Positions 1-64,000 of a DNA stretch of 64,000 bases are shown here, in pieces. Each line of letters starts with the position of its first letter. The stretch's first letter is position 1. The DNA comes from an uncultured Ruminococcus sp. GTDB lineage: Bacteria > Bacillota > Clostridia > Oscillospirales > Ruminococcaceae. Below the pieces are notes generated by a model, which saw only the letters and a list, made by a program, of their open reading frames with translations, searched no databases and was not told the DNA's origin. Location of the stretch: assembly GCA_902762785.1 (NCBI GenBank), contig CACWPL010000012.1:1-64000 (forward strand), in the 5' to 3' direction. A program made the position numbers and the translations under genes.

Positions 1-19
1 TTCTCAAAGCCGCCGCGGA

Positions 20-640
20 GCTTTCAAGCGCGACATCCCGCACATGACACCGCCCGCAAAGTGACGGCGCGGCATGTGCAAAAGGAGGCGTCCTCAAAGC
101 CTCACGCGTCGCTTTAAAGCACGGCATCCCGTGCGTATCGCTGTCCCGAAGAGAGACGTGGTGGCGTGTGGAAAAGACGGGATGTCATGCGTAAATAACG
201 GCACCCCAAGATCCGCCGCGCCGCTTTAAAGCGCGGCACATCGCACATGACACCGCCCGCAAAGTGACGGTGTGACGTGAAGGAAAGGCGGCGTGGCGTG
301 TGCAAAAGGGGACGTCCCCAAGGTCGCCCGCGCCGCTTTCAAGCACGGCATCCCGCACATGACACCGCCCGCAAAGTGACGGCGCGGCATGTGCAAAAGG
401 AGGCGTCCTCAAAGTCTCACGCGTTGCTTTAAATCGCGGCATCCCGTGAGACGTGGTGGCGTGTGGAAAAGACGGGATGTCGCGTGTAAATAACGGCACC
501 CCCAGATCCGCCGCGCCGCTTTAAAGCACGGCACATCGCACATGACACCGCCCACAAAGGGGCGAGGCGGCGTGTGTAAAAAACGGCGCGGCGTGTGCGA
601 AAGACGTCGTGCCATGTGTCAAAAACAGCGTCCCATCGTC
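20..640. repeat. Two-copy tandem repeat, period about 315 bp
   Basis: A unit starting near base 20 recurs from base 335. The second copy lacks 20 bases next to the CCCGTG at 443-448 (first copy CCCGTG at 128-133). Inside each unit a shorter motif recurs: GCTTT(C/A)AAGC, then a GGCAT/GGCACAT segment, then GCACATGACACCGCCC. It is seen near 20, 215, 335 and 515. Short minus-strand frames cross the repeat and carry repeated His-Thr-Pro-Arg words, but they have no ribosome site and look like by-products. No gene, promoter or RNA family was recognised in bases 1-724. Confidence 0.8.
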
Positions 641-724
641 CAAAGCGGGACCTTCCGGGCTTGCGGGGCGCGATCAAGTACCAACGAAAAAACGACCATA
701 TCACCACGAAGGGAGGGATCGGCG

Positions 725-1492
725 ATGTGCGAATTGATGGGCGTCTCGGCGTCCGTGCCGACGGACATCCGCGCGCTGCTGCGGGAGTTCTATGCCCATA
801 GTGTGCGCCATCCGCACGGGTGGGGACTGTTCCGGATCCAGGACGGGACGCCGGAGTGGTACCGCGCGCCGGAGCGTGCCAAGGACAGCACCGTACTGCC
901 GTCCCTCATCGAGGAGACCCTGCCGCAGACGGCCGCGCTCGCGCACATCCGTCTGGCGACCGTCGGCGCGATCAAGCCGGAGAACTGCCATCCGTACCAT
1001 GGGGCAGACGCCTCCGGGCGCATGTGGACGCTCATCCACAACGGCACCATCTATTCGAGCCGCCGCCTGACGCCCTATCACGGCATCCAGACCGGCGACA
1101 CGGACTCCGAGCGCGTCTTCCTCTACCTCCTCGACTGCCTCGGGACGGCCATCCGGGAGGCGCAGCGGCCGCTCACAGCAGAGGAGCGGTTCGCGGTCGT
1201 GGAGCGGTTCGTCATCTCGCTCGCGGCGCGCAATAAGCTGAACCTGCTCATCTGGGACGGCGAGCTGCTCTACGTCCACAAGAACATGGAGGGCACGCTC
1301 TGCATGCTTGAGCGGGACGGGGCGCGGATCGTCTCGACCACGCCGCTCTCCGCCGAGCGCTGGGAGCCTGTCCCGACCGCGCAGCTCATGGCTTACCGTG
1401 ACGGCGCCGAGGCGTTCGCGGGCATCTGCCACGGGCGCGTCTTCGTGCCGAATCTGGCCTACATCACCGCCGCGGCGGCGCTCGGCATCTAG
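725..1492 (+). CDS. Class II glutamine amidotransferase (YafJ-like)
   Basis: A stand-alone glutamine amidotransferase domain of 255 residues. The start at 725 puts the nucleophilic Cys at position 2, as the N-terminal nucleophile family requires. A GGGAGG ribosome site lies just upstream, and the longer open frame from 542 runs through the repeat region and is rejected. Visible family motifs are HGWGLF near residues 31-36, RLATVG at 76-81 and HNGTI at 105-109, which hold glutamine and form the oxyanion hole. No synthase domain follows, so the acceptor of the released ammonia is unknown. Proteins of this type are usually annotated as predicted glutamine amidotransferases. It lies 29 bases upstream of the cysteine synthase gene and may be co-transcribed with it. 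Confidence 0.88.
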   Translation: MCELMGVSASVPTDIRALLREFYAHSVRHPHGWGLFRIQDGTPEWYRAPERAKDSTVLPSLIEETLPQTAALAHIRLATVGAIKPENCHPYHGADASGRMWTLIHNGTIYSSRRLTPYHGIQTGDTDSERVFLYLLDCLGTAIREAQRPLTAEERFAVVERFVISLAARNKLNLLIWDGELLYVHKNMEGTLCMLERDGARIVSTTPLSAERWEPVPTAQLMAYRDGAEAFAGICHGRVFVPNLAYITAAAALGI

Positions 1493-1521
1493 CCGCATCG
1501 ACAAGGAAAGAGGTGACATCC

Positions 1522-2457
1522 ATGCTCTATCACAGCATCACGGAGCGCATCGGCCGCACGCCGATGGTCGCGCTGACGCGGGTCGGTGCCGCACTGGGCG
1601 CCGGTGCGGACGTCTTCGCCAAGCTGGAATACCAGAACCCCGCCGGCTCCGTCAAGGACAGGATCGCGGCGGCCATGATCCACGAGGCCGAGGTGCAGGG
1701 ACGCCTCCGCCCCGGCACACGCATCATCGAGCCGACCAGCGGCAACACAGGCATCGGGCTCGCGGCGGTCTGTGCGGCGCGGGGGTATCGGCTCGTGATC
1801 GTCATGCCGGAGTCCATGAGCGAGGAGCGGCAGAGGATCCTGCGTGCCTACGGCGCCGAGCTCGTCCTCACGCCCCATGCGGACGGGATGCGCGGCGCGC
1901 TCATGACCGCCTACGCGATGGCGCAGGGCGACCCGAACAGCTTCATCCCCTCGCAGTTCACCAATCCCGCGAACCCCGCCTGTCACCGCCAGACCACCGG
2001 CCCGGAGATCTGTGAGGACATGGACGGCCGCGTGGACGTGTTCGTGGCGGGCGTCGGGACGGGCGGCACGATCTCGGGCGTGGGGGAGTATCTCAAGTAC
2101 CGCTGTCCCGGCGTGACGGTCGTGGCGGTCGAGCCGGAGGGCAGTGCGGTGCTGACCCACGGCATCGCCGGCCAGCACGGCATCCAGGGCATCGGCCCCG
2201 GCTTCGTCCCGGACACGCTCAACACCGAGATCTATGACAGCGTCATGACCGTGCGGGACGAGGAGGCCGCGGCGATGTGCCGTCTCCTTGCGCGGACGGA
2301 GGGGATGCTCGTCGGGCTCTCGTCCGGTGCGGCGGCGCATGCGGCGTTCCGTCTCGCGCGGCAGGCGCAGTTCCAGGGGCAACGCATCGTCACCGTCTTC
2401 CCGGACAGCGGCGAGCGCTACCTCTCCACCGGCATCTTCGATCCAGACGCGACATGA
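1522..2457 (+). CDS. cysK: Cysteine synthase (O-acetylserine sulfhydrylase)
   Basis: A PLP-dependent enzyme of 311 residues that makes cysteine from O-acetylserine and sulfide in the cytoplasm. The PLP lysine is Lys45 in GSVKDR. The substrate loop PTSGNTG is at 71-77, and the glycine-rich phosphate loop GTGGTISG lies about 60 percent along the chain. Length and motif order fit CysK rather than cystathionine beta-synthase, since no C-terminal CBS domain is present. The ATG at 1522 is chosen over an in-frame GTG at 1513 because the GTG lies inside the AAGAGGTG ribosome site. A hairpin terminator follows the stop. Confidence 0.95.
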   Translation: MLYHSITERIGRTPMVALTRVGAALGAGADVFAKLEYQNPAGSVKDRIAAAMIHEAEVQGRLRPGTRIIEPTSGNTGIGLAAVCAARGYRLVIVMPESMSEERQRILRAYGAELVLTPHADGMRGALMTAYAMAQGDPNSFIPSQFTNPANPACHRQTTGPEICEDMDGRVDVFVAGVGTGGTISGVGEYLKYRCPGVTVVAVEPEGSAVLTHGIAGQHGIQGIGPGFVPDTLNTEIYDSVMTVRDEEAAAMCRLLARTEGMLVGLSSGAAAHAAFRLARQAQFQGQRIVTVFPDSGERYLSTGIFDPDAT

Positions 2458-2462
2458 AATGC

Positions 2463-2497
2463 GGCGCCGTCCCTTCGCTGAGGACGGCGCCTTTCGT
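2463..2497 (+). terminator. Rho-independent terminator after cysK
   Basis: Ten-base perfect stem GGCGCCGTCC (2463-2472) pairs with GGACGGCGCC (2482-2491), followed by TTTCGT. It lies between two convergent genes. Confidence 0.75.
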
Positions 2498-2509
2498 GTC
2501 TATGAGCTG

Positions 2510-3106
2510 TCACTTCTCGACCCGGATCACCGCGACACAGCACGGCACGAGGCCGCGCACCATGCGGTATTCCGCCGCGATGCCGCGGTCCTCAAAGAAC
2601 TGCCGGTAGCTCTCCCGGCTGAACTGCCGCGGGAACTGCGTGCCCATGGCGCGGAACACGGTCGTGACGGCCGTGGCGCGGGCATTCTCCTGGGCGACAT
2701 AGGTCGGGATCAGGAGCAGACCGCCCGGCTTGACCACCCGCCGCAGCTCGTCGAGCGCACGGTCGGGGTCGTCGAGCAGATGGATCACGTTCGCGGCCAC
2801 GGCGGCGTCGAAGCAGGAATCGCGGCATCGGATCGCCGTGATGTCCGCATAGCGGAGCGTGACGTTGGCCTGTCCGCGGACCTTCTCCCAGCAGCGGCGG
2901 AGCATCCTGCGCGAATAGTCCGTCGCGATGAGCCGCCCGCACGCCGGGGCGAGCACACGCGTCATGATCCCCGTCCCGCAGGCGCACTCGAGCACGGTGT
3001 CGTCCTCATGGAGATAGGACGCGCAGATCGCCGCCGCCTCGTCGTTCACCTTCCGCTCCACGACCTGATAGAGGTCGTAGATGCCGGCCATCCTGTCCCA
3101 AAACAT
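2510..3106 (-). CDS. Class I SAM-dependent methyltransferase
   Basis: A cytoplasmic methyltransferase of 198 residues with a Rossmann-type SAM fold. Motif I is VLECACGTG at about 38-46, followed by the acidic ribose-binding strand end ATDYS at 61-65 and a downstream FDAAVAANVIHLL segment typical of UbiE/COQ5-like Methyltransf_11 proteins. The substrate cannot be read from sequence. It is the third gene of the operon that starts at 10011. Its ribosome site AAAGGAGG overlaps the stop codon of the HEPN-type gene upstream, leaving a gap of 12 bases, which points to coupled translation. The tight coupling suggests a role with the ATPase and HEPN proteins, although co-option of a housekeeping methyltransferase is also possible. 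Confidence 0.85.
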   Translation of the reverse strand: MFWDRMAGIYDLYQVVERKVNDEAAAICASYLHEDDTVLECACGTGIMTRVLAPACGRLIATDYSRRMLRRCWEKVRGQANVTLRYADITAIRCRDSCFDAAVAANVIHLLDDPDRALDELRRVVKPGGLLLIPTYVAQENARATAVTTVFRAMGTQFPRQFSRESYRQFFEDRGIAAEYRMVRGLVPCCVAVIRVEK

Positions 3107-3118
3107 CGCATCCTCCTT

Positions 3119-4156
3119 TCAGCGGAACAGTCCCAGCGCCTCGAGCGACTTCCAGGGGATGGGGTCGAGGTGGGAGAGGTCGTTGCGCGCCTTGCGCATC
3201 CGCGCGAGCTGGTCGATGTCGGCCTTGTCGGCGAGCCCCCGGCTCTGGCAGAGGAACCAGATATGGACGATCTCCAGCTCCTTCGGCTCGGTGATATAGC
3301 CGCCGTAGCCGTTCGGGATGGAGAGGTCCTTGGGGAAGCGGTGGCCGTATTTTTGAAGATACCGCTGGCGCTGCTCCTCCAGGATCGGGTAGACCGTTCG
3401 GATCTGCGCGCGCCAGACGGCCTCACGCTGCCGGGCGGTGTCCTTCCCGAGGATGGCGGCCGCCGTGCCCAGCGGGTCGTGTGCGAGCGCCGTGCCCTCG
3501 GAGGCGAGCGCGGCGGCCGGCTCCGGCGCGTACCCCGCCAGCGACGCGGCCAGCTCCGTGATGTACTGCGCCATCGCGCCGCGGATGTCCTTCTCCGTGA
3601 GGACGGCCTGGCAGACCATCAGCGTGTCCTGCTCGGAGAGGTCGCGTCCCAGGTCGAGATAGCGGCCCATGTCCTTGCGGAGGTCGCGGGACTGCGCGTC
3701 CTCCATCAGCAGCGCAAAGATGCCGTGGCGCTCCCCCGCTGCGGCCAGATAGCTCGTGACCGTCTTGAGCCACGCCTCACAGGCCTTCCCGCGGATCCCC
3801 CGCACGATGACGATGGCGCGGGACAGCGAGATCTCGGGGTGCTGCGCCATGTAGCGCTCCTCCGGCTCGCTCGGCCAGTATTCGTCCTTCTGGTCCTCCT
3901 CGGCGAACGTCTCGAGGAGACGCGCACCGGGGGACATGGTATCGTCGGAGACATCGAGCTCCTTCAGCTTCTGGACGCCGAGGCGCTCGCCGAGCGGCGC
4001 GGTGAGGCGCTCGACGAGCAGCGTCTCCCAGGGGAGCGGCCCCGGGCTCCGCAGCACGACGCTTCTGCCGCTGCACAGCGTATCCTGCGCCTCCCGCAGG
4101 ATACGGGAGGCCGTCGGCATATGGTCCCACCAGAACGTTCCGATCGTGTTTTCCAT
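3119..4156 (-). CDS. HEPN-motif protein with degenerate NTPase-like N-terminus
   Basis: A 345-residue protein with no family name I can give with certainty. The C-terminal helical part ends in RNDLSH (324-329), a match to the R-x4-6-H catalytic motif of HEPN ribonucleases, within the context KARNDLSHLDPI. The N-terminal half alternates strands and helices like a P-loop or STAND domain: a strand at 32-36 leads into SPGPLPWET, where a Walker A would be, and AIVIVRG at 114-120 sits where a Walker B strand would be. The GK(S/T) is absent, so ATP binding is doubtful. ATG 4156 is preceded by AAAGGAGG overlapping the stop of the ATPase gene (14-base gap). Inferred role: effector or partner of the ATPase. 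The HEPN assignment rests on a short motif and needs structure prediction. Confidence 0.7.
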   Translation of the reverse strand: MENTIGTFWWDHMPTASRILREAQDTLCSGRSVVLRSPGPLPWETLLVERLTAPLGERLGVQKLKELDVSDDTMSPGARLLETFAEEDQKDEYWPSEPEERYMAQHPEISLSRAIVIVRGIRGKACEAWLKTVTSYLAAAGERHGIFALLMEDAQSRDLRKDMGRYLDLGRDLSEQDTLMVCQAVLTEKDIRGAMAQYITELAASLAGYAPEPAAALASEGTALAHDPLGTAAAILGKDTARQREAVWRAQIRTVYPILEEQRQRYLQKYGHRFPKDLSIPNGYGGYITEPKELEIVHIWFLCQSRGLADKADIDQLARMRKARNDLSHLDPIPWKSLEALGLFR

Positions 4157-4170
4157 CCGGCATCCTCCTT

Positions 4171-7100
4171 TCACTGTGCATAGCCGGTCAGCGCATCGTC
4201 GACCGCCTTGGCGGTGCCGAGCAGCTCCCGGAAGCCGGTGGTGGAGAACTGGTAGCCGTCGTTGACCACGCTGAGGATGTTCAGATCCCACATCTCACCG
4301 AGCAGGACATCGAGCTGCTCGTCATTGAGCGCGCAGATGCGTGCGATGCCGAGCTCCGTTGCCTCCTCGCGGATGTCGGCGAGGGAGTGGGAGAGCTGGC
4401 TGCCCTCGGAGCAGCGGCCGTTCTTGAGGTCGTCGTAGTAGAGCTGGGCGAGGAGGAGCGCGATGATGTGGTAGTAGCTGCCCTGTGCCTGGTCGACGAA
4501 GAGGGTCATGCGCAGCTTGTTGCTCATCTCACTGACGAAGTGCTTGTCGGCCAGGAGCTTCTTGATGTGATCCTCCGTGACCTCGTAGGGCGGTGTGCTG
4601 CCGATGGAATAGCCGCCGTAGCCCTCCTCCTTCATGGATTCGAGCAGCTTCTGGCAGTAGAGCTGGATGAGACCGGGGAAGTAGTTGGTCTTGCCGAGGA
4701 TGAGGGAGACGATCCGCTCGTCACCGAGCCGGAATCCCAGATAGCCGAGGGTGTGGGTCAGGAGCTCCGTGGCCTCGGGACGGCGGAACGGGCGGACGAT
4801 GACGCTGCTCATGTGCGCCATGATATTGTTGTTATAGAGCATGGCCTCGCGCTCGAAGCGGGAAAGGTCATGCACACCGGCCATCACGATCTTGAAGCGC
4901 GGCGATTGCAGGTTCTTCAGCTCGGAGATGGGGCGGTAGTCGACCTCGGCACAGCTCGAGATGAACTCATCGGCCTCGTCGAGCATGAGGAGGAGGTAGT
5001 GGATGTAGCGGTCGGGATCCTCGTCGGCAAGGCGCTTGCGGATGTGGCGGGCGAGGACCTCCCAGTCGTCGCACTCGCAGGACTCCTCGAGGATGCCGGC
5101 GTCGATCAGGTAGGTCGAGACCTTGTGGGCGGCCTCACGGTAGCCGAGCTTCGTGATGTCCACGAGGACGGCGCGGTCGTGGAGATCGTTGCCGTCCACA
5201 CGCATCTGCGCCATCTTCAGCAGCGCGCTCTTACCGAGCTGACGGCCGCCGTAGACCAGATTCGCACCGCTCGCGACCTCGATGGTGCCCAGCTCCGCGG
5301 AGCGGCCGGCAAAGAGCTCGGGCGGGGTCTGGAAATGCGAGTCCGCGATGAAGGGCTGGTAGTAGGCGAAGGGCATGGTGATGGCCATGAGCATCCTGTC
5401 GACGGACGTCTCTGCGTAGTTGCGTGCGAGGAAGAAGAGGGTCACGCGGTCGATGACGATGTACGTCCGCGTGAGGGTGTGGTCCTGCTTGCAGGCCTTG
5501 GCCAGCTCGTGGCGGTCGTCGATGTTGAGGGCGTGGTCGAGGAGGACGATGGTGTGGCGCGGCGTGCGGCCGATGGTACGGAAGCGGTCGAGGAGCTTCT
5601 TGGTATCGTGGCGGCTGTAGAGACAGAGCACGCGGAAGGGCTCGGTCTCGGCATCCGAGCCGAAGGCGGGGATGGGATAGGGATAGCTGGTGTTGCCGCG
5701 GCGCTTCTCGCGCAGGACGAGATAGCTGTCGGCGTTCGGCTCGCTGGTCTCGCGCGTCACAGTGATCTGGCCAAAGCCGAGCAGACCGAGGAGCTCGGCG
5801 ATGGTCTCCTCCCCGGCAGGGGCGTTCTTGATCCAGTGCATCAGCAGCTTGACGCCGCCGCGTACATCCTTGCGGCCGTTCTCGGACTTGTGCAGGAGGG
5901 TGAGCTCGAGCTCGTCGGCACGGCGGGCATCGCTGCGGCGCACGTCCTCCGTCAGACGATGCTCATGCTGGAGGATGGAGTCGACGACCGTATGGCTGCC
6001 GGAGGCGACGAAGGAATAGTCCTCGCCGTACTCCTCCATGAAGCGGCGCAGGTAGCCCAGCGGCGCCTCGGACCAGTCCTCGACATCGTCGACGTCCTTG
6101 ATGCGCACGCAGTTCATCATGTGCTCTGCGATGGTGTACTCACGGTCGCGGATGGCGGCCTCGATGCGCTCGCGCGGGTAGATGCCGAGGTCGACGTCCG
6201 GCTCGGCGCACAGCTCCTCGAGCTGACGGGTCAGGTCACGGCCGCGGGTCTCGTCCTCACGCGCCACGGTGGCGTTCAGGGCGTTCAGCAGGCGCATGAA
6301 GGCGCCGAAGTCCTGCGTGCGGTCGGTGATGGCCGCCCAGGCGTCGGCAGTGTCGCGCAGCGCGGTCTTGCGTCCCATGACATCGGAGATGCGGCCATAG
6401 CTCTCGGCGAGCTCCAGGTCCTCCTTGAAGTCGCGGTAGCGCTTGAGGACGCGGCTGCGGCTCTGGCGGACGTAGCGCTCCATATCCTCGAAGAGCGGGT
6501 CGTTCGCGAGCGCCTCGTCCCCGGTCTCGCGGGCATAGTCGCGGATGAGACGGGCAGCGCGGTGGTCGTTCTTGGTCACGTCGTCGCTGAAGATGGAGTG
6601 CAGGCGCTCGGTGAGGGACGGGAGCGCTGCCTGGGCATGGCGCTCGATCCGTCCGAAGATGCACAGCTCCGGCAGTCCGCAGAACGTGGACTGGAGCTCC
6701 GGCAGGAAGTTCTCATCGAGCAGGATCTCCTCGCTGCGCAGGAAGCCGGCGAACAGGAAGCGGCGCGTCTTCATGTCCCAGGTGCCCTCGAGCTTGGCAT
6801 AGAGCTCCTCGGCGGTGACGCGCAGCGCCTCGGCAGCGCGGTCGGCGGTCGTGTCCCCGCAGGAATCGGCGATCTCACGCAGGCAGGGCATGAGCTGGGC
6901 ACGGGCGAAGCTGTAGCGTGCGAGGACGGCCTCGCTGTCGGCGCCGCCGGTCTGCTCGGTCACGCAGACCCATCCGCACAGACAGTGGAGCATCGAACGG
7001 ATCACATTGACGACCGAGCTGCGCTTGGGGTCGTGCAGACGCTGGTGCGGACGGTCGACATTGAGACGCTCGGCGCGCATCCGGTCGGCGGCCAGGTCCC

Positions 7101-10011
7101 AATAGCGGTCGATGTAGGCATCGAGGCGCGGGAGGTCGATGTTCTCCATGTCGATCTCGCGGCCGTCACGGATGAAGGTCGTCTCCAGGAGCTCGCGCAC
7201 CTCGTCGACGCGGCTGCGGTCGTTGGCCTCCACGATGTCGATGGCCGAGCGCAGCTCGCTCTTCTCGAGGAACAGCAGGATGCGCGTGTAGCGGACGCGG
7301 CCGCTCGTCTCGAAGCAGTTCGCGCGCGCCTCGGCCTTTTCGATGCACTCCTTGGCCTCCTTGGCATAGTCCTCCGCGGTCACATCGCTGCGGCGGTAGT
7401 CGGCGAAGGTGTCGATGCCGTGGCCGGTGGCAGTATGGAACGCGATCATGAGATCGGCCGCCTTGCGGAAGGACGGGATCTTCGCCGAGATGTCCTGCTG
7501 CTCGAGACTGAGCACGAGGTCCTCGAGGCCGTGGTCATGACTGCCATAGTAGCTGAACAGTGCGCGCAGGACGGCCGCGCCGAACAGGAGCGTGTTGCCC
7601 TCGTCGAGATACTGCGCACTGGTGTAGAACACCTCCGCGATCGACTGGGAGGTATAGGAGCAGCGCTCGATCGGGTCGTCGAAGGCATAGCTGTAGGCCT
7701 TCGCACACGCGCGCAGGTAGCTGTCCGGTGTGTCGCCGCGTGCCTCGGCCAGCAGGGCGGCCGCATCCAGATAGGTCAGCATGAGATAGCGCTCCGGCAT
7801 CCCCAGCGCACGGCGGAGCAGCTCCGAATCGGAGAGACCGACCGCATCCAGACCGTCCTTGTCCTTGTAGGCAGCGAGGAGCGCGGGCAGGTCGGCGACC
7901 TCCTCCTCCTCCGGCGCGGCCTGTGCGGTCTCGGCAGGGGCCGTTTCCTCGGCGGGAGCTGCCTCCTCGGCAGGGGGCGCGATCAGCGCTTCGACATCAT
8001 ATCCGGCGTCCGCCAGACGCTCGAGGAGCGCGGGACGGTGCTTCTCGTCCGCCTGCACGGCCAGCATGGCGGCACGGTCGACATCGCCCTCATCGAGATA
8101 GAGCGCAGCCAAGGTCGGGATCACATCGCCGCTGCGGGCGTTCGTGTTCGACCCGCTCTCATCGCAGAGACGGAGCCACTTCTCGAGCTCCGCGATCGCG
8201 GCCGGGGCCTTCCCCTGCTCGAGCAGGAGCGCGGCCTTCTCGCGGCGGCGGCGCATGATCTCCTTGGGCGGCTTTTCCGGAAGGAGCGTCAGCAGCTCAT
8301 CGAGGAGGGGCAGGAGCGCGTCCTTCCGGCCGAGCCGCTCGCTCAGCGACAGCACCGCGGAGACGTTCTCGGCATCGCGGGTGATGGTGTCGCCATAGTC
8401 ATCGAGGAGCTCGGTCACAGAGGCAGAATAGCCCAAGTCGCCATAGCGCCCCCACATGACGTCGTAGCAGCGGAGCTGTCCGGCCGCGGCGGCCGCAGGC
8501 TCCTCGTCCATCAGCAGCTTGAAGGCCTCGAGCGCCTGCTCCGGCACTCCTTTCTCGAGGAGCTTCGTGGCATCGGCAAGGCTCTTGGTGCGCGCGGCAC
8601 GGGCGGCCTTCTCCTGCTCCTTCTTCTTCTTCTTGCTCAGACCGGTGTAGACCGTGCCCGTCACGGGGGTGCGCACCTCCACGGCCATTTCCTTCCCATA
8701 GGCACGGCCGCCGTGCTTGAAGATGACGCCGATGTCGAGGTCGCGCGCCTCCTTGCTCTCCATCGCGTTCAGGCGGTCACGCAGCGCGGTGTCCGTCACG
8801 GAGGCGATGCTGAAGCGGAAGCTGCCCTCGCCGTTCTCCGGCACGATCTCGCCGGTCTTCTCGTAGACATTGAACTTCACGATGATGCCCGCGCGCGGAC
8901 GGTCGGGGTCGATCGTGGGGATGACAGGCGTCTCCGGCACAGGCTCGTCGACAGGCTCCGGCGCCTGCTCCTGCGGCGCGGCAGCCTCGATCAGCGGCCG
9001 CACCTGGGTCGCCGTGCAGTAGGACGTGAGCGCCTCGAGGCAGGAGGGCAGGCTCAGGAAATTGGTCAGACCGGCCTTGCAGTCGGCATCGACACGGCGG
9101 ATGACCGCCTCGATCCAGAGGAGCTGCTCCGGCGTGCGCTCGCTCGCAAGGAGCCACGCCAGACCGCTGAGGTCCTTCAGATGCAGCGCACTGTAGGCCT
9201 CGATGGCGGCCGCATCCGGCAGATCGTCAGATCCGGCGTCACGGATGGCGATGGCCGCATAGACCGCGGCCGTGCGGTAGGCCTCGTCCGTCTCGGCGGA
9301 CTTGGCATCGCGGTAAGCAAGACGGCAGGCCGCGGCGACATTTCCGCCGCGGTGGAAGTTCCCGATGGCCTCGGCGGTCTGCCCCTCGAGGCATTGCGCC
9401 GTCGCGAGGAACGCCCAGGCGGTGTCGTCATCGTCATCGCGAATGTCCCCCTTGAGGGACAGCACGGCGCCCTTGAGCTTCTCCTGATCCTTGGCGGACA
9501 GGGCACTGTTGATGGTGCTGTAGACCGGATTGAAGTGCTTGCGCAGGTCGGTCGGCATCGCGCGGAACGCTGTTTTCAGGACATCCGCATCGAAGCGGAG
9601 CGGACGGATCTCGTCCTCTGTCGGCAGGATGGCCTGACGGAGGGTAGGCGCCGGGACAGCAGGTGCCTCCGGTACAGACGGGATGGGCGCTGCCGGGACG
9701 GAGGGCGATCCTGAGACAGGCGGCGCTGCCGGTGCTGTCGCGGTGATGGCCGGCATCGGGACAGGGGGCGGGGTGATGATGACCTGCTCGCCCTTTTGCG
9801 GGGCCGGCATCGTTTGGACGACAGTCGCGCCCGGTATCTCGATCATGCCGATCTGTGAGAAGGGGATCACGGCCGAATACGTCACCTGAAGGCGCAGCGC
9901 GGCGCCGTCGTTCTCCTGCACGATACCGCTGATCGTGCGTCCTGTGCGGTCAGTGAGCGTCACATAGGCGCCCGGTGTCAGTGCTGCGAGATCTTTTTGG
10001 AAGATGTCCAT
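4171..10011 (-). CDS. Giant Sm-like/helical-repeat/STAND-type ATPase
   Basis: A 1946-residue protein, the largest in the window. Order of parts: residues 1-60 are beta-rich with the pattern GAYVTLTDRTGRTISGIV, like an Sm/Lsm or small beta-barrel RNA-binding domain. Residues 65-112 are a Pro/Ala/Val linker. A helical segment follows, then a second beta-rich module near 370-450 (GIIVKFNVYEKTGEIV), possibly OB or cold-shock-like. Long TPR-like helical repeats extend to about 1450. The C-terminal P-loop ATPase has Walker A GGRQLGKS at 1588-1595 and Walker B LLMLDEADEF at 1674-1683, and the last 140 residues look like a winged helix. The architecture fits STAND-class signalling ATPases of conflict systems. 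It is first in a three-gene operon with its own strong promoter; the ribosome site is AAGGAG eight bases before ATG. No signal peptide or membrane segment was seen. Confidence 0.8.
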   Translation of the reverse strand: MDIFQKDLAALTPGAYVTLTDRTGRTISGIVQENDGAALRLQVTYSAVIPFSQIGMIEIPGATVVQTMPAPQKGEQVIITPPPVPMPAITATAPAAPPVSGSPSVPAAPIPSVPEAPAVPAPTLRQAILPTEDEIRPLRFDADVLKTAFRAMPTDLRKHFNPVYSTINSALSAKDQEKLKGAVLSLKGDIRDDDDDTAWAFLATAQCLEGQTAEAIGNFHRGGNVAAACRLAYRDAKSAETDEAYRTAAVYAAIAIRDAGSDDLPDAAAIEAYSALHLKDLSGLAWLLASERTPEQLLWIEAVIRRVDADCKAGLTNFLSLPSCLEALTSYCTATQVRPLIEAAAPQEQAPEPVDEPVPETPVIPTIDPDRPRAGIIVKFNVYEKTGEIVPENGEGSFRFSIASVTDTALRDRLNAMESKEARDLDIGVIFKHGGRAYGKEMAVEVRTPVTGTVYTGLSKKKKKEQEKAARAARTKSLADATKLLEKGVPEQALEAFKLLMDEEPAAAAAGQLRCYDVMWGRYGDLGYSASVTELLDDYGDTITRDAENVSAVLSLSERLGRKDALLPLLDELLTLLPEKPPKEIMRRRREKAALLLEQGKAPAAIAELEKWLRLCDESGSNTNARSGDVIPTLAALYLDEGDVDRAAMLAVQADEKHRPALLERLADAGYDVEALIAPPAEEAAPAEETAPAETAQAAPEEEEVADLPALLAAYKDKDGLDAVGLSDSELLRRALGMPERYLMLTYLDAAALLAEARGDTPDSYLRACAKAYSYAFDDPIERCSYTSQSIAEVFYTSAQYLDEGNTLLFGAAVLRALFSYYGSHDHGLEDLVLSLEQQDISAKIPSFRKAADLMIAFHTATGHGIDTFADYRRSDVTAEDYAKEAKECIEKAEARANCFETSGRVRYTRILLFLEKSELRSAIDIVEANDRSRVDEVRELLETTFIRDGREIDMENIDLPRLDAYIDRYWDLAADRMRAERLNVDRPHQRLHDPKRSSVVNVIRSMLHCLCGWVCVTEQTGGADSEAVLARYSFARAQLMPCLREIADSCGDTTADRAAEALRVTAEELYAKLEGTWDMKTRRFLFAGFLRSEEILLDENFLPELQSTFCGLPELCIFGRIERHAQAALPSLTERLHSIFSDDVTKNDHRAARLIRDYARETGDEALANDPLFEDMERYVRQSRSRVLKRYRDFKEDLELAESYGRISDVMGRKTALRDTADAWAAITDRTQDFGAFMRLLNALNATVAREDETRGRDLTRQLEELCAEPDVDLGIYPRERIEAAIRDREYTIAEHMMNCVRIKDVDDVEDWSEAPLGYLRRFMEEYGEDYSFVASGSHTVVDSILQHEHRLTEDVRRSDARRADELELTLLHKSENGRKDVRGGVKLLMHWIKNAPAGEETIAELLGLLGFGQITVTRETSEPNADSYLVLREKRRGNTSYPYPIPAFGSDAETEPFRVLCLYSRHDTKKLLDRFRTIGRTPRHTIVLLDHALNIDDRHELAKACKQDHTLTRTYIVIDRVTLFFLARNYAETSVDRMLMAITMPFAYYQPFIADSHFQTPPELFAGRSAELGTIEVASGANLVYGGRQLGKSALLKMAQMRVDGNDLHDRAVLVDITKLGYREAAHKVSTYLIDAGILEESCECDDWEVLARHIRKRLADEDPDRYIHYLLLMLDEADEFISSCAEVDYRPISELKNLQSPRFKIVMAGVHDLSRFEREAMLYNNNIMAHMSSVIVRPFRRPEATELLTHTLGYLGFRLGDERIVSLILGKTNYFPGLIQLYCQKLLESMKEEGYGGYSIGSTPPYEVTEDHIKKLLADKHFVSEMSNKLRMTLFVDQAQGSYYHIIALLLAQLYYDDLKNGRCSEGSQLSHSLADIREEATELGIARICALNDEQLDVLLGEMWDLNILSVVNDGYQFSTTGFRELLGTAKAVDDALTGYAQ

Positions 10012-10063
10012 AGTAAAAGCTCCTTTTGCGTTATATTTGGCACGTCCATGCGTGTCTATTTAT

Positions 10064-10092
10064 ATTATATAACATCGAGAGAGAAAGTTCAA
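10064..10092 (-). promoter_or_regulatory. Sigma-A promoter of the ATPase/HEPN/methyltransferase operon
   Basis: On the minus strand, -35 TTGAAC (10087-10092) and -10 TATAAT (10064-10069) are separated by 17 bases, in an AT-rich patch. The -10 box is about 50 bases upstream of the ATPase start. This is one of the strongest-looking promoters here, which argues for constitutive expression. Confidence 0.85.
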
Positions 10093-10206
10093 TCTATTTT
10101 AAGAAAAATGATCTGATCTCGCTGCGCATATATCTGATCGAACGCCGTCGCACGGAGCGGCATCTCCTCATAGCGCACAGGTCCCTGCATAGAAAGGAGC
10201 ATCCCT

Positions 10207-10878
10207 ATGTTCGATCATATCTTCGTCCCCGGCTGGGACGGCCCCTCGGTGCCGCTCTCGGCACACAAACGCACGCTGCGGCTCCTCGCCGCCGTGCTCC
10301 TGCTCCTCTCCGCGGTCTGCTTTTGTCTGCGGGGCATCCGCGGGCGCGGCGACCTCACGCTGGAGATGGAGGAACGCCAGATCCCGCTCTTCTACCAGAC
10401 CGATCCCCGCTGGGGCGGGAACGCCTATGGTGACAGCACCATCGCCGTCAGCGGATGCGGCCCCACCTGTCTCTCCATGGTGATCTGCGGCCTGACCCAG
10501 ACGCAGGACTGGGGGCCCGCCTCCGTCGCGGCCTTCGCGGAGGCGCAGGGCTATTACATCCCCGGCATCGGTACCGCCTGGGACCTCATGACGGCCGGCG
10601 CCGCCGACCTCGGCCTGATGAGCAGGAGCCTTCCCTGCACGGCCGACGTCCTGCTGGAGGCCTCGCCGGATGCGCCGCTGATCTGCTCCATGATGCCCGG
10701 TGACTTCACCAAGGGCGGTCACTTCATCGTCATCGTCGGTGTGGATGAGAGCGGCCGTCTCATCGTCAACGACCCCGCCAGCGAGGTCAATTCCAAGAAG
10801 CGCTGGGATGCCGGCCGTGTCGCCGACCAGGTCAAGGGCGTGTGGCAGTTCGCCCTGCCGGCAGATGCCGCGGAGTGA
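10207..10878 (+). CDS. Membrane-anchored C39-like cysteine peptidase
   Basis: A 223-residue protein with one membrane segment near 25-43 and the rest extracellular. The C-terminal domain has the papain-like/peptidase C39-like pattern: YQTDPRWG (63-70), SGCGPT with the probable catalytic Cys84, GGHFIVIVG with His172, and VNDP with Asp189. This is the usual Cys-His-Asp order. Such domains cleave peptides or act on cell-wall peptides, but the substrate is unknown here. An AAAGGAG ribosome site precedes ATG 10207. It is divergent from the ATPase operon and is followed by an L,D-transpeptidase lipoprotein with its own promoter, so a cell-envelope role is reasonable. Confidence 0.85.
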   Translation: MFDHIFVPGWDGPSVPLSAHKRTLRLLAAVLLLLSAVCFCLRGIRGRGDLTLEMEERQIPLFYQTDPRWGGNAYGDSTIAVSGCGPTCLSMVICGLTQTQDWGPASVAAFAEAQGYYIPGIGTAWDLMTAGAADLGLMSRSLPCTADVLLEASPDAPLICSMMPGDFTKGGHFIVIVGVDESGRLIVNDPASEVNSKKRWDAGRVADQVKGVWQFALPADAAE

Positions 10879-10886
10879 CGCGGCAC

Positions 10887-10915
10887 TTGCATTCTCGCCC
10901 GTTTTGTGCTATAAT
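10887..10915 (+). promoter_or_regulatory. Sigma-A promoter of the L,D-transpeptidase lipoprotein gene
   Basis: -35 TTGCAT (10887-10892), a 17-base spacer, and -10 TATAAT (10910-10915), 42 bases before the ATG at 10958. Confidence 0.85.
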
Positions 10916-10957
10916 GGTGTTATCCAATGCCTATGGCAAATGAAAGGATGGTCCCAT

Positions 10958-11761
10958 ATGCAACATCAGAGCAAACGTACGGTCCGCCTCCTCGCGGCGG
11001 TCGCCCTCACGGCGGCGCTCCTGACCGGATGCGGCAGTCCGGCCGCAGCGCCTGCCGGCGATGCCGCAGGGGCAGGCGGGGACGCACTGTCGATCCAGAC
11101 GCAGAACGTCGTCGTTTCTCCCGCCTGGCTCCCGCAGCTCGAGGCGGCGAAGGGATGCGATCAGCTCATCGTCGTCGCCGGAGTGGGCGAGACCACCTGC
11201 TACGTCAGCATGCACGAGAAGGATGCGAACGGCAACTGGAAGATGCTCCTCCAGGCGCCCGGCTATATCGGCATCGAGGGCCTGGGGGAGGCCGACAGCT
11301 ACCACGCGATCACGCCGATCGGGACCTTTACGATCGACAAGGCGTTCGGCATCGCAGACGATCCCGGCTGCCAGATCCCCTATACCAAGGTGACCGATGA
11401 CGATTATTGGTCGGGCGATATGCGCGAGGGGATGCATTTCAATGAGTTCGTCAAGCTCAGCGATGTCCCCGACCTCGACACCTCGAGCAGCGAGCATCTG
11501 ATCGACTATACCTACGAGTACCAGTATTGCCTGAACATGGGCTTCAACAGCGACTGTGTGCCCGGGGGCGGCGCGGCCTTCTTCTTCCACTGCATGAGTC
11601 TCGTCAAGCCCTACACGGGCGGCTGCGTCGCAGTCAATGAGGCGGTCATGAAGCAGATCATGCAGCAGGTCAAGGAGGGCTGCCGGATCACCATCGACAC
11701 GGCCGATGCCCTTGGGATCGACCTCAACGAAGCACGCGACTTTGCCAACCGGAACGTCTGA
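10958..11761 (+). CDS. L,D-transpeptidase family lipoprotein
   Basis: A 267-residue secreted lipoprotein. The signal peptide ends in the lipobox LLTGC with Cys25 as the lipidation site, followed by an Ala/Gly-rich linker. The catalytic domain shows AITPIGTFTID, a hallmark strand of YkuD-type enzymes, and later FFHCMS and YTGGCVAV, which match the His and the nucleophilic Cys of the family (H-x-n-GC). It probably cross-links or modifies peptidoglycan outside the cell. ATG 10958 is the first Met with a signal peptide and has GAAAGGA upstream; the longer open frame overlaps the previous gene. A strong terminator follows. A second, larger L,D-transpeptidase lies at 15965-18055. Confidence 0.9.
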   Translation: MQHQSKRTVRLLAAVALTAALLTGCGSPAAAPAGDAAGAGGDALSIQTQNVVVSPAWLPQLEAAKGCDQLIVVAGVGETTCYVSMHEKDANGNWKMLLQAPGYIGIEGLGEADSYHAITPIGTFTIDKAFGIADDPGCQIPYTKVTDDDYWSGDMREGMHFNEFVKLSDVPDLDTSSSEHLIDYTYEYQYCLNMGFNSDCVPGGGAAFFFHCMSLVKPYTGGCVAVNEAVMKQIMQQVKEGCRITIDTADALGIDLNEARDFANRNV

Positions 11762-11776
11762 CCCGGCAGCAAAAGC

Positions 11777-11820
11777 ATATGCCCCCTTCCCACGGGCGGG
11801 AAGGGGGCATATCTTTCTTT
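11777..11820 (+). terminator. Strong bidirectional terminator
   Basis: Fifteen-base perfect stem: 11777-11791 pairs with 11798-11812 around a six-base loop, then CTTTCTTT. The minus-strand reading serves the convergent membrane-protein gene, with a weaker tail. Confidence 0.9.
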
Positions 11821-11844
11821 ATCGAAGGCGGGCGGCGTGATCGC

Positions 11845-14607
11845 TCACCACTGCCAATCCTTGAAGAGCGCGGGCTTTTTCTCGGCCGCGGCCTCCTCGG
11901 GATGCTCGGCACGGCGGCGGTTCTTGTATTCAAAGAAGCTCGCGATGCCGATCAGCAGGATGCCGGCGAGGAAGAGGTAGATGCCCCAGTGCAGCGACGT
12001 CCAGAAGGACCAGGTCAGGCGGATCGTCATGACGACGAGCACCGCGAAGCCCAGCGTGAACCAGCGGAGCCGTCTCACAAAGAAGCTGCCGACCAGGATG
12101 CCGAAGCTGAAGACCACCAGCACGATCGCGTCCGCGACATTGCCGAAGCGGAAGCTCGACACCAGCAGGCAGAGCATCGTGACGCAGTAGGCGATGAAGC
12201 GCGCGGCATGGACGCGGCGGCGCTGCGTCTTCGGGAGGATGAACAGGAGCGTGAAGATGAACAGATGCACCGGCAGCAGGTACAGGAGGATCTGCGGGGT
12301 GATCATGTCCGAGCGGCGGAAGACCTCCAGGATGCCGAAGGGGTCGTCGATGTCGTGAAAGAGGACGGCCGTGCATCCGAAGAAGGAGGCCAGGAAGGCC
12401 GGGATGTAGTGCCGCTTCACGCGCCCCAGATAGAGCAGCGAGTAGAGCGCAAGGAACACGGAGGCCAGGATCCGCGGGTACCAGTCGATCGCGGAGACCG
12501 CCCCGAACACCGTCAGCACGCCCGTCGCGAGCGGCGCGTCGAGCTGGGCGACGCCGTTCTCGATCGTGACGAAGCGCGGGAGCAAAATGCGTCCCATCAC
12601 GGCCAGCAGGAGCAGCATCCCCGCGTAGCAGCCGACCTGGATCAGGGTCTTCCCCTCGAAAAAGTCCATCGTCATGCTGAACGCGAAGAACAGCATCGCC
12701 AGCGGCAGGAACGCCGGGATGTTGACCTTCTTGACCGTGAACGCCGCCGAGAAGATCAGCAGGAGCAGCATCAGCAGGATGCCCCAGATGCTCGGATCAT
12801 CGAAGAGGTAGATCAGCGTCGTGACCAGGCCGAGCGGGAGCGAGACGATCTCGAGATAGGAACGCGTCGCCTCCGTGCGGACGTGGCCGCGCAGGAAGGC
12901 CGTCTCCAGGAGGTACAGCAGCGTCACTGCCGCCATCAGGAGGACCCAGCACGGGGTCGGTCTCAGATACGGCGCGAGCGTCTCCTGGAGCGCCGGGAGG
13001 AGCATCGCGATAAAGCCGATCGCGGCGGTCTTTTCCACGAGCGCACGGTGCAGGACGTGGCCGAAGACCGTCACGAGGAGGAGCGTCCCCGCCGCGAGCC
13101 AGAAGACCGGCATCACCGGGTCGTGCAGACGCAGCAGGAGCGTCGCCCCGCAGGACGCGAGCGCCAGCACGAGCGTCCACGGACGGCGCTGCATAAGGAA
13201 CGTCACCAGCAGCACCAGCGCCGCGATCACCAGCAGGAGCGCGAACACCAGCGTATCCTCGCTCGGCCCGTAGGCGCCGAACAGCGCGGCCACAAAGAGC
13301 AAGGGCGCGGTCAGGGCGAGCCGCCCCGACTCCCCGGAGAGCTTGCCCTTCGGGAGCAGGAAGAAGCACAGCAGCGCCGCCGCGGTCGTACCGCCGCCCA
13401 AGAGGATCGCCTGGTAGTGGTCCTCATCGAAGAGCAGACCGATCGTGGCGATCGGGAGCATGATCCCGCTGAGGATCGCGCCCGTCCATCCGAAGGACCG
13501 GCGCAGCACCTCGCTCGCCTGCGGGACGGCGAGCGCCGTCATCAGGATCAGTCCGGGGACGACCATCTGGAAATAGGCATGGGCGAAAAACTCGGCATCG
13601 TCCAGCGGCGCGACGTTCATCACCGCATACGCCGCCGCCTCGAGCGCGACCAGCGCGCCCGCCGCGCCGACGTGTACCTTGCCGAAGACGAAGCGCTCGT
13701 TGAGGAAGAGCGCCGCCAGCACGAGCGACAAAAGCGCACCGACCACGCCGCAGGTCTCCGCGAGCGTCAGGAACGCGGCCGCGTAGAACAGGAGCAGCGG
13801 CAGAAGGAACGCGACGGCCGCCTTGGAGAACGGCGTCTCCTTCCCCGCGCGCAGATACATCTCCACGAGCACCGTCGCCGCGATGCCGCCGAGGAGCCAG
13901 ACCCCCATGATGAGGCAGGTGCCGGGGCGGCCTTCCGTGCCGCCGGGCATCTGCTCGGCGAGGAAGAGCGCGAAGGACGACCATCCGCCTGCGATGCCCG
14001 TCATGGCGATCCAGGCGAGGAAGCTGCTCTTGTAGCTGCGCGCGCCGAACCATGCGCAGACCGCCGCGCAGAGGAAGAGCGTCATCACGACGATGTACGC
14101 ACCGCCGCCCGCGAAGCTGTACCAGTCGCCCAGGAGGCGGAAGACGCCGATGCCCGCGATGGCCAGCGGCAGGAAGATGCATCCCAGGATGTAGAACGCA
14201 AGGCCGGTCTTGGGGAGCTTCCAGATGCGCTCGGCCAGCAGGTTCGCGCCGAACGCGATCACGCCCGCCGACAACAGCGATACCGCGCGCGCCACGTTCG
14301 GCATCACGTCCCAGGTGCTCGTCAAAAAGACGATGCCGCCCAAAAACAGGAACGCCACGCCCGCGATCAGCAAAAGCGGGATCGGGGAGAAGGGCTGCCG
14401 CGGCTTCTTCGGCTTCGGCGCGGGCGCATGGTACTGCGGCGTCCCGGGCGGGAGCACGAAGGGCGGCGGCGAGCTGGTGTCGACCGCGTCGGAGCGGATG
14501 CGCATGGGGACGGGCGCGGTGTCGGGGTCGTCATGGAAGAGCGCGTCGTCATTGCCGCCGGACGTGGGGCGGGGGTAGAGTCTTTCGTAGGGATTCTCGT
14601 TTGCCAT
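11845..14607 (-). CDS. Large polytopic membrane protein (DUF2157-like features)
   Basis: A 920-residue integral membrane protein. A soluble, Pro-rich N-terminus of about 110 residues is followed by roughly two dozen hydrophobic segments to the end, closing with a short basic/acidic cytoplasmic tail. The early segments (MPNVARAVSLLSAGVI, then FYILGCIFLPLAIAG) resemble the start of DUF2157-type proteins, but no catalytic motif is visible and the function is unknown. ATG 14607 is chosen because GGAGGCGAT lies six bases upstream; the longer frame to 14691 has no ribosome site. It is monocistronic, ending at the shared terminator near 11800. Confidence 0.8.
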   Translation of the reverse strand: MANENPYERLYPRPTSGGNDDALFHDDPDTAPVPMRIRSDAVDTSSPPPFVLPPGTPQYHAPAPKPKKPRQPFSPIPLLLIAGVAFLFLGGIVFLTSTWDVMPNVARAVSLLSAGVIAFGANLLAERIWKLPKTGLAFYILGCIFLPLAIAGIGVFRLLGDWYSFAGGGAYIVVMTLFLCAAVCAWFGARSYKSSFLAWIAMTGIAGGWSSFALFLAEQMPGGTEGRPGTCLIMGVWLLGGIAATVLVEMYLRAGKETPFSKAAVAFLLPLLLFYAAAFLTLAETCGVVGALLSLVLAALFLNERFVFGKVHVGAAGALVALEAAAYAVMNVAPLDDAEFFAHAYFQMVVPGLILMTALAVPQASEVLRRSFGWTGAILSGIMLPIATIGLLFDEDHYQAILLGGGTTAAALLCFFLLPKGKLSGESGRLALTAPLLFVAALFGAYGPSEDTLVFALLLVIAALVLLVTFLMQRRPWTLVLALASCGATLLLRLHDPVMPVFWLAAGTLLLVTVFGHVLHRALVEKTAAIGFIAMLLPALQETLAPYLRPTPCWVLLMAAVTLLYLLETAFLRGHVRTEATRSYLEIVSLPLGLVTTLIYLFDDPSIWGILLMLLLLIFSAAFTVKKVNIPAFLPLAMLFFAFSMTMDFFEGKTLIQVGCYAGMLLLLAVMGRILLPRFVTIENGVAQLDAPLATGVLTVFGAVSAIDWYPRILASVFLALYSLLYLGRVKRHYIPAFLASFFGCTAVLFHDIDDPFGILEVFRRSDMITPQILLYLLPVHLFIFTLLFILPKTQRRRVHAARFIAYCVTMLCLLVSSFRFGNVADAIVLVVFSFGILVGSFFVRRLRWFTLGFAVLVVMTIRLTWSFWTSLHWGIYLFLAGILLIGIASFFEYKNRRRAEHPEEAAAEKKPALFKDWQW

Positions 14608-14741
14608 AGGATCGCCTCCAGTCGGATATGCTGTGAGCCTTGCACATTTTGGCTCATTTGCAAAGTTAGTGCCACCTCCGCGCCGGAACATTACGCGACA
14701 TCCTCAACAAATTTGAAATGTCATTTTTGGATAGTATGACG

Positions 14742-14772
14742 AAACGGACGACGCGCGCGGCGCCGTCCGTTC
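14742..14772 (-). terminator. Hairpin after the 282-residue unknown gene
   Basis: AACGGACGACG (14743-14753) pairs imperfectly with CGCCGTCCGTT (14761-14771). The minus-strand tail is TTTCGT, so this is a moderate terminator. Confidence 0.5.
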
Positions 14773-14783
14773 GTTGTTTGGGG

Positions 14784-15632
14784 TCATGCGGCCTGTTCGT
14801 CTGTCGGGGCCAGGGGCATCTCGGAAGCGGGAAGGGCGTCCGGGACCTCCTGCACCTCGTCGGTGGGGAGGGCGTCCGGGGCCTCCGGTGCCTTGCGGCG
14901 TGCGTCCGGGAATTCCAGCACCTCGTCGGTGAGGACGAGCGGCGTTTGGAGATCGGGGAGGGCGGCCAAGCCCTCGATCCGCAGCTTCGTATAGAGGAGC
15001 CGGTAGGTCTTACCATTGGCATTGACGGACGTGAACATCGCCCATGTCGCGTCCTTGAGCTTCACGACATAGCGGCTGCCCGCCCTGCTGAGCTCGATGC
15101 GGCCATCCGTGAGGGCGTAGTCGCGGCCGCGGTAGAACACCTGCATGCCGTCCGTCGTGGTGCGGACGACGGGCGCGGCACCGTGCGCATGGACGTGGAG
15201 CGCGAAGTCCTTCATACTTTGCCACCTGACCTCTCGAATGCCCTTGCGCTCGAGCACCTCTTTGACCTCGCTGCTCGAGAAGAACGCGCTGCGGCGGAGG
15301 TACGGCTCCCGCTCATAGCGGAGCTTGAGGATCCCGGTGAAGTGCCCCGGCTCCAGGAACACGCGCTCTGTGGACAGGATCTTATGCTCCGTCCCCTTGG
15401 TGAGCGCGAGCTGCGCGACCCCATTGTAGCGCACGGTGTAGGTGATGATGGGACGAGGCCGCTTCGCGCGCAGCGTGACACATTCGATCCCCTCCGGCGA
15501 CACATGCACGGACCACTTGTGGTCCCATACAAGGTCGTTCTCGGTATGCTCGACGGCATGTGTGTTCCCATCCGCCGAACAGGACATTGCTTCTACGATG
15601 TGGCCATCCTCGATCTGTACAGTGATATACAT
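14784..15632 (-). CDS. Hypothetical protein with acidic/proline C-terminal tail
   Basis: An unrecognised 282-residue protein. It begins without a signal peptide (MYITVQIEDGHIVEAM) and is mostly beta-rich with many charged residues. A segment near 150-200 (HVHAHGAAPVV, VFYRGRDYALTDGRIELS) could form a small beta-barrel. The last 60 residues are Pro/Glu/Ala/Leu repeats of the type DALP-x-DE/SE-V/M, probably disordered. The start is supported by AAAGGAGG seven bases before ATG 15632. It is 95 bases downstream of a small membrane protein on the same strand. No function is proposed. Confidence 0.75.
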   Translation of the reverse strand: MYITVQIEDGHIVEAMSCSADGNTHAVEHTENDLVWDHKWSVHVSPEGIECVTLRAKRPRPIITYTVRYNGVAQLALTKGTEHKILSTERVFLEPGHFTGILKLRYEREPYLRRSAFFSSSEVKEVLERKGIREVRWQSMKDFALHVHAHGAAPVVRTTTDGMQVFYRGRDYALTDGRIELSRAGSRYVVKLKDATWAMFTSVNANGKTYRLLYTKLRIEGLAALPDLQTPLVLTDEVLEFPDARRKAPEAPDALPTDEVQEVPDALPASEMPLAPTDEQAA

Positions 15633-15727
15633 AAGCTGCCTCCTTTAGGTGTAGACGATGGGGCGCTGCCCCGTTGACGTCTCTTGATGGGGCGTCATCC
15701 GGCAGCGTTCGATCATGGATGGCGACA

Positions 15728-15901
15728 TCACGCAAAAAAACTGCCCCGGCAGAGGCCGAGGCAGACGCCCAGCGTGTTCAGGAGCAGCACCGCCTCCCGC
15801 CGCCAGTCGACGTGCTTTTGGCGGAGGCAGACCACCGCCCGGATGACGATCCAGAGGACCGTGAACACGATCATGAATGGCAGAAAGTGGATAAAGGCCA
15901 T
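15728..15901 (-). CDS. Small membrane protein, possibly a VanZ-family N-terminal remnant
   Basis: A 57-residue protein with two hydrophobic stretches around a basic loop. The segment HVDWRREAVLLLNTLGVCLGL resembles the second strand-helix region at the start of VanZ-like proteins, but the remaining helices are missing. The frame ends just after a run of seven T (minus strand). A one-base slip would extend it to 15645 without adding recognisable VanZ sequence, so it looks truncated rather than simply frameshifted. AGAAGGAGG precedes ATG 15901. It may be co-transcribed with the L,D-transpeptidase gene upstream. The family call is tentative. Confidence 0.5.
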   Translation of the reverse strand: MAFIHFLPFMIVFTVLWIVIRAVVCLRQKHVDWRREAVLLLNTLGVCLGLCRGSFFA

Positions 15902-15964
15902 AGCCCCTCCTTCTAAAAAGCAGAGCCATAGCATCCCGAAGGCGCTATGGCTCTCAGTCATAGA

Positions 15965-18055
15965 TCAGTCGTGGACGATGACGGGCATACCGACGAAGAC
16001 GGTATTGTACATCTCCTGTGCCTTGCTCCAGCTCAGGTTCAGGCATCCGTGCGAGCCGTTCCACTGGTAGATCTGGCCGCCGTAGGCACCGCGGGACAGG
16101 TCATGGAAGCCGCAGCCGGCGTTGTTGAAGGCCATCCAGAAGCTGACGGGGCACTCATAGCCCTGCACCTCGTAGCGGCCGAGGACCTTGTTGCGCTGCA
16201 TGTCGAGGATCTGGCAGATGCCGCGGGGCGTGCGGCGCTCCCAGTTCTTCTCGGTACCGGAGACGAAGTCGCCCTCGAGGACGACCGTGCCCTCCTTGTA
16301 GACCCAGAAGTGCTGCTCGGAGATGTCGGCCTCGACATAGGTGTTGCCGATGTCATCCGTGGCGCGGACATAGGCCTTGCCGTAGTTGAAGTAGATCGGC
16401 TCGACCGTGACGGTCTCACCGGCGCGGATCAGGTCGATGATCTGCTGAGTGGTGCTGTCCTGGTCGATGCGCCAGCCGTAGTTGGAGCAGTTGTTCTTGT
16501 CCCAGGAGGCCGAATCCACCCACGGCACCGTGATCCAACCGTCCACCGTCGCGTGGAAGGAGCGGTCCTTGCCGAAGGTATCGGTCTCCGCGGCCATCTG
16601 CTGTACGAAGGCGGCGATGTCGTCCCACTTGAACTTGATGCGTCCCTCGTCGTCCTTGACCACCTGGCCGTTCTCGCCGATCAGGAGCCAATCCACGATC
16701 ATGTCGCTGGTGACGGTCTTGGTGCGGTCCTCGAAGTCGAAGGTGATGGTCATGTTCGCGTAGCTGTCGTAGAGCGCGAGCTCCTCGGTCAGGTCGTCGG
16801 ACTTGACCTTGGCATAGAAGTCGTCATAGCACCCGGAATCGAGCATATCCAGCTCATCCTTGCCGAGCTTGAGGTTGCTGTCGATGTAGCTCATGAGCTT
16901 CTCGACATCGAACTGGTCGCCGAGCGTCTCGGGAACGACCTCGAAATGCCCGTCCTCCGCGCGGCGGATATAGGCGTCCTGCGAGGTCTCCGTGCCCCAG
17001 TCATAGGAATTGATGAGCGCACGGAGCTTGTCGGGGGAGTAGACGAGGTCATAGTCGATCTTGTAGTCCTTCTCGCCGAAGAGCTGCGTGAACCAGCCAT
17101 AGGGGTCGGCCTCGGACGCGGCCTGGTCGAGGTCGGCGGCGGGGACGACGTAGCGTGCGTCATACTGCTCGGCCTTGAACGTGACCTTGTTGCCATTGTG
17201 GTCGGTGAGGGTCAGGTCGCGGGCGCCGGCATCGGCGAGGAGCGTGGCCTCGGCCTCCTTCGTGGTCAGACCGGCCACCTTGACGGAATTGATATAGGTG
17301 TTCGGCAGGAACTTCTCCTTGTACGTCCCGGCCACGATGATGAAGCTGGCCGCCATGGAGATGATCGCACCCACGCCGATGACGGAGGCGATCATGCCGG
17401 CCGTGACACCCGTGCGGGCGATGAGGCCGTCCTGCTTCCTGCTCTTGGACTTGGCGCTGTTCTTCTTGCCGGACGAGGGCTTCGGGCCGTTCCCGTTCGG
17501 ACGCGGGCGGCGCGGCGCCTCCCCTCCCTTGGCCGAGCGGCGGTGTGCCTTGGGGGCACTGCCGGTCTTGTCTGCCGGACGATTCGGACGGCCGGCTCCA
17601 GTGAGCACGACGGTCTCTGCGGCAGCAGCGGCCTCGGCAGCACGCTTCTCCTCCTTGGGAGACGGGGCGGCGTGCTTCGGCACATACGCCGGCTCCTCCT
17701 TCTGCTCGCTCTCACGGAGCATCGCGAGGGACTCGCGGATCTGCGCCATTTTTTTCTTGGAATCCTCGGACACGTCAGCGGCCTCCGGGACATTGTCCAC
17801 GACCGGGACATCCATCTCCCTTGTCTCCATGGAGACCTTGGGGGCCTCTGCCGGTGCGTCGTCAGCCGCAGGCGTCTCCTCTGCCGGAGCAGCGGATGCC
17901 TCGACGGTCTCGATCACATCTGCGATCTCGGTATCGGTCTGATCCTTGGTGTTCTTGGCGTCCTTTGTCTCAAGGCTCTGTGCGCGGTCGCCCGCAGCCT
18001 TCGCGCCCTCGGCAGCCTTTCTGACCAGCTCCTCGAGCACATCGTTCTTCGCCAA
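15965..18055 (-). CDS. L,D-transpeptidase with PG-binding (PG_binding_4-like) domain
   Basis: A 696-residue cell-wall enzyme. The first 250 residues are a cytoplasmic, charged, Ala/Pro/Lys-rich region. One membrane segment follows (VIGVGAIISMAASFIIVAG, about 260-280). Next come repeats of the NTYINSVKVAGLTTKEAE type, the putative peptidoglycan-binding domain of Firmicutes L,D-transpeptidases, and then a C-terminal YkuD domain with FHDLSRG and the catalytic SHGCLNL. It makes 3-3 cross-links outside the membrane. The start is TTG: minus-strand bases 18055-18053 follow GGAAAGGATG at a normal spacing, and an ATG six bases earlier is out of frame. A promoter lies at 18217-18245, with a leader of about 150 bases. 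Confidence 0.92.
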   Translation of the reverse strand: MAKNDVLEELVRKAAEGAKAAGDRAQSLETKDAKNTKDQTDTEIADVIETVEASAAPAEETPAADDAPAEAPKVSMETREMDVPVVDNVPEAADVSEDSKKKMAQIRESLAMLRESEQKEEPAYVPKHAAPSPKEEKRAAEAAAAAETVVLTGAGRPNRPADKTGSAPKAHRRSAKGGEAPRRPRPNGNGPKPSSGKKNSAKSKSRKQDGLIARTGVTAGMIASVIGVGAIISMAASFIIVAGTYKEKFLPNTYINSVKVAGLTTKEAEATLLADAGARDLTLTDHNGNKVTFKAEQYDARYVVPAADLDQAASEADPYGWFTQLFGEKDYKIDYDLVYSPDKLRALINSYDWGTETSQDAYIRRAEDGHFEVVPETLGDQFDVEKLMSYIDSNLKLGKDELDMLDSGCYDDFYAKVKSDDLTEELALYDSYANMTITFDFEDRTKTVTSDMIVDWLLIGENGQVVKDDEGRIKFKWDDIAAFVQQMAAETDTFGKDRSFHATVDGWITVPWVDSASWDKNNCSNYGWRIDQDSTTQQIIDLIRAGETVTVEPIYFNYGKAYVRATDDIGNTYVEADISEQHFWVYKEGTVVLEGDFVSGTEKNWERRTPRGICQILDMQRNKVLGRYEVQGYECPVSFWMAFNNAGCGFHDLSRGAYGGQIYQWNGSHGCLNLSWSKAQEMYNTVFVGMPVIVHD

Positions 18056-18216
18056 TGCAACTCATCCTTTCCACATCGTGCCGGTGCCGCACGGCACCAT
18101 CCCATTCGGCCGCAGCACGGCCGTCCCTCTCATCTGTCGATCATCGCTGATCGTTTTTATGCATATCGGTGTCTGTCTTCAGGGTATGGATGGACTCCGC
18201 CCATCATACCTATCTC

Positions 18217-18245
18217 ATTATATCACACCTCGCAAACGATTGAAA
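18217..18245 (-). promoter_or_regulatory. Promoter of the large L,D-transpeptidase gene
   Basis: Minus strand -35 TTTCAA (18240-18245), 17 bases, -10 TATAAT (18217-18222). The leader contains a GTGCCG...CGGCAC inverted repeat near the gene. Confidence 0.65.
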
Positions 18246-18359
18246 TAGCGTAAAAATTACAATTCGATAACAGTCTGTCATAATTACGTCGATCTGGGCA
18301 GATCATGGCACATCGCGCCGCCCGTCCCTGTCACTTTCGACAAAATGCCGTTTTTTCCC

Positions 18360-18390
18360 AAAACAAAGCCGCAGCGCGATGGCTGCGGCT
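18360..18390 (-). terminator. Terminator of the 646-residue LRR/dockerin gene
   Basis: AGCCGCAG (18367-18374) pairs with CTGCGGCT (18383-18390); the minus-strand tail is TTGTTTTG. Confidence 0.8.
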
Positions 18391-18415
18391 CTGTATCATG
18401 CGATCGGGATGGGGC

Positions 18416-20356
18416 TCACGCCTCGACGGGATCCTGCGCCGGGAGCTGCGGGGTCTGGCCGGTGGGATCGGCGTTGCCGGTCGGCTCCTCAGAAGGCGCC
18501 TCGGTCGGTGCCTCGGATGCCTCTGCATTCGTCTCAGAGGGATCCTCAGACGGGGCCTCAGTCGGGTCCTGCTGCTCCTCACCGCCGGTCAGCACCATGC
18601 GCTTGAGGAAGCCGAGGTCGAAGATGTCGACCGCGCCGTCCTCATTGAGGTCGGCACCGGCGTTCTCATCGAGCGCGCCCATGCCGAGCAGGTACTTCTG
18701 GAGGGCGATGACGTCGCTCACGCCGACGGTCTTGTCACCGTCCACATCGCCGGGGATGATCTCCGCGGGCATCTGGCCGAGCTTGTTGTCCTTGATGTAC
18801 TGCTGTACCGCAGGCGAGTTGCTGACGATCTGGATGTTGCCGTCAACGGCCGGATTCGCACCGCTGCCGTAGCCGAAGGCATAGTCGCCGATGGTGGTGA
18901 CGCCGGCCGGGATCTCCAGCGGGGTCAGGTCGCAGCAGCCGGCGAGGGCATACTGGTCGATCTTGGTGACGGTCTCCGGGATGGTCAGCTCGCCGAGCGA
19001 GGTGCAGTCATAGAGCACATGGTTGCTCAGGCTCGTCAGGCCCTCGGGCAGGGTGACATTGGAGAGGCTCTCGCAGCTCGCGAAGGTCCAGATGCCGAGG
19101 CTGTCGAGCGGGCCCTCGAAGGCCGCGCTCTCGAGGCCGCTGCATCCGCAGAAGATGAACGCGCCCATGTCGCGGACAGAGGCCGGGATGGTCACGGACT
19201 TGAGGGCATCGCAGTCATAGAAGGCATAGTTGCCGATGGTGGCCAGGCCGTCCGGGAAGGTGACGCTCTCGAGGCCGTCGCAGTCATAGAAGGCGTAGGC
19301 GCCGAGATTCGTCAGAGACGTGGGCAATACGACATTGGTCAGGCCGCTGCAGCCGTAGAACGCATTGTCGCCGATGCGGGTCACGCCGCTCGGGATGGCG
19401 ATGGCCTTCAGCGAGGTGCAGAAGCTGAAGGAGTTGTTGCCGATGATGGTGATGCTGTCGGGGATGATGACCTCCTCGAGGGCGGTGTCGCCGGCGAAGG
19501 TGCTCATGTTGACGATGCTCATGCCGCTCGAGAGCTTGGCCGAGGTCAGGCGCAGGCAGTTCGCAAAGGCATCGTTATCCACGCGGGTCACGGTGTCCGG
19601 CAGATCCACGTTCAGGATGCCGGAGTACGCGAAGGCGCTGTTGCCGATGGTCTTGACGGACGCCGGGAGGACGATGCTCTCCAGCTCCGGGCAGAGGTAG
19701 GCGAAGAAGGTGCCGATGTTCTTGACGCCCTCAGAGAAGGTGATGGTCTTGAGGTGTGCGCAGGCGCTGCATGCGCTGGCGCCCATGTAGCTGACGGCAC
19801 CGGGGATGGTGATCTCGGTCAGCGTGTCGCAGTAGCTGAACGCCTCTGCGCCGATGCTGGTCAGGGTCTCCGGGAGCTTGATCTGCTTGAGGCTCGAGCA
19901 GCACTGGAACGCGCCGTCATTGATGAACTGCACGTTCTCCATGCCCACGATCTCCTCGAGCGAGGTGCAGTTCGCGAAGGCATTGACGCCGATCTTGTTG
20001 ACGGTGTCCGGGATGGTGACCTTCTTCAGGTTGGTCTTGCCCTCGAAGGCGCTGGCGTAGATGACCTGGACGGGGTAGTCCTTGTTGGCCTTCTCGCTGT
20101 GGATGGTGGACGGGATCTCGACCTCGGTCGCAGAAGCGTCATCCATGGAGATGATCTGGATAAAGCCGGACTGCACCCACTGGAAAGTGAAGATGTCCTG
20201 CTTATAATACTTGTGTACGTCCCACTCGGTCGTGTCGACGGCAGCGGACGCGGTCAGCGGTGCCTCGTAGATCGGCAGGTCGCGCAGCGCGGGCGCACCG
20301 GCACCGAAGACGATGGCTGCGGCCAGAAGGCCGGCGGTGATCCTTTTCTTGTTCAT
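18416..20356 (-). CDS. BspA-like LRR_5 surface protein with dockerin
   Basis: A 646-residue secreted protein. The signal peptide is at 1-38 and ends near LTASAA. About 16 LRR_5 units of 23 residues follow, of the type L-x-x-V-T-I-P-x-x-V-x-x-I-G-x-x-A-F-x-x-C (about 80-500). A dockerin has two calcium loops, GDVDGDKTVGVSDVIAL and ADLNEDGAVDIFDLGFL, and the C-terminal tail of about 55 residues is rich in Pro, Thr, Glu and Ser. It is probably a surface-exposed adhesion or binding protein. It differs from the cluster at 26964-39355 in lacking the DYTYTV cap and in having a tail after a more classical dockerin. The start is at MNKKRITAG (GAGGAAGGA upstream). Confidence 0.9.
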   Translation of the reverse strand: MNKKRITAGLLAAAIVFGAGAPALRDLPIYEAPLTASAAVDTTEWDVHKYYKQDIFTFQWVQSGFIQIISMDDASATEVEIPSTIHSEKANKDYPVQVIYASAFEGKTNLKKVTIPDTVNKIGVNAFANCTSLEEIVGMENVQFINDGAFQCCSSLKQIKLPETLTSIGAEAFSYCDTLTEITIPGAVSYMGASACSACAHLKTITFSEGVKNIGTFFAYLCPELESIVLPASVKTIGNSAFAYSGILNVDLPDTVTRVDNDAFANCLRLTSAKLSSGMSIVNMSTFAGDTALEEVIIPDSITIIGNNSFSFCTSLKAIAIPSGVTRIGDNAFYGCSGLTNVVLPTSLTNLGAYAFYDCDGLESVTFPDGLATIGNYAFYDCDALKSVTIPASVRDMGAFIFCGCSGLESAAFEGPLDSLGIWTFASCESLSNVTLPEGLTSLSNHVLYDCTSLGELTIPETVTKIDQYALAGCCDLTPLEIPAGVTTIGDYAFGYGSGANPAVDGNIQIVSNSPAVQQYIKDNKLGQMPAEIIPGDVDGDKTVGVSDVIALQKYLLGMGALDENAGADLNEDGAVDIFDLGFLKRMVLTGGEEQQDPTEAPSEDPSETNAEASEAPTEAPSEEPTGNADPTGQTPQLPAQDPVEA

Positions 20357-20490
20357 ACTATTCCTTCCTCTCTTAACAGTCATGATGATGTGAACGATGC
20401 ACGTCCTTTTCGGGACCCCCTCAGATCCGGAGCCGGATGTGCGGATCGTACATATTCTTTTGCCCCTCTGCAAAATATATATACACCATT

Positions 20491-20520
20491 ATTATACCCC
20501 ATCGGAACGGACTTTGTCAA
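20491..20520 (-). promoter_or_regulatory. Promoter of the 646-residue LRR/dockerin gene
   Basis: Minus strand -35 TTGACA (20515-20520), 18-base spacer, -10 TATAAT (20491-20496), about 135 bases upstream of the start codon. Confidence 0.8.
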
Positions 20521-20587
20521 CCCCGCGCGCCGTTTTTTCCACCGTGACGGTGTCAAAAATGGGAGGCGATATTTAGCTATATTAAAC

Positions 20588-20622
20588 AAAAACGCCCCCT
20601 TCGCCGAAGGGCAAAGAGGGCG
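20588..20622 (-). terminator. Terminator of the 175-residue membrane protein gene
   Basis: A GC-rich stem made of GAACGCCCTC and GGGGGCGTTT (minus strand), with an inner CTTCGGCGAAG-like loop, followed by TTTTTGTTT. Confidence 0.8.
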
Positions 20623-20633
20623 TTCGGAGCGGC

Positions 20634-21161
20634 TCAGTCATCCACGATCTTGGGCGCGGGGGCGTTCTCGCGGGCGTCGCGCTCGCGTTTTTCGCGGATG
20701 CGCCATTCGCGGCTCTCGGCATCGAAGATCTGCCAAACGGCGATCCCCACCGCCAGCGCGGCCGGGAGCAGGATCGGCAGGAGGCGGTCACGGTACAGCT
20801 CGCTCACCGGCTGCATCGTGCCGTCGATGGCCGAAAAATGGGCGTCCGCATACGCGATGAACCGATACAGCGCGCTCATGCACGCCGCACCGCCCGCCGC
20901 CGCCAGGACCGCCGCCGCGGCGCTCCACCGCCAGCGCTTCCCCACGCCGCCGGCCATCACCAGCACCACTGCCGCCAGCACCAGCACGCCGCCGCCGATC
21001 ATCCATCCCGAAAAAGAACGGAATATCGCCTCATAATTGCCCTCGCGGACATTGTAGAGCCACCCGGCCGCGCTCATCATCCCCATGAACCCCGGGTACA
21101 CGAGCGCCGTCACCACCAGCACGGCCTTCAGGATGCCGCGCGTGACCTTGACCGTCCTCAT
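20634..21161 (-). CDS. Four-helix membrane protein of unknown function
   Basis: A 175-residue protein with four predicted membrane segments: VLVVTALVYPGFMGM, GVLVLAAVVLVMAGG, AAAAVLAAAGGAACM and LLPILLPAALAVGIAV. A charged cytoplasmic tail ends IVDD. No family was recognised. AAAGGAGG lies eight bases before ATG 21161. It is divergent from the SpoIVB gene with no visible functional link. Confidence 0.75.
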   Translation of the reverse strand: MRTVKVTRGILKAVLVVTALVYPGFMGMMSAAGWLYNVREGNYEAIFRSFSGWMIGGGVLVLAAVVLVMAGGVGKRWRWSAAAAVLAAAGGAACMSALYRFIAYADAHFSAIDGTMQPVSELYRDRLLPILLPAALAVGIAVWQIFDAESREWRIREKRERDARENAPAPKIVDD

Positions 21162-21338
21162 GCGGATGGCCTCCTTTCTTTGGATGATGCGTCATCATCC
21201 TGATAAAATGGCAGATCTTCCCAGGCCGCCATGCTGCGTGCGTGGGAATGTTTCTCTGCGATGATCGGGCGTCCGGCGGTCCATGCTATGGATGTGTACG
21301 ACGATGCATCCCATAGGTACACAGAAAGCAGGTGACGC

Positions 21339-22526
21339 ATGAGAGCCAAACACATCGCGGCAGCGCTGGCGGGACTTGCCTGTCTGCTGCCCTCCGGCGC
21401 CTCGCTCTGGTACGCAGGGCGCCTCGCCGACCGCTACCATATCCCCGCCGGCGGCACGCTCGAGCTGCACACCGTCCTGCCCGTCACGGCCGTACCGGCG
21501 GCGTCTGCGGCGGCGCCTGCCGTGGCGTCGACAGAGAGCGGGACGGCCACGCTGCGCCTTTTCGGCGTATTCCCCATCAAAACGGTCGAGACCCGCCCGC
21601 AGGAGACGGTCTGCGTCGTCCCGAGCGGCGCGCCCTTCGGCGTGCGGATGCTCATGGACGGTGCCATGGTCATCGGCTTCGGCGAGGTCCACACAGCGGA
21701 CGGGCCGTGCTGTCCCGCGGCCGCCTGCGGCTTGCAGGAGGGCGACATCATCCGCGCGGTCGGCAGCGTCCCCGTGACCTCGACGGCCATGCTCCGGGAG
21801 ACGGCGCTGCGCGGGGCGCCCATGCTGCTGACGGTCTCACGCGGTACGGAGACGCGCCAGCTCACGCTCACGCCCGCCTGGTCGGTGACGGAGCGCTGCT
21901 GGCAGACGGGCGTCTGGCTCCGGGACAGCACCGCCGGCATCGGCACGCTGACCTACCAGATCCCCGAAACGGGCGACCTAGCCGGCCTCGGCCACCCCAT
22001 CTGCGACCCGGACACCGGCGTGACCGTGCCGCTCGCGTCCGGCGAGGCGGACGGCGTCACCATCCGCAGCGTCGTGCGGGGCAGGCCGGGCGTGCCGGGG
22101 TGCCTCCAGGGCTATTTTACGGCAGGATGTCCCATCGGGACGCTCACCTGCAACAGTCCCTGCGGCGTCTTCGGCCGGTCGGACACGGTGCCGGACGGCG
22201 AGGCCGTGCCGCTCGCGCTCAAGCAGGACATCCGCATCGGCGAGGCCACGATCCTGACGACCGTCACCGGGTCGGCGCCGTCTGCCTACGATGCCCGCAT
22301 CCTCGAGATCGACTACACGGACTCCGGCCGCGACCTCGTCATCGAGGTGACAGACCCGCGCCTCCTCGACGCCACGGGCGGCATCGTGCAGGGCATGAGC
22401 GGCTCGCCCATCCTACAGGACGGAGCGCTCGTCGGCGCGGTGACGCATGTCTTCGTCAGCGACCCGGCCAAGGGCTACGGCATCTTCGCCGAGCGCATGT
22501 ATGCCTACACCGAGGCGATGCGCTGA
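21339..22526 (+). CDS. spoIVB: SpoIVB-type serine peptidase (S55)
   Basis: A 395-residue membrane-anchored serine peptidase. The signal/anchor is at 1-30, followed by a spacer and a PDZ domain near 85-165 (the segment LQEGDIIRAVGSVPV is its core). The S55 peptidase domain shows GTLTY, LGHPI with the catalytic His, and near the C-terminus the signature GGIVQGMSGSP (347-357), followed by VGAVTHVFVSDPAKGYGIF. In sporulating Firmicutes it is secreted by the forespore and triggers pro-sigma-K processing. The usual neighbour spo0A is not in the window. Its presence suggests a sporulating or recently sporulating ancestor. AGCAGGTGA precedes the ATG. Confidence 0.93.
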   Translation: MRAKHIAAALAGLACLLPSGASLWYAGRLADRYHIPAGGTLELHTVLPVTAVPAASAAAPAVASTESGTATLRLFGVFPIKTVETRPQETVCVVPSGAPFGVRMLMDGAMVIGFGEVHTADGPCCPAAACGLQEGDIIRAVGSVPVTSTAMLRETALRGAPMLLTVSRGTETRQLTLTPAWSVTERCWQTGVWLRDSTAGIGTLTYQIPETGDLAGLGHPICDPDTGVTVPLASGEADGVTIRSVVRGRPGVPGCLQGYFTAGCPIGTLTCNSPCGVFGRSDTVPDGEAVPLALKQDIRIGEATILTTVTGSAPSAYDARILEIDYTDSGRDLVIEVTDPRLLDATGGIVQGMSGSPILQDGALVGAVTHVFVSDPAKGYGIFAERMYAYTEAMR

Positions 22527-22539
22527 CAGGAAAGAACAC

Positions 22540-22564
22540 GGCGCTGCCGGAGAACGGCAGCGCC
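22540..22564. terminator. Bidirectional terminator between spoIVB and ptsH
   Basis: A ten-base stem, GGCGCTGCCG / CGGCAGCGCC, between convergent genes. T-tracts are short on both strands. Confidence 0.6.
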
Positions 22565-22593
22565 TGTGTCATGGGTCTTTGCTGTTGCCGCGC

Positions 22594-22866
22594 TTAGCGG
22601 TTGTCGTCGCTGAAGCCGCTCTCGACCAGCTCTACCAGAGCCTCGACTGCAGCCTGCTCGTCAGAGCCGTCAGCGATGATGCGGATGTCGGTGCCGCCTA
22701 CGATGCCCAGGGACAGGATGCCCAGCAGGGACTTGGCGTTCACGCGGCGCTCCTTCTTCTCGATCCAGATAGAGGACTTATACTCGTTGGCCTTCTGGAT
22801 GAAGAAAGTAGCAGGTCTTGCGTGCAGACCGACCTGGTTCTGAACAGTTACATCTTTCACAAACAT
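22594..22866 (-). CDS. ptsH: HPr phosphocarrier protein of the PTS
   Basis: A 90-residue HPr. The EI phosphorylation site is His15 in GLHARPA, and the regulatory HPr-kinase site is Ser46 in NAKSLLGI, so it can act both in sugar transport and, through Ser46-P, in CcpA-type catabolite control. The start at 22866 gives the normal length and puts both sites at canonical numbers. A near-consensus promoter lies upstream. EI (ptsI) is not adjacent, a gene arrangement often seen in Clostridia. Confidence 0.95.
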   Translation of the reverse strand: MFVKDVTVQNQVGLHARPATFFIQKANEYKSSIWIEKKERRVNAKSLLGILSLGIVGGTDIRIIADGSDEQAAVEALVELVESGFSDDNR

Positions 22867-22929
22867 GATAAAACTCTCCCATCTTTGCAATGTATTGCGT
22901 GTGTGTTTCGGTTTACCTTGCATAATGCT

Positions 22930-22958
22930 ATTATACATGCAAAAACGCGAAACGTCAA
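22930..22958 (-). promoter_or_regulatory. Promoter of ptsH
   Basis: Minus strand -35 TTGACG (22953-22958), 17-base spacer, -10 TATAAT (22930-22935), 63 bases from the start codon. Confidence 0.9.
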
Positions 22959-23120
22959 CAGGTTTTCCGAACATCCGGGGCGAAATATTGAATTTTCTAC
23001 GGTTTGACAAGATCGCCGTTCCGTTCGAGGCGCGGGGTTTGTATAGATCGACAATAAAGAAATTGGGGAAATATACTGTTTGTATCGCACAAATATCAAC
23101 ACCGAAAACTGTGCATAGCG

Positions 23121-23837
23121 CTACATATTCTGGTCATTCTTGGCAAGATAGGCCGCAAACATGTCCGGCCGCTTCTCCTTTGTGATACGCAGACTCTCAT
23201 CTCTTCGCCATTTTGCGATGTTCCGATGATGCCCCGAGAGCAGCACCTCTGGCACGCCCTCGCCCTCCCAGATCTCCGGGCGGGTGTACTGCGGATATTC
23301 GAGGAGGCCGGAGAAGTGGCTCTCGTCCTCGAAGGCGGCTGCGGCAGGCAGGACGCCGTGGCACATGCGGGCGATGCAATCGGTCAGCACGAGCGCGGGG
23401 AGCTCGCCGCCGGTGAGGACATAGTCCCCCACGGAGATCTCCTCGTCGACGATCCGGTCCAAAATGCGCTGGTCGACGCCCTCGTAGTGGCCGCAGAGCA
23501 AAAAGAGCGACGGGTCCTCGGCCTTTTCGGCCAGCTCACAGGCGATGCCCTGCGTGAGCGTGCGGCCCTGCGGCGAGAGGTAGATGGTGTAGGGCCGATG
23601 CCCCAGCTCCTCGCAGGCGGCCTGCCAGCAGCGCCAGATCGGCTCTGCCTGCATGACCATGCCCATGCCGCCGCCGAAGGGCTTATCGTCCACGCGGCGG
23701 TGCTTGTCGAGGGTGTAGGCGCGGATGTCGCGGCAGCGGACGTCGATGATCCCGGCGCGGCGGGCGCGGCCGATGATGCTCTCGTCGAGCACGGCCTCGC
23801 ACATCGCGGGGAACAGCGTCGCGATCTCGATGCGCAT
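23121..23837 (-). CDS. trmD: tRNA (guanine37-N1)-methyltransferase TrmD
   Basis: A 238-residue SPOUT-class methyltransferase that makes m1G37 in tRNA to prevent frameshifting. The visible deep-knot signature includes KPFGGGMGMVMQ, LCGHYEGVDQR and SVGDYVLTGGE, followed by a basic tail ending in a HHRNIAKWRR helix. It is the last gene of the ylxM-ffh-rpsP-khpA-rimM-trmD operon; its start codon overlaps the rimM stop by one base. No clear hairpin terminator is visible downstream; the next 160 bases are AT-rich. Confidence 0.96.
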   Translation of the reverse strand: MRIEIATLFPAMCEAVLDESIIGRARRAGIIDVRCRDIRAYTLDKHRRVDDKPFGGGMGMVMQAEPIWRCWQAACEELGHRPYTIYLSPQGRTLTQGIACELAEKAEDPSLFLLCGHYEGVDQRILDRIVDEEISVGDYVLTGGELPALVLTDCIARMCHGVLPAAAAFEDESHFSGLLEYPQYTRPEIWEGEGVPEVLLSGHHRNIAKWRRDESLRITKEKRPDMFAAYLAKNDQNM

Positions 23838-24352
23838 CAGTCGAAGAGCCCCTCGAGCGGGCGGATCGTCATCGTCCCTGCGTCGATGTCCGTCTCCAGG
23901 ACGACGTCCGGGATGGCGGGGATCAGGTATTCCTGCTTCGTCTCCGGGTCGCGGACGGCATAGACGTCGTTCGCGCCGGTCTGCATGACGTCGCGGATCT
24001 TGCCGTAGACCTTGCCGGTGTCGGCGTCAGTGACGGTCAGACCGATCAGGTCCTGGATGAAATACGTCCCCTCGTCTAGCTCGACCTCCTCGCGGTCCAT
24101 GTAGAGCACGGTGCCGCGCATGGCCTCGGCCTGCTCGCGCGTCTCCACGCCCTCGAGCTGGAGGATGGCCATGCCCTGCTGCTCGCGCGCACGCAGGATA
24201 TGCACGGCGCGGGCGCCCTTGGGGTCGGTGTACAAGGTCTCAAAGGAACACAAAAACGTCACATCGTCACACCAGGGGTAGACCTTGACCTCCCCGTGCA
24301 GACCATGGACGTTTGTGATCTTTCCTATTTCCAGAAAAGCCTTGACGCTCAT
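23837..24352 (-). CDS. rimM: Ribosome maturation factor RimM
   Basis: A 171-residue 16S rRNA processing factor that helps assemble the 30S head. The N-terminal beta-barrel begins LEIGKITNVHGLHGEVKV, and the C-terminal PRC-like barrel contains DLIGLTVTD and LIPAIPDVV. It binds ribosomal protein S19. ATG 24352 follows the khpA stop by one base and overlaps trmD by one base, so the three are translationally coupled. The alternative start at 24367 lies inside khpA and is not favoured. Confidence 0.95.
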   Translation of the reverse strand: MSVKAFLEIGKITNVHGLHGEVKVYPWCDDVTFLCSFETLYTDPKGARAVHILRAREQQGMAILQLEGVETREQAEAMRGTVLYMDREEVELDEGTYFIQDLIGLTVTDADTGKVYGKIRDVMQTGANDVYAVRDPETKQEYLIPAIPDVVLETDIDAGTMTIRPLEGLFD

Positions 24353-24353
24353 C

Positions 24354-24590
24354 TTAGCCGATCTCAACGGCGATGTTGTCCATGCCGTTCTTGGCAGCGC
24401 CGGAGCGCATGATGGTGCGGATGGCCTTGGCGATGCGGCCCTGCTTGCCGATGACGCGGCCCATGTCGTCCTCTGCCACGCGCAGATGGAACACGATCAC
24501 GCCCTCCTCGTTCGGCTCGTCCTGGGTGATCTCGATGGCGTCCTTGTCGTCTACAAGGCCGGCCACGATCGCAAAAAGCAGCTCTTTCAT
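24354..24590 (-). CDS. khpA: KH-domain RNA-binding protein KhpA
   Basis: A single KH domain of 78 residues with the GxxG loop in VIGKQGRIAKAIRTI. In Firmicutes KhpA pairs with KhpB/Jag and affects cell division and RNA metabolism. It lies in its usual place between rpsP and rimM. The start has GAGGTAAA upstream. A perfect 16-base palindrome with a T-run sits just before it and may attenuate transcription. Confidence 0.93.
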   Translation of the reverse strand: MKELLFAIVAGLVDDKDAIEITQDEPNEEGVIVFHLRVAEDDMGRVIGKQGRIAKAIRTIMRSGAAKNGMDNIAVEIG

Positions 24591-24620
24591 AGTCTTTTTA
24601 CCTCGCTCTATGTCTTATAT

Positions 24621-24642
24621 CAAAAACGCAGCCGCGGCTGCG
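24621..24642 (-). terminator. Possible attenuator between rpsP and khpA
   Basis: The palindrome CGCAGCCGCGGCTGCG (24627-24642) is followed on the minus strand by TTTTTG. It sits inside an operon, so it probably reduces rather than stops transcription. Confidence 0.5.
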
Positions 24643-24707
24643 GAAAGCACGGGACATGGGGAGGATCCGAGGCTTCACCCCGTCTCCTCCTGTTCACCGT
24701 TCCTGGA

Positions 24708-24950
24708 TCAGAGGATGCCCTCCTTCTTCAGGATGACCTTTACGGTATCGGTCGGCTGTGCGCCCTTGGCGATCCACTCCTTGGCCTTGTCTGCGTCTAC
24801 CTTGACAACGGACGGCTCCTTGGTGGGATCATAGTAACCGATCTCCTCGATGAAGCGGCCATCTCTCGGATAGCGGCTGTCGGCTACGACAACGCGGTAG
24901 AAAGGAGCCTTCTTGGCGCCCATTCTTCTCAGTCTGATCTTTACTGCCAT
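24708..24950 (-). CDS. rpsP: 30S ribosomal protein S16
   Basis: An 80-residue S16. Its family start is [20 protein letters not shown], followed by [20 protein letters not shown]. It binds 16S rRNA during early assembly. AAAGGAGGTG precedes the ATG. It lies downstream of ffh in the standard order. Confidence 0.97.
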
Positions 24951-25011
24951 TTTGTTTCACCTCCTTTGATGGGGTATCTATATCAGGCGGGGAACGCCGT
25001 GATAACGTGAG

Positions 25012-26400
25012 TTATTTGAGATCCTTCGGCATCCCGGGGATATTGCCGATGTCCATGGTGCCGAGGGCACGCTTGGCCTGGCGCATCATGGCCTTGTTCT
25101 TGCGGCCCTTGCCGCCGCGGCCGCCGAACTGCTTCATCATCTTCTGCATCTGCTCGAACTGCTTGAGCAGACGGTTGACGTCCTCGACCTTATTGCCGCT
25201 GCCGGCCGCGATGCGGCGCTTGCGCTTGGGGTCGATGATGGAGGGCTTGGCGCGCTCCGCGGGCGTCATCGAGAGGATCATGGCCTCGAGGCGGTCCATC
25301 ATGCGGTCGTCGATGTCCTCATCCTTGACCTTGTTGCCGCCGGGGAACATCGAGACGATGCTCCGCAGGTCGCCCATCTTGCGGATCTGCTTCATCTGGT
25401 CGAGCAGGTCGTTGAGGTCGAAGCTGTTCTCCTGGAGCTTGCGGGTGAGCTTCTCGGCCTCCTTCTGGTCGATGACGTTCTCCGCGCGCTCGATCAGCGA
25501 GAGCACATCGCCCATGCCGAGGATACGCGACGCCATGCGCGAGGGGTGGAATTTCTCCAGATCATCGAGCTTCTCGCCCATGCCGACGTACTTGATCGGC
25601 TTGCCGGTGACGGCGAGGACGGAGAGCGCCGCACCGCCGCGCGTGTCCGAGTCGAGCTTGGACATGAGCACGCTGTCGATGCCGAGCGCATCGTCGAAGG
25701 CCTTGGCCACATTGACGGAGTCCTGGCCGGTCATCGCGTCGACGACGAGCATGATCTCGTCGGGATGGGTGGTCTCCTTGATCCGCTGGAGCTCCTCCAT
25801 GAGGGCGGTGTCGATGTGCAGACGGCCGGCGGTATCGAGGAGGACGTAGTCATAGCCATAGTCCTTGGCATAGCGCACGGCCTTCTCGGCGATCTCCACC
25901 GGGTCGGTCTGCCCCATCTCAAAGACATGCACGCCGGCCTTCTCGCCGACGACCTGGAGCTGCTGGATGGCGGCGGGACGGTAGATGTCGCACGCGGTCA
26001 GCATGGGACGGTGCCCCTCGCTCTTGAGCATCTTGGCGAGCTTGGCGGAGTGGGTGGTCTTACCGGAGCCCTGGAGGCCGCACATCATGATGATAGTGGG
26101 CGGCTTGGAGGCCATGTTCAGGCGGGCGTTGTCGTTGCCCATGAGGGCGATCAGCTCGTCATTGACGATCTTGATGACCTGCTGGGCGGGCGTCAGGCTG
26201 GAGAGCACCTCCTCGCCGACGGCCTTCTCGGTCACACGGCCGACGAAATCCTTGACGACCTTGTAGCTGACATCGGCCTCGAGCAGTGCCAGACGCACCT
26301 CGCGCATCGCCTCCTTGACGTCGCTCTCGGTGAGCTTGCCGTGGGACTTGAGCTTTTTGAACACATTGCTGAGCTTTTCGGAAAGTCCTTCAAATGCCAT
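25012..26400 (-). CDS. ffh: Signal recognition particle protein Ffh
   Basis: A 462-residue SRP54 GTPase that targets nascent membrane proteins to FtsY. It has the N-terminal four-helix bundle, then the G domain with G1 GLQGSGKTT, G2/G3 DTAGR, G4 SKLD and the insertion box. A Met-rich C-terminal M domain (MQKMMKQFGG and following) binds signal peptides and 4.5S RNA. The Gly/Lys-rich tail ends with IGNIPGMPKDLK. It lies directly downstream of ylxM, its usual partner gene. Confidence 0.97.
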   Translation of the reverse strand: MAFEGLSEKLSNVFKKLKSHGKLTESDVKEAMREVRLALLEADVSYKVVKDFVGRVTEKAVGEEVLSSLTPAQQVIKIVNDELIALMGNDNARLNMASKPPTIIMMCGLQGSGKTTHSAKLAKMLKSEGHRPMLTACDIYRPAAIQQLQVVGEKAGVHVFEMGQTDPVEIAEKAVRYAKDYGYDYVLLDTAGRLHIDTALMEELQRIKETTHPDEIMLVVDAMTGQDSVNVAKAFDDALGIDSVLMSKLDSDTRGGAALSVLAVTGKPIKYVGMGEKLDDLEKFHPSRMASRILGMGDVLSLIERAENVIDQKEAEKLTRKLQENSFDLNDLLDQMKQIRKMGDLRSIVSMFPGGNKVKDEDIDDRMMDRLEAMILSMTPAERAKPSIIDPKRKRRIAAGSGNKVEDVNRLLKQFEQMQKMMKQFGGRGGKGRKNKAMMRQAKRALGTMDIGNIPGMPKDLK

Positions 26401-26443
26401 GCATCGGCACCTCGCTTTCGTTCGTGTAATCTATCATAATTAT

Positions 26444-26767
26444 TTAGAGCCGCGCGAGCCCCTCCTTGGCGAGGGCGGCGGCGCGGGGGAGGTCGCCGGT
26501 ATCGGCGGCGGTGAGGATGCCCTCGAGGCAGCGGCGCATCGCGGTGATGCGGGCGGCCATGCCGAGCTTCTGCTCCGTCTCGTGGAGCATCTGCTCCGAG
26601 TGGCGCAGGCTGTCGCGGACGGCCTGGCGGGTGATGCCGTGCATGACGGCGATCTCCGAGAGGGAGAGGTCCTCATTATAATACAGCTCCGCGAGGTCGC
26701 GCTGCCGATCGGTGAGGAGCTCACCGTAGCAGTCGAGCAGGAGCACGACCGCGAGGTCCTTTGCCAT
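26444..26767 (-). CDS. ylxM: YlxM-family helix-turn-helix protein
   Basis: A 107-residue DNA-binding-type protein. LTDRQRDLAELYYNEDLS and SEIAVMHGITRQAVRDSL form a sigma-70 region 4-like helix-turn-helix, as in YlxM/SRP-associated UPF0122 proteins, which modulate SRP function. AAAGGAGGGCG precedes ATG 26767; the longer frame to 26851 starts inside the promoter region and is rejected. It is the first gene of the operon that includes ffh and trmD. Confidence 0.92.
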   Translation of the reverse strand: MAKDLAVVLLLDCYGELLTDRQRDLAELYYNEDLSLSEIAVMHGITRQAVRDSLRHSEQMLHETEQKLGMAARITAMRRCLEGILTAADTGDLPRAAALAKEGLARL

Positions 26768-26841
26768 AGCGCGCCCTCCTTTCTGGATGTCAGACTGTCT
26801 GACGGATGCTGTAAAGTCGTTTTGCTTTTCAAGCCTTATCC

Positions 26842-26870
26842 AGTATACCACATCTCGAATGGAAAGTCAA
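26842..26870 (-). promoter_or_regulatory. Promoter of the ylxM-ffh-rpsP-khpA-rimM-trmD operon
   Basis: Minus strand -35 TTGACT (26865-26870), 17-base spacer, -10 TATACT (26842-26847). Confidence 0.88.
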
Positions 26871-26901
26871 GATACTTTACAAAGTTTTTTTCGGGAGGAC
26901 G

Positions 26902-26937
26902 AAAAAGCCCCGCCCGGACGATGCATCCGAGCGGGGC
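26902..26937 (-). terminator. Terminator of the 359-residue LRR/dockerin gene (family cassette)
   Basis: The arms GCCCCGC and GCGGGGC bracket 26907-26937; minus-strand tail TTTTTC. Near-copies end other LRR genes at 36349, 37991 and 39497. Confidence 0.9.
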
Positions 26938-26963
26938 AGTGGGGCTATTATTACCGCGTCCGC

Positions 26964-28043
26964 TCAGACCGGCAGCGTCACGAGCTTGACGACGGCTTTC
27001 AGGACGTTGAGCGCGTCGGTCGTGTCGATCTCGCCGGACTTGTCGACGTCTGCATTGGCCTTGGCCGCGTCGGACAGCGTCGCACCGCCGAGGAGGCTCT
27101 TGTTCAGCAGGATGACGTCCATGATGGACACCGCCCCGTTCTCGTCGATGTCGCCGTAGGCGGGGGCGGGGGCGTCCGTGGGCGTCTCCGGCGTGCTCTC
27201 ATCGATCAGGACATAGGGGATGCTGTTCTCCTCCGCGTAGGTCTGGGCATAGCTGTCCTTGTAGACGGAGAGGGTGAGGTCGGGGCAGTTGGAGAACGCA
27301 TCGTCCCCGATCTCCGTCACACTCTTCGGGATGGTCAGAGAGGCCAGGCTCTCGCAGCCGGAGAACGCATAGTCGCCGATGGACGTCACGCTCTCCGGGA
27401 TGGTCAGAGAGGCCAGGCTCTTGCAGCCGGCGAACGCCGCTTTCCCGATCACCGTCACGCTCTCCGGAATCACGATAGAGGTCAGGCTCGTGCAGCTTTG
27501 GAACGCCAAGCCCCCGATCGTCGTCACGCCCTCCGGGATCGTCACATCACCTTCACAGGTCGTGCCGTCGATCAGGATACCGTTCACGATGACGAGCGGG
27601 TCGGCCTCATGCTGCGCGGCGAGCCACGGCGTATCATCAAATGCCCATCCGCCGATCACCGTCACACTCCCCGGAAACGTCACAGAGGTCAGGCTCGAGC
27701 AATATCGGAACGCTTCATCCCCGATCGCCTTCACGCCCTCCGGGATCGTCACAGCAGTCAGGCCTGTGCAGTTCTTGAATGCATCTTCCCCAATCACCGT
27801 CACCGGCTTGCCGCCGAGCGTGGACGGGATGTTGACGTCACCGCCATCGCCGGTGTATTCCGTGATCGTGGCGTTCCCGTTGGCATCGACGGTATAGGTA
27901 TAGTCCCCCTCGATCAGCTTCTCCGTGTCCTCCGCATGTACGGAGATCGTGGCCGTCTCCATCATCGGCGTAAGCGGCACCGCGGGGACTGCGGTCAGCA
28001 TCAGCGCCGCGCAAATGGCCGCTGTCATCCTCATTCTCTTCAT
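26964..28043 (-). CDS. BspA-like LRR_5 protein with dockerin
   Basis: A 359-residue secreted protein. The signal peptide covers about 30 residues; a DYTYTVDANGNATITEY cap follows, then about eight LRR_5 units of 23 residues. One non-LRR island (PLVIVNGILIDG) sits mid-array. A closing strand SIPYVLIDE leads to a C-terminal dockerin with loops DIDENGAVSIMDVILL and DVDKSGEIDTTDALNVL. Its dockerin differs from those of the other cluster members (shorter linker, LL at the helix end). Probably a surface or scaffold-docked binding protein. The start is ATG 28043 with GAGGAGGATG upstream; the TTG one codon earlier is less likely. Confidence 0.9.
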   Translation of the reverse strand: MKRMRMTAAICAALMLTAVPAVPLTPMMETATISVHAEDTEKLIEGDYTYTVDANGNATITEYTGDGGDVNIPSTLGGKPVTVIGEDAFKNCTGLTAVTIPEGVKAIGDEAFRYCSSLTSVTFPGSVTVIGGWAFDDTPWLAAQHEADPLVIVNGILIDGTTCEGDVTIPEGVTTIGGLAFQSCTSLTSIVIPESVTVIGKAAFAGCKSLASLTIPESVTSIGDYAFSGCESLASLTIPKSVTEIGDDAFSNCPDLTLSVYKDSYAQTYAEENSIPYVLIDESTPETPTDAPAPAYGDIDENGAVSIMDVILLNKSLLGGATLSDAAKANADVDKSGEIDTTDALNVLKAVVKLVTLPV

Positions 28044-28115
28044 CAAGGATCATCCTCCTCTTGATCTCGTTTTTTTCACAGCTCCCACAGGCACCTTCGC
28101 CCGCAGGATATACAT

Positions 28116-28144
28116 ATTATACAAAAAATGGAAAAACGTGTCAA
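28116..28144 (-). promoter_or_regulatory. Promoter of the 359-residue LRR/dockerin gene
   Basis: Minus strand -35 TTGACA (28139-28144), 17-base spacer, -10 TATAAT (28116-28121): full consensus. Confidence 0.93.
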
Positions 28145-28265
28145 GTATTTAGCTGGTATCACGGAAAAGTTCTATTATCTGCACAAGAATCGCGCGGCGG
28201 ATCTGTAAAATAGTGGCCCGCCCGGCAGGATCTGGCGATCTTCCTCCCATGGAAATATCTTTGCA

Positions 28266-28294
28266 TTGACTTCCCCGCCCCTTCGTGGTAAGAT
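28266..28294 (+). promoter_or_regulatory. Promoter of the CAP-domain protein gene
   Basis: -35 TTGACT (28266-28271), 17-base spacer, -10 TAAGAT (28289-28294), 42 bases from the ATG. Confidence 0.8.
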
Positions 28295-28336
28295 GGAGAC
28301 GTGGCCACGATATGCACAAAGGAGATGATCGAACTG

Positions 28337-29056
28337 ATGAAACGAATGATCCTTGCCGCCTGCACGGCGCTCACGGCGGCGGCGATGCTGCCCGCGCTGC
28401 CGGCGGCGGCCGATGCCCCCGACCGGGACGCCTACGCGGCCGAGGTCGTGGCGCTGGTCAATGCCGCACGCGCCGACTACGGGCTCGACCCGGTCGTGCC
28501 GATCCCGGTGCTGGACACGGCTGCGACGGTCCGCGCGGAGGAGATCACGCAGGTGTTCTCCCACACCCGCCCGGACGGCCGTCCCTGCCAGACCGCGCTC
28601 GATGATGCCGGCGCCGCGTGGCGCACCTGCGGCGAGAACATCGCCTACGGCTATCCCGACCCCGCCGCCGTCATGGACGGTTGGATGCAGTCGGACGGCC
28701 ACCGCGCCAACATCCTGAACGCCTCTTTCGATGCCATGGGCGTCGGCGTGGTCTGGGAGGGCGGCACGCTCTACTGGACGCAGGTCTTCACCGGCGGTAC
28801 CTCCTACGCCGCACCTGCGCCCGCCCCCTCACAGGACGCCGCGCCGTCCGTCCCCGCCGCGCCGCTCCCGGACGCGCCCGCCGTCCCCGTGACGCCCGAC
28901 GCCGTCCTCCCCACGCTCGGCACGCCTGTCTGCATCACGGGCGGATGCGGCCTCCCGCTCTGTTTCGCGCCGTGCAGCACCGTCCCCGGCTGCCTCCCCG
29001 GGGATGCCCTCTGCCTTGCCCTGCCCGGCTGCCTCTCCGGGCTCTGCGGGAGATAG
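28337..29056 (+). CDS. Secreted CAP (SCP/PR1) domain protein
   Basis: A 239-residue secreted protein. The signal peptide ends at about 25 (LPAAADA). The CAP domain spans about 28-160 with VVALVNAARADYGL, FSHTRPDGR, CGENIAYGY and SDGHRANILN, the conserved motifs that place the two His and Glu of the CAP cavity. The tail is Pro/Ala-rich and then unusually Cys-rich (eight Cys in the last 45 residues), perhaps a disulphide knot. CAP proteins in bacteria are secreted with roles in stress, spore or surface biology; the function is not fixed. ATG 28337 is preferred to 28325, which lies only zero bases after GGAG. It is the only plus-strand gene in the LRR cluster. Confidence 0.88.
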   Translation: MKRMILAACTALTAAAMLPALPAAADAPDRDAYAAEVVALVNAARADYGLDPVVPIPVLDTAATVRAEEITQVFSHTRPDGRPCQTALDDAGAAWRTCGENIAYGYPDPAAVMDGWMQSDGHRANILNASFDAMGVGVVWEGGTLYWTQVFTGGTSYAAPAPAPSQDAAPSVPAAPLPDAPAVPVTPDAVLPTLGTPVCITGGCGLPLCFAPCSTVPGCLPGDALCLALPGCLSGLCGR

Positions 29057-29070
29057 TCCCCAGGACGTCC

Positions 29071-29112
29071 AAAAATGCGCCGCTCCCGTATCACCGGGGG
29101 CGGCGCATGTGT
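29071..29112. terminator. Bidirectional terminator between CAP and LRR genes
   Basis: ATGCGCCGCTCCC (29075-29087) pairs with GGGGGCGGCGCAT (29096-29108). T-runs follow on both strands (TTTTTGG on minus, GTTTTGG on plus). Confidence 0.85.
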
Positions 29113-29131
29113 TTTGGTCGGATGGATGACG

Positions 29132-30625
29132 TCAGGTGTTACCTGCGACGAGTCCCTCGAGCGTCACGTCCTTGCCAGTGCCCTTCATCGTGGAATAGAT
29201 CAGGATGAACGACGCATCGACGGCATCGAACTTGTCATCCTTGTTGACGTCGGCGACGTCCTGCTGGTACGACTCGAGACCGACAGGATGCCCGACGGCC
29301 TTCTTCGTGGACGCCACGAGCAGGTCGGAGGCGTCCTTCGCATCGACCGCGCCGTCCATATCGACGTCCCCAAGGAGATCGGCGAGCAGGACATAGGGGA
29401 TGGCATGTGCCTCCGCGAAATTCTGCGCATAGCTGTTCCGATAGACGGAGAGCGTCAGCGCGTCGCACCCCGCGAAAGCATCCTCTGCGATATGGCCCAC
29501 GGCACGCGGGAGCATCACAGAGGCCAGGGACGTGCAGCCGGAGAAGGTCTCCCTGCCGATGGCGGGCACCTTCTCCGAGACGGTCACGCTGGTCAGACTC
29601 GTGCATCCCTTGAACGCCCCGAATTCGAGGGTCGTCACGCGCGCCGGGAGGACGACGGCGGTCAGGCTCGTGCAGTCCTTGAACGCACGGTCGGCGATGG
29701 TCTCCACGCCCTTCGCACCCCGGATGGTGGCAAGGTGCGTGCATCCGATGAACGCCATCTCGCCGATCGTCGTCACGCTCTCCGGGATCGTGACCGAGGT
29801 CAGGTCCTCACAGTGGTAGAACGCCGTCCCGCCGATGGTCGTCACGCCCTCCGGGATGACCACGTCCCCCGCACAGGCCTTGGCATCGACGAGGAGGCCG
29901 TTCACCGCCACGCAGGGGTCGATCTTGCGCTGGGCCTCGAGCCAGGCGGTATTGGCGAACGTATCGTTCCCGCACGTTTGCAGGCTCTCCGGGAGCGTCA
30001 CCGCCTTCAGATTCTCGCAGTCGTAGAACGCAAGGTCGCCGATGGCCGTCACGCCCTCCGGGACGGTCACGGAGGTCAGGCCAAGGTCGTGGTAGAACGC
30101 GCCGTTCGCGATGGCCTTCACGCCCTCCGGGATCGTCACGTCGCCCTTGCAGGCATAGCCGTCGACCAAGATGTCGTTGACCACGACGAACTGGTCAGAC
30201 TCGCGCTTGGCCTTGAGCCAGGCGCTGTCGGCGAACGCATGGCTGCCGAAGTGCGTCACGCTCGACGGGATGGTCAGGTCCGTCAGGCTCGTGCAGAAGT
30301 AGAAGGCGTAGATGCCGATCTCCGTCACGCCCTCCGGGATCGTCACGGATGTCAGCAGCTCGCCGCCGTAGAAGGCCTTGTCCCCGATCACCGTCACGGG
30401 ATAGCCGCCGAGCATGGTCGGGATCGTGATCTCCGTGTCGGTGCCGTGATAGTGGGTGATGGTGGCGGTCTCGTCCTCCCCGATCGTGTAGGAATAGTCC
30501 CCGAAGCGCTGCGTCTCGGCCTCCTCCGCATGGACGACCGTCGCCGTCTGCATCATCGGCAGGAATGGCGCCAAGATCATCAGCAGCGCCGCGCAGATAG
30601 CGGCGGTCAGGCGATGTCTTCTCAT
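29132..30625 (-). CDS. BspA-like LRR_5 protein with dockerin
   Basis: A 497-residue secreted protein. Signal peptide (MRRHRLTAAICAALLMILAP), DYSYTIGEDETATITHY cap, then about 13 LRR_5 units interrupted by two islands (FVVVNDILVDGYACKGDV and CVAVNGLLVDAKACAGDV). The C-terminal dockerin has loops DVDMDGAVDAKDASDLL and DVNKDDKFDAVDASFIL. The start at 30625 follows AAAGGAG. Its gene lies 13 bases after the stop of the 685-residue paralog, so the two are probably one transcript, ending at the terminator near 29071. The islands have a different codon flavour from the neighbouring LRR units. Confidence 0.9.
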   Translation of the reverse strand: MRRHRLTAAICAALLMILAPFLPMMQTATVVHAEEAETQRFGDYSYTIGEDETATITHYHGTDTEITIPTMLGGYPVTVIGDKAFYGGELLTSVTIPEGVTEIGIYAFYFCTSLTDLTIPSSVTHFGSHAFADSAWLKAKRESDQFVVVNDILVDGYACKGDVTIPEGVKAIANGAFYHDLGLTSVTVPEGVTAIGDLAFYDCENLKAVTLPESLQTCGNDTFANTAWLEAQRKIDPCVAVNGLLVDAKACAGDVVIPEGVTTIGGTAFYHCEDLTSVTIPESVTTIGEMAFIGCTHLATIRGAKGVETIADRAFKDCTSLTAVVLPARVTTLEFGAFKGCTSLTSVTVSEKVPAIGRETFSGCTSLASVMLPRAVGHIAEDAFAGCDALTLSVYRNSYAQNFAEAHAIPYVLLADLLGDVDMDGAVDAKDASDLLVASTKKAVGHPVGLESYQQDVADVNKDDKFDAVDASFILIYSTMKGTGKDVTLEGLVAGNT

Positions 30626-30638
30626 CGCAGCTCCTTTC

Positions 30639-32696
30639 TTATGCATCCGCGCCGGTCAGCTCCTCGAAGGTCACGTCCTTGCCGGTGCCCTTCATCGTGG
30701 AGTAGACCAGGATGTAGGACGCATCGACGGCGTCGAACTTGTCATCCTTGTTGACGTCGGCGGCCTTGATCTGGTCGGCGGTCAAACCGGGGTCATGGCC
30801 GACGGCCTTCTCGGTCGAGGCGACCAGGAGGTCGGAGGCGTCCTTGGCGTCGATGGTGCCGTCACCGCTGACATCGCCGAGGACGTGGGCGGCATCCTCC
30901 TCCCCGATGAGGACATAGGGGATGCTGTTCTCCTGCGCGTAGGTGTGGGCGGTGCTGTCCTTGTAGACGGAGAGGGTGAGGTCGGGGCAGCCGTTAAACG
31001 AATAGTTTTCGATGGACGTCACGCTCGCCGGAATCGTCACAGAGGTCAGGCTCGTGCAGTTTAAGAACGCATAGTCCCCGATCTCCGTCACGCCCTCCGG
31101 GATCGTCACAGAGGTCAGGCTCTTGCAGTTATAGAACGCCGAGACCCCGATCGTCGTCACGCTCTTCGGGATCGTCACGGAGGTCAGGTCCGTGCAGCTG
31201 TAGAACGCACCGGCCTCGATCCTCGTCACGCCCTCCGGGATCACGACAGAGGTCAGGCTCGTGTCGGCGAACGCCTCGCCCCCGATCTCCGTCACGCCCT
31301 CCGGGATCGTCACGGAGGTCAGGTCCCCGCAGTATTTAAACGCTCCGCTCCCGATCGTCGTCACGCTCTCCGGAATCGTCACAGAGGTCAGGCTCCCGCA
31401 GCAGAAGAACGCACTATCCCCGATGGTCGTCACGCCATCCGGGATCGTCACAGAGGTCAGGCTCTTGCAGTCATTGAACGCCGAGCCCCCGATCGTCGTC
31501 ACGCTCTTCGGGATCGTGACCAAGGTCAGGTCCTCACAGTGGTAGAACGCACCGACCTCGATCGTCGTCACGCCCTCCGGGATCGTCACAGAGGTCAGCT
31601 TCGAGCATCCGTTGAACGCATAGTCCCCGATCTCCGTCACGCCCTCCGGGATCGTCACATCTCCCTCACAGGTCATGCCGTCGATCAGGATGCCATTCAC
31701 CACTACGAACGGCGAGACCGCACGCTGCGCCTCGAGCCACGGCGTCCCTGAGAACGCATAGCCCTCGATTCCCGTCACGCTCTCCGGGATCGTCACAGAG
31801 GTCAGGCTCGTGCAATCCTCGAACGCCCTGTACCCGATCACCGTCACGCCCTCCGGGATCGTTACAGAGGTCAGGCTCGTACAGCCCCTGAACGCACCCT
31901 CCCCGATCGTCGTCACGCCCTCCGGGATCGTTACATCTCCTTCGCAGGTCATACCGTCGATCAGGATGCCGTTCACCACCACGAACGGCGAGACCGCACG
32001 CTGCGCCTCGAGCCACGGCGTCCCTGAGAACGCTTGGCCCCCGATTCTCGTCACGCTCTCCGGGATCGTCACAGAGGTCAGGCTCTCGCAGTCCTCGAAC
32101 GCACCGTTCCCGATCCCCGTCACGCCCTCCGGGATCGTCACAGAGGTCAGGCTCGTGCAGTTTTGGAACGCACTGCTCCCGATCTCCGACACGCTCTCCG
32201 GGATCGTCACAGAGGTCAGGCTCGTGCAGCCGTAGAACGCACTGCTCCCGATCTCCGTCACGCCCTCCGGGATCGTCACAGAGGTCAGGCTCGTGCAGCC
32301 ACGGAACGCATAGACCCCGATCTCCGTCACGCCCTCCGAGATCGTTACAGAGGTCAGGCTCGTGCAGCCAGAGAACGCCATGTACCCGATCGTCGTCACG
32401 CCCTCCGGAATCGTCACAGAGGTCAGCTCCGAGCATCCGTAGAACGCACTCTGCCCGATCTCCGTCACCGGCTTCCCGCCGAGCGTGGACGGGATCGTGA
32501 CCTCGGTATCAGAGCCGATGTACTTGGTGATGGTGGCGTTCCCAGCGTCATCGACGGTATAAGTATAGTCCCACTCGGTCATGTCCTCCGCGTGGGCAGA
32601 GATGGTCGCCGTCTCCGGCATCATCGGCATGAACGGGCAAGCCGCCGTCAGCATCAGTGCCGCGCAGAGGGCGGCGGTCAAACGATAGTGTTTCAT
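30639..32696 (-). CDS. BspA-like LRR_5 protein with dockerin and near-identical repeats
   Basis: A 685-residue secreted protein. Signal peptide, DYTYTVDDAGNATITKY cap, then about 21 LRR_5 units of 23 residues, most reading SLTSVTIPEGVTEIG almost word for word. Two islands (FVVVNGILIDGMTCEGDV) are identical in protein and nearly so in DNA, 276 bases apart, which is four repeat units. The dockerin covers about 608-685 with DVSGDGTIDAKDASDLL and DVNKDDKFDAVDASYIL. The low divergence between units points to recent internal duplication or gene conversion. First gene of a two-gene transcript with the 497-residue paralog. Confidence 0.92.
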   Translation of the reverse strand: MKHYRLTAALCAALMLTAACPFMPMMPETATISAHAEDMTEWDYTYTVDDAGNATITKYIGSDTEVTIPSTLGGKPVTEIGQSAFYGCSELTSVTIPEGVTTIGYMAFSGCTSLTSVTISEGVTEIGVYAFRGCTSLTSVTIPEGVTEIGSSAFYGCTSLTSVTIPESVSEIGSSAFQNCTSLTSVTIPEGVTGIGNGAFEDCESLTSVTIPESVTRIGGQAFSGTPWLEAQRAVSPFVVVNGILIDGMTCEGDVTIPEGVTTIGEGAFRGCTSLTSVTIPEGVTVIGYRAFEDCTSLTSVTIPESVTGIEGYAFSGTPWLEAQRAVSPFVVVNGILIDGMTCEGDVTIPEGVTEIGDYAFNGCSKLTSVTIPEGVTTIEVGAFYHCEDLTLVTIPKSVTTIGGSAFNDCKSLTSVTIPDGVTTIGDSAFFCCGSLTSVTIPESVTTIGSGAFKYCGDLTSVTIPEGVTEIGGEAFADTSLTSVVIPEGVTRIEAGAFYSCTDLTSVTIPKSVTTIGVSAFYNCKSLTSVTIPEGVTEIGDYAFLNCTSLTSVTIPASVTSIENYSFNGCPDLTLSVYKDSTAHTYAQENSIPYVLIGEEDAAHVLGDVSGDGTIDAKDASDLLVASTEKAVGHDPGLTADQIKAADVNKDDKFDAVDASYILVYSTMKGTGKDVTFEELTGADA
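31660..32040 (-). repeat. 276-bp internal direct repeat in an LRR gene
   Basis: The island and flanking LRR units near 31660-31757 recur at 31936-32033, differing at only a few bases. 276 is four times the 69-base LRR unit, so unequal crossing-over could change copy number without breaking the frame. Confidence 0.8.
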
Positions 32697-32735
32697 CTAT
32701 GATTCCTCCTTCTCGGACGCCGTTCCTATGTGTTT

Positions 32736-32764
32736 ATGATACAGTATCCGGACGCAGATGTCAA
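32736..32764 (-). promoter_or_regulatory. Promoter of the 685/497-residue LRR gene pair
   Basis: Minus strand -35 TTGACA (32759-32764), 17-base spacer, -10 TATCAT (32736-32741). The TGA in the -35 box is the stop codon of the upstream 1148-residue gene, so promoter and coding end overlap. Confidence 0.85.
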
Positions 32765-35700
32765 GCGTCGCCTGCGACGAGCTCCTCGAACGTCACGGCC
32801 TTGCCGGTGCCCTTCATCGTGGAGTAGACCAGGATGTAGGACGCATCGACGGCATCGAACTTGTCGTCCTTGTTGACGTCGGCGGCCTTGATCTGGTCCT
32901 CCGTCAGGCCGGGGTCATGGCCGACGGCCTTCTCGGTCGAGGCGACCAGGAGGTCGGAGGCATCCTTGGCGTCGATCAGACCGTCGCCGTTGACATCGCC
33001 GAGGAGCGTGTCGTCCGTGGGCGGCTCCGGCGCCTCGAGCTGGAGAAAGCGGAAGGCGTTCTCCACCGCATACATCTCCGCAGCGCTGCCCGCATAGACA
33101 TAGAGCTCGGTGGCGGAGCGGGAGACCACCTCATCGCCGATCTTCGTCACGCTATTCGGGATCGTCAGATGATCCAGGCTCGTGCAGTCGAGGAACGCAC
33201 TGTCCCCGATCTCCGTCAAGCCCTCCGGGAGCTCCACATTGGACAGGCTCGTGCAGTCGAAGAATGCGTCGTGGCCGATCACCTTCACGCCCTTCTCGAG
33301 GACCACGGTGGTCAGGCCCGTGCAGCCGGAGAAGGCGCTCTCCTCGATCTGCGTCACGCTCCCCGGGATCTCCACATCGGTCAGGCTCGTGCAGGCGGAG
33401 AATGCGCCGCCGCCGATGGACGTCACGCCCTGCGGGAGCGACAGATAAGACAGCCTCTCACAGCGGGAGAACGCGCTGCTGCCGATCTCCTGCAACCCAT
33501 CCGGGAGGAACACAGTGGTCAGGCTCGTGCAGCCGTTGAACGCATTGTCGCCGATGGACGTCACGCCCTCCGGGATCAGCACCTCGGTCAGGCCCGTGCA
33601 TCCGGCGAACGCTGCCTCGCCGATGGTCGTCACGCTCGACGGGATCGTCACAGAGGTCAGGCCCGTGCAGTCGGAGAATGCGCCCTTGTCGATCGCCGTC
33701 ACCGGGACACCGTCGTACATGGTCGGGAGCACGAGCTGCGTGTCCGTCCCCTTGTATCCGACGATGGCGGCGCCGTCGTCACGCGTTTCAAAGACATAGT
33801 CCTTCTCGAGCGCCTCCGCATCGGCATACACATAGGGGATGCTGTTCTCCTTCGCGAACCGCTCCGCATCGCTGTTGGAATAGACCGCGAGGGTGAGGGC
33901 GGGGCAGTCGGAGAAAGCATCAGAGGCGATGTTCGTCACGCTCTTCGGGAGCGTCAGCGAGGTCAGGCCCGTGCAGCCGGAGAACACACCGCTGCCGATG
34001 TCCGTCACGCCCTCCGGGAGCGTCACGGAGGTCAGGCCCGTGCAGCCGGAGAACGCACGCTCACCGATGTCCGTCACGCCCGCCGGGATGGTCACAGAGG
34101 TCAGGCCCGTGCAGCCGGAGAACACACCGCTGGTGATGTACGTCACGCCCTTCGGGATCGTCATCGAGGTCAGGCCGGTGCAGCCGGCGAAAGCTTCGCT
34201 GCCGATGTACGTCACGCCCTCCGGGATCGTCAGCGTGGTCAGGCTCGTGCAGCCGGCGAAGGTACTGTCGGAGATGTCCGTCACGCTCTCCGGGAGCGTC
34301 ACATCGGTCAGGCGCACACAGCCTTGGAACGTCCTGCTGCCGATCGCCTTCACGCTCGACGGGATCGACACCGACGTCAGCGCCGTGCATCCGTCGAACG
34401 ATCCCTGTCCGATCCCCACCATGCCCTCGGGGATCGTCACGGAGGTCAGGGTCGTGTTCCCCTTGAACGCCTCCCAGGTCTCCGTCACCGGCTCGCCGCC
34501 GAACGTGGCCGGGAGCGTGATCTCCGTGTCCGTCCCCTTGTATCCGACGATGGAAAGGCCGACGCCGTCAGCGTCTCCGAACGCATAGTCCGCATAGATC
34601 TTCTCCTCACCGGCGAGGAGGTAGCCGCAGCCGTGATCGGCCGCATAGGTATGGGCATAGCTGTCCGGGTAGACGATGAGGGCGGGATCTCCGCAGTTGT
34701 AGAACGCACCATCGCCGATCTCCGTCACGCCCGCCGGGATCCTCATGAGGGTCAGGCTCGCGCAGCCCTCGAACGCGTTCGCCCCGATCGTGGTGACGCT
34801 CTCCGGGATCGTCACATCGGTCAGGCTCTCACATCCATAGAACGCGTCCTGCCCGATCGCCGTCACGCCCTCCGGGATCGTCACGGCGGTCAGGCCCTTG
34901 CAGTTTTCAAACACACTGTCGCCGATCTCCGTCACGCCCTCCGGGATCGTCATCTCGGTCAGACCCTTGCAGCCGGAGAACGCGTTCTCCCCGATCGCCG
35001 TCACGGTCTCCGGGAGCGTCAGCGCGGTCAGGCTCGCGCAGCCGTTGAACGTATAGCGCCCGATCTCCGTCACTCCTGCCGGGATGTTCACCGAAGCCAG
35101 GCTCGCGCAGCCGTCGAACGCCTGCTGTCCGATCGCCGTCACGCTCTCCGGGAGGGTCACGGCCGTCAGGCTCTCACAGCTCAGGAACGCGTCCTGCCCG
35201 ATCGTGTCCACGCCCTCCGGGATCGTCACAGAGGTCAGGGACTGACAGCCGGCGAACGCGGCCTCCCCGATCACCGTCACGCCCGCCGGGACGGTCACAT
35301 CGCCCTTACAGGTCGTTCCGTCGAGCAGGATGCCGTTCACGATGACGAGGGGATCTGCCGCCTGCTGTGCTTTGAGCCACGGGGTCCCGTCGAATGCATG
35401 GCCCCCGATCTGGGTCACGCTCTCCGGGAACGTCACATCGGTCAGGCTCGTGCAGTACAGGAACGTCCCCCGCCCGATCGAGGTCACGCCCTCCGGGATC
35501 GCCACGGCGGTCAGGGCCGCGCAGCTATGGAACGCATAATCGCCGATCTCCGTCACGCCCGCCGGGATCGTCACAGCGGTCAGGGCCGCGCATCCGTAGA
35601 ACGCACCTTCTCCGATCGCCGTCACGCTCTCCGGGATGGTCACGGAGGTCAGGCTCGAGCAGCCGCCGAACGCCTGCGGTCCGATCTTCGTCACGCCCGC

Positions 35701-36207
35701 CGGGATCGTCACATCGCCCTCACAGGCCGTGCCGTCGATGAGGATGCCGTTCACGATGACGAGGGTGCCTGCCTCCTGCTGTGCGGCGGACCATGGGGTC
35801 CTCACGAATGCAGCGCTCCCGATCTCCGTCACGCTCTCCGGGACCGTCACATCGGTCAGGCTCGTGCAGCCGGCGAACGCCCGCTGTCCGATCGTGGTCA
35901 CGCCCGCCGGGATGGTCACAGCAGTCAGCTCCATGCATTCGTAGAACGCACCGTCCCCGATCGCCGTCACCGGGACGCCGCCGATCTCGGCCGGGATGGT
36001 GACGGCGGTGTCCGTGCCTTTGTATCTGGTGATGGTGGCGTTCCCAGCGTCATCGACGGTGTAGGTATAGTCCCCCTCGGTCAGCTTTTCCGTGTCCTCC
36101 GCATGTACGGAGATCGTGGCCGTCTGCATGGGCGCGAACGGCGCCGCAGGGACGGCCGTCAGCATCAGTGCCGCACAGAGGACGGCAGTCAAACGATAGT
36201 GCTTCAT
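32761..36207 (-). CDS. Three-module BspA-like LRR_5 protein with dockerin
   Basis: An 1148-residue secreted protein, the largest LRR paralog here. Signal peptide, DYTYTVDDAGNATITRY cap, a first LRR_5 array of about 20 units with two islands (LVIVNGILIDG, LVIVNGILLDG), then a linker of the type CGYLLAGEEKIYADYAF. A second array of about ten units starts at a fresh cap (SIVGYKGTDTEITLPATF), and a third array is introduced by IVGYKGTDTQLVLPTMY. The dockerin is C-terminal (DVNGDGLIDAKDASDLL, DVNKDDKFDAVDASYIL). The three caps suggest fusion of three complete LRR modules. Unit divergence is larger than in the 685-residue paralog. It has its own promoter and no hairpin terminator before the next promoter. 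Confidence 0.92.
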   Translation of the reverse strand: MKHYRLTAVLCAALMLTAVPAAPFAPMQTATISVHAEDTEKLTEGDYTYTVDDAGNATITRYKGTDTAVTIPAEIGGVPVTAIGDGAFYECMELTAVTIPAGVTTIGQRAFAGCTSLTDVTVPESVTEIGSAAFVRTPWSAAQQEAGTLVIVNGILIDGTACEGDVTIPAGVTKIGPQAFGGCSSLTSVTIPESVTAIGEGAFYGCAALTAVTIPAGVTEIGDYAFHSCAALTAVAIPEGVTSIGRGTFLYCTSLTDVTFPESVTQIGGHAFDGTPWLKAQQAADPLVIVNGILLDGTTCKGDVTVPAGVTVIGEAAFAGCQSLTSVTIPEGVDTIGQDAFLSCESLTAVTLPESVTAIGQQAFDGCASLASVNIPAGVTEIGRYTFNGCASLTALTLPETVTAIGENAFSGCKGLTEMTIPEGVTEIGDSVFENCKGLTAVTIPEGVTAIGQDAFYGCESLTDVTIPESVTTIGANAFEGCASLTLMRIPAGVTEIGDGAFYNCGDPALIVYPDSYAHTYAADHGCGYLLAGEEKIYADYAFGDADGVGLSIVGYKGTDTEITLPATFGGEPVTETWEAFKGNTTLTSVTIPEGMVGIGQGSFDGCTALTSVSIPSSVKAIGSRTFQGCVRLTDVTLPESVTDISDSTFAGCTSLTTLTIPEGVTYIGSEAFAGCTGLTSMTIPKGVTYITSGVFSGCTGLTSVTIPAGVTDIGERAFSGCTGLTSVTLPEGVTDIGSGVFSGCTGLTSLTLPKSVTNIASDAFSDCPALTLAVYSNSDAERFAKENSIPYVYADAEALEKDYVFETRDDGAAIVGYKGTDTQLVLPTMYDGVPVTAIDKGAFSDCTGLTSVTIPSSVTTIGEAAFAGCTGLTEVLIPEGVTSIGDNAFNGCTSLTTVFLPDGLQEIGSSAFSRCERLSYLSLPQGVTSIGGGAFSACTSLTDVEIPGSVTQIEESAFSGCTGLTTVVLEKGVKVIGHDAFFDCTSLSNVELPEGLTEIGDSAFLDCTSLDHLTIPNSVTKIGDEVVSRSATELYVYAGSAAEMYAVENAFRFLQLEAPEPPTDDTLLGDVNGDGLIDAKDASDLLVASTEKAVGHDPGLTEDQIKAADVNKDDKFDAVDASYILVYSTMKGTGKAVTFEELVAGDA

Positions 36208-36256
36208 CTATGATTCCTCCTTCTCCGGCGCTCAGCGTGACGCCGTGTCTTTGTTT

Positions 36257-36285
36257 ATCATAACACGTTTGGCATCAGACGTCAA
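36257..36285 (-). promoter_or_regulatory. Promoter of the 1148-residue LRR gene (cassette copy)
   Basis: Minus strand -35 TTGACG (36280-36285), 17-base spacer, -10 TATGAT (36257-36262). The flank matches the cassettes at 37900 and 39405. Confidence 0.85.
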
Positions 36286-36348
36286 GTGCGATGTCCCATT
36301 TTGGACACATCCTTGACGGCCTGTCAAGGTCTCCCCGCCGGATATGGC

Positions 36349-36385
36349 AAAAAAGCCCCGCCCGGACTTTGCATCCGAGCGGGGC
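36349..36385 (-). terminator. Terminator of the 482-residue LRR gene (cassette copy)
   Basis: Stem 36355-36385 of the GCCCCGC...GCGGGGC type, T-run of six on the minus strand. Confidence 0.9.
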
Positions 36386-36401
36386 ATGGTGTCATTTTGT
36401 T

Positions 36402-37850
36402 TTACGCGTCCGCGGCGGTCAGCTCCTCGAAGGTCACGTTCTTGCCGGTGCCCTTCATCGTGGAGTACACAAGGATATACGACGCATCGACGGCGTCGAA
36501 CTTGTCGTCCTTGTTGACGTCGGCGGCCTTGATCTGGTCGGCGGTCAGGCCGGGGTCATGGCCGACGGCCTTCTCGGTCGACGCCACGAGGATGTCGGAG
36601 GCGTCCTTCGCGTCGATCTCGCCGTCACCGCTGACATCGCCGAGGGCGGGGGCATCGTCCACCGGCGGCGTCTCCCCGTCGATCAGGACATAGGGGATCT
36701 CGTTCTCCTGCGCGTAGGTGTGGGCGGCGCTGTCCTTGTAGACCGAGAGGGTGAGGGCATCGCATCCTTCAAACACGCCCGACCCGATCTCCGTCACGCT
36801 CGCCGGGATCGTCAGGGAGGGCAGCGCCGTGCAGCTCATGAATGCGCCATTCTCGATCTCCGTCACGCTCTCCGGGATGTTCACCTCGGTCAGGGCCGTA
36901 CAGCCATAGAACATGTACCCGCCGATGCTCGTGATGCCCTCCGGGATCGTCACCGAGAGCAGGCTCTCGCATCCCTGGAACGTGCAGAAGCCGATGGACG
37001 TCACGCTCTCCGGGATGTTCACATAGTTGAGCTGCTTGCAATAGGTGAACGCGCTCATGCCGATGGACGTCACGCTCTCCGGGAGCACGATATTGGTCGG
37101 GCCGCTGATGTGCGCGAACGAATGCTCCCCGATGCGCGTCACGCCCTCCGGCACGACCACGACGCCCTCCGCGGTCGAGGCGTCGATCAGGATGCCGTTC
37201 ACGACCACATACGGCGAGACCTCGCGCTGCGCCTCGAGCCACGGCGTCCCCTTGAACGCATCCCCCTTGATGTCCGTCACGCTCGCCGGGATCGTCACGT
37301 CGGTCAGGCTCGTGCAGCCGGAGAAAGCGCTGTTGCCGATGGTCTCCACGCCCTCCGGGATGACCACCGCGGTCAGGCTCGTGCAGCCGCCGAATGCAAA
37401 GCCCGCGATCTCCGTCAGGTGGGGCGGGAGCGTCACGGCGGCCAGCGCCTTACAGTCCAAAAATGCGGAATACGCGATCTCCGTCACGCTCGCCGGGATC
37501 GTCACGGCAGTCAGCGCCTTACAGGACTCGAATGCACGCTCGCCGATGGACGTCACGCCCGCCGGGATGACCAGGGCAGTCAGGCCGGCGCAGCTCTTGA
37601 ACGCCTCGTCCCCGATGGCCGTCACCGGCTTGCCGCCGAGCGTGGACGGGATGGTGACAGCGCCGCCCTCGCCGTTGTACTTGGTGATGGTGGCGTTCCC
37701 GTCGTCATCGACGGTGTAGGTATAGTCCCCCTCGGTCTCCTCCGCGTGGGCAGAGATGGTCGCCGTCTCCTGCATCATCGGCACGAACGGGCAAGCCGCC
37801 GTCAGCATCAGTGCCGCGCAGAGGGCGGCAATCAAACGATAGTGCTTCAT
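36402..37850 (-). CDS. BspA-like LRR_5 protein with dockerin
   Basis: A 482-residue secreted protein. Signal peptide, DYTYTVDDDGNATITKY cap, about 13 LRR_5 units with one island (YVVVNGILIDASTAEGVV) in the middle, closing strand EIPYVLIDGE, and C-terminal dockerin with DVSGDGEIDAKDASDIL and DVNKDDKFDAVDASYIL. Promoter, ribosome site and terminator are cassette copies shared with neighbours, a sign of whole-transcription-unit duplication. Units are more varied than in the 685-residue paralog. Likely surface display through a cohesin elsewhere in the genome. Confidence 0.91.
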   Translation of the reverse strand: MKHYRLIAALCAALMLTAACPFVPMMQETATISAHAEETEGDYTYTVDDDGNATITKYNGEGGAVTIPSTLGGKPVTAIGDEAFKSCAGLTALVIPAGVTSIGERAFESCKALTAVTIPASVTEIAYSAFLDCKALAAVTLPPHLTEIAGFAFGGCTSLTAVVIPEGVETIGNSAFSGCTSLTDVTIPASVTDIKGDAFKGTPWLEAQREVSPYVVVNGILIDASTAEGVVVVPEGVTRIGEHSFAHISGPTNIVLPESVTSIGMSAFTYCKQLNYVNIPESVTSIGFCTFQGCESLLSVTIPEGITSIGGYMFYGCTALTEVNIPESVTEIENGAFMSCTALPSLTIPASVTEIGSGVFEGCDALTLSVYKDSAAHTYAQENEIPYVLIDGETPPVDDAPALGDVSGDGEIDAKDASDILVASTEKAVGHDPGLTADQIKAADVNKDDKFDAVDASYILVYSTMKGTGKNVTFEELTAADA

Positions 37851-37899
37851 CTATGATTCCTCCTTCTCCGGCGCCCAGCGTGACGCCGTGTCTTTGTTT

Positions 37900-37928
37900 A
37901 TCATACCACGTTTGGCAGCGAACGTCAA
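37900..37928 (-). promoter_or_regulatory. Promoter of the 482-residue LRR gene (cassette copy)
   Basis: Minus strand -35 TTGACG (37923-37928), 17-base spacer, -10 TATGAT (37900-37905). Confidence 0.87.
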
Positions 37929-37990
37929 GTGCGATGTCCGTTTTTTGGCACATCCTTGACGGCCTGCACAGATCTCCCCCTCGGATAGGG

Positions 37991-38028
37991 AAAAAATGCC
38001 CCGCCCGGACTTTGCATCCGAGCGGGGC
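37991..38028 (-). terminator. Terminator of the 436-residue LRR gene (cassette copy)
   Basis: Stem 37998-38028 of the same GCCCCGC...GCGGGGC type, T-run of six on the minus strand. Confidence 0.9.
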
Positions 38029-38044
38029 AGGGTGTCATTTTGTT

Positions 38045-39355
38045 TTACGCGTCCGCGGCGGTCAGCTCCTCGAAGGTCACGTTCTTGCCGGTGCCCTTCA
38101 TCGTGGAATAGACGAGGATATACGACGCATCGACGGCGTCGAACTTGTCATCCTTGTTGACGTCGGCGGCCTTGATCTGGTCTTCCGTCAGGCCGGTGTC
38201 ATGGCCGACGGCTTGCTCGGTCGACGCGACGAGGATGTCGGAGGCGTCGCTCGCGTCGATCTCGCCGTCACCGCTGACATCGCCGAGCGCGGGGGCATCG
38301 TCCTCCGGCGGCATCGCCTCGCCGATCAGGACATAGGGGATCTTGTTCTTCTCCGCATATTGATGCGCGGTGCTGTCCTTGTAGACGTAGAGGGTGAGGT
38401 CGGGGCAGTTGGAGAACGCGCTGCTCCCGATCGTCGTCACGCTCGCCGGGATGGTCAGAGAGGTCAGGCTCCTGCAAGAACTAAACGTACTCATTCCGAT
38501 GGACGTCACGCCCTCCGGGATCGTCACGGAGGTCAGGCTATTGCAGCAGCTGAACGCACCTTGCCCGATCTCCGTCACGCTCGCCGGAATCTCGATAGAG
38601 GTCAGGCTATTGCAGAAGCTGAACGCAGCTTCCCCGATCGTCGTCACGCTCGCCGGGATCTCGATAGAGGTCAGGCTCGTGCAGTCGACGAACGCCTTGT
38701 ACTTGATCACCGTCACGCTCTTCGGGATGGTCACAGAGGTCAGGTTCTCGCAATCCCAGAACATGCACCGTCCGACCTCCGTCACGCCCTCCAAGATCGT
38801 CGCGGCGGTCAGGTTCGTGCAGCCGGAGAACACATATTCTCCGATCGTCGTCACGCCCCCCGGGATCGTCACGGAGGTCAGGCTCGTGCAGCCTTGGAAC
38901 GCATCGTTCCCGATCGTCGTCACGCCCGCCGGGATCGTCACGGAGGGCAGGTCCCTGCAGCCTTCGAACGCACCGGCCCCGATCTCCGTCACGCTCTCCG
39001 GGATCGTCACAGAGGGCAGGCTCGTGCAGGTCCGGAACGCACCGGCCCCGATCGTCGTCACGCCCTCCGGGATCGTTACAGAGGTCAGGCTCGTGCAGTT
39101 GTAGAACGCAACGCCCCCGATCTCCGTCACCGGGTACCCGCCGATCGTGGACGGGATGTCGACATCGCCGCCCTTGCCAGTGTACTTGGTGATCGTCGCG
39201 TTCCCGTCGGCATCGACCGTGTAGTTATAGTACCCCTCCTTCATGTCCGCTGCATGTACAGCGATGCTTGCCGTCTCCATCATCGGCATGAACGGCACCG
39301 CCGCCGTCAGCATCAGTGCCGCACAGAGGGCGGCAGTCAAACGATAGTGTTTCAT
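38045..39355 (-). CDS. BspA-like LRR_5 protein with dockerin
   Basis: A 436-residue secreted protein and the only cluster member without a non-LRR island. Signal peptide, YYNYTVDADGNATITKY cap, about 12 uninterrupted LRR_5 units, closing strand KIPYVLIGE, dockerin with DVSGDGEIDASDASDIL and DVNKDDKFDAVDASYIL. The final 80 residues are almost identical to those of the 482-residue paralog. It has its own promoter and terminator copies and is the last LRR gene before the glucan genes. Confidence 0.91.
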   Translation of the reverse strand: MKHYRLTAALCAALMLTAAVPFMPMMETASIAVHAADMKEGYYNYTVDADGNATITKYTGKGGDVDIPSTIGGYPVTEIGGVAFYNCTSLTSVTIPEGVTTIGAGAFRTCTSLPSVTIPESVTEIGAGAFEGCRDLPSVTIPAGVTTIGNDAFQGCTSLTSVTIPGGVTTIGEYVFSGCTNLTAATILEGVTEVGRCMFWDCENLTSVTIPKSVTVIKYKAFVDCTSLTSIEIPASVTTIGEAAFSFCNSLTSIEIPASVTEIGQGAFSCCNSLTSVTIPEGVTSIGMSTFSSCRSLTSLTIPASVTTIGSSAFSNCPDLTLYVYKDSTAHQYAEKNKIPYVLIGEAMPPEDDAPALGDVSGDGEIDASDASDILVASTEQAVGHDTGLTEDQIKAADVNKDDKFDAVDASYILVYSTMKGTGKNVTFEELTAADA

Positions 39356-39404
39356 CTATGATTCCTCCTTCTCCGGCGCCCAGCGTGACGCCTTGTCTAT
39401 GTCT

Positions 39405-39433
39405 ATCATACCACGTTTGCGCGGATACGTCAA
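39405..39433 (-). promoter_or_regulatory. Promoter of the 436-residue LRR gene (cassette copy)
   Basis: Minus strand -35 TTGACG (39428-39433), 17-base spacer, -10 TATGAT (39405-39410). Confidence 0.86.
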
Positions 39434-39496
39434 GTGCGATCTCCGTTTTTTGGCATTTTTTTGCGGCCTGCACAGATCTCCCCGCCGGATATGGCG

Positions 39497-39531
39497 AAAA
39501 AGCCCCGCCCGGACGATGCATCCGGGCGGGG
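39497..39531 (-). terminator. Terminator of the GH13 gene (LRR-type cassette)
   Basis: CCCCGCCCGGA (39503-39513) pairs with TCCGGGCGGGG (39521-39531); T-run of five on the minus strand. The cassette terminator has been reused by a non-LRR gene. Confidence 0.9.
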
Positions 39532-39538
39532 AAGGGGG

Positions 39539-41422
39539 TCAACCCTGATTCTTGGTCATATCGCGACAGACGATGACGGTATAGTCGAACGGCGCGACAT
39601 GGACGATATGGTTCTCCAGCGTGCCGCGCTCGAGCTTCTCGGCGGCATAGCCCTCGGCGAACGGGACGAAGCCCACCTGCTGCTCGCGGTCGGTGCGGTT
39701 GACGTAGATCTGCACGGCGATGCCGGCGCTCTTGTAGTGCCGCGCGAACGCCATCACGTCGTCCTGCGCCGGCAGGAACGCCAGACGCCCGTCCTTGAAC
39801 ACCCGGTACGCCTTGCGGATCCGCGCCAGCTCCTTGTGGAACGCGATCAGGTCCTGGTCCTCATGCCCCCACGGGTAGCAGCGGCGGTTGAAGGGGTCCT
39901 TGTAGCCCTGGAGACCGGCCTCATCGCCGTAGTAGATGCTCGGCACGCCCGGCAGGAAGAACATCAGCGCCGTGGCCGCCTTGAGACGCGACTTGCCGAG
40001 CCAATACTCGTGGTCGTTGAGGTAGCGCTCGGCCATCCAGTCCTTGCTCTTGTCGTCGCAGCTCTCGCCGCCGAAGCGGTTGATCGCGCGCTCGATGTCG
40101 TGCGTGGAGATGAAGTTCATCAGCACATCGACCGTGGGCTTGGGGTAGTTCTCCACGATGCTCATGATGCCGGTCTGGAAGTCGCGGCTGCTCATGCCCT
40201 TGATGTAGTTGATGATGGCCTCGCGGAAGGGGTAGTTCATGACGGAGTCGAGCTGTGCCCCGAGGAGGTAGCGGCGCTTGACGCCGTAGGCCTCCTTATT
40301 GGACGCATCCTCCCAGACCTCGCCGATGACGATCTTGTCGTCGCCGCACTTCTTGACGCGTGCGCGCAGGTTGTCGAGGAACTGGTCGGGCAGCTCGTCG
40401 GCGACGTCGAGACGGTAGCCCGCCGCGCCCATCGAGATCCAGTAGTCCAGCACGCCCTCGGGACCGCAGATGTAGTCGGTGTAGTCGGGGTCGTTCTCCT
40501 GCACGTTCGGGAGGGTGTCGATGCCCCACCACGCCTCATAGACATCCGGGAAGCGGTCGAAGGAGTACCACCGAAAATACGGACTGTCCTGCGACTGGTA
40601 CGCGCCGACCGTGTCATAGCGGCCGTACTTATTGAAATAGATGCTGTCCGCGCCGGTATGCGAGAACACGCCGTCCAGGATGACGGAGATGCCGTAGCCC
40701 TTGGCGGCCTCACAGAGCGCCTTGAAGTCCTCGTTGGTGCCGAGGAGCGGGTCGACCTTGCGGTAGTTGGCGGTGTTGTAGCGGTGGTTCTCGTGGCTCT
40801 CGAAGATGGGGTTGAGGTAGAGGCACGTCACGCCGAGGTCGGCCAGATACGGCAGCTTCTCCTGGATACCGGCCAGGTCGCCGCCGAAATAGTCGTTGTT
40901 CCAGACATGCCCGTGCTCGTCGGGACGGTACCACGGCGTCTCCCCCCACTCGCGCATGACGCGGCCGGACGGGATATCGTCATGCACCTTGCCGCTCTTG
41001 GCGAACCGATCCGGGAAGATCTGGTACATGATGCCGCCCTTGAGGAAGTCCGGCGTGGAATAATCGGCATCGTAGACCGTGAGCTGGAAGAGGTCGCCGT
41101 CGTTGATGTTGCCGATGTGACCGGCGGTGCGCTTGATGTAGTACCGCTGCCGGCCGACGGTATAGGCGAAGTAGTAGTAGTGGACGCCGACATACTTCGG
41201 GATATAGCCGCATCCCCAGACGTTGCAGTCCTCCTCCTCGCCGATGATGTTCAGGTTGATGAAACGCTCCTTGAACCCGGGGCGGAACAGCACCAGCACC
41301 GGGCTGAAATCGGGCTTTAGCTCCTTGGGCAGGCGCAGGGAGAAGAAAACGATCTTCCCAGCCTTGACGGCACCGAAGGGCGTCTTATAATTCGTATCCC
41401 AGCTATCGAAAAGATGACTCAT
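39539..41422 (-). CDS. GH13 alpha-glucan hydrolase (neopullulanase/cyclomaltodextrinase-like)
   Basis: A 627-residue cytoplasmic glycoside hydrolase that probably cuts alpha-1,4 (and 1,6) bonds in maltodextrins. An N-terminal beta-sandwich of about 120 residues, typical of CDase/neopullulanase, is followed by the TIM barrel with ILDGVFSHTG (region I), GYRLDVADE with the nucleophile Asp, VIGEVWED with the acid/base Glu, and FISTHDIER with the transition-state Asp. A C-terminal beta domain follows. No signal peptide is present, so substrates must be imported. ATG 41422 has TAGGAGCG upstream. It lies next to glycogen phosphorylase, consistent with storage or dietary glucan use. Confidence 0.93.
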   Translation of the reverse strand: MSHLFDSWDTNYKTPFGAVKAGKIVFFSLRLPKELKPDFSPVLVLFRPGFKERFINLNIIGEEEDCNVWGCGYIPKYVGVHYYYFAYTVGRQRYYIKRTAGHIGNINDGDLFQLTVYDADYSTPDFLKGGIMYQIFPDRFAKSGKVHDDIPSGRVMREWGETPWYRPDEHGHVWNNDYFGGDLAGIQEKLPYLADLGVTCLYLNPIFESHENHRYNTANYRKVDPLLGTNEDFKALCEAAKGYGISVILDGVFSHTGADSIYFNKYGRYDTVGAYQSQDSPYFRWYSFDRFPDVYEAWWGIDTLPNVQENDPDYTDYICGPEGVLDYWISMGAAGYRLDVADELPDQFLDNLRARVKKCGDDKIVIGEVWEDASNKEAYGVKRRYLLGAQLDSVMNYPFREAIINYIKGMSSRDFQTGIMSIVENYPKPTVDVLMNFISTHDIERAINRFGGESCDDKSKDWMAERYLNDHEYWLGKSRLKAATALMFFLPGVPSIYYGDEAGLQGYKDPFNRRCYPWGHEDQDLIAFHKELARIRKAYRVFKDGRLAFLPAQDDVMAFARHYKSAGIAVQIYVNRTDREQQVGFVPFAEGYAAEKLERGTLENHIVHVAPFDYTVIVCRDMTKNQG

Positions 41423-41455
41423 AAGTATCGCTCCTAACGTGCTAGTATTGAAAAT

Positions 41456-41485
41456 GACAGACTGTCTATTGATAGAACATCTATC
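41456..41485. promoter_or_regulatory. Two inverted repeats upstream of the GH13 gene
   Basis: GACAGACTGTC (41456-41466) and GATAGAACATCTATC (41471-41485) lie 34-63 bases upstream of the start codon. They could be operators for a maltose-type repressor. No clean -35/-10 pair is visible here. Confidence 0.4.
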
Positions 41486-41500
41486 ACCATTTCTTTCGCG

Positions 41501-41532
41501 AAAAGCGTGCCGGGGGGGCGTCCCCAGCACGC
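41501..41532 (-). terminator. Terminator of glgP
   Basis: A GCGTGC...GCACGC stem with an inner G/C run (41505-41532), minus-strand tail TTTTCG. Confidence 0.8.
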
Positions 41533-41569
41533 CTGTCGCTTCACCTGTCACAGGCGATCGTGTGTCCTA

Positions 41570-43975
41570 TCAAAGCCCCCAGATGTCGCGGGCGTAGTCT
41601 CTCACGCTGCGGTCTGCCGAGAAGATGCCGGCACTGGCAGTGTTCATGAGGGACATGCGTGCCCAGCGCTGCGTGTCGTTGTAGCATTCTGTGCTGAACT
41701 TCTGCGCGCGGCGGTAATCCTGGAAGTCGGCGAGCACCATGTAGGGGTCGCTGTCCTTCAGGGAGTTGGCCACCTCGGCGAAGGTGCAGCCGTTGATGCC
41801 GTGGTACATGCGGTCGATGCAGTCGCGGATGGTCTGATCCTCATTGTAGAGCTGCTGCGGCGAATAGTGGAACTTGCGCGCATTGACCTCCTCGGTCTTC
41901 ATACCGAAGATGATGATGTTGTCGTCACCGACCGCATCGCGGATCTCGACGTTCGCACCGTCGAGCGTGCCGAGGGTCACGGCGCCGTTGAGCATCAGCT
42001 TCATGTTGCCGGTACCGGAGGCCTCCGTGCCCGCCAGCGAGATCTGCTCGGAGATGTCGGCAGCCGGCATCAGCAGCTCGGAGAGGGTGACGGAATAGTT
42101 CTCGATGAAGTGGACGGCCAGCTTGTCGGAGATGCGCGGGTTCTTGCGGATCTCCTCACCGATCGCCCAGATCAGCTTGATGATCTGCTTGGCGAGGTAG
42201 TAGCCCGGCGCGGCCTTGGCAGCAAAGATATAGGTCTTCGGCGTCACGTCTGCATCCGGGTGCTCGAGCAGGTAGTTGTACTCGGCCAGGATGTTCATGA
42301 CGTTCAGGTGCTGGCGCTTGTACTCGTGCAGACGCTTGACCTGTACATCGAAGATGGAGCTCGGGTCGAGGATGGCGCCGCTGCGGGTGTGGTGCTTCAC
42401 ATAGTGGGCGAAGCGCTCCTTATTCTCGCGCTTGACGGCCATGATCCGCTCGAGGACGTCCTTGTCGTCCGCGAAGACGGCGAGCTTGGAGAGCTCGGAG
42501 GCGTCGCGCAGGAAGCCGTCGCCGATCTTGTCGCGCAGCAGGGCGGTCAGGCCGGGATTGCTCTGGTAGAGCCAGCGGCGGTAGGCGATGCCGTTGGTGA
42601 CGTTCTTGAACTTGTGGGGCGTATACTTGGCCTCATCCGCGAAGACTTCGTTCTTGATGATCTCGGAATGGAGCTTGGAGACGCCGTTGACGCTGTGAGA
42701 GGCCGCCACGCAGAGGGTCGCCATATGGATGGTGTTGTCCTTGATGATGGACATGCGGGTGGTCTTCGCAGAATCACCGCCGTTGCGCTCCATGAGCTGC
42801 TGGCAGTAGCGGTTGTTGATCTCCACGATGATGGAGAAGATACGCGGGATGATCTGGCGCACCATGTTGACGTCCCACTTCTCGAGCGCCTCTGCCATAA
42901 CGGTGTGGTTGGTGTAGGCGAAGGTGTTGGTGACGATGTGCCAAGCCTGCTCCCAGCCATAGCCGCAGTCATCGAGCAAAATGCGCATGAGCTCGGGGAT
43001 GGCGAGGGTCGGGTGGGTGTCGTTGATGTGGATGGCGACCTTCTCATGCAGGTTGTCGAGGGTGCCATAGACGTTCATATGGGTGTTGACGATGTCGCCG
43101 ACGGCGGCCGCGCAGAGGAAATACTGCTGGCGCAGACGCAGGCTCTTGCCCTCCATCATGTTGTCGTTCGGATAGAGGATCTTGGAGATGGCGTTGGAGA
43201 TGGCGTTCTGGCCGAGCGCCTTGGCGTAGTCGCCCTGGTTGAACAACTCCATATTGAAGCTGGGCGCCTTAGCGGACCACAGACGCAGCACGGAGACACC
43301 GGGGGAATCGTAGCCGGAAACGTACATATCGACCGGCGTGGCCAGCACGGTATTGTAGTTGACATGGGAGATGTGGTGGTACTGGTTGTCCCAATACTCC
43401 TTCATCTCGCCCTCGAAGTGGACCTCGATGGCCTTCTCGGGCTTGGGGTCGAGCCAAACGGAGCCGCCGGGGAGCCAGTTATCGGGCAGCTCGGTCTGCC
43501 AGCCGTCCTCGAGGCGCTGCTTGAAGATGCCGTACTCATAGCAGATGGAGTGGCCCATCGCAGGCATGGCCATGGTCGCCATACCGTCGAGGTAGCACGC
43601 TGCCAGACGGCCGAGGCCGCCGTTGCCGAGGCCGGCGTCAGGCTCGCACTCGTAGATCTTGTCGATGTTGATGTGGAACTCGCTGAGCATCTCCTTGACC
43701 ATCTCGGCCATGCCGAGGTTGTAGAGGTTCGTCTTGAGGGAGCGGCCCATGAGGAACTCCATGGAGAGGTAGTAGACCTGCTTCTTGCCTGCGGAGTGGA
43801 CGCCGTTGATGAACTTGCGGCGCTTGCCCTTCAGGTACTCCAGGACGAGGGTCGAGATGACCTGATAGACCTGCTCATCGGATGCCTCATCGGGAGAGAC
43901 GCTGAACTTCGCCTGCAGCCTCTCGCTGAACATCTTCTTGAAATTACGGACTTCGATCGAATCATTCACTGCCAT
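41570..43975 (-). CDS. glgP: Glycogen/alpha-glucan phosphorylase
   Basis: An 801-residue GT35 enzyme that releases glucose 1-phosphate from glycogen or maltodextrin. Visible family features are EPDAGLGNGGLGRLAAC in the N-terminal domain, HINDTHPTLAIPELMR, KRLHEYKRQ, and the PLP site EASGTGNMKLMLNGA with its Lys. The N-terminal phosphorylation region of animal enzymes is absent. The start codon is uncertain: ATG 43975 has only a weak GTGAGAAGT upstream, while a strong AAAGGAG lies 36 bases away behind a small hairpin; GTG 43984 is an alternative. Its promoter is at 44089-44117. Confidence 0.95.
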   Translation of the reverse strand: MAVNDSIEVRNFKKMFSERLQAKFSVSPDEASDEQVYQVISTLVLEYLKGKRRKFINGVHSAGKKQVYYLSMEFLMGRSLKTNLYNLGMAEMVKEMLSEFHINIDKIYECEPDAGLGNGGLGRLAACYLDGMATMAMPAMGHSICYEYGIFKQRLEDGWQTELPDNWLPGGSVWLDPKPEKAIEVHFEGEMKEYWDNQYHHISHVNYNTVLATPVDMYVSGYDSPGVSVLRLWSAKAPSFNMELFNQGDYAKALGQNAISNAISKILYPNDNMMEGKSLRLRQQYFLCAAAVGDIVNTHMNVYGTLDNLHEKVAIHINDTHPTLAIPELMRILLDDCGYGWEQAWHIVTNTFAYTNHTVMAEALEKWDVNMVRQIIPRIFSIIVEINNRYCQQLMERNGGDSAKTTRMSIIKDNTIHMATLCVAASHSVNGVSKLHSEIIKNEVFADEAKYTPHKFKNVTNGIAYRRWLYQSNPGLTALLRDKIGDGFLRDASELSKLAVFADDKDVLERIMAVKRENKERFAHYVKHHTRSGAILDPSSIFDVQVKRLHEYKRQHLNVMNILAEYNYLLEHPDADVTPKTYIFAAKAAPGYYLAKQIIKLIWAIGEEIRKNPRISDKLAVHFIENYSVTLSELLMPAADISEQISLAGTEASGTGNMKLMLNGAVTLGTLDGANVEIRDAVGDDNIIIFGMKTEEVNARKFHYSPQQLYNEDQTIRDCIDRMYHGINGCTFAEVANSLKDSDPYMVLADFQDYRRAQKFSTECYNDTQRWARMSLMNTASAGIFSADRSVRDYARDIWGL

Positions 43976-43987
43976 ACTTCTCACTCT

Positions 43988-44019
43988 GTCCCCCGTACAG
44001 TGTGGGGACTTCTCCTTTC
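43988..44019 (-). promoter_or_regulatory. Hairpin between ribosome site and glgP start
   Basis: GTCCCC and GGGGAC pair at 43988-44009 directly after AAAGGAGAA (minus strand). Folding would bring the ribosome site to about 14 bases from ATG 43975. This could modulate glgP translation. Low certainty. Confidence 0.35.
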
Positions 44020-44088
44020 TTATGATGACCGCAGCGCACGGACGTGCGGCGTGAGGGCATAGCTGCCCCTGCGATCTTATATATATAT

Positions 44089-44117
44089 AGTATACCCTAT
44101 TTTTTGATCCAGCGCAA
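44089..44117 (-). promoter_or_regulatory. Promoter of glgP
   Basis: Minus strand -35 TTGCGC (44112-44117), 17-base spacer, -10 TATACT (44089-44094), followed by alternating TA. The stretch 44120-44335 is AT-rich and holds no gene that I can see. Confidence 0.65.
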
Positions 44118-44338
44118 TTGACAATTCCAACAAACTTACTGTATCATATCCTATCACAATGTACAGGCAGTTGATTACAGACGCCCGAAATCGTTAACGT
44201 ATCGCCATAATATACCGTCTGTATTTGCTAAATCGGTAAAATTGCACAGACAGGGCGGGTCTTTCCGGCCCTTTCTGCCCCTCGCCGCCGACGCGGGGAG
44301 GACTTTCCACAAGCGCACGGGAGACCATGGAAAGTCGC

Positions 44339-44368
44339 CGCCCTCCCGGTATCTCCCGGAAGGGCGGT
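44339..44368 (-). terminator. Hairpin after the thioesterase gene
   Basis: CCGCCCTCCCGG (44339-44350) and CCGGAAGGGCGG (44357-44368) pair with one mismatch. The minus-strand tail is CGACTTTCC, so it is a weak terminator. Confidence 0.5.
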
Positions 44369-44378
44369 CAGATGTCCT

Positions 44379-44801
44379 TTATCCGGCATCCTCCGCGAGA
44401 TGCGCCGTCAGGACGGCGTGCATCGCGGGGTATTCCTTCTTGACACGCATCGGACGGCCGTCCGGGGCGAGGAAGCAGTGCGTGCTCGTCCCCGTGCAGC
44501 GGACCTCGCCGGTCGCCTTGTCGCGTACCACATACGAGAACCCGTAGCGCAGGCCGTTGTACATCGTCAGACGCGTCTCGATCTGGACGGTATCGCCGAA
44601 GCGCACCATCTGCTTGTACTGCGCCTCGACCGTCAGCACCGGGCAGACGATGCCCGTGGCCTCCTGGTCGGCAAAGCGCATCCCGACGCTGTCGAGGTAG
44701 TGGACGCGTGCCTCCTCGAACCAGCGGATATAGTTGGAATGATGGACGATCTTCATCTGGTCCGTCTCATAATAGAACGGGGAACGCTCGTAGACATCCA
44801 T
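44379..44801 (-). CDS. Acyl-CoA thioesterase, hot-dog fold (YbgC/4HBT)
   Basis: A 140-residue cytoplasmic thioesterase. The family pattern is KIVHHSNYIRWFEEARVHYLD near 19-39, with the general base in the HSNY segment, and the central helix and sheet of a hot-dog fold follow. It hydrolyses an acyl-CoA; the substrate is not known. ATG 44801 overlaps the gtrA-like stop by one base (ribosome site GGAGAAG), so it is co-translated with that gene and is the last of the htpG operon. Confidence 0.88.
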   Translation of the reverse strand: MDVYERSPFYYETDQMKIVHHSNYIRWFEEARVHYLDSVGMRFADQEATGIVCPVLTVEAQYKQMVRFGDTVQIETRLTMYNGLRYGFSYVVRDKATGEVRCTGTSTHCFLAPDGRPMRVKKEYPAMHAVLTAHLAEDAG

Positions 44802-45358
44802 CACTTCTCCTCCGCGGCATCGGCCGTCTCAGGGGCGGCGTCTGCGGGCGTGTCCTTCTTCTTGCGGAAGATGATGAGCTTCGAGAAGAAGTAGTTCGCG
44901 AGAGTCACGACGACCTGTGCGCAAAACTTGAAGATGCCGTAGACGAGCGGGTCGTCGCTGTCCGTCGCATAGTCATGGTAGAGCGGCACGCCGATCTGCA
45001 TGATGCCGACCTCCATGAAGTAGGACAGCAGACGCGCGGAGACGAAGGTCCCCATCTCGAAGAGGAGCTGCTTGGTCGAGGTCGTCACGCTCTTGAAGAC
45101 GTACTTCTTGTTGACGTAGAACGCGAACACCACCGCGACGAGCCACGCCACGCTGGTGGCGAGGAAGTTCTCGAGGCGCGGGTCCCACGTCACGAGCGCG
45201 AGCACCCCGAACTGCATCGCGAACTGCACGAGCATGTTCAGGAGGGTCGTCAGGACGCCGTAATAGACGTACACGATCAGCTCCTCGAAGCGGTCATACA
45301 GCTTGCGGAGCGGCCCCGGCAGGAGCTTTACGAAAAATTGCAGGATCTTATCGAACAT
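44801..45358 (-). CDS. GtrA-family membrane protein
   Basis: A 185-residue protein with four membrane segments (GVLTTLLNMLVQF, SVAWLVAVVFAFYVNKKYVF, a third near MEVGIMQIGV, and VVVTLANYFFSKLIIF) and a charged C-terminus. The motif AFYVNKKYVF is the GtrA hallmark (FxxNRxWVF type). GtrA proteins are thought to move lipid-linked sugars across the membrane for cell-wall or O-antigen decoration. AAAGGATACGC precedes the ATG. It lies 23 bases downstream of htpG, an unexplained pairing. Confidence 0.88.
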   Translation of the reverse strand: MFDKILQFFVKLLPGPLRKLYDRFEELIVYVYYGVLTTLLNMLVQFAMQFGVLALVTWDPRLENFLATSVAWLVAVVFAFYVNKKYVFKSVTTSTKQLLFEMGTFVSARLLSYFMEVGIMQIGVPLYHDYATDSDDPLVYGIFKFCAQVVVTLANYFFSKLIIFRKKKDTPADAAPETADAAEEK

Positions 45359-45381
45359 GCGTATCCTTTCCGGCCGCGGCC

Positions 45382-47253
45382 TTACATCAGCTCACAGATC
45401 AGCTCGCTGAACTCGGCCGGGTCCTCGATGGGCATGCCCTCGAGCAGCAGCGCCTGATCGTAGAGCAGCTTGGCATACTTGGCGACCTTCTCCGTCCCGG
45501 CGAGCGTCTGGAGGCGTGCGAAGACCGGATGCTCCGGGTTGACCTCCATGACGAGCTTGGCCTGGACCTTCTTGTCGGTCGGCATGGCGTTGAGCACCTG
45601 CTGCATCTCGAGCGTCAGGTCGCCCTCGCTCGTCAGGCAGACGGCGTGGGACTTCAGGCGGCTCGACAGCACGACGCGCTCGACCTTGCCCTCGAGCGCC
45701 TTGCCCATCTCGGCGAGCAGGTCCTTGCTCTCGGTCTGCTTCTCCTCGAGCGCCTTTTTCTCCTCCTCGGTGGACAGGTCAAGATCGCTCTCGGTGACGG
45801 ACTTGAAGGCCTTCTCCTTGTAGGTCATCATCTGCTTGGCGGCGAACTCGTCCACCGGCGTGGTGAAGTACAGGATCTCGTAGCCCTTGGCCAGCACGGC
45901 CTCGGTCTGCGGCAGCGCGGCCACGGCCTCACGCGACGCGCCGGACGCGTAGTAGATCTCCTTCTGCCCCTCGGGCATCGCGTCGACGTATTCCTGGAGC
46001 GTGATCGGCTTTTCGCCGCGGGAGGACTCGAACAGCAGCAGGTCCTGCAGCTCCTCCTTGTGCATGCCGTAGTCGCTGTAGACGCCGTACTTGAGCTGTG
46101 TGCCGAAGGCCTCGAAGAACTTCTCGTACTTGTCACGGTCGGTCTTGATCATGTGGACGAGCTCGGACTTGATGGTCTTCTCGATGCTGCGGGCGATGGC
46201 CTTGAGCTGGCGGTCGTGCTGGAGCATCTCACGCGAGATGTTCAGCGACAGATCCTCGGAATCCACCAGACCGCGGACGAAGCTGTAGTAGTCCGGCAGG
46301 AGGTCGGCGCACTTGTCCATGATGAGCACGCCGTTGGAATAGAGCTGGAGCCCCTTCTCGAACTCGCGCGTATAGTAATCGAACGGCGCCTTGGACGGGA
46401 TGTAGAGCAGCGCGTCATAGCACGGCATGCCCTCATTGCGGACGTGCTTATAGGCCATGGGCGGCATGTAGTCCACGAACTTCTCCTGGTAGAAGCTGTT
46501 GTAGTCGTCGTCGGTCAGCTCGGAGCGGTTCTTGCGCCAGAGCGGCACCATGCTGTTGAGGGTGTCGAGGGTGGTGGTCTCCTCGTACTCGTCGGTGGTG
46601 CCTTCCTTGAGCTGACGGTGGGTCATCTCCATCTTGATGGGGAAGCGGATGTAGTCGGAATAGCGCTTGACGAGGCCCTGGATGCGGTACGGCTCGAGGA
46701 ACTCGCTGTAGCCCTCGTCATCGGTATCGTCCATCAGCTCGAGGACGATGCGGGTGCCGACGTCGTCCTTCTGGGTCTCCTCGATGGTGTAGCCCTCGAC
46801 GCCCTCGGACTGCCACTTGTAGGCCTTGTCCGACCCGAAAGCACGCGTATACACGGTCACGCGCTTGGCGACCATGAACGCCGAATAGAACCCGACGCCG
46901 AACTGGCCGATGATCTGCTGATCGTCGCCGAGCTGGTTATCGGTCTTGAATCCGAGGGAGCCGGAGGCGGCGATGGTGCCGAGGTCGTTCTCGAGCTCCT
47001 CGGCGGTCATGCCGATGCCGTTATCGGAGACGGTGATGGTGCGTGCGTCCTTGTCGACGTCGATGCGGATGGCGAAGTCCTCCTTCGACATGCCGACGCT
47101 GTCGTCGGTCAGAGACTTGAAATAGAGCTTGTCGATCGCGTCCGACGCGTTCGAGATGAGCTCACGCAGGAAGATCTCCTTGTGCGTATAGATCGAGTGG
47201 ATCATCATGTCCAGCAGCTTCTTCGACTCTGCCTGAAAGGCCTTGGTCTCCAT
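45382..47253 (-). CDS. htpG: HSP90-family chaperone HtpG
   Basis: A 623-residue ATP-dependent chaperone. GHKL ATPase motifs in the N-terminal domain are ELISNASDAIDKL, VSDNGIGMT and IGQFGVGFYSAF, followed by the middle domain and C-terminal dimerisation domain. It is the first gene of an operon with gtrA and the thioesterase. A full promoter and a CIRCE element lie upstream, so expression is probably repressed by HrcA and induced by heat or protein damage. Confidence 0.96.
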   Translation of the reverse strand: METKAFQAESKKLLDMMIHSIYTHKEIFLRELISNASDAIDKLYFKSLTDDSVGMSKEDFAIRIDVDKDARTITVSDNGIGMTAEELENDLGTIAASGSLGFKTDNQLGDDQQIIGQFGVGFYSAFMVAKRVTVYTRAFGSDKAYKWQSEGVEGYTIEETQKDDVGTRIVLELMDDTDDEGYSEFLEPYRIQGLVKRYSDYIRFPIKMEMTHRQLKEGTTDEYEETTTLDTLNSMVPLWRKNRSELTDDDYNSFYQEKFVDYMPPMAYKHVRNEGMPCYDALLYIPSKAPFDYYTREFEKGLQLYSNGVLIMDKCADLLPDYYSFVRGLVDSEDLSLNISREMLQHDRQLKAIARSIEKTIKSELVHMIKTDRDKYEKFFEAFGTQLKYGVYSDYGMHKEELQDLLLFESSRGEKPITLQEYVDAMPEGQKEIYYASGASREAVAALPQTEAVLAKGYEILYFTTPVDEFAAKQMMTYKEKAFKSVTESDLDLSTEEEKKALEEKQTESKDLLAEMGKALEGKVERVVLSSRLKSHAVCLTSEGDLTLEMQQVLNAMPTDKKVQAKLVMEVNPEHPVFARLQTLAGTEKVAKYAKLLYDQALLLEGMPIEDPAEFSELICELM

Positions 47254-47304
47254 ATTGCAACACTCTCTTTCTTTCTAAAGATATGGCCGGTCGCCCGGCG
47301 GGAT

Positions 47305-47331
47305 CTAGCACTCTTCTCGTTTGAGTGCTAA
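47305..47331 (-). promoter_or_regulatory. CIRCE operator (HrcA site) of htpG
   Basis: CTAGCACTC (47305-47313), nine spacer bases, GAGTGCTAA (47323-47331): the CIRCE inverted repeat TTAGCACTC-N9-GAGTGCTAA with one mismatch in the outermost base. It lies just downstream of the -10 box, over the transcription start. Confidence 0.95.
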
Positions 47332-47343
47332 ACTCTGATTACT

Positions 47344-47372
47344 ATTATACATCATTAAACGGCGTTTGTCAA
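47344..47372 (-). promoter_or_regulatory. Promoter of htpG
   Basis: Minus strand -35 TTGACA (47367-47372), 17-base spacer, -10 TATAAT (47344-47349): full consensus, overlapped by HrcA control. Confidence 0.95.
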
Positions 47373-47553
47373 GGGGGGCGGAGCCAAGTCCGGCGGTGAG
47401 ACGGCAGGCGACCTCTCCAAGACGCCGGAAATGTCCAAAGAACGTTCCTTCGGGGGAGGCCCCCACCCCCCTGCCCCCCGCCCCCAGGGGCGGGGGGAGA
47501 AAATGGCGGCCCTGCGGGCCGCCGCCGCTTTTTCCATCCGCTGACGCGGGCGG

Positions 47554-47743
47554 GGAGGGGGCGCCGCTTCGGGGCACCGGTCGCGCCTGTTCATCCGACG
47601 AGCGGGCGGGAGACGGCCGTCTTTCCACCGATGTGCCCCACCGTGCCGGGAGGGGGCGCCGCTTCGGGGCACCGGTCGCGCCTGTTCCTCCGACGAGCGG
47701 GCGGGAGACGGCCGTCTTTCCACCGATGTGCCCCACCGTGCCG
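47554..47743. repeat. 95-bp direct repeat, two copies
   Basis: Units 47554-47648 and 47649-47743 differ at very few bases (for example A versus C at the 41st base). No gene is supported in 47373-47775; the short open frames there are by-products of the repeat. Upstream, 47450-47520 is a G/C-run tract with an AGGGGCGGGG-type hairpin. Confidence 0.8.
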
Positions 47744-47775
47744 GGATCCCTCGTGAACTCCCCACACGCGTCCCA

Positions 47776-48240
47776 CGTCCAAACATGGTATCACGAACCC
47801 CGCTCGCGGCTCCGCCGCGAGTCAATTGAAAGGAGCTTTGCCCGCCTTGCGTGAGCAAGCGGGCATTGCGTTTAAAAGCAGACTGCGCCGCGCCTTCCGA
47901 ATGGGAATCGCCAGCGGGGGCACCCCGCCACGTCCAAACATGGTATCACGGACCCCGCTCGCGGCTCCGCCGCGAGTTGATCGAAAGGAGCTTTGCCCCC
48001 TTTGGCCGCTAGGCCATTGGGGGCATTGCGTTGAAAAGCAGACTGCGCCGTGCCTTCCGAATGAGAATCGCCAGCGGGGGCACCCCGCCAAGTCCAAACA
48101 TGGTATCACGGACCCCGCTCGCGGCTCCGCCGCGAGTAAATTGAAAGGAGCTTTGCCCGCCTTGCGCCAGCAAGCGGGCATTGCGTTGAAAAGCAGACTG
48201 CGCCGTGCCCTCCGGATGGGACTCGCCAGCGGGGGCTCCC
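47776..48240 (+). repeat. Triplicated ~155-160 bp hairpin-bearing element
   Basis: Copies begin at 47777, 47932 and 48092 with GTCCAAACATGGTATCAC. Each has a constant hairpin CTCGCGG...CCGCGAG, then AAAGGAGCTTT, then a second hairpin at 47840-47864, 47995-48024 and 48155-48179 whose arms differ in sequence but still pair. A partly matching sequence (GTCCAAAAATG) occurs in the promoter at 48282-48310. Preserved pairing despite sequence change suggests an RNA or DNA structure under selection, not a coding region. Could be a noncoding RNA, a regulatory repeat or a REP-like mobile unit. Confidence 0.8.
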
Positions 48241-48281
48241 CGCCCGAATGGGAATCGCCAGCGCGGGCTCCGCGCCGCCGC

Positions 48282-48310
48282 TTGACGATCGTCCAAAAAT
48301 GTGGTATGAT
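48282..48310 (+). promoter_or_regulatory. Promoter of the DtxR-like regulator gene
   Basis: -35 TTGACG (48282-48287), 17-base spacer, -10 TATGAT (48305-48310), 49 bases from the ATG. Its spacer matches the start of the upstream tandem repeats. Confidence 0.85.
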
Positions 48311-48359
48311 AAGGTTAGACGATCACCTAGCATCGTGATATGAAAGGAAGTGACAGCGC

Positions 48360-48761
48360 ATGAGACTTTGCGCAGGACAGTACCGTTATCTCCTCTGTAT
48401 CTACCGCCTACAGGCCGAGAACGCACGCACGCGCTGTGTGGACATCGCCACCGACCTCGGTGTCACGCGGCCGAGCGTCAGCAAGATGATGAAGTGCATG
48501 GTGCGCATGGAGCTGGTCGAGCCGGACTATAATGAATCCGTCCGCCTCACCGAGCAGGGACGCCTCCTCGCCGAGCAGCTCAATGGCGACTATGACCTCA
48601 CCTACGCCTTTTTCCGCCGCATCCTCCGCCTCTCCCCCGCCGAGGCCAAGGAGCACGCCTTCCTCTTCCTCTCCGACTTCCCCGAGGGCACCGTCAAAAA
48701 GCTCAGCAGCATCACCAACCGCAGCCTCGAGGCCGCAAGACGCCGCAAGGCAGAGGAATGA
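48360..48761 (+). CDS. DtxR/MntR-like metal-dependent transcriptional regulator
   Basis: A 133-residue DNA-binding protein. The winged helix at about 8-68 contains CVDIATDLGVTRPSVSKMMKCM, matching the DtxR/MntR recognition helix. A dimerisation helix region follows (YDLTYAFFRRILRLSP, then AKEHAFLF). It lacks the long C-terminal SH3-like domain, so it is of the short MntR size. Metal ligands cannot be confirmed by eye. The likely role is control of metal uptake, but no transporter is adjacent. AAAGGAAGTG precedes the ATG. Confidence 0.78.
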   Translation: MRLCAGQYRYLLCIYRLQAENARTRCVDIATDLGVTRPSVSKMMKCMVRMELVEPDYNESVRLTEQGRLLAEQLNGDYDLTYAFFRRILRLSPAEAKEHAFLFLSDFPEGTVKKLSSITNRSLEAARRRKAEE

Positions 48762-48785
48762 CCCGTCATCCCCACACCACACACG

Positions 48786-48822
48786 AACGCCGTCCCCCAC
48801 ACGGAGGACGGCGTTCTCGTTC
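48786..48822 (+). terminator. Terminator after the regulator gene
   Basis: AACGCCGTCC (48786-48795) pairs with GGACGGCGTT (48806-48815), tail CTCGTT. Confidence 0.7.
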
Positions 48823-48843
48823 ATCTGGATAGATCCAAAATGC

Positions 48844-49086
48844 TTAGCCGATGGTCTCGTACATCCCCACAGCGTCTGCCTTGGTGGCGTGCTCCGAGAT
48901 CTCCGTGACGCGGACCTTCACCGGGCGCGTCCCCATCTGGATCTCGATGACGTCGCCGAGCTTCACATCATAGCTCGCCCGCGCCACCTTGTCGTTCACC
49001 AGCACCTTGCCTGCGTCACAGGCCTCGTTCGCGATCGTGCGGCGCTTGATGAGGCGGGAATTCTTCAAGTATTTGTCCAGTCGCAT
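48844..49086 (-). CDS. rqcP: S4-domain RNA-binding protein RqcP (YabO/HslR-like)
   Basis: An 80-residue S4 domain starting MRLDKYLKNSRLIKRRTIAN with ACDAGKVLVNDKVA, the pattern of RqcP, which helps RqcH add Ala tails on stalled ribosomes and translocate tRNA in ribosome quality control. In Firmicutes it normally follows mazG (yabN) and a HU gene near spoVB, as it does here, but with a lipoprotein gene in between. Its start is three bases after that gene's stop. Confidence 0.88.
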   Translation of the reverse strand: MRLDKYLKNSRLIKRRTIANEACDAGKVLVNDKVARASYDVKLGDVIEIQMGTRPVKVRVTEISEHATKADAVGMYETIG

Positions 49087-49089
49087 ATG

Positions 49090-50346
49090 TTACCTCCTGA
49101 TGATGAATGGTTCGACATAGGGCAGCATGTCATACGGAACGCCGCCGTCTCCCCCAACGATCTCCCAGCTGTCGCCGAACAGCGGGAGCGTACCGGAATC
49201 GACGATGTCGAAGGCCGCCGTCGTCGCTTCGTCTGCGGCCTCGCCTTCCAGAAAGTCGCCGCTCGGGAAGGCGTACCACACGTTCTCATCCAAGTTCTTG
49301 CAGCGGATGGCATACTCGCTGCCGCCCGCGATCCGGCCGTACTGCTCCCCGATGTCGCCCGTCTCCGGCCGGAATCGGAACGTGAAGCGGACCTGCTCGG
49401 TCCGCACCTGCTCGCAGAGATACGCACTGTCCGTCCCCTCGTCATACCCGTAGAACAGGACATCGTTGTATCCGCCGTCCGTGACGATCAGCAGCGGCGT
49501 CTCCCGCCCCGGCATGTCATACAGATAGGTCCCGAGGAAGTCCCCCGGCACATCTCGCCATTCGGCATCGTCCAGATAGGCCTCGCTCTCGATGAGGGCA
49601 CGATAGGCGTCCGCATAGGGCGCCTCGGCCTCGTCCGTCTCCTGCCCCTCATAGGGCGCGTTCGCCCAGCAGAGGCGCTCCTCCTCGGTGGGGATGGACG
49701 GCGCATCGACCCATCCCGAACGCCAAAGCTCGCTCCGGCGGTCCTCCGTCAGGCCGTAGACCGTCCGCGCCTCCTCCTCGGTCATCCCCTCATCAGCGCA
49801 GCCGGGCGACCAGACGATACGGTCGAGCTTGATCTGCCCGTCCTCCGTTTGGAACACCGTGACGACATCGAAGGGCCCTTCACCCGCCGCCGTGCTCTGT
49901 TCGGTGCAGACCATGTTCATGAACGGCCGGTACTCGAAGTCCTGCGTGCGCGCCCCGATGTCGAAGCGGCCGCCCATATAGAGGTCCTCCCCATCGAAGC
50001 CATAGAGCAAGAACTCGTTCGTCCCCTTCATGATGAGCTCCGGGACATCATCCTCGTCCAGATGGATCAGACGGCACGACTCGTCCGGATGCGCCGCCAG
50101 CAGCACCCCATAGGCATGCTGCCACGCCGTCACGGGCGGCGCCTTCGACCAGTCGCGTGCCTCGGCCGCGGCATCCGTCGCCTCTGTCCCTTCGTCATCC
50201 GGGACGGAGACCGCAACGGTCGGGGGCACGCTCGGTGCCTCGGTCCCGTCGGACGCGCTGTCCGTGACGGCGTCCTGCGAGAGGCTGCATCCCGCCGCCA
50301 GCAGCGCCCATGCCGCCAGCACGGCGGTCAGTCTTTGGTATCGCAT
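49090..50346 (-). CDS. Lipoprotein of unknown function
   Basis: A 418-residue secreted lipoprotein. The signal peptide ends LLAAGC with Cys near 19, followed by a Ser/Asp/Thr/Pro/Glu-rich linker to about 65. The rest is a mixed alpha/beta domain with many Asp/Glu/Trp/Tyr residues, including ESCRLIHLDEDDVPELIMKG. That D-x-D-x2-P-E-L-x-I pattern also occurs in the lipoprotein gene at 62915-64000, suggesting a shared family. No enzyme motif was recognised. ATG 50346 with GGAGATGATAG upstream is preferred to ATG 50355, which overlaps the ribosome site. It is inserted between the HU gene and rqcP, interrupting a conserved gene order. Confidence 0.78.
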   Translation of the reverse strand: MRYQRLTAVLAAWALLAAGCSLSQDAVTDSASDGTEAPSVPPTVAVSVPDDEGTEATDAAAEARDWSKAPPVTAWQHAYGVLLAAHPDESCRLIHLDEDDVPELIMKGTNEFLLYGFDGEDLYMGGRFDIGARTQDFEYRPFMNMVCTEQSTAAGEGPFDVVTVFQTEDGQIKLDRIVWSPGCADEGMTEEEARTVYGLTEDRRSELWRSGWVDAPSIPTEEERLCWANAPYEGQETDEAEAPYADAYRALIESEAYLDDAEWRDVPGDFLGTYLYDMPGRETPLLIVTDGGYNDVLFYGYDEGTDSAYLCEQVRTEQVRFTFRFRPETGDIGEQYGRIAGGSEYAIRCKNLDENVWYAFPSGDFLEGEAADEATTAAFDIVDSGTLPLFGDSWEIVGGDGGVPYDMLPYVEPFIIRR

Positions 50347-50451
50347 ATCTATCATCTCCCTATTCGCCGTCCGGGACATCCCGTGCGGCGCCTCTTTCGT
50401 TCTGCATTGAGAGAACGCGCCCCCATCCTCCCGGACGAGGGCGCTGTGCGG

Positions 50452-50736
50452 TCAGTCCTTCTTCGGATCCACGGCCTCCTTGAGACCGCGGCCGGCCTTG
50501 AAGGCAGGGGCCTTCCCGGGCGGGAGCTGAATCGGCTCGTGGGTACGCGGGTTCAGGCAGCGCTTCTCGCTGCGCTCGCGGACGTCGAACGTGCCAAAGC
50601 CCGTGAGCACGACCTTCTCGCCGTCGGCGAGGGCGTCGCGGATGGTGTCGAAGATGAAATTGACATCCGCCTCCGCATCCTTCTTCTTGCGGTCACGGCT
50701 CTTAGCATACATCGCGATGAGTTCAGACTTGGTCAT
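50452..50736 (-). CDS. hup: HU-family DNA-binding protein
   Basis: A 94-residue histone-like protein. VVLTGFGTFDVRERSEKRCLNPRT contains the FGxF strand and the start of the arm, and Pro/Gly/Lys residues at 70-80 (LPPGKAPAFKAG) form the rest of the DNA-gripping hairpin. The N-terminal half is helical, with slightly more Lys/Asp than typical HU. It binds and bends DNA non-specifically. It lies 13 bases after mazG, as in many Clostridia. Confidence 0.93.
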   Translation of the reverse strand: MTKSELIAMYAKSRDRKKKDAEADVNFIFDTIRDALADGEKVVLTGFGTFDVRERSEKRCLNPRTHEPIQLPPGKAPAFKAGRGLKEAVDPKKD

Positions 50737-50749
50737 ATCAGTTTGCCTC

Positions 50750-51571
50750 CTATTTCTTTTGGTCTCCTGCGTGCCGCTCCCGTTCCTTGACGCCGTTCCA
50801 ATAGACGTCCAGCTCGGCGATGGTCATGTCGGGCATGGACTTCCCGTCGGCGGCAACGGCGGATTCGGTCGCGGCAAAGCGTTTGATGAATTTGTTGGTG
50901 GCTCTCGTGAGAGCCTGTTCTGCGTCGATGCCAAGATGTCTTGCTGTATTGACGCACGAGAAGAGCAGGTCGCCGAGCTCCTCCTCCATCATCGCCGCAT
51001 CGCCTGCGGCCATGGCGGCCTGGAGCTCCGCACGCTCGGCACGGATGCAGTCGAAGGCGTCCTTCGCTGTCTCAAAGTCCATGCCGGCACGGGCGGCGCG
51101 CTTGCCGACCTTCTGTGCGCGTGCCAGGGCAGGGAGCGACTTCGCCACGCTCTCGAGCGTGTCGGCATAGGTCTCCTGGCCCTTGGTCTCTTTTTTGATG
51201 GCGTCCCAATTCTTCAGGACGGTGTCGGTGTCCTCCGCCTTGACGTCCCCAAAGACATGGGGATGGCGGACGATGAGCTTCTTGCAGATCTCGTCGCACA
51301 CGTCATCGAACACGAAAGCCCCATCCTCCTCCGCGAGCGTGCTGTGGAACACCACCTGGAGCAGCACATCGCCCAGCTCCTCCCGGAGCAGCGCGGTGTC
51401 GTCCAGGTCGATGGCCTCGGCGACCTCATAGGCCTCCTCGAGGAAGTCGTTGCGGATGGAATGATGATCCTGCTCCTTGTCCCACGGGCAGCCGCCCGGG
51501 GAGCGCAGGAGCTTCACGATCTCCTGGAGATCTTCGATGCCGTAGCGCGGCTTCTGCGTGTACTCGACCAT
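50750..51571 (-). CDS. mazG: Nucleoside triphosphate pyrophosphohydrolase MazG
   Basis: A 273-residue housecleaning enzyme that hydrolyses noncanonical NTPs. Two MazG domains are visible: the first with GGCPWDKEQDHHSIRNDFLEEAYE and REELGDVLLQVVFH, the second with EEELGDLLFSCVN and a helical tail. The EExxE/ExxD metal sites are intact in both. ATG 51571 follows CCAGGAGG; the longer frame to 51637 overlaps trpS. It is followed closely by hup, so the two form one unit. Confidence 0.93.
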   Translation of the reverse strand: MVEYTQKPRYGIEDLQEIVKLLRSPGGCPWDKEQDHHSIRNDFLEEAYEVAEAIDLDDTALLREELGDVLLQVVFHSTLAEEDGAFVFDDVCDEICKKLIVRHPHVFGDVKAEDTDTVLKNWDAIKKETKGQETYADTLESVAKSLPALARAQKVGKRAARAGMDFETAKDAFDCIRAERAELQAAMAAGDAAMMEEELGDLLFSCVNTARHLGIDAEQALTRATNKFIKRFAATESAVAADGKSMPDMTIAELDVYWNGVKERERHAGDQKK

Positions 51572-51614
51572 ATTCAGATGCCTCCTGGCGCGGGACAGTG
51601 CGTCCCGGGATGTG

Positions 51615-52658
51615 TCAGCGGATCTCGGACGGGACAAAGCCGACCTTGCGGTAGACCTTGCTCAGCAGACGGCTCGACTGGCGCAGCGCCTCGATGCCGC
51701 AGCGGGTATAGCATTCCTTGAGGTACGCCTTATCGGCGATGAGACGGGCATACTCCTCCCGCACGGGACGCAGATGGTCGGCGACCGCCTCGCCCACGGC
51801 GGCCTTGAAGGTGCCGTAGCCCTGTCCATCGAACTCGTGTACGGCCTCCTCGATGGTCTTGCCGGTGACGCTGGAGTAGATGGTCAGCAGGTTGTTGATG
51901 CCGTCCTTGCCCTCACGATAGGCGACCTCGGTCTCGGAGTCCGTCACCGCGCGCTTGAACTTGCGGATGATGGTGTCCTTGTCGTCGAGGATGAGGATGA
52001 CGGAATTGGGGTTCGTGTCGGACTTGGACATCTTCTTGGACGGGTCCTGGAGACTCATGATCTTGGCGCCGAGCGGCGGGATATAGCCCTCAGGGACCTT
52101 GAACGTCTCGCCGTAGCGCTGGTTGAAGCGGCGGGCGATGGTGCGCGCGATCTCGAGGTGCTGCGTCTGGTCGGCGCCCACGGGCACGAGGTCGGCGTTA
52201 TAGATGAGGATGTCCGCCGCCATGAGGACGGGGTAATCGAAGAGTCCGGCATTGATGTTGTCGGGATGCTTGGCGCTCTTGTCCTTGAACTGCGTCATGC
52301 GCGTGAGCTCGCCGAACTGCGTCGAGCAGTTGAGGACCCACGAGAGCTGGGGATGCGTCGGGACATGGCTCTGGATGAACACCATGGACTTCTCGAGGTC
52401 GATGCCGCAGGCAAGGAGCTGGGCATAGGCCGAGAGCGTCCCCTGACGGAGCTTCGCCGGCTCGATGGTGACGGTGATGGAGTGCAGGTCTGCGATGAAA
52501 TAGAAGCACTCGTATTCGTCCTGGAGCGGCCCCCAGTTGCGGACGGCGCCGATGTAGTTGCCGAGCGTGAAGGTGCCCGTCGGCTGGATGCCGGAGAGGA
52601 TGCGCTTCTTGGGTGCCTCAGCGGCCTGTGCCGCGGGCGCGATAGGGGTCTCAGGCAT
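51615..52658 (-). CDS. trpS: Tryptophanyl-tRNA synthetase
   Basis: A 347-residue class Ic synthetase that charges tRNA-Trp. GIQPTGTFTLGNYIGA holds the HIGH-like signature (T-x-x-x-G-N) and KKMSKSD the KMSKS loop. A 20-residue N-terminal Pro/Ala extension is unusual for TrpS. The start overlaps the stop of the upstream 180-residue gene by eight bases, indicating coupling. No T-box leader is visible because the gene is not first in its transcript. Confidence 0.95.
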   Translation of the reverse strand: MPETPIAPAAQAAEAPKKRILSGIQPTGTFTLGNYIGAVRNWGPLQDEYECFYFIADLHSITVTIEPAKLRQGTLSAYAQLLACGIDLEKSMVFIQSHVPTHPQLSWVLNCSTQFGELTRMTQFKDKSAKHPDNINAGLFDYPVLMAADILIYNADLVPVGADQTQHLEIARTIARRFNQRYGETFKVPEGYIPPLGAKIMSLQDPSKKMSKSDTNPNSVILILDDKDTIIRKFKRAVTDSETEVAYREGKDGINNLLTIYSSVTGKTIEEAVHEFDGQGYGTFKAAVGEAVADHLRPVREEYARLIADKAYLKECYTRCGIEALRQSSRLLSKVYRKVGFVPSEIR

Positions 52659-53193
52659 CGGTCCTACCGCCTTCCGGGAGGCCCTCGGCGTCGCGGAGCT
52701 GTGCGGTGCGCAGGGCGCCCATCATCTGCTGATAGAGATGGTAAACGACGCGCTTCTCGCGGCTCGCCTCGGCGATCTTGGAGGGATCGATCTCGACACG
52801 GTAGATGCCGCGCTTGGTCAGCATGTACACGAAATGGATGCCGCCGACCGGCAGCGGGAACTGCGAGGTACGCTTGGCCTCGGCCTTGAGGGGCGACGCG
52901 TTCACGACGAGGTTGCGCGCCGCCTGCACGACGGACTTATAGCGCGTCGAGGCACCGGCATACTCGCCGCCGTTGCTGAAATAGAGGTTGGCCGCGCCGT
53001 TGATGAAGCAGACCATGCTCGCCAGGACCGCCGGGCCCATGGGGATGTCGATGACGATGCCGTACACCTCCTCGGGCTTGAACTTGAAGTCCTTGAACTG
53101 TGCGGGCGGGATGTGGAGCGCACCGCTGCGCATCTGCAAATAATGCGGCGTCACCGGATACGGATCGAGCGGGGAACGTCTTACTACTGCCAT
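52651..53193 (-). CDS. Conserved-looking hypothetical protein
   Basis: An unrecognised 180-residue soluble protein. It has alternating strands (VYGIVIDIPMGP, ANLYFSNGGEYA, IHFVYMLTKRGIYRVEIDP) and a helical C-terminus ending in charged residues; it has no signal peptide and no cysteine cluster. The start is supported by AAGGAGACC upstream. Translational coupling to trpS and conserved-looking composition suggest a housekeeping protein, but no function is proposed. Confidence 0.7.
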   Translation of the reverse strand: MAVVRRSPLDPYPVTPHYLQMRSGALHIPPAQFKDFKFKPEEVYGIVIDIPMGPAVLASMVCFINGAANLYFSNGGEYAGASTRYKSVVQAARNLVVNASPLKAEAKRTSQFPLPVGGIHFVYMLTKRGIYRVEIDPSKIAEASREKRVVYHLYQQMMGALRTAQLRDAEGLPEGGRTDA

Positions 53194-53266
53194 GATACAG
53201 GTCTCCTTTGCTATCGCCCTCCGCCGCAGGGGGAAGGCGCGTGATAGTTGATATTTAGAACGGCAT

Positions 53267-54460
53267 TTAGCCGAACATCTCCTTGGTGAGGCGGCCGAGG
53301 ATCTCGGTGCCGCGGTCGATGGCCTCGTCGGTCGGGGTCGAATAGTTCATGCGGAAGGAATACGTCACGTCATCCTCGGAGACCATGAAGGCGCTGCCGG
53401 GCACGACGGCGATCTTGTCCTCCGCGACGGCGCGCTTGCAGAAGCCCATCATGTCGCTGCCCTCGGGGAGCGTACACCACAGGAAGAGGCCGCCCTCCGG
53501 CCGCGTGTAGTCGACGGCCTTGGAGAAATGCGCCTCGATGCCGCGCATCATGCGCTCGGCCTTCTGCTTGTAGATGCCGCGCAGACGCTGGAGATGGGCG
53601 TCGAAGTCCACCTCGCTCATGAAGCGGTAGGCGAGCATCTGGCCGAAGTTGTTCGACTGCACGTCGGACACCTGCTTGCAGACGACCATCTTCTGGATGA
53701 CCGCCTTCGGCGCGATCGCATAGCCCACACGGATGCCGGGGGCGAGCACCTTGGAGAAGGAGCCGGCGTAGATCACGCGGCCGTCCGTGTCCATGGTCTT
53801 GATGCGGGGCTCGTCCTTGCCGGCGAAGCGGAGGTCGCCGTAGGGATCGTCCTCGAGGATCATGACGTCGTACTTCTGAGCCAGGTCATAGATCTCGCGG
53901 CGGCGCTGCGCCGTGGTGGTCTTGCCGGTGGGGTTCTGGAAGTTCGGGATGAGGTAGATCAGCTTGGTGTTCGGCTTGGCCTTCAGCACGGCCTCGAGCT
54001 GGGCGGGGTCCATGCCGTCGTCATCGAGCGGCACGCCGACGAGGTCGACATTGTAGCTCTTGAACGCGTTGAGCGAGCCGATGAAGCTGGGCGCCTCGGC
54101 GATGAGCGTATCGCCCGGGTCACACAGCGACTTGCACGCGAGCTCCATGACCTGCTGCGCGCCGGAGGTGATGATGAGGTCCTCCGTCTCCGGCTTGAAG
54201 AGGCCGAGGCTGGCCATGCGTGCCTTGAGGAGGTCGCGCAGGGGCGTGTAGCCCTCGGTGATGCCGTACTGGAGGACGGCGATCGGCTCCTCCTGCATCA
54301 GACGGGCACTGATGTCGCGGACGGTGTCGATCGGGAAGGCCTCCGGGGCAGGGTTTCCCGCGGCGAAGGAGATGACCTCCGGGTCGGAGGTGAACTTCAG
54401 GATCTCACGGATGGCCGAGGCCTGGAGATGCGAGACTTTTTCGGAAAAACGGTAATTCAT
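53267..54460 (-). CDS. PLP-dependent aminotransferase (class I/II, LysN-like)
   Basis: A 397-residue fold-type I aminotransferase. The N-terminal motif ISFAAGNPAPEAFP is typical of the 2-aminoadipate/KAT-like group. IITSGAQQVME, PNFQNPTGKT and the PLP lysine in YAGSFSKVLAPGIRVGY follow. The substrate is probably an aromatic, branched or 2-aminoadipate-type amino acid; it cannot be fixed. ATG 54460 is chosen because AAAAGGA lies nine bases upstream; the ATG at 54469 is directly adjacent to it. Its mRNA leader is strongly structured (54488-54549). Confidence 0.9.
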   Translation of the reverse strand: MNYRFSEKVSHLQASAIREILKFTSDPEVISFAAGNPAPEAFPIDTVRDISARLMQEEPIAVLQYGITEGYTPLRDLLKARMASLGLFKPETEDLIITSGAQQVMELACKSLCDPGDTLIAEAPSFIGSLNAFKSYNVDLVGVPLDDDGMDPAQLEAVLKAKPNTKLIYLIPNFQNPTGKTTTAQRRREIYDLAQKYDVMILEDDPYGDLRFAGKDEPRIKTMDTDGRVIYAGSFSKVLAPGIRVGYAIAPKAVIQKMVVCKQVSDVQSNNFGQMLAYRFMSEVDFDAHLQRLRGIYKQKAERMMRGIEAHFSKAVDYTRPEGGLFLWCTLPEGSDMMGFCKRAVAEDKIAVVPGSAFMVSEDDVTYSFRMNYSTPTDEAIDRGTEILGRLTKEMFG

Positions 54461-54487
54461 ATGATACATTCCTTTTACATAGAATCA

Positions 54488-54549
54488 GGTACATGCAGCG
54501 GACGCGAGCCGTCCTGACGGTACACGCCGTCCGTGTCTGCAAGTGTACC
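54488..54549 (-). promoter_or_regulatory. Structured 5-prime leader of the aminotransferase mRNA
   Basis: On the minus strand the leader starts near 54549 with GGTACA, pairing with TGTACC at the far end (54488-54493). TGCAG pairs with CTGCA, and CGGACG with CGTCCG, inside. It forms a nearly full-length imperfect hairpin with a GC-rich inner part. This could be a regulatory RNA or attenuator. No known riboswitch family was recognised. Confidence 0.55.
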
Positions 54550-54555
54550 ATTTCT

Positions 54556-54584
54556 ATTTTACACCAAAAAGCGGCCGATGTCAA
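54556..54584 (-). promoter_or_regulatory. Promoter of the aminotransferase gene
   Basis: Minus strand -35 TTGACA (54579-54584), 17-base spacer, -10 TAAAAT (54556-54561). Confidence 0.9.
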
Positions 54585-54672
54585 GGGCATTTTTGGGATA
54601 TCTTGCAAAAAAGCATGACACAGCGCCGCGCGGCGTCCCGTGTCCTGCCGAAGAGAAAGGAGCCGTACACCC

Positions 54673-56322
54673 ATGAAAAAGCAGAGTTTTCTTCAGGGCT
54701 CGCTGCTGCTGGCCGGGTCGGCGCTGGCGGCGAAGCTCTGCGGCGCGCTCTTCAAGCTCCCCCTGACCGCGATGCTCGGCGGCACGGGGATGGGCCATTT
54801 CAGCACGGCCTACGGGCTCTTCCTCCCGCTCTATGCCGTCCTGGTGACGGGGCTCTCGACCGCGGTGGCGCGTCCCGTGGCGGCGTATACGGCCCAGGGC
54901 GACACGGCCGCTGCCCGCCGCGTCCGCAGCACGGCGCGATGGCTCTTCCTCCTCGCGGGGACGGTCGGGAGCGCGGCGGCGGTCCTCCTTGCCCGCCCCT
55001 TCGCCCTCGCCTCGACGGGCGGGGTCGCGGCCTATCCGGCGGTGCTGGCCATCGCGCCGGCGGTGCTGCTGTGCTGCCTGGCGGCGGTGGAGCGCGGGTA
55101 CTGGGAGGGGCGCTGCACCATGGTGCCGACGGCCGTCTCCCAGCTCGCCGAGGCGGTCGTGAAGCTGGTCTGCGGCCTGTGGCTGGCGGGGCGCTTCCTG
55201 CGGACGCCGCCGCCCTTCCTCGCGGGATGCAGTCCAGAGGCCGCGGGCGCGTGCGGGGCGGTCATCGGGGTGACGGCGGGCGCCGGGGCAGGACTGGTCT
55301 GCGTCTACCTGCGCAGTCTCCTTGCCGCACGGGAGCCGGTGTCCGGGACGGTGCCGGGGCGGCGGGAGACCGTCCGCGTCCTGCTGGCCGTGATGGTCCC
55401 GGCGGCACTGGGGGCGCTCGTGGCGGACATGATGTCGCTGATCGACCTGATGCTGGCGATGCGTTCCTTCGGGACGTCCCTCCGGGAAAACGCGGCGGCG
55501 TTCCGTGCATCCGCACATGTCCCGTCCTCCATCGCAGACGGGGACGCGGCGGCTTTCGTGTACGGCTCCTTCATCGGACTGGCGGTGACGGTCTTCGACC
55601 TCGTGCCGTCCCTGACGAACACGATGGCGCGCTCCGTCCTTCCCTGTGCGGCACAGCGCTGGGCGGCGGGCGACCGGGATGGGACGGCGGCCTGTGCCGG
55701 ACAGGCGCTCGTCCTGACGGGACTGCTCGCGTTCCCGGCCGGATGCGGCCTGACGGCGCTCGCGCGTCCGGCACTGGCGTTCCTCTTCGCAGGACGCCCG
55801 GACGAGGTCGCAGCGGCGGCGGGGAGCCTGCGCCTGCTCGCGCCGGGGATGGTGTGTCTGTGCCTGGTGATGCCGGTGTTCAGTCTCTTGCAGGCGGTCG
55901 GACGGGAGCGGGTGCCGGTGCTGCTGATGCTGCCGGGACTGGCCGTAAAGCTCGCGGGCGACCTCGTCCTGCTGCCGCGGATGCACGCGGAGGGCGCGGC
56001 GCTGGCGACGTCCCTGAGCTATGCGGCCATCCTCGTCCCGGCGCTCGTCGTCCTCCGCCGGACGATCGGACCGCTCCCGGGGGTGGGACGTCTGCTGGCG
56101 GCGATGCTCTGGGCGGGGGCGATGTGCGGTGCGGCGGCGTATCTCGTGTGCGGCCGTGTCCCGCTGCCGCCGCGGGGCGCTTTCGTCCTGGCGGTCGCAG
56201 CGGGGGCGGCCGTGTATGCCGCGCTGCTCGCCCTCGCCGCCGGGCGTCCGCTCCTCGCCCGCTTCCGTCCCCCGCGCCGTCCGTGTGCGTCTGGCAAATG
56301 TGGCAAATGCCAGCTTTGCTAA
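54673..56322 (+). CDS. SpoVB/MurJ-like lipid flippase (MOP superfamily)
   Basis: A 549-residue polytopic membrane protein with about 14 hydrophobic segments. The start (FLQGSLLLAGSALAAKLCGALFKLPL) and the GMGHFSTAYGLFLPLYAV segment fit the SpoVB branch of the MOP exporters, which move lipid-linked peptidoglycan precursors across the membrane. In spore formers SpoVB serves cortex synthesis. ATG 54673 has AAAGGAG upstream. The frame ends shortly after the last helix with an odd Cys-rich tail (SGKCGKCQLC) that reads into the low-complexity tract downstream, so the original C-terminus may have been altered. Confidence 0.85.
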   Translation: MKKQSFLQGSLLLAGSALAAKLCGALFKLPLTAMLGGTGMGHFSTAYGLFLPLYAVLVTGLSTAVARPVAAYTAQGDTAAARRVRSTARWLFLLAGTVGSAAAVLLARPFALASTGGVAAYPAVLAIAPAVLLCCLAAVERGYWEGRCTMVPTAVSQLAEAVVKLVCGLWLAGRFLRTPPPFLAGCSPEAAGACGAVIGVTAGAGAGLVCVYLRSLLAAREPVSGTVPGRRETVRVLLAVMVPAALGALVADMMSLIDLMLAMRSFGTSLRENAAAFRASAHVPSSIADGDAAAFVYGSFIGLAVTVFDLVPSLTNTMARSVLPCAAQRWAAGDRDGTAACAGQALVLTGLLAFPAGCGLTALARPALAFLFAGRPDEVAAAAGSLRLLAPGMVCLCLVMPVFSLLQAVGRERVPVLLMLPGLAVKLAGDLVLLPRMHAEGAALATSLSYAAILVPALVVLRRTIGPLPGVGRLLAAMLWAGAMCGAAAYLVCGRVPLPPRGAFVLAVAAGAAVYAALLALAAGRPLLARFRPPRRPCASGKCGKCQLC

Positions 56323-56680
56323 CGATGCTCTGGCAAATGTAGCAATTGCTAGTTTTGCTAAAAAGTTTTTAGCAAATGAAGCTGATAGTGAGCCTGTACC
56401 TGTACCTGTTCCTGTACCTGAGAATGAGAGTGTTCCTGTTCGTGTTCCTGTTCGTGAGACTGATATTGAACGTGTGCGTGTGTGTGTGCCTGTGTGTGGG
56501 CCTGTTCGTGTTTCTGTGCAGACAGCAACAGCTCCCCCCGCTGGCGCGGGTGGAGGAACAGCACGACATGACACACACAACACCACACACACACACAACA
56601 CACAAGCATCATTTTTTCTTTTTTCACAAACACACAACAACACAACAAAACAACAGCAGCGAGCGCTGCCGTCCCCACGA
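56285..56680. repeat. Low-complexity tract after the SpoVB-like gene
   Basis: Two imperfect copies of TCTGGCAAATGT... (about 36 bp each, from 56290 and 56327) are followed by CCTGTACCTGTT-type hexamer repeats, GTGTGTGT-like runs, then CACACAACAC and CAACAA runs. In frame 2 the first part reads Ala/Asn/Phe then Val-Pro repeats. No start or ribosome site was found. The tract is AT-richer and unlike the surrounding codon use. No gene is called in 56323-56690. Confidence 0.75.
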
Positions 56681-56690
56681 TAGATAATGC

Positions 56691-56719
56691 TTGCAATTTT
56701 CAAAACATTATGGTATAAT
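56691..56719 (+). promoter_or_regulatory. Promoter of the MetRS-like gene
   Basis: -35 TTGCAA (56691-56696), 17-base spacer, -10 TATAAT (56714-56719), 40 bases from the ATG. Confidence 0.85.
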
Positions 56720-56758
56720 GAAAGTATCTATATCATAAAAAAGGAGTTCATCCCTATC

Positions 56759-58792
56759 ATGGCTAAGAAAGACAAGAACCAGGGCGGAAAGCCCTTTGAG
56801 ATCCCGCGCCCGGTGTTCCCGAAGCGTGCGGTCGTCACCGGCGGTATGCCGTATGGCAACAAGGAGCTGCATTTCGGCCACGTCGGCGGCATGCTCGTCT
56901 TCGCGGACACCTATGCCCGCTTCCTGCGTGACCGCATCGGCAAGGAGAACGTCATCTTCGTGACCGGCACCGACTGCTACGGCTCGCCCATCGCAGAGGG
57001 GTGGCGCAAGAAGGTCGAGGACGGCTCATTCTCCGGCTCCCTCGAGGACTTCGTCCGCATGAACCACGAGAAGCAGAAGGCCACCCTCGTCGACTACGGC
57101 ATCTCCCCCAATCTCTTCGCGGCCTCCGGTCTCGACCGTGCCAAGGAGATCCACGCTGAGGTGACCGACTGGTTCCTCCGCTCCCTCTACGAGAAGGGCC
57201 AGCTCGAGCGCATCTCCACGCAGCAGTTCTTCGACGAGAAGGCCGGCGTGTTCCTGAACGGCCGTCAGGTCATCGGCAAGTGCCCCGTCGAGGGGTGCCA
57301 GTCCGAGAAGGGCTACGCGGACGAGTGCGACCTCGGGCATCAGTACATGCCCAAGGACCTCATCGACCCCGTCTCCACCCTCACCGGCGAGAAGCCCGTC
57401 ATGCGCCCCGTCACCAACTGGTATTTCAAGCTGCGTGACTACGAGCAGCTCATGAAGGACTGGGTCGAGCAGCTCAAGAAGCGCAAGGACGTGCGTCCCG
57501 TCGTTTGGAAGACCATCGACGAGTTCCTCAAGCCCCCGGTCATCTACATCAAGCGCGAGTTCGAGGAGAAGTATCTCTCCCTGCGCGGCACCATGCCCGC
57601 CCACGAGTACCTCGAGGAGCCGAAGAAGCCCAGCTTCACGGTCGTCTTCAAGGAGCTCCACGACTGCGACGAGGCATGCCGCATCCTCTCCCAGAACGGC
57701 ATCCGCTACCGTACCGGCAAGACCCTCGTGCCGTTCCGTCTGACCGGCAACATCGAGTGGGGCGTGCCGGCGCCTGTCCTCGAGGGCGAGGAGGGCCTGA
57801 CCGTTTGGGTATGGCCGGAGTCCCTCTGGGCGCCCATCTCGTTCACGCAGACCTACCTCGAGCAGATCGGCCATGACCGCGAGGAGTGGCGCGATTTCTG
57901 GTGCAGCAAGGATTCCAATGTCTACCAGTTCATCGGCCAGGACAACATCTACTTCTACGGCATCGCCGAGCCTGCCATGTGGATGGCACAGCAGGCCTCC
58001 GAGACCAAGACCGCCGATGTGCCGGACGGCGAGCTCCAGCTCCCCATCATCGTGGCCAATCACCACATCCTCTTCCTGAACAAGAAGGCCTCCAGCTCCG
58101 GCAAGGTCAAGCCGCCCATGGCGGACGAGCTGCTGGCTTACTACACCCCCGAGCAGCTCCGCATGCACTGGCTCGGCCTCGGCCTCGGACAGCAGTCCGT
58201 CAGCTTCGCGCCGAAGCCCCTCGACCCGGATGCCCTCGCCCTCGAGGCACAGGGGCAGAAGTACGCCGACCCCGTCGTCAAGGACGGCCTGCTCCTCTCG
58301 AACGTCTATAACCGCATGATCCGCACCGCGTTCTACACGACCCAGAAGGCCTTCGACGGCATTTTGCCCGACCTCGCCCCCGAGGAGAGCTTCGTCGCCG
58401 ACGCCAAGAAGGCCGTGCTGGACTATGAGCGCCACATGTCCAGGTTCGCGTTCCATCAGTGTACCTACGTCCTCGACAGCTACATCCGCAGCGGCTCGAA
58501 GTATATGGCGCGCGCCGTCAAGCCGGACGAGCAGTCCCCCGAGGAGCTGGCACAGGCGCTGGCGAACCTATTCTACATGATCCGCATCGCCGCCGTCCTC
58601 CTGCACCCGATGGCGCCCTTCGGCACCGAGAAGGTGCGCGAGTATCTCCAGGTGGACGAGCGCATCTGGTCCTGGGACACCATCCTCGAGCCGCTGACCG
58701 CATTCGTCGAGCCGCACCACGCCCTTAAGTTCCTGCCCCCGCGCACCGATTTCTTCACCCGCCACGAGAGCCAGTTCGCCGCAGAGGCGTGA
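56759..58792 (+). CDS. metG: Methionyl-tRNA synthetase-like class I synthetase
   Basis: A 677-residue synthetase. PKRAVVTGGMPYGNKELHFGHVGG contains the HIGH-like site (HFGH), VTGTDCYGSPI the methionine pocket region, and NKKASSSGKVK the KMSKS-like loop. A zinc-type Cys cluster lies near CPVEGCQSEKGYADEC. It is closer to the long archaeal/eukaryotic-like MetG type than to the short Bacillus type, and the C-terminal tRNA-binding (EMAP-like) domain is absent. The TSSS/SASSS change in the KMSKS loop (here KASSS) is notable and should be checked. ATG 56759 has AAGGAG twelve bases upstream. It is the first gene of a transcript with two zinc-ribbon proteins. Confidence 0.85.
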   Translation: MAKKDKNQGGKPFEIPRPVFPKRAVVTGGMPYGNKELHFGHVGGMLVFADTYARFLRDRIGKENVIFVTGTDCYGSPIAEGWRKKVEDGSFSGSLEDFVRMNHEKQKATLVDYGISPNLFAASGLDRAKEIHAEVTDWFLRSLYEKGQLERISTQQFFDEKAGVFLNGRQVIGKCPVEGCQSEKGYADECDLGHQYMPKDLIDPVSTLTGEKPVMRPVTNWYFKLRDYEQLMKDWVEQLKKRKDVRPVVWKTIDEFLKPPVIYIKREFEEKYLSLRGTMPAHEYLEEPKKPSFTVVFKELHDCDEACRILSQNGIRYRTGKTLVPFRLTGNIEWGVPAPVLEGEEGLTVWVWPESLWAPISFTQTYLEQIGHDREEWRDFWCSKDSNVYQFIGQDNIYFYGIAEPAMWMAQQASETKTADVPDGELQLPIIVANHHILFLNKKASSSGKVKPPMADELLAYYTPEQLRMHWLGLGLGQQSVSFAPKPLDPDALALEAQGQKYADPVVKDGLLLSNVYNRMIRTAFYTTQKAFDGILPDLAPEESFVADAKKAVLDYERHMSRFAFHQCTYVLDSYIRSGSKYMARAVKPDEQSPEELAQALANLFYMIRIAAVLLHPMAPFGTEKVREYLQVDERIWSWDTILEPLTAFVEPHHALKFLPPRTDFFTRHESQFAAEA

Positions 58793-58817
58793 CCTCTGCC
58801 GGATAGGAGATGATGCC

Positions 58818-59351
58818 ATGTTCTGCCGTTCCTGCGGCAAGGAGATCCCGGACGACGCCCTGCGCTGTCCTGCCTGCGGCGCCGTCCTGCGCGACATGAC
58901 CGCGCCGCCGCCGTCCCCGGCTGCCATGCAGCGCGACCCCCAGGGGATGCCGCGTCCGCAGACCGTGACGGCCGCGCGTCCGCCCGTCCCGCCGATGCCG
59001 TATCCCGTCCCCCGCAGGCGCGGAGCGGCGTTCGTGGGGAGGATCGTGTTCTGCCTCCTGGGGATGGCGCTCGGGATCGCGGTCGTGGTCTTCGCGCTCC
59101 GCTCGGGGAGCTTCGACGTCCCCGCCGACTTCGGTGAGGCGGCTTCGGAGACGAGCGGCAGCGGCATCACCGCCTACCTCGATGCCGCCCTGCGTCCCGC
59201 CGTGGAGGAGATCGACCGCGTGGTCGATTCGACCGTCGAGACGCTGCGCACCGTCGCCCTTGCGGCCAAGGTGATGCTCACCCTGACCGGCGGCACGGTC
59301 GCGCTGTTCTTCAGCTACCTGCTCTGCACCACGCTCGATAGGAGGGATTGA
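58818..59351 (+). CDS. Zinc-ribbon membrane protein
   Basis: A 177-residue protein. N-terminal zinc ribbon FCRSCGKEIPDDALRCPACG (two CxxC pairs), a Pro-rich linker to 75, a membrane segment near 77-98 (GRIVFCLLGMALGIAVVVFAL), an extracellular or cytoplasmic helical part, and a second membrane segment near 155-175. The function is unknown. AGGAGATGATGCC precedes the ATG. It ends three bases before a related gene with the same ribbon start, so the two were probably produced by duplication. Confidence 0.8.
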   Translation: MFCRSCGKEIPDDALRCPACGAVLRDMTAPPPSPAAMQRDPQGMPRPQTVTAARPPVPPMPYPVPRRRGAAFVGRIVFCLLGMALGIAVVVFALRSGSFDVPADFGEAASETSGSGITAYLDAALRPAVEEIDRVVDSTVETLRTVALAAKVMLTLTGGTVALFFSYLLCTTLDRRD

Positions 59352-59354
59352 ACC

Positions 59355-60779
59355 ATGTTCTGCCAACGATGCGGCAAGGAGATCCCGGACGGCGAGGCCG
59401 TCTACATCGACGGCTTCGCGCTCTGTGAGGACTGTGCGGCTGCCCCGGAGGGCGCCGAGACGGACTTCTTCGAGGCGGACGTCATCGAGGCGGACGTGGT
59501 CGAGACCGCCGTCATCGAGACGGACGAGGATGCCGATGCTGAGGCAGACGAGGACGACCCGGAGGTCATCGACGTCGACTTCTCCGATGCGGATGATCCG
59601 CCGCCGCCCGATCCGCCCGACGAGGACGCACCGCCCCCGATGCCCGAGAAGCCGCGTCTGCCCGTCTGGCAGAAGCTCCTTTGGGTGTTCGGCGGTCTGC
59701 TGTTCTGCGGGACGGTCGTGGCCATCCTGTTCCATGTCCACGTGCTGTGCATCCACGACTGGATCCCCGCGGGGTGTGAGACGCCGGAGACGTGCCGCAT
59801 CTGCGGGATGACCCGCGGCGACGTCGGCGGCCACGACTGGCGCGATGCCGACTGCACCACGCCCGTGACCTGTGACATCTGCGGCGCCACCGAGGGCAGT
59901 CCTCTTGGACACGACTGGCAGGCGCCCGACTGCACCACGCCCATCACCTGCGCCCGCTGCGGCGCGACGGACGGCGAACCCCTCGGCCACGACTGGCAGG
60001 ACGCCGACTGTGAGCATCCCCGTACCTGCGCCCGCTGCGGCAAGACGGACGGTGAGCCCCTCGGCCACGACTGGCAGGACGCCGACTGCACCACCCCCAA
60101 GACCTGCAAGCGCTGCGGCGCCACCGAGGGCGACCCCCTCGGCCACGACTGGCAGGACGCCGACTGCACGACCCCCAAGACCTGCAAGGTCTGCGGGGAA
60201 ACGGAGGGCGAGCCGGCCGGCCACCAATGGGCAGACGCGACCCTGACCACGCCCAAGACCTGCACCGTCTGCGGGGAGACCGAGGGCACGCCGCTCGACA
60301 TCGCGACCTTCACCCCCCTGGAGCTGATGCACGTCAGCAAGGACGATTATGTGGAGGCTGCGGACGCCTATTACAAGGAGGCCGGGTGCGATGCCTGCGT
60401 CTACAGCGGCTACCAGGACACGATGATGAGCCGCACCTTCCCGGACTACTGCCTCGCCTACAACGGGCAGTCCGACGGGCCCGATCATATCCACGTCTGG
60501 GACGGCAAGGTCACTGCGTCCACCTATGTCGGCATGACCTATAATTCCCTCGTGGCCACGCTCGGCAAGCCGAAGGGCTACACCGTCGACGAGGACGAGG
60601 GGTGGCAGGTCGTGTATTACGAGATCGACGGCGTTTGGGTGCATTACTACTTCCGCGCCAAGACCTTCTATGACGAGATCATCGACTATCTGGCCGGACG
60701 CGACTCCGGCGTCACCATCTATGACGGCACGCTGACCGTGAAGGAAGCGATGCTGAGCGATTCCAAATGGTACGACTAG
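59355..60779 (+). CDS. Zinc-ribbon membrane protein with six 26-residue Cys/His repeats
   Basis: A 474-residue protein. It starts with the zinc ribbon FCQRCGKEIPDGEAVYIDGF...CEDC, then a very acidic stretch (about 30-90) and one membrane segment near 112-132. Next come six tandem 26-residue units of the pattern C-x2-C-G-x-T-x-G-x3-G-H-x-W-x2-A-x-C-x2-P-x-T (about 150-310) and a mixed C-terminal domain with DSKWYD at the end. Each unit could bind one zinc through CxxC, His and a further Cys, a treble-clef-like or new ribbon. The sixth unit has lost its third Cys. The function is unknown. Confidence 0.85.
   Translation: MFCQRCGKEIPDGEAVYIDGFALCEDCAAAPEGAETDFFEADVIEADVVETAVIETDEDADAEADEDDPEVIDVDFSDADDPPPPDPPDEDAPPPMPEKPRLPVWQKLLWVFGGLLFCGTVVAILFHVHVLCIHDWIPAGCETPETCRICGMTRGDVGGHDWRDADCTTPVTCDICGATEGSPLGHDWQAPDCTTPITCARCGATDGEPLGHDWQDADCEHPRTCARCGKTDGEPLGHDWQDADCTTPKTCKRCGATEGDPLGHDWQDADCTTPKTCKVCGETEGEPAGHQWADATLTTPKTCTVCGETEGTPLDIATFTPLELMHVSKDDYVEAADAYYKEAGCDACVYSGYQDTMMSRTFPDYCLAYNGQSDGPDHIHVWDGKVTASTYVGMTYNSLVATLGKPKGYTVDEDEGWQVVYYEIDGVWVHYYFRAKTFYDEIIDYLAGRDSGVTIYDGTLTVKEAMLSDSKWYD
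59845..60300 (+). repeat. 78-bp in-frame tandem repeats coding Cys/His units
   Basis: Six in-frame repeats of 78 bases (26 codons) with high DNA similarity, especially the GGCCACGACTGGCAGGACGC word. They sit inside the 474-residue gene. Unit count could vary between strains. Confidence 0.8.
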
Positions 60780-60836
60780 GGCACGCCCTATCGCATATCC
60801 CCCATCCTATATCCCAACAAAAAAGGAGGCATATCC

Positions 60837-61460
60837 ATGAGCAAGAACGCGATGTTCGACCTGACCTACGGCCTGTTCGTCGTTTCCGTCCATGCGGACG
60901 GGCGCGACAATGCCTGCATCACCAACACGGTGCAGCAGGTGACGGGCGTCCCGAACCGCATCTCCCTGACCCTCAACAAGTCCAACTACACCCACGACCT
61001 TCTGATGAAGAACGGCTATTTCACGGCGTCTATCATCAGTGAGGCGGCCGAGTTCGAGCTGTTCCGCCGGTTCGGCTTCCAATCCGGGCGGGACGCGGAC
61101 AAGTTCGCGGGCTTCGACGCCGTCCGGCGTACCCAGAGCGGCACCCTCGCCGTGACGCAGGGCACCAATTCCGCCATCACCGCGCGCATCTTCCACAGCG
61201 TCGACCTGGGGACGCATACCATCTTCTTTGCGGACGTCGTCGAGGAGGCCGTCTTCTCGGATGTGCCCTCCGCGACCTATGCGTACTATCATGCCAACAT
61301 CAAGCCCAAGCCCGAGGCCGTCGGCACGACCCCGGACGGCCAGACCGTTTGGCGCTGCCGCATCTGCGGCTATGAGTATGTCGGCGAGGAGCTGCCGGAC
61401 GATTTTGTTTGTCCCCTCTGCAAGCATCCTGCGTCTGACTTTGAGAAAGTAGTAAAATGA
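60837..61460 (+). CDS. Flavin reductase-rubredoxin fusion (high-molecular-weight rubredoxin)
   Basis: A 207-residue cytoplasmic electron carrier. The N-terminal flavin reductase-like domain (split beta-barrel, about 1-150) contains MFDLTYGLFVVSVHADGRDNACITNT and SAITARIFHSVDLG. The C-terminal rubredoxin domain has WRCRICGYEYVGEELPDDFVCPLC, i.e. the two C-x2-C pairs that bind one iron. Such fusions occur in anaerobic Firmicutes and probably pass electrons from NAD(P)H through FMN to rubredoxin for oxygen or peroxide reduction. AAGGAGGCATATCC precedes the ATG. A strong terminator follows. Confidence 0.92.
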   Translation: MSKNAMFDLTYGLFVVSVHADGRDNACITNTVQQVTGVPNRISLTLNKSNYTHDLLMKNGYFTASIISEAAEFELFRRFGFQSGRDADKFAGFDAVRRTQSGTLAVTQGTNSAITARIFHSVDLGTHTIFFADVVEEAVFSDVPSATYAYYHANIKPKPEAVGTTPDGQTVWRCRICGYEYVGEELPDDFVCPLCKHPASDFEKVVK

Positions 61461-61480
61461 TAGCGCTGCCGTTATGACGA

Positions 61481-61520
61481 ACGCCCGCCCCGGGGATGGC
61501 CTCGGGGCGGGCGTTGTTTC
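61481..61520. terminator. Strong bidirectional terminator
   Basis: ACGCCCGCCCCG (61481-61492) pairs with CGGGGCGGGCGT (61503-61514); TGTTTCTT follows on the plus strand. It separates the rubredoxin fusion gene from the convergent Nudix-HAD gene. Confidence 0.88.
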
Positions 61521-61532
61521 TTGATGATGCGG

Positions 61533-62744
61533 TCAGTCCGCGGCGCCGAGGGGCGGGGCAGCGGGCGAGAGGAGCCATGCACGGGCGTCCTCGAGGGAGG
61601 CGAAGGTCTTCCACGAGAGGGCGTTCGACTCCACGTTCGGCGGCACCAGGTCCGGCACCTGCACGGGATAGACCGCCGCACGGAACGCGCTGCGCAGGCC
61701 GTTGCGGGAGTCCTCGAAGGCGATGCAGGCCGTCGGGTCGAGGCCGAGGGCGTCGCAGGCCTTCTGGTAGATCTCCGGGTGGGGCTTGCCGTGGGTCACG
61801 GTGTCGCCGGTGATGACGGCGTCGAAATAGCGCAGCAGTCCTGCACGGTCGAGCTGGTCCTTGACGGTCACGGCGCGGGTGGAGCTGGCCACGGCGAGCT
61901 TGACGCCCGCAGCGTGCAGCGTCTCCAAAATGGCCGCCGCCCCTGCCTTGACGGGGACCTCCACGTCCGTGATGGCGTGCGACATGGCACGGGTGCGGGC
62001 GCGGAAGCCCTCGTAGTCGAACGCGTCCCCGAGGCGGCTGCGGAAGACGGCGCGGTCGCCGGCCTCGTTCAGGCCGATGCACGCGTCGAGGATGGGGTCG
62101 ATGTCCTCGATGCCGAACTCCGGCGCGGCCTTGCGCCACGCCTCACGGGTGACGCGCTCCGTATCGAGGAGCAGACCGTCCATGTCGAAGACCGCCCCCA
62201 GCACGCGCGCGGGCGACCCGAAGGGGTAGAGCCGCGTACCGGGGAACTGCTTCTCGTAGAGGTCGAAGAGGATGCTGTGGAAGCTGTACGGGATGACGTT
62301 GTGGGACGCCACGAGCGCCTCCCATCCGGCCTTGTCCACCCAGCGCACGGCCTGGACCTCCTCCTTCTGGAGGCGCAGGGGCGGGTCGACCGTGTCGAGG
62401 CGGATGAGCCAATAGTCATCGAAGGTGTTCCCGGCGCGGAAGGTGAAGATGGGCTCGGTGTCCGTCAGGTCGACGGTGAGGCCCAGCTCCTCGAGGATCT
62501 CGCGCTCGGCGGCGCGGCGGCTGTCGTCGCCCGTCTGGGCGATGCCGCCGACGGAGATGTCCCACATCCCCGGCCAGCTCGCCTTGTCGTCCACGCGCTG
62601 CTGCACGAGGAAGCGGCCGTCCCGGTCGAAGATGAGGATGTGGACGACCTGGATGTATTCGTCCGCTGCCCGCCGCGTCCCGCGCGCGACCCTGCGCCCG
62701 GTCAGGTGGCGGTGGATGTCATAGATGTCCTGGAATTCCGGCAT
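61533..62744 (-). CDS. Nudix hydrolase-HAD phosphatase fusion
   Basis: A 403-residue bifunctional protein. The N-terminal Nudix domain (about 1-170) has the box G-x5-D-x7-REILEELGL; the usual first Glu is Asp here, which may tune metal binding. The C-terminal HAD phosphatase (about 185-395) starts AVFDMDGLLLDTE (the nucleophile Asp) and has KPHPEIYQKAC and AFEDSRNG, resembling beta-phosphoglucomutase/YvdM-like HADs. The two domains could act in sequence on a nucleotide sugar or sugar phosphate; the substrate is unknown. AAAAGGAGG precedes ATG 62744; the longer frame to 62870 lacks a ribosome site. It is divergent from the lipoprotein gene. Confidence 0.9.
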   Translation of the reverse strand: MPEFQDIYDIHRHLTGRRVARGTRRAADEYIQVVHILIFDRDGRFLVQQRVDDKASWPGMWDISVGGIAQTGDDSRRAAEREILEELGLTVDLTDTEPIFTFRAGNTFDDYWLIRLDTVDPPLRLQKEEVQAVRWVDKAGWEALVASHNVIPYSFHSILFDLYEKQFPGTRLYPFGSPARVLGAVFDMDGLLLDTERVTREAWRKAAPEFGIEDIDPILDACIGLNEAGDRAVFRSRLGDAFDYEGFRARTRAMSHAITDVEVPVKAGAAAILETLHAAGVKLAVASSTRAVTVKDQLDRAGLLRYFDAVITGDTVTHGKPHPEIYQKACDALGLDPTACIAFEDSRNGLRSAFRAAVYPVQVPDLVPPNVESNALSWKTFASLEDARAWLLSPAAPPLGAAD

Positions 62745-62768
62745 AGTATCTCCTCCTTTTCTGTTTTT

Positions 62769-62797
62769 ATTATACAGGAGATGCGTCCGAAAGTCAA
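62769..62797 (-). promoter_or_regulatory. Promoter of the Nudix-HAD gene
   Basis: Minus strand -35 TTGACT (62792-62797), 17-base spacer, -10 TATAAT (62769-62774), 25 bases from the ATG. It is part of a divergent promoter pair. Confidence 0.9.
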
Positions 62798-62807
62798 CCC
62801 GTGCGCG

Positions 62808-62836
62808 TTGACAAAGCCGGCGGATCGTGGTATACT
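62808..62836 (+). promoter_or_regulatory. Promoter of the truncated lipoprotein gene
   Basis: -35 TTGACA (62808-62813), 17-base spacer, -10 TATACT (62831-62836). The two divergent -35 boxes are only ten bases apart, so the genes may share regulation. Confidence 0.9.
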
Positions 62837-62914
62837 TTATTTGTATCATCCTCGACACGATACGGCACATCGCGTGTCATTTTTAAGATACGATCCATAA
62901 GGAGGATCTGCGTT

Positions 62915-64000
62915 ATGAAGTACAAAATGCCCCTCGTGCTGGCAGTGGCGCTGCTGTGTACCGGGTGCAGCACCATCCCGGACAGCGTCGCACCGACGGA
63001 GACGGCCGCTCCCGTCTCCGCGACCGAGGCCACGTCCGAAACGGCCGCCCCTGCGACCACCCCCGCTCCCCTCGTGACCACCGCCAAGGCAACGGAAGCC
63101 CCCACCGAAGAGGAGGTCTACAAGAACTGGCAGGAGGCCTATCACGCCTTCCTCGACCGCGTCGTCCTCTCGGAGGGCTATTCCGAGCCGGACAGCATCT
63201 TCGGCGTCGCCGACCTCGATGACGACGGCGACCCGGAGCTGGTCATCGCGCTCGAGGGCGGCGTCGGCAGCGATTCGGCCTTCGCCATCTACACCTACCG
63301 CGAGGGACGCGTCGTCCCCATCGCCGACCTCAAGGGCGGTACCCTCCCCATGAGCGCCCCGGCCCTGCGCTATGCCCCCGAGGAGGGCCTCATCACCATC
63401 GGCTACGGGCGCCATGACGTCTCCACGAGCGTCTACTATGCGCTCAACGACCTCCAGCTCAATTACCTGATGAGCGTCCGCAGGGAGGGCACGGATGCGC
63501 CGGAGTACGACATCGCCCCCGACGCCCTCACGGACAGTGAGGCGCGCGAGATCTACGGGCGGGACAGCAGCGAGTGGAAGTCCGTCTACCTCCAGCTCGT
63601 CGCCGATGCCGACCAGGCCGATGCCTTCCGGGACGGCTACACCCCCGGCAGCGAGAAGGGCGACTACGGCGAGGCGCTCTTCGGGAGCACCGTCTCCGAT
63701 GACTGGAAGGACGCCTACCGCCAGCGCCTCGACGAGATCTCGTCCGCGGGCGGCTTCGAGGAGGCCGCCAATGCCTGGGCGCAGGAGGATGTCGACGGCG
63801 ACGGCGTCCCCGAGCTGTACTGGATGCCGGACACGGGCAGCAACCGCTTCGCGCCCGCGGCCGTCTATGCGTGGCGTGACGGCGAGATCGTCGAGGTCGC
63901 GCCGCTCAACGACTGGTTCGCCCTCGGGCAGGGGGCCTTCTCCTACACGTCCGACGGCTACCTCCGCAGCGAGCTGCTGCGGCAGGGCGAGTGGACGACA
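62915..64000 (+). CDS. Lipoprotein, truncated by the window edge
   Basis: At least 362 residues, running off the right end. The signal peptide ends in LLCTGC with the lipidated Cys near 18. A Thr/Ala/Pro/Glu-rich linker follows to about 60. Then the repeat-like patterns DLDDDGDPELVIALEG and DVDGDGVPELYWMPD appear, resembling calcium-loop or VCBS/FG-GAP-like motifs. The same type of motif occurs in the lipoprotein at 49090-50346. AAGGAGG precedes ATG 62915 and the divergent promoter pair lies upstream. No enzyme function was recognised. Confidence 0.82.
   Translation, partial: MKYKMPLVLAVALLCTGCSTIPDSVAPTETAAPVSATEATSETAAPATTPAPLVTTAKATEAPTEEEVYKNWQEAYHAFLDRVVLSEGYSEPDSIFGVADLDDDGDPELVIALEGGVGSDSAFAIYTYREGRVVPIADLKGGTLPMSAPALRYAPEEGLITIGYGRHDVSTSVYYALNDLQLNYLMSVRREGTDAPEYDIAPDALTDSEAREIYGRDSSEWKSVYLQLVADADQADAFRDGYTPGSEKGDYGEALFGSTVSDDWKDAYRQRLDEISSAGGFEEAANAWAQEDVDGDGVPELYWMPDTGSNRFAPAAVYAWRDGEIVEVAPLNDWFALGQGAFSYTSDGYLRSELLRQGEWTT

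Follow-up and report, generated by a model that had tools for sequence, protein, structure and literature searches.

A Predicted Two-Gene Defence System Pairing a Giant STAND ATPase with a HEPN-Type Protein

Introduction

Three closely spaced genes on the minus strand of a contig from an uncultured Ruminococcus sp. raise the question of whether they form a conflict or stress system and, if so, which of them belong to it and how their products would work together. The sequence-only reading of this DNA had proposed a trio composed of an ATPase that senses or gates, a HEPN protein that cuts RNA, and a methyltransferase that marks or regulates. Following up that proposal, we find that two of the three genes recur as a unit in very different bacteria, and this pair is probably a little-studied bacterial immune system.

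The Locus

The window, that is, the whole stretch of 64,000 nucleotides that was analysed, is the start of one contig in a 2.8-Mb assembly of 62 contigs. Its three minus-strand genes were found as described, with open reading frames (ORFs) of 1946, 345, and 198 aa separated by intergenic gaps of 14 and 12 bases, and a re-reading of the sequence also bore out the AAGGAGG-type ribosome sites at the preceding stops. The elements of the locus are as follows.

4171..10011, minus strand: gene 1, giant STAND ATPase of 1946 aa, putative sensor and switch (ORF, relatives, Walker A)
3119..4156, minus strand: gene 2, pseudo-STAND/HEPN protein of 345 aa, putative RNase effector (ORF, relatives, motif, model)
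2510..3106, minus strand: gene 3, SAM methyltransferase (Methyltransf_11) of 198 aa, a co-directional neighbour judged to be outside the system
10064..10092, minus strand: promoter-like site TTGAAC-17-TATAAT
2463..2491, no strand assigned: inverted repeat of 10 bp without mismatches where the methyltransferase and cysK-like genes converge, a possible shared terminator

The promoter-like sequence described earlier is present, matching at 10 of 12 positions, but the number of such sites in the stretch stays within what chance could give (2 found vs. 1.0 expected). The possibility that the contig is a foreign artefact was rejected, as the G+C content of the window (0.64) compares with 0.55–0.66 in seven sampled stretches of other contigs; an eighth stretch, which read 0.000 and was presumably masked, was excluded. 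This genome is itself a G+C outlier for its genus, its sampled contigs (0.55–0.66) standing against values of 0.39–0.48 in the same-genus loci that were fetched.

A Giant STAND ATPase

Protein 1 is a giant STAND ATPase. Its length and both of its nucleotide-binding motifs were confirmed as first described, and its parts are listed below.

9814..10011, minus strand: Sm-like N-terminal module, residues 1–66, suggestive only (LSm4 profile match)
8667..8898, minus strand: cold-shock-like module, residues ~372–448, suggestive only (2kcm profile match)
5452..5811, minus strand: REase-like element, residues 1401–1520, inferred from the helix/strand order in the model
4174..5301, minus strand: STAND NTPase domain and C-terminal helical part, residues 1571–1946 (model, Foldseek, weak Pfam)
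5227..5250, minus strand: Walker A, GGRQLGKS, residues 1588–1595 (sequence)
4963..4992, minus strand: Walker B, LLMLDEADEF, residues 1674–1683 (sequence)

The STAND assignment is borne out by the Walker A and B motifs, by weak AAA profiles, and by a STAND/Orc-type fold. Walker A is kept in all 56 sequences of an alignment made up of the window's protein and 55 of the 64 ATPase segments listed (the start of one having been shifted), and weak Pfam matches to AAA_22, AAA_14, and ATPase_2 occur in 47, 46, and 42 of these 56 relatives, respectively. The model of a 615-residue C-terminal segment has a pLDDT of 90.2, and its Foldseek matches include the archaeal STAND ATPases 2qen (E 9.6e-9) and 2fna, Orc/Cdc6, Avs3 (8dgc), Avs4 (8dgf), and a plant resistosome. 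The alignment also contains invariant arginines, none of which is assigned here as a finger. Ahead of the ATPase domain, residues 1401–1520 of the model show the helix–strand order of a restriction-endonuclease fold, a predicted element in which no catalytic motif was recognised.

An RNA-binding-like start and a second beta module had been proposed for the other end of the protein. Profile searches against the PDB lean the same way, with LSm4 as the best match of residues 1–66 (E 0.086) and the cold shock domain protein 2kcm matching residues 372–448 (E 0.029, behind a designed protein at E 0.027), but neither 0.086 nor 0.029 is significant, and both modules are suggestive only. The Sm-like module was detected in 29 of 60 full-length protein-1 sequences and the cold-shock-like module in 33 of 60, the window's own included in each count. 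Sub-threshold Pfam LSM and SM matches were found in 2 and 1, respectively, of the 25 sequences searched out of those 29, and no Pfam support was found for the cold-shock-like module in 23 of the 33 sequences.

Neither protein 1 nor protein 2 has a usable match in Pfam, NCBIfam, or PADLOC, and a PDB sequence search with the two whole proteins returned nothing useful.

A Partner with Predicted STAND-Like and HEPN-Type Domains

The second protein can be divided as follows.

3449..4156, minus strand: predicted N-terminal AAA+/STAND-like fold without a P-loop, residues 1–236 (model, Foldseek)
3122..3448, minus strand: C-terminal HEPN-type helical domain, residues 237–345 (motif, model topology)
3170..3187, minus strand: R-N-x-x-x-H motif, residues 324–329, with invariant R, N, and H

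According to its model (mean pLDDT 94.9), protein 2 carries a degenerate STAND-like fold that had been overlooked in the sequence-only reading, with an alpha/beta core followed by helices in its N-terminal part. Its best 50 Foldseek matches are AAA+/STAND proteins, among them clamp-loader subunits/RFC (best E 6.9e-6), ORC, Apaf-1, and NLR proteins; the TM-scores are low (0.27–0.41), and therefore the fold class is supported while close kinship is not. In an alignment of 73 sequences, consisting of the window's protein and 72 of 73 full-length partner proteins, none has a P-loop in place, and the single match to the P-loop pattern precedes strand 1 and looks accidental. A conserved arginine finger was not seen either, with one column of more than 50% Arg (63%) across residues 1–240. 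W129, D177, P257, E260, and R263 are invariant in all 73 sequences. The presence of a STAND-like fold in protein 2 suggests how this protein may dock on protein 1.

The RNDLSH motif reported at residues 324–329 was confirmed, and R324, N325, and H329 do not vary among the 73 sequences. In a hand-picked set of 26 relatives spanning several phyla, R and H are kept in all 26 and N in 25. The model places R324 near the end of a helix (311–328) and H329 just beyond it, while E260 lies on a long helix (240–273) that an insert (274–295) separates from the motif helix. The excerpted description of HEPN RNases in PMC3710099 gives them an Rx4-6H motif that ends helix 3, a polar residue after the R, an acidic residue on helix 2, and an insert between helices 2 and 3. 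Protein 2 resembles the enzymes of that description in its Rx4H motif, the N after the R, the placement at a helix end, and the invariant acidic residue on the preceding long helix. It differs from them in its acidic motif (E-x2-R vs. the typical E-x3-[KR]) and in its partner, which is a STAND ATPase rather than an MNT antitoxin; also, unlike assigned HEPN RNases, it is above no Pfam cut-off. Cleavage of RNA without a need for metal is a further hallmark of this superfamily.

Matches to Pfam HEPN_Swt1 (E up to 0.1) were found in 7 of the 73 sequences, all sub-threshold, and a PDB profile search with the HEPN-type domain found nothing. The profile of this domain failed on two HEPN_Swt1 proteins that are above the family cut-off (best E 0.4 or worse) and matched only a sub-threshold HEPN_Swt1 protein, at 2.8e-7 in a very small database. 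It is therefore on motif and topology that we base the HEPN call: the conservation of the motif across phyla and the fitting layout speak for the ribonuclease-type reading, but no profile match reaches a threshold.

Linkage of the Two Genes

To see which genes travel together, 81 related loci were compared, of which 80 were kept from the 504 related stretches found in a profile scan of the genome collection, and one came from a scan of viral contigs; genes in the fetched loci were called with a simple purpose-written script. The pair of ATPase and HEPN genes is present in 78 of the 81 loci, being adjacent by gene calls in 77 and recognised in one more after its frames were re-read (L096). The three exceptions are two loci in which the ATPase gene ends near a contig end (L121 and L124) and one with a short, partnerless ATPase (L113). 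Coupling is close: the gene ends overlap in 43 of the 77 paired loci and lie within 20 bases of each other in 70. Likewise, in related genomes, the protein-2 gene is directly downstream of the protein-1 gene in all eight complete places outside the window, and a ninth match is fragmentary, lying at the end of its contig. Across 50 loci, the distances of one protein track those of the other (r 0.90, a value reached in 0 of 2000 permutations), and shared ancestry, which was uncontrolled, could alone yield much of this correlation.

Thus, genes 1 and 2 form a strict two-gene module. The search for co-occurring homologues proposed for the trio supported these two genes but not the methyltransferase, as a protein like that of gene 3 (P0003) was found in none of the 81 loci at E 1e-5. 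No other recurrent third gene was found, given that the biggest family among the 213 close neighbours, those within two genes of the pair across the 81 loci, has 7 members.

Two loci from one other genus (L051 and L052) hold ATPase relatives that have neither Walker A nor the STAND core, and the adjacent HEPN gene keeps its motif in both. The loss of the core with retention of the motif argues either for decay or for a partner role that is independent of ATP. These core-less relatives (L051, 8104–12642; L052, 7017–8657) bear a low-complexity acidic tail.

Distribution and Mobility

Within the lineage of the window, the pair is present in a minor fraction of genomes. Of 100 related genomes, the window's own included, 9 gave a match to protein 1 and 8 a match to protein 2; of 37 other genomes of the genus, 7 have protein 1. 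At the level of the family, matches were obtained in 10 of 296 other genomes (11 of 297 genomes and 10 of 126 genera with the window's own), followed by 4 of 391 genomes for the class and 8 of 398 for the phylum. Six of the 8 matching genomes in the phylum were matched through the HEPN part only, and the ATPase gene adjoins it in all six; two further loci at the level of the class hold both genes, although one of the two seems to coincide with L098. A first scan of genome contigs with a single-protein query gave 0 matches. The later profile scan of the genome collection found 504 stretches with ATPase relatives, the 80 examined being mostly from Firmicutes, yet neither protein has a usable name in Pfam, NCBIfam, or PADLOC.

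Two ATPase queries were matched 23 and 27 times in plasmid records, in every case below 60% identity. For instance, the two-gene form is carried by the Salinibacter ruber plasmid pSR118 and the Thiodictyon plasmid pTs417, and an Azospirillum plasmid has a larger ATPase with a HEPN-bearing partner. In two of the five plasmid loci that were read, from Bosea and Streptomyces (L176 and L177), no recognisable HEPN partner was found by profile. Carriage by phages was considered and rejected, with 0 matches in 50,697 phage records; viral contigs yielded one related locus. The nearest relative of an Acetatifactor copy is a Pseudoflavonifractor copy (78%), and one Ruminococcus copy is 67% identical to one from Hungatella, similarities across genera that are what transfer would give. 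The distribution of the pair is thus patchy and partly plasmid-borne, and we infer that the pair is mobile.

Genomic Neighbourhood

The homologues do not occupy conserved housekeeping positions with an invariable distribution: the flanks differ among the same-genus loci that were read, and occurrence varies as described above. Housekeeping synteny was rejected for the family as a whole on the basis of the small size of the largest neighbour family (7 of 213). Six of its 7 members have another neighbour in common as well, and a fixed position is thus a feature of sublineages only.

It had been proposed to test whether homologues sit in defence islands, and at some loci defence genes do lie near the pair. 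At L030, the start of a Cas10-like gene is 118 bases downstream of the pair, on its strand; Cas5- and Cas7-type III-D genes come next, and a CARF-HEPN gene is close by on the opposite strand. In Eubacterium ramulus (L109), Cas9 and three smaller genes end 1.2 kb upstream of the pair on the same strand; we take the smaller genes to be Csn2, from the PADLOC tally, and Cas1 and Cas2, from their size and place. DrmB and DrmC lie upstream of the pair in Butyrivibrio (L126), where an AAA plus DUF2357/PDDEXK pair lies downstream, and Druantia III DruE is upstream on a viral contig (L139), split into two frames by the script's gene calls. A type IIG restriction–modification enzyme and a Schlafen-AlbA protein are near the pair at L056. 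Nevertheless, the loci with such CRISPR, DISARM-type, Druantia III, or type IIG neighbours are a minority, and many copies of the pair sit among ordinary genes, as judged by eye. A PADLOC scan of close neighbours, covering 137 of 183 listed neighbours (of the 213) and one partner protein, matched 48 families, and the 25 families listed had 1 to 3 members each.

A general role as a type III CRISPR effector was considered and rejected, since one place only adjoins a Cas10-like gene (L030, which is the same as L110) and a type III-D-like operon in another part of the window's genome is not accompanied by the pair. That operon is on the minus strand at 4718–14241 of a 20-kb stretch (L209, contig C2, 77001–97000) in which no CRISPR array was found. 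Its Cas10-like and RAMP proteins are 23–26% identical to those of L030, and the place upstream of its Cas10-like gene that the ATPase/HEPN pair takes in L030 is occupied by an unassigned 986-aa gene.

Two further arrangements were observed beside the pair. In Butyrivibrio (L126, 2685–6120) and Anaerobium (L117, 1354–4804), genes for a helicase-like protein (858 and 861 aa, respectively) and a smaller protein (288 and 290 aa) directly precede the pair on the same strand, which is possibly an extended four-gene variant. At L063 (934–5917), the pair is preceded on its own strand, with a single intervening gene, by an RNA-repair gene of the Pnkp type (PNKP_ligase, E 6.8e-167), an arrangement that may reflect repair next to an RNase or may be due to chance.

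Comparison with Known Systems

The closest description that we found is that of nSTAND2, a predicted counter-invader system (Kaur et al. 2021, PMC8195603). In the section of that article dealing with it, nSTAND2 is a mobile two-gene operon in which both products have a STAND module and one of them, with eroded NTP-binding motifs, is fused to GT4 or HEPN, HEPN being one of its two commonest effectors; an arginine finger is given for both proteins, and the closest relatives named are CR-ATPases, DAP3/S29, and RNA12. Measured against that section, the pair is similar in three respects. It is a distinct two-gene operon that is patchy and found on plasmids, both of its proteins have a STAND-type fold (for protein 2, at the level of fold class, with low TM-scores), and one partner combines the lack of a P-loop with a HEPN-type motif throughout the 73 sequences. 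In contrast, a conserved arginine was not seen in the P-loop-less part of protein 2, no variant with GT4 happened to be noticed, and the section attributes to nSTAND2 none of the Sm-like, cold-shock-like, and REase-like parts that make up the long N-terminal region of protein 1. With these three features shared and the arginine finger lacking in protein 2, we liken the pair to nSTAND2 without filing it there; it would work like nSTAND2 and is perhaps a branch of it, a comparison made by description.

The pair also resembles Avs (AVAST) in having a STAND ATPase within a giant protein, a likeness at the level of the ATPase fold, with a low TM-score. Unlike in Avs, the putative effector function falls to a second protein, which combines HEPN with a STAND-like fold of its own, and PADLOC, which includes Avs models, assigned 0 families to proteins 1 and 2 (P0001 and P0002) at E up to 1. 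A catalytically dead STAND module alongside an effector is likewise described for the iSTAND of BREX and MoxR-vWA systems in the available excerpts of PMC12839542 and PMC8195603. Going by those excerpts, the pair differs in that its dead module is fused to HEPN and that BREX, MoxR, and vWA components do not recur with it. No experimental account of such a pair was noticed among the literature matches listed, most subscription papers being outside their scope.

Possible Function

We consider it fairly likely that the pair is a two-gene, nucleotide-gated abortive-infection system executed by its HEPN protein. We infer docking, sensing, an RNA target, and phage protection as follows. The N-terminal modules and the long helical region of protein 1 would sense an infection cue, and an ATP-dependent rearrangement or oligomerisation of this protein would ensue. 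Protein 2 would dock on protein 1 through its P-loop-less AAA+/STAND-like domain, its HEPN RNase being kept inactive until the STAND switch fires; the released RNase would then cut RNA, and growth would stop.

If such a prediction is true, the pair would represent an analogue of NLR-type immunity in compact bacterial form, with the killer domain on a dead ATPase twin, and it would offer a simple system for understanding how a STAND switch frees a ribonuclease. The ecology of gut bacteria and their phages would gain a component, and nSTAND2, a kind that has been sparsely described, would gain an anatomy. A bolder version, which we put forward tentatively and regard as rather doubtful, is that of an unnamed immune system of wide occurrence. 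Here, the giant STAND sensor, built on RNA-binding modules of the Sm-like and cold-shock-like types, would detect foreign RNA and unleash the HEPN ribonuclease tethered via the dead twin, and the two proteins would make up a hetero-oligomeric “resistosome” that senses RNA in gut Firmicutes and beyond.

Another explanation is that of a toxin–antitoxin or stress module, in which protein 1 would mainly restrain the HEPN RNase and free it on starvation or damage, serving plasmid maintenance or stress tolerance and not defence against phage. The strict pairing and close coupling of the genes, their carriage on plasmids, and the many copies that adjoin no recognised defence gene would all suit such a module. 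However, a STAND protein of ~1700–2050 aa has the build of a sensor, the structural matches of protein 1 include Avs3/Avs4 and the plant resistosome, and defence genes are present at some loci, which together make this explanation unlikely. It is quite improbable that the pair is a conserved, non-immune machine for RNA quality control or processing, with the Sm-like and cold-shock-like modules delivering RNA to the HEPN nuclease. The suggestive RNA-binding-like modules of protein 1 and the Pnkp gene at one locus would agree with it, but the patchy distribution, differing neighbours, plasmid carriage, and proximity to CRISPR, DISARM-type, and Druantia genes at some loci do not, and the Sm-like module is found in only 29 of the 60 full-length sequences.

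The defence reading of the pair leaves the methyltransferase aside. We give hardly any credence to the original trio, in which it was the third, modifying component: its strand, the 12-base gap, and the ribosome site at the preceding stop are in keeping with the trio, but, in addition to its absence from the related loci, its closest orthologues (42–49% identity) are in four same-genus genomes in which protein 1 was not matched. By family profile search (Methyltransf_11), protein 3 is a SAM methyltransferase of an ordinary kind, and we regard it as a bystander; 30 of 38 genomes contain matches to methyltransferases that are more distant, as expected because the family is large.

Elsewhere in the window, at 26964–39355, several long proteins have near-identical secretion-signal starts (MKHYRLTA.. 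and similar) and are apparently tandem paralogues.
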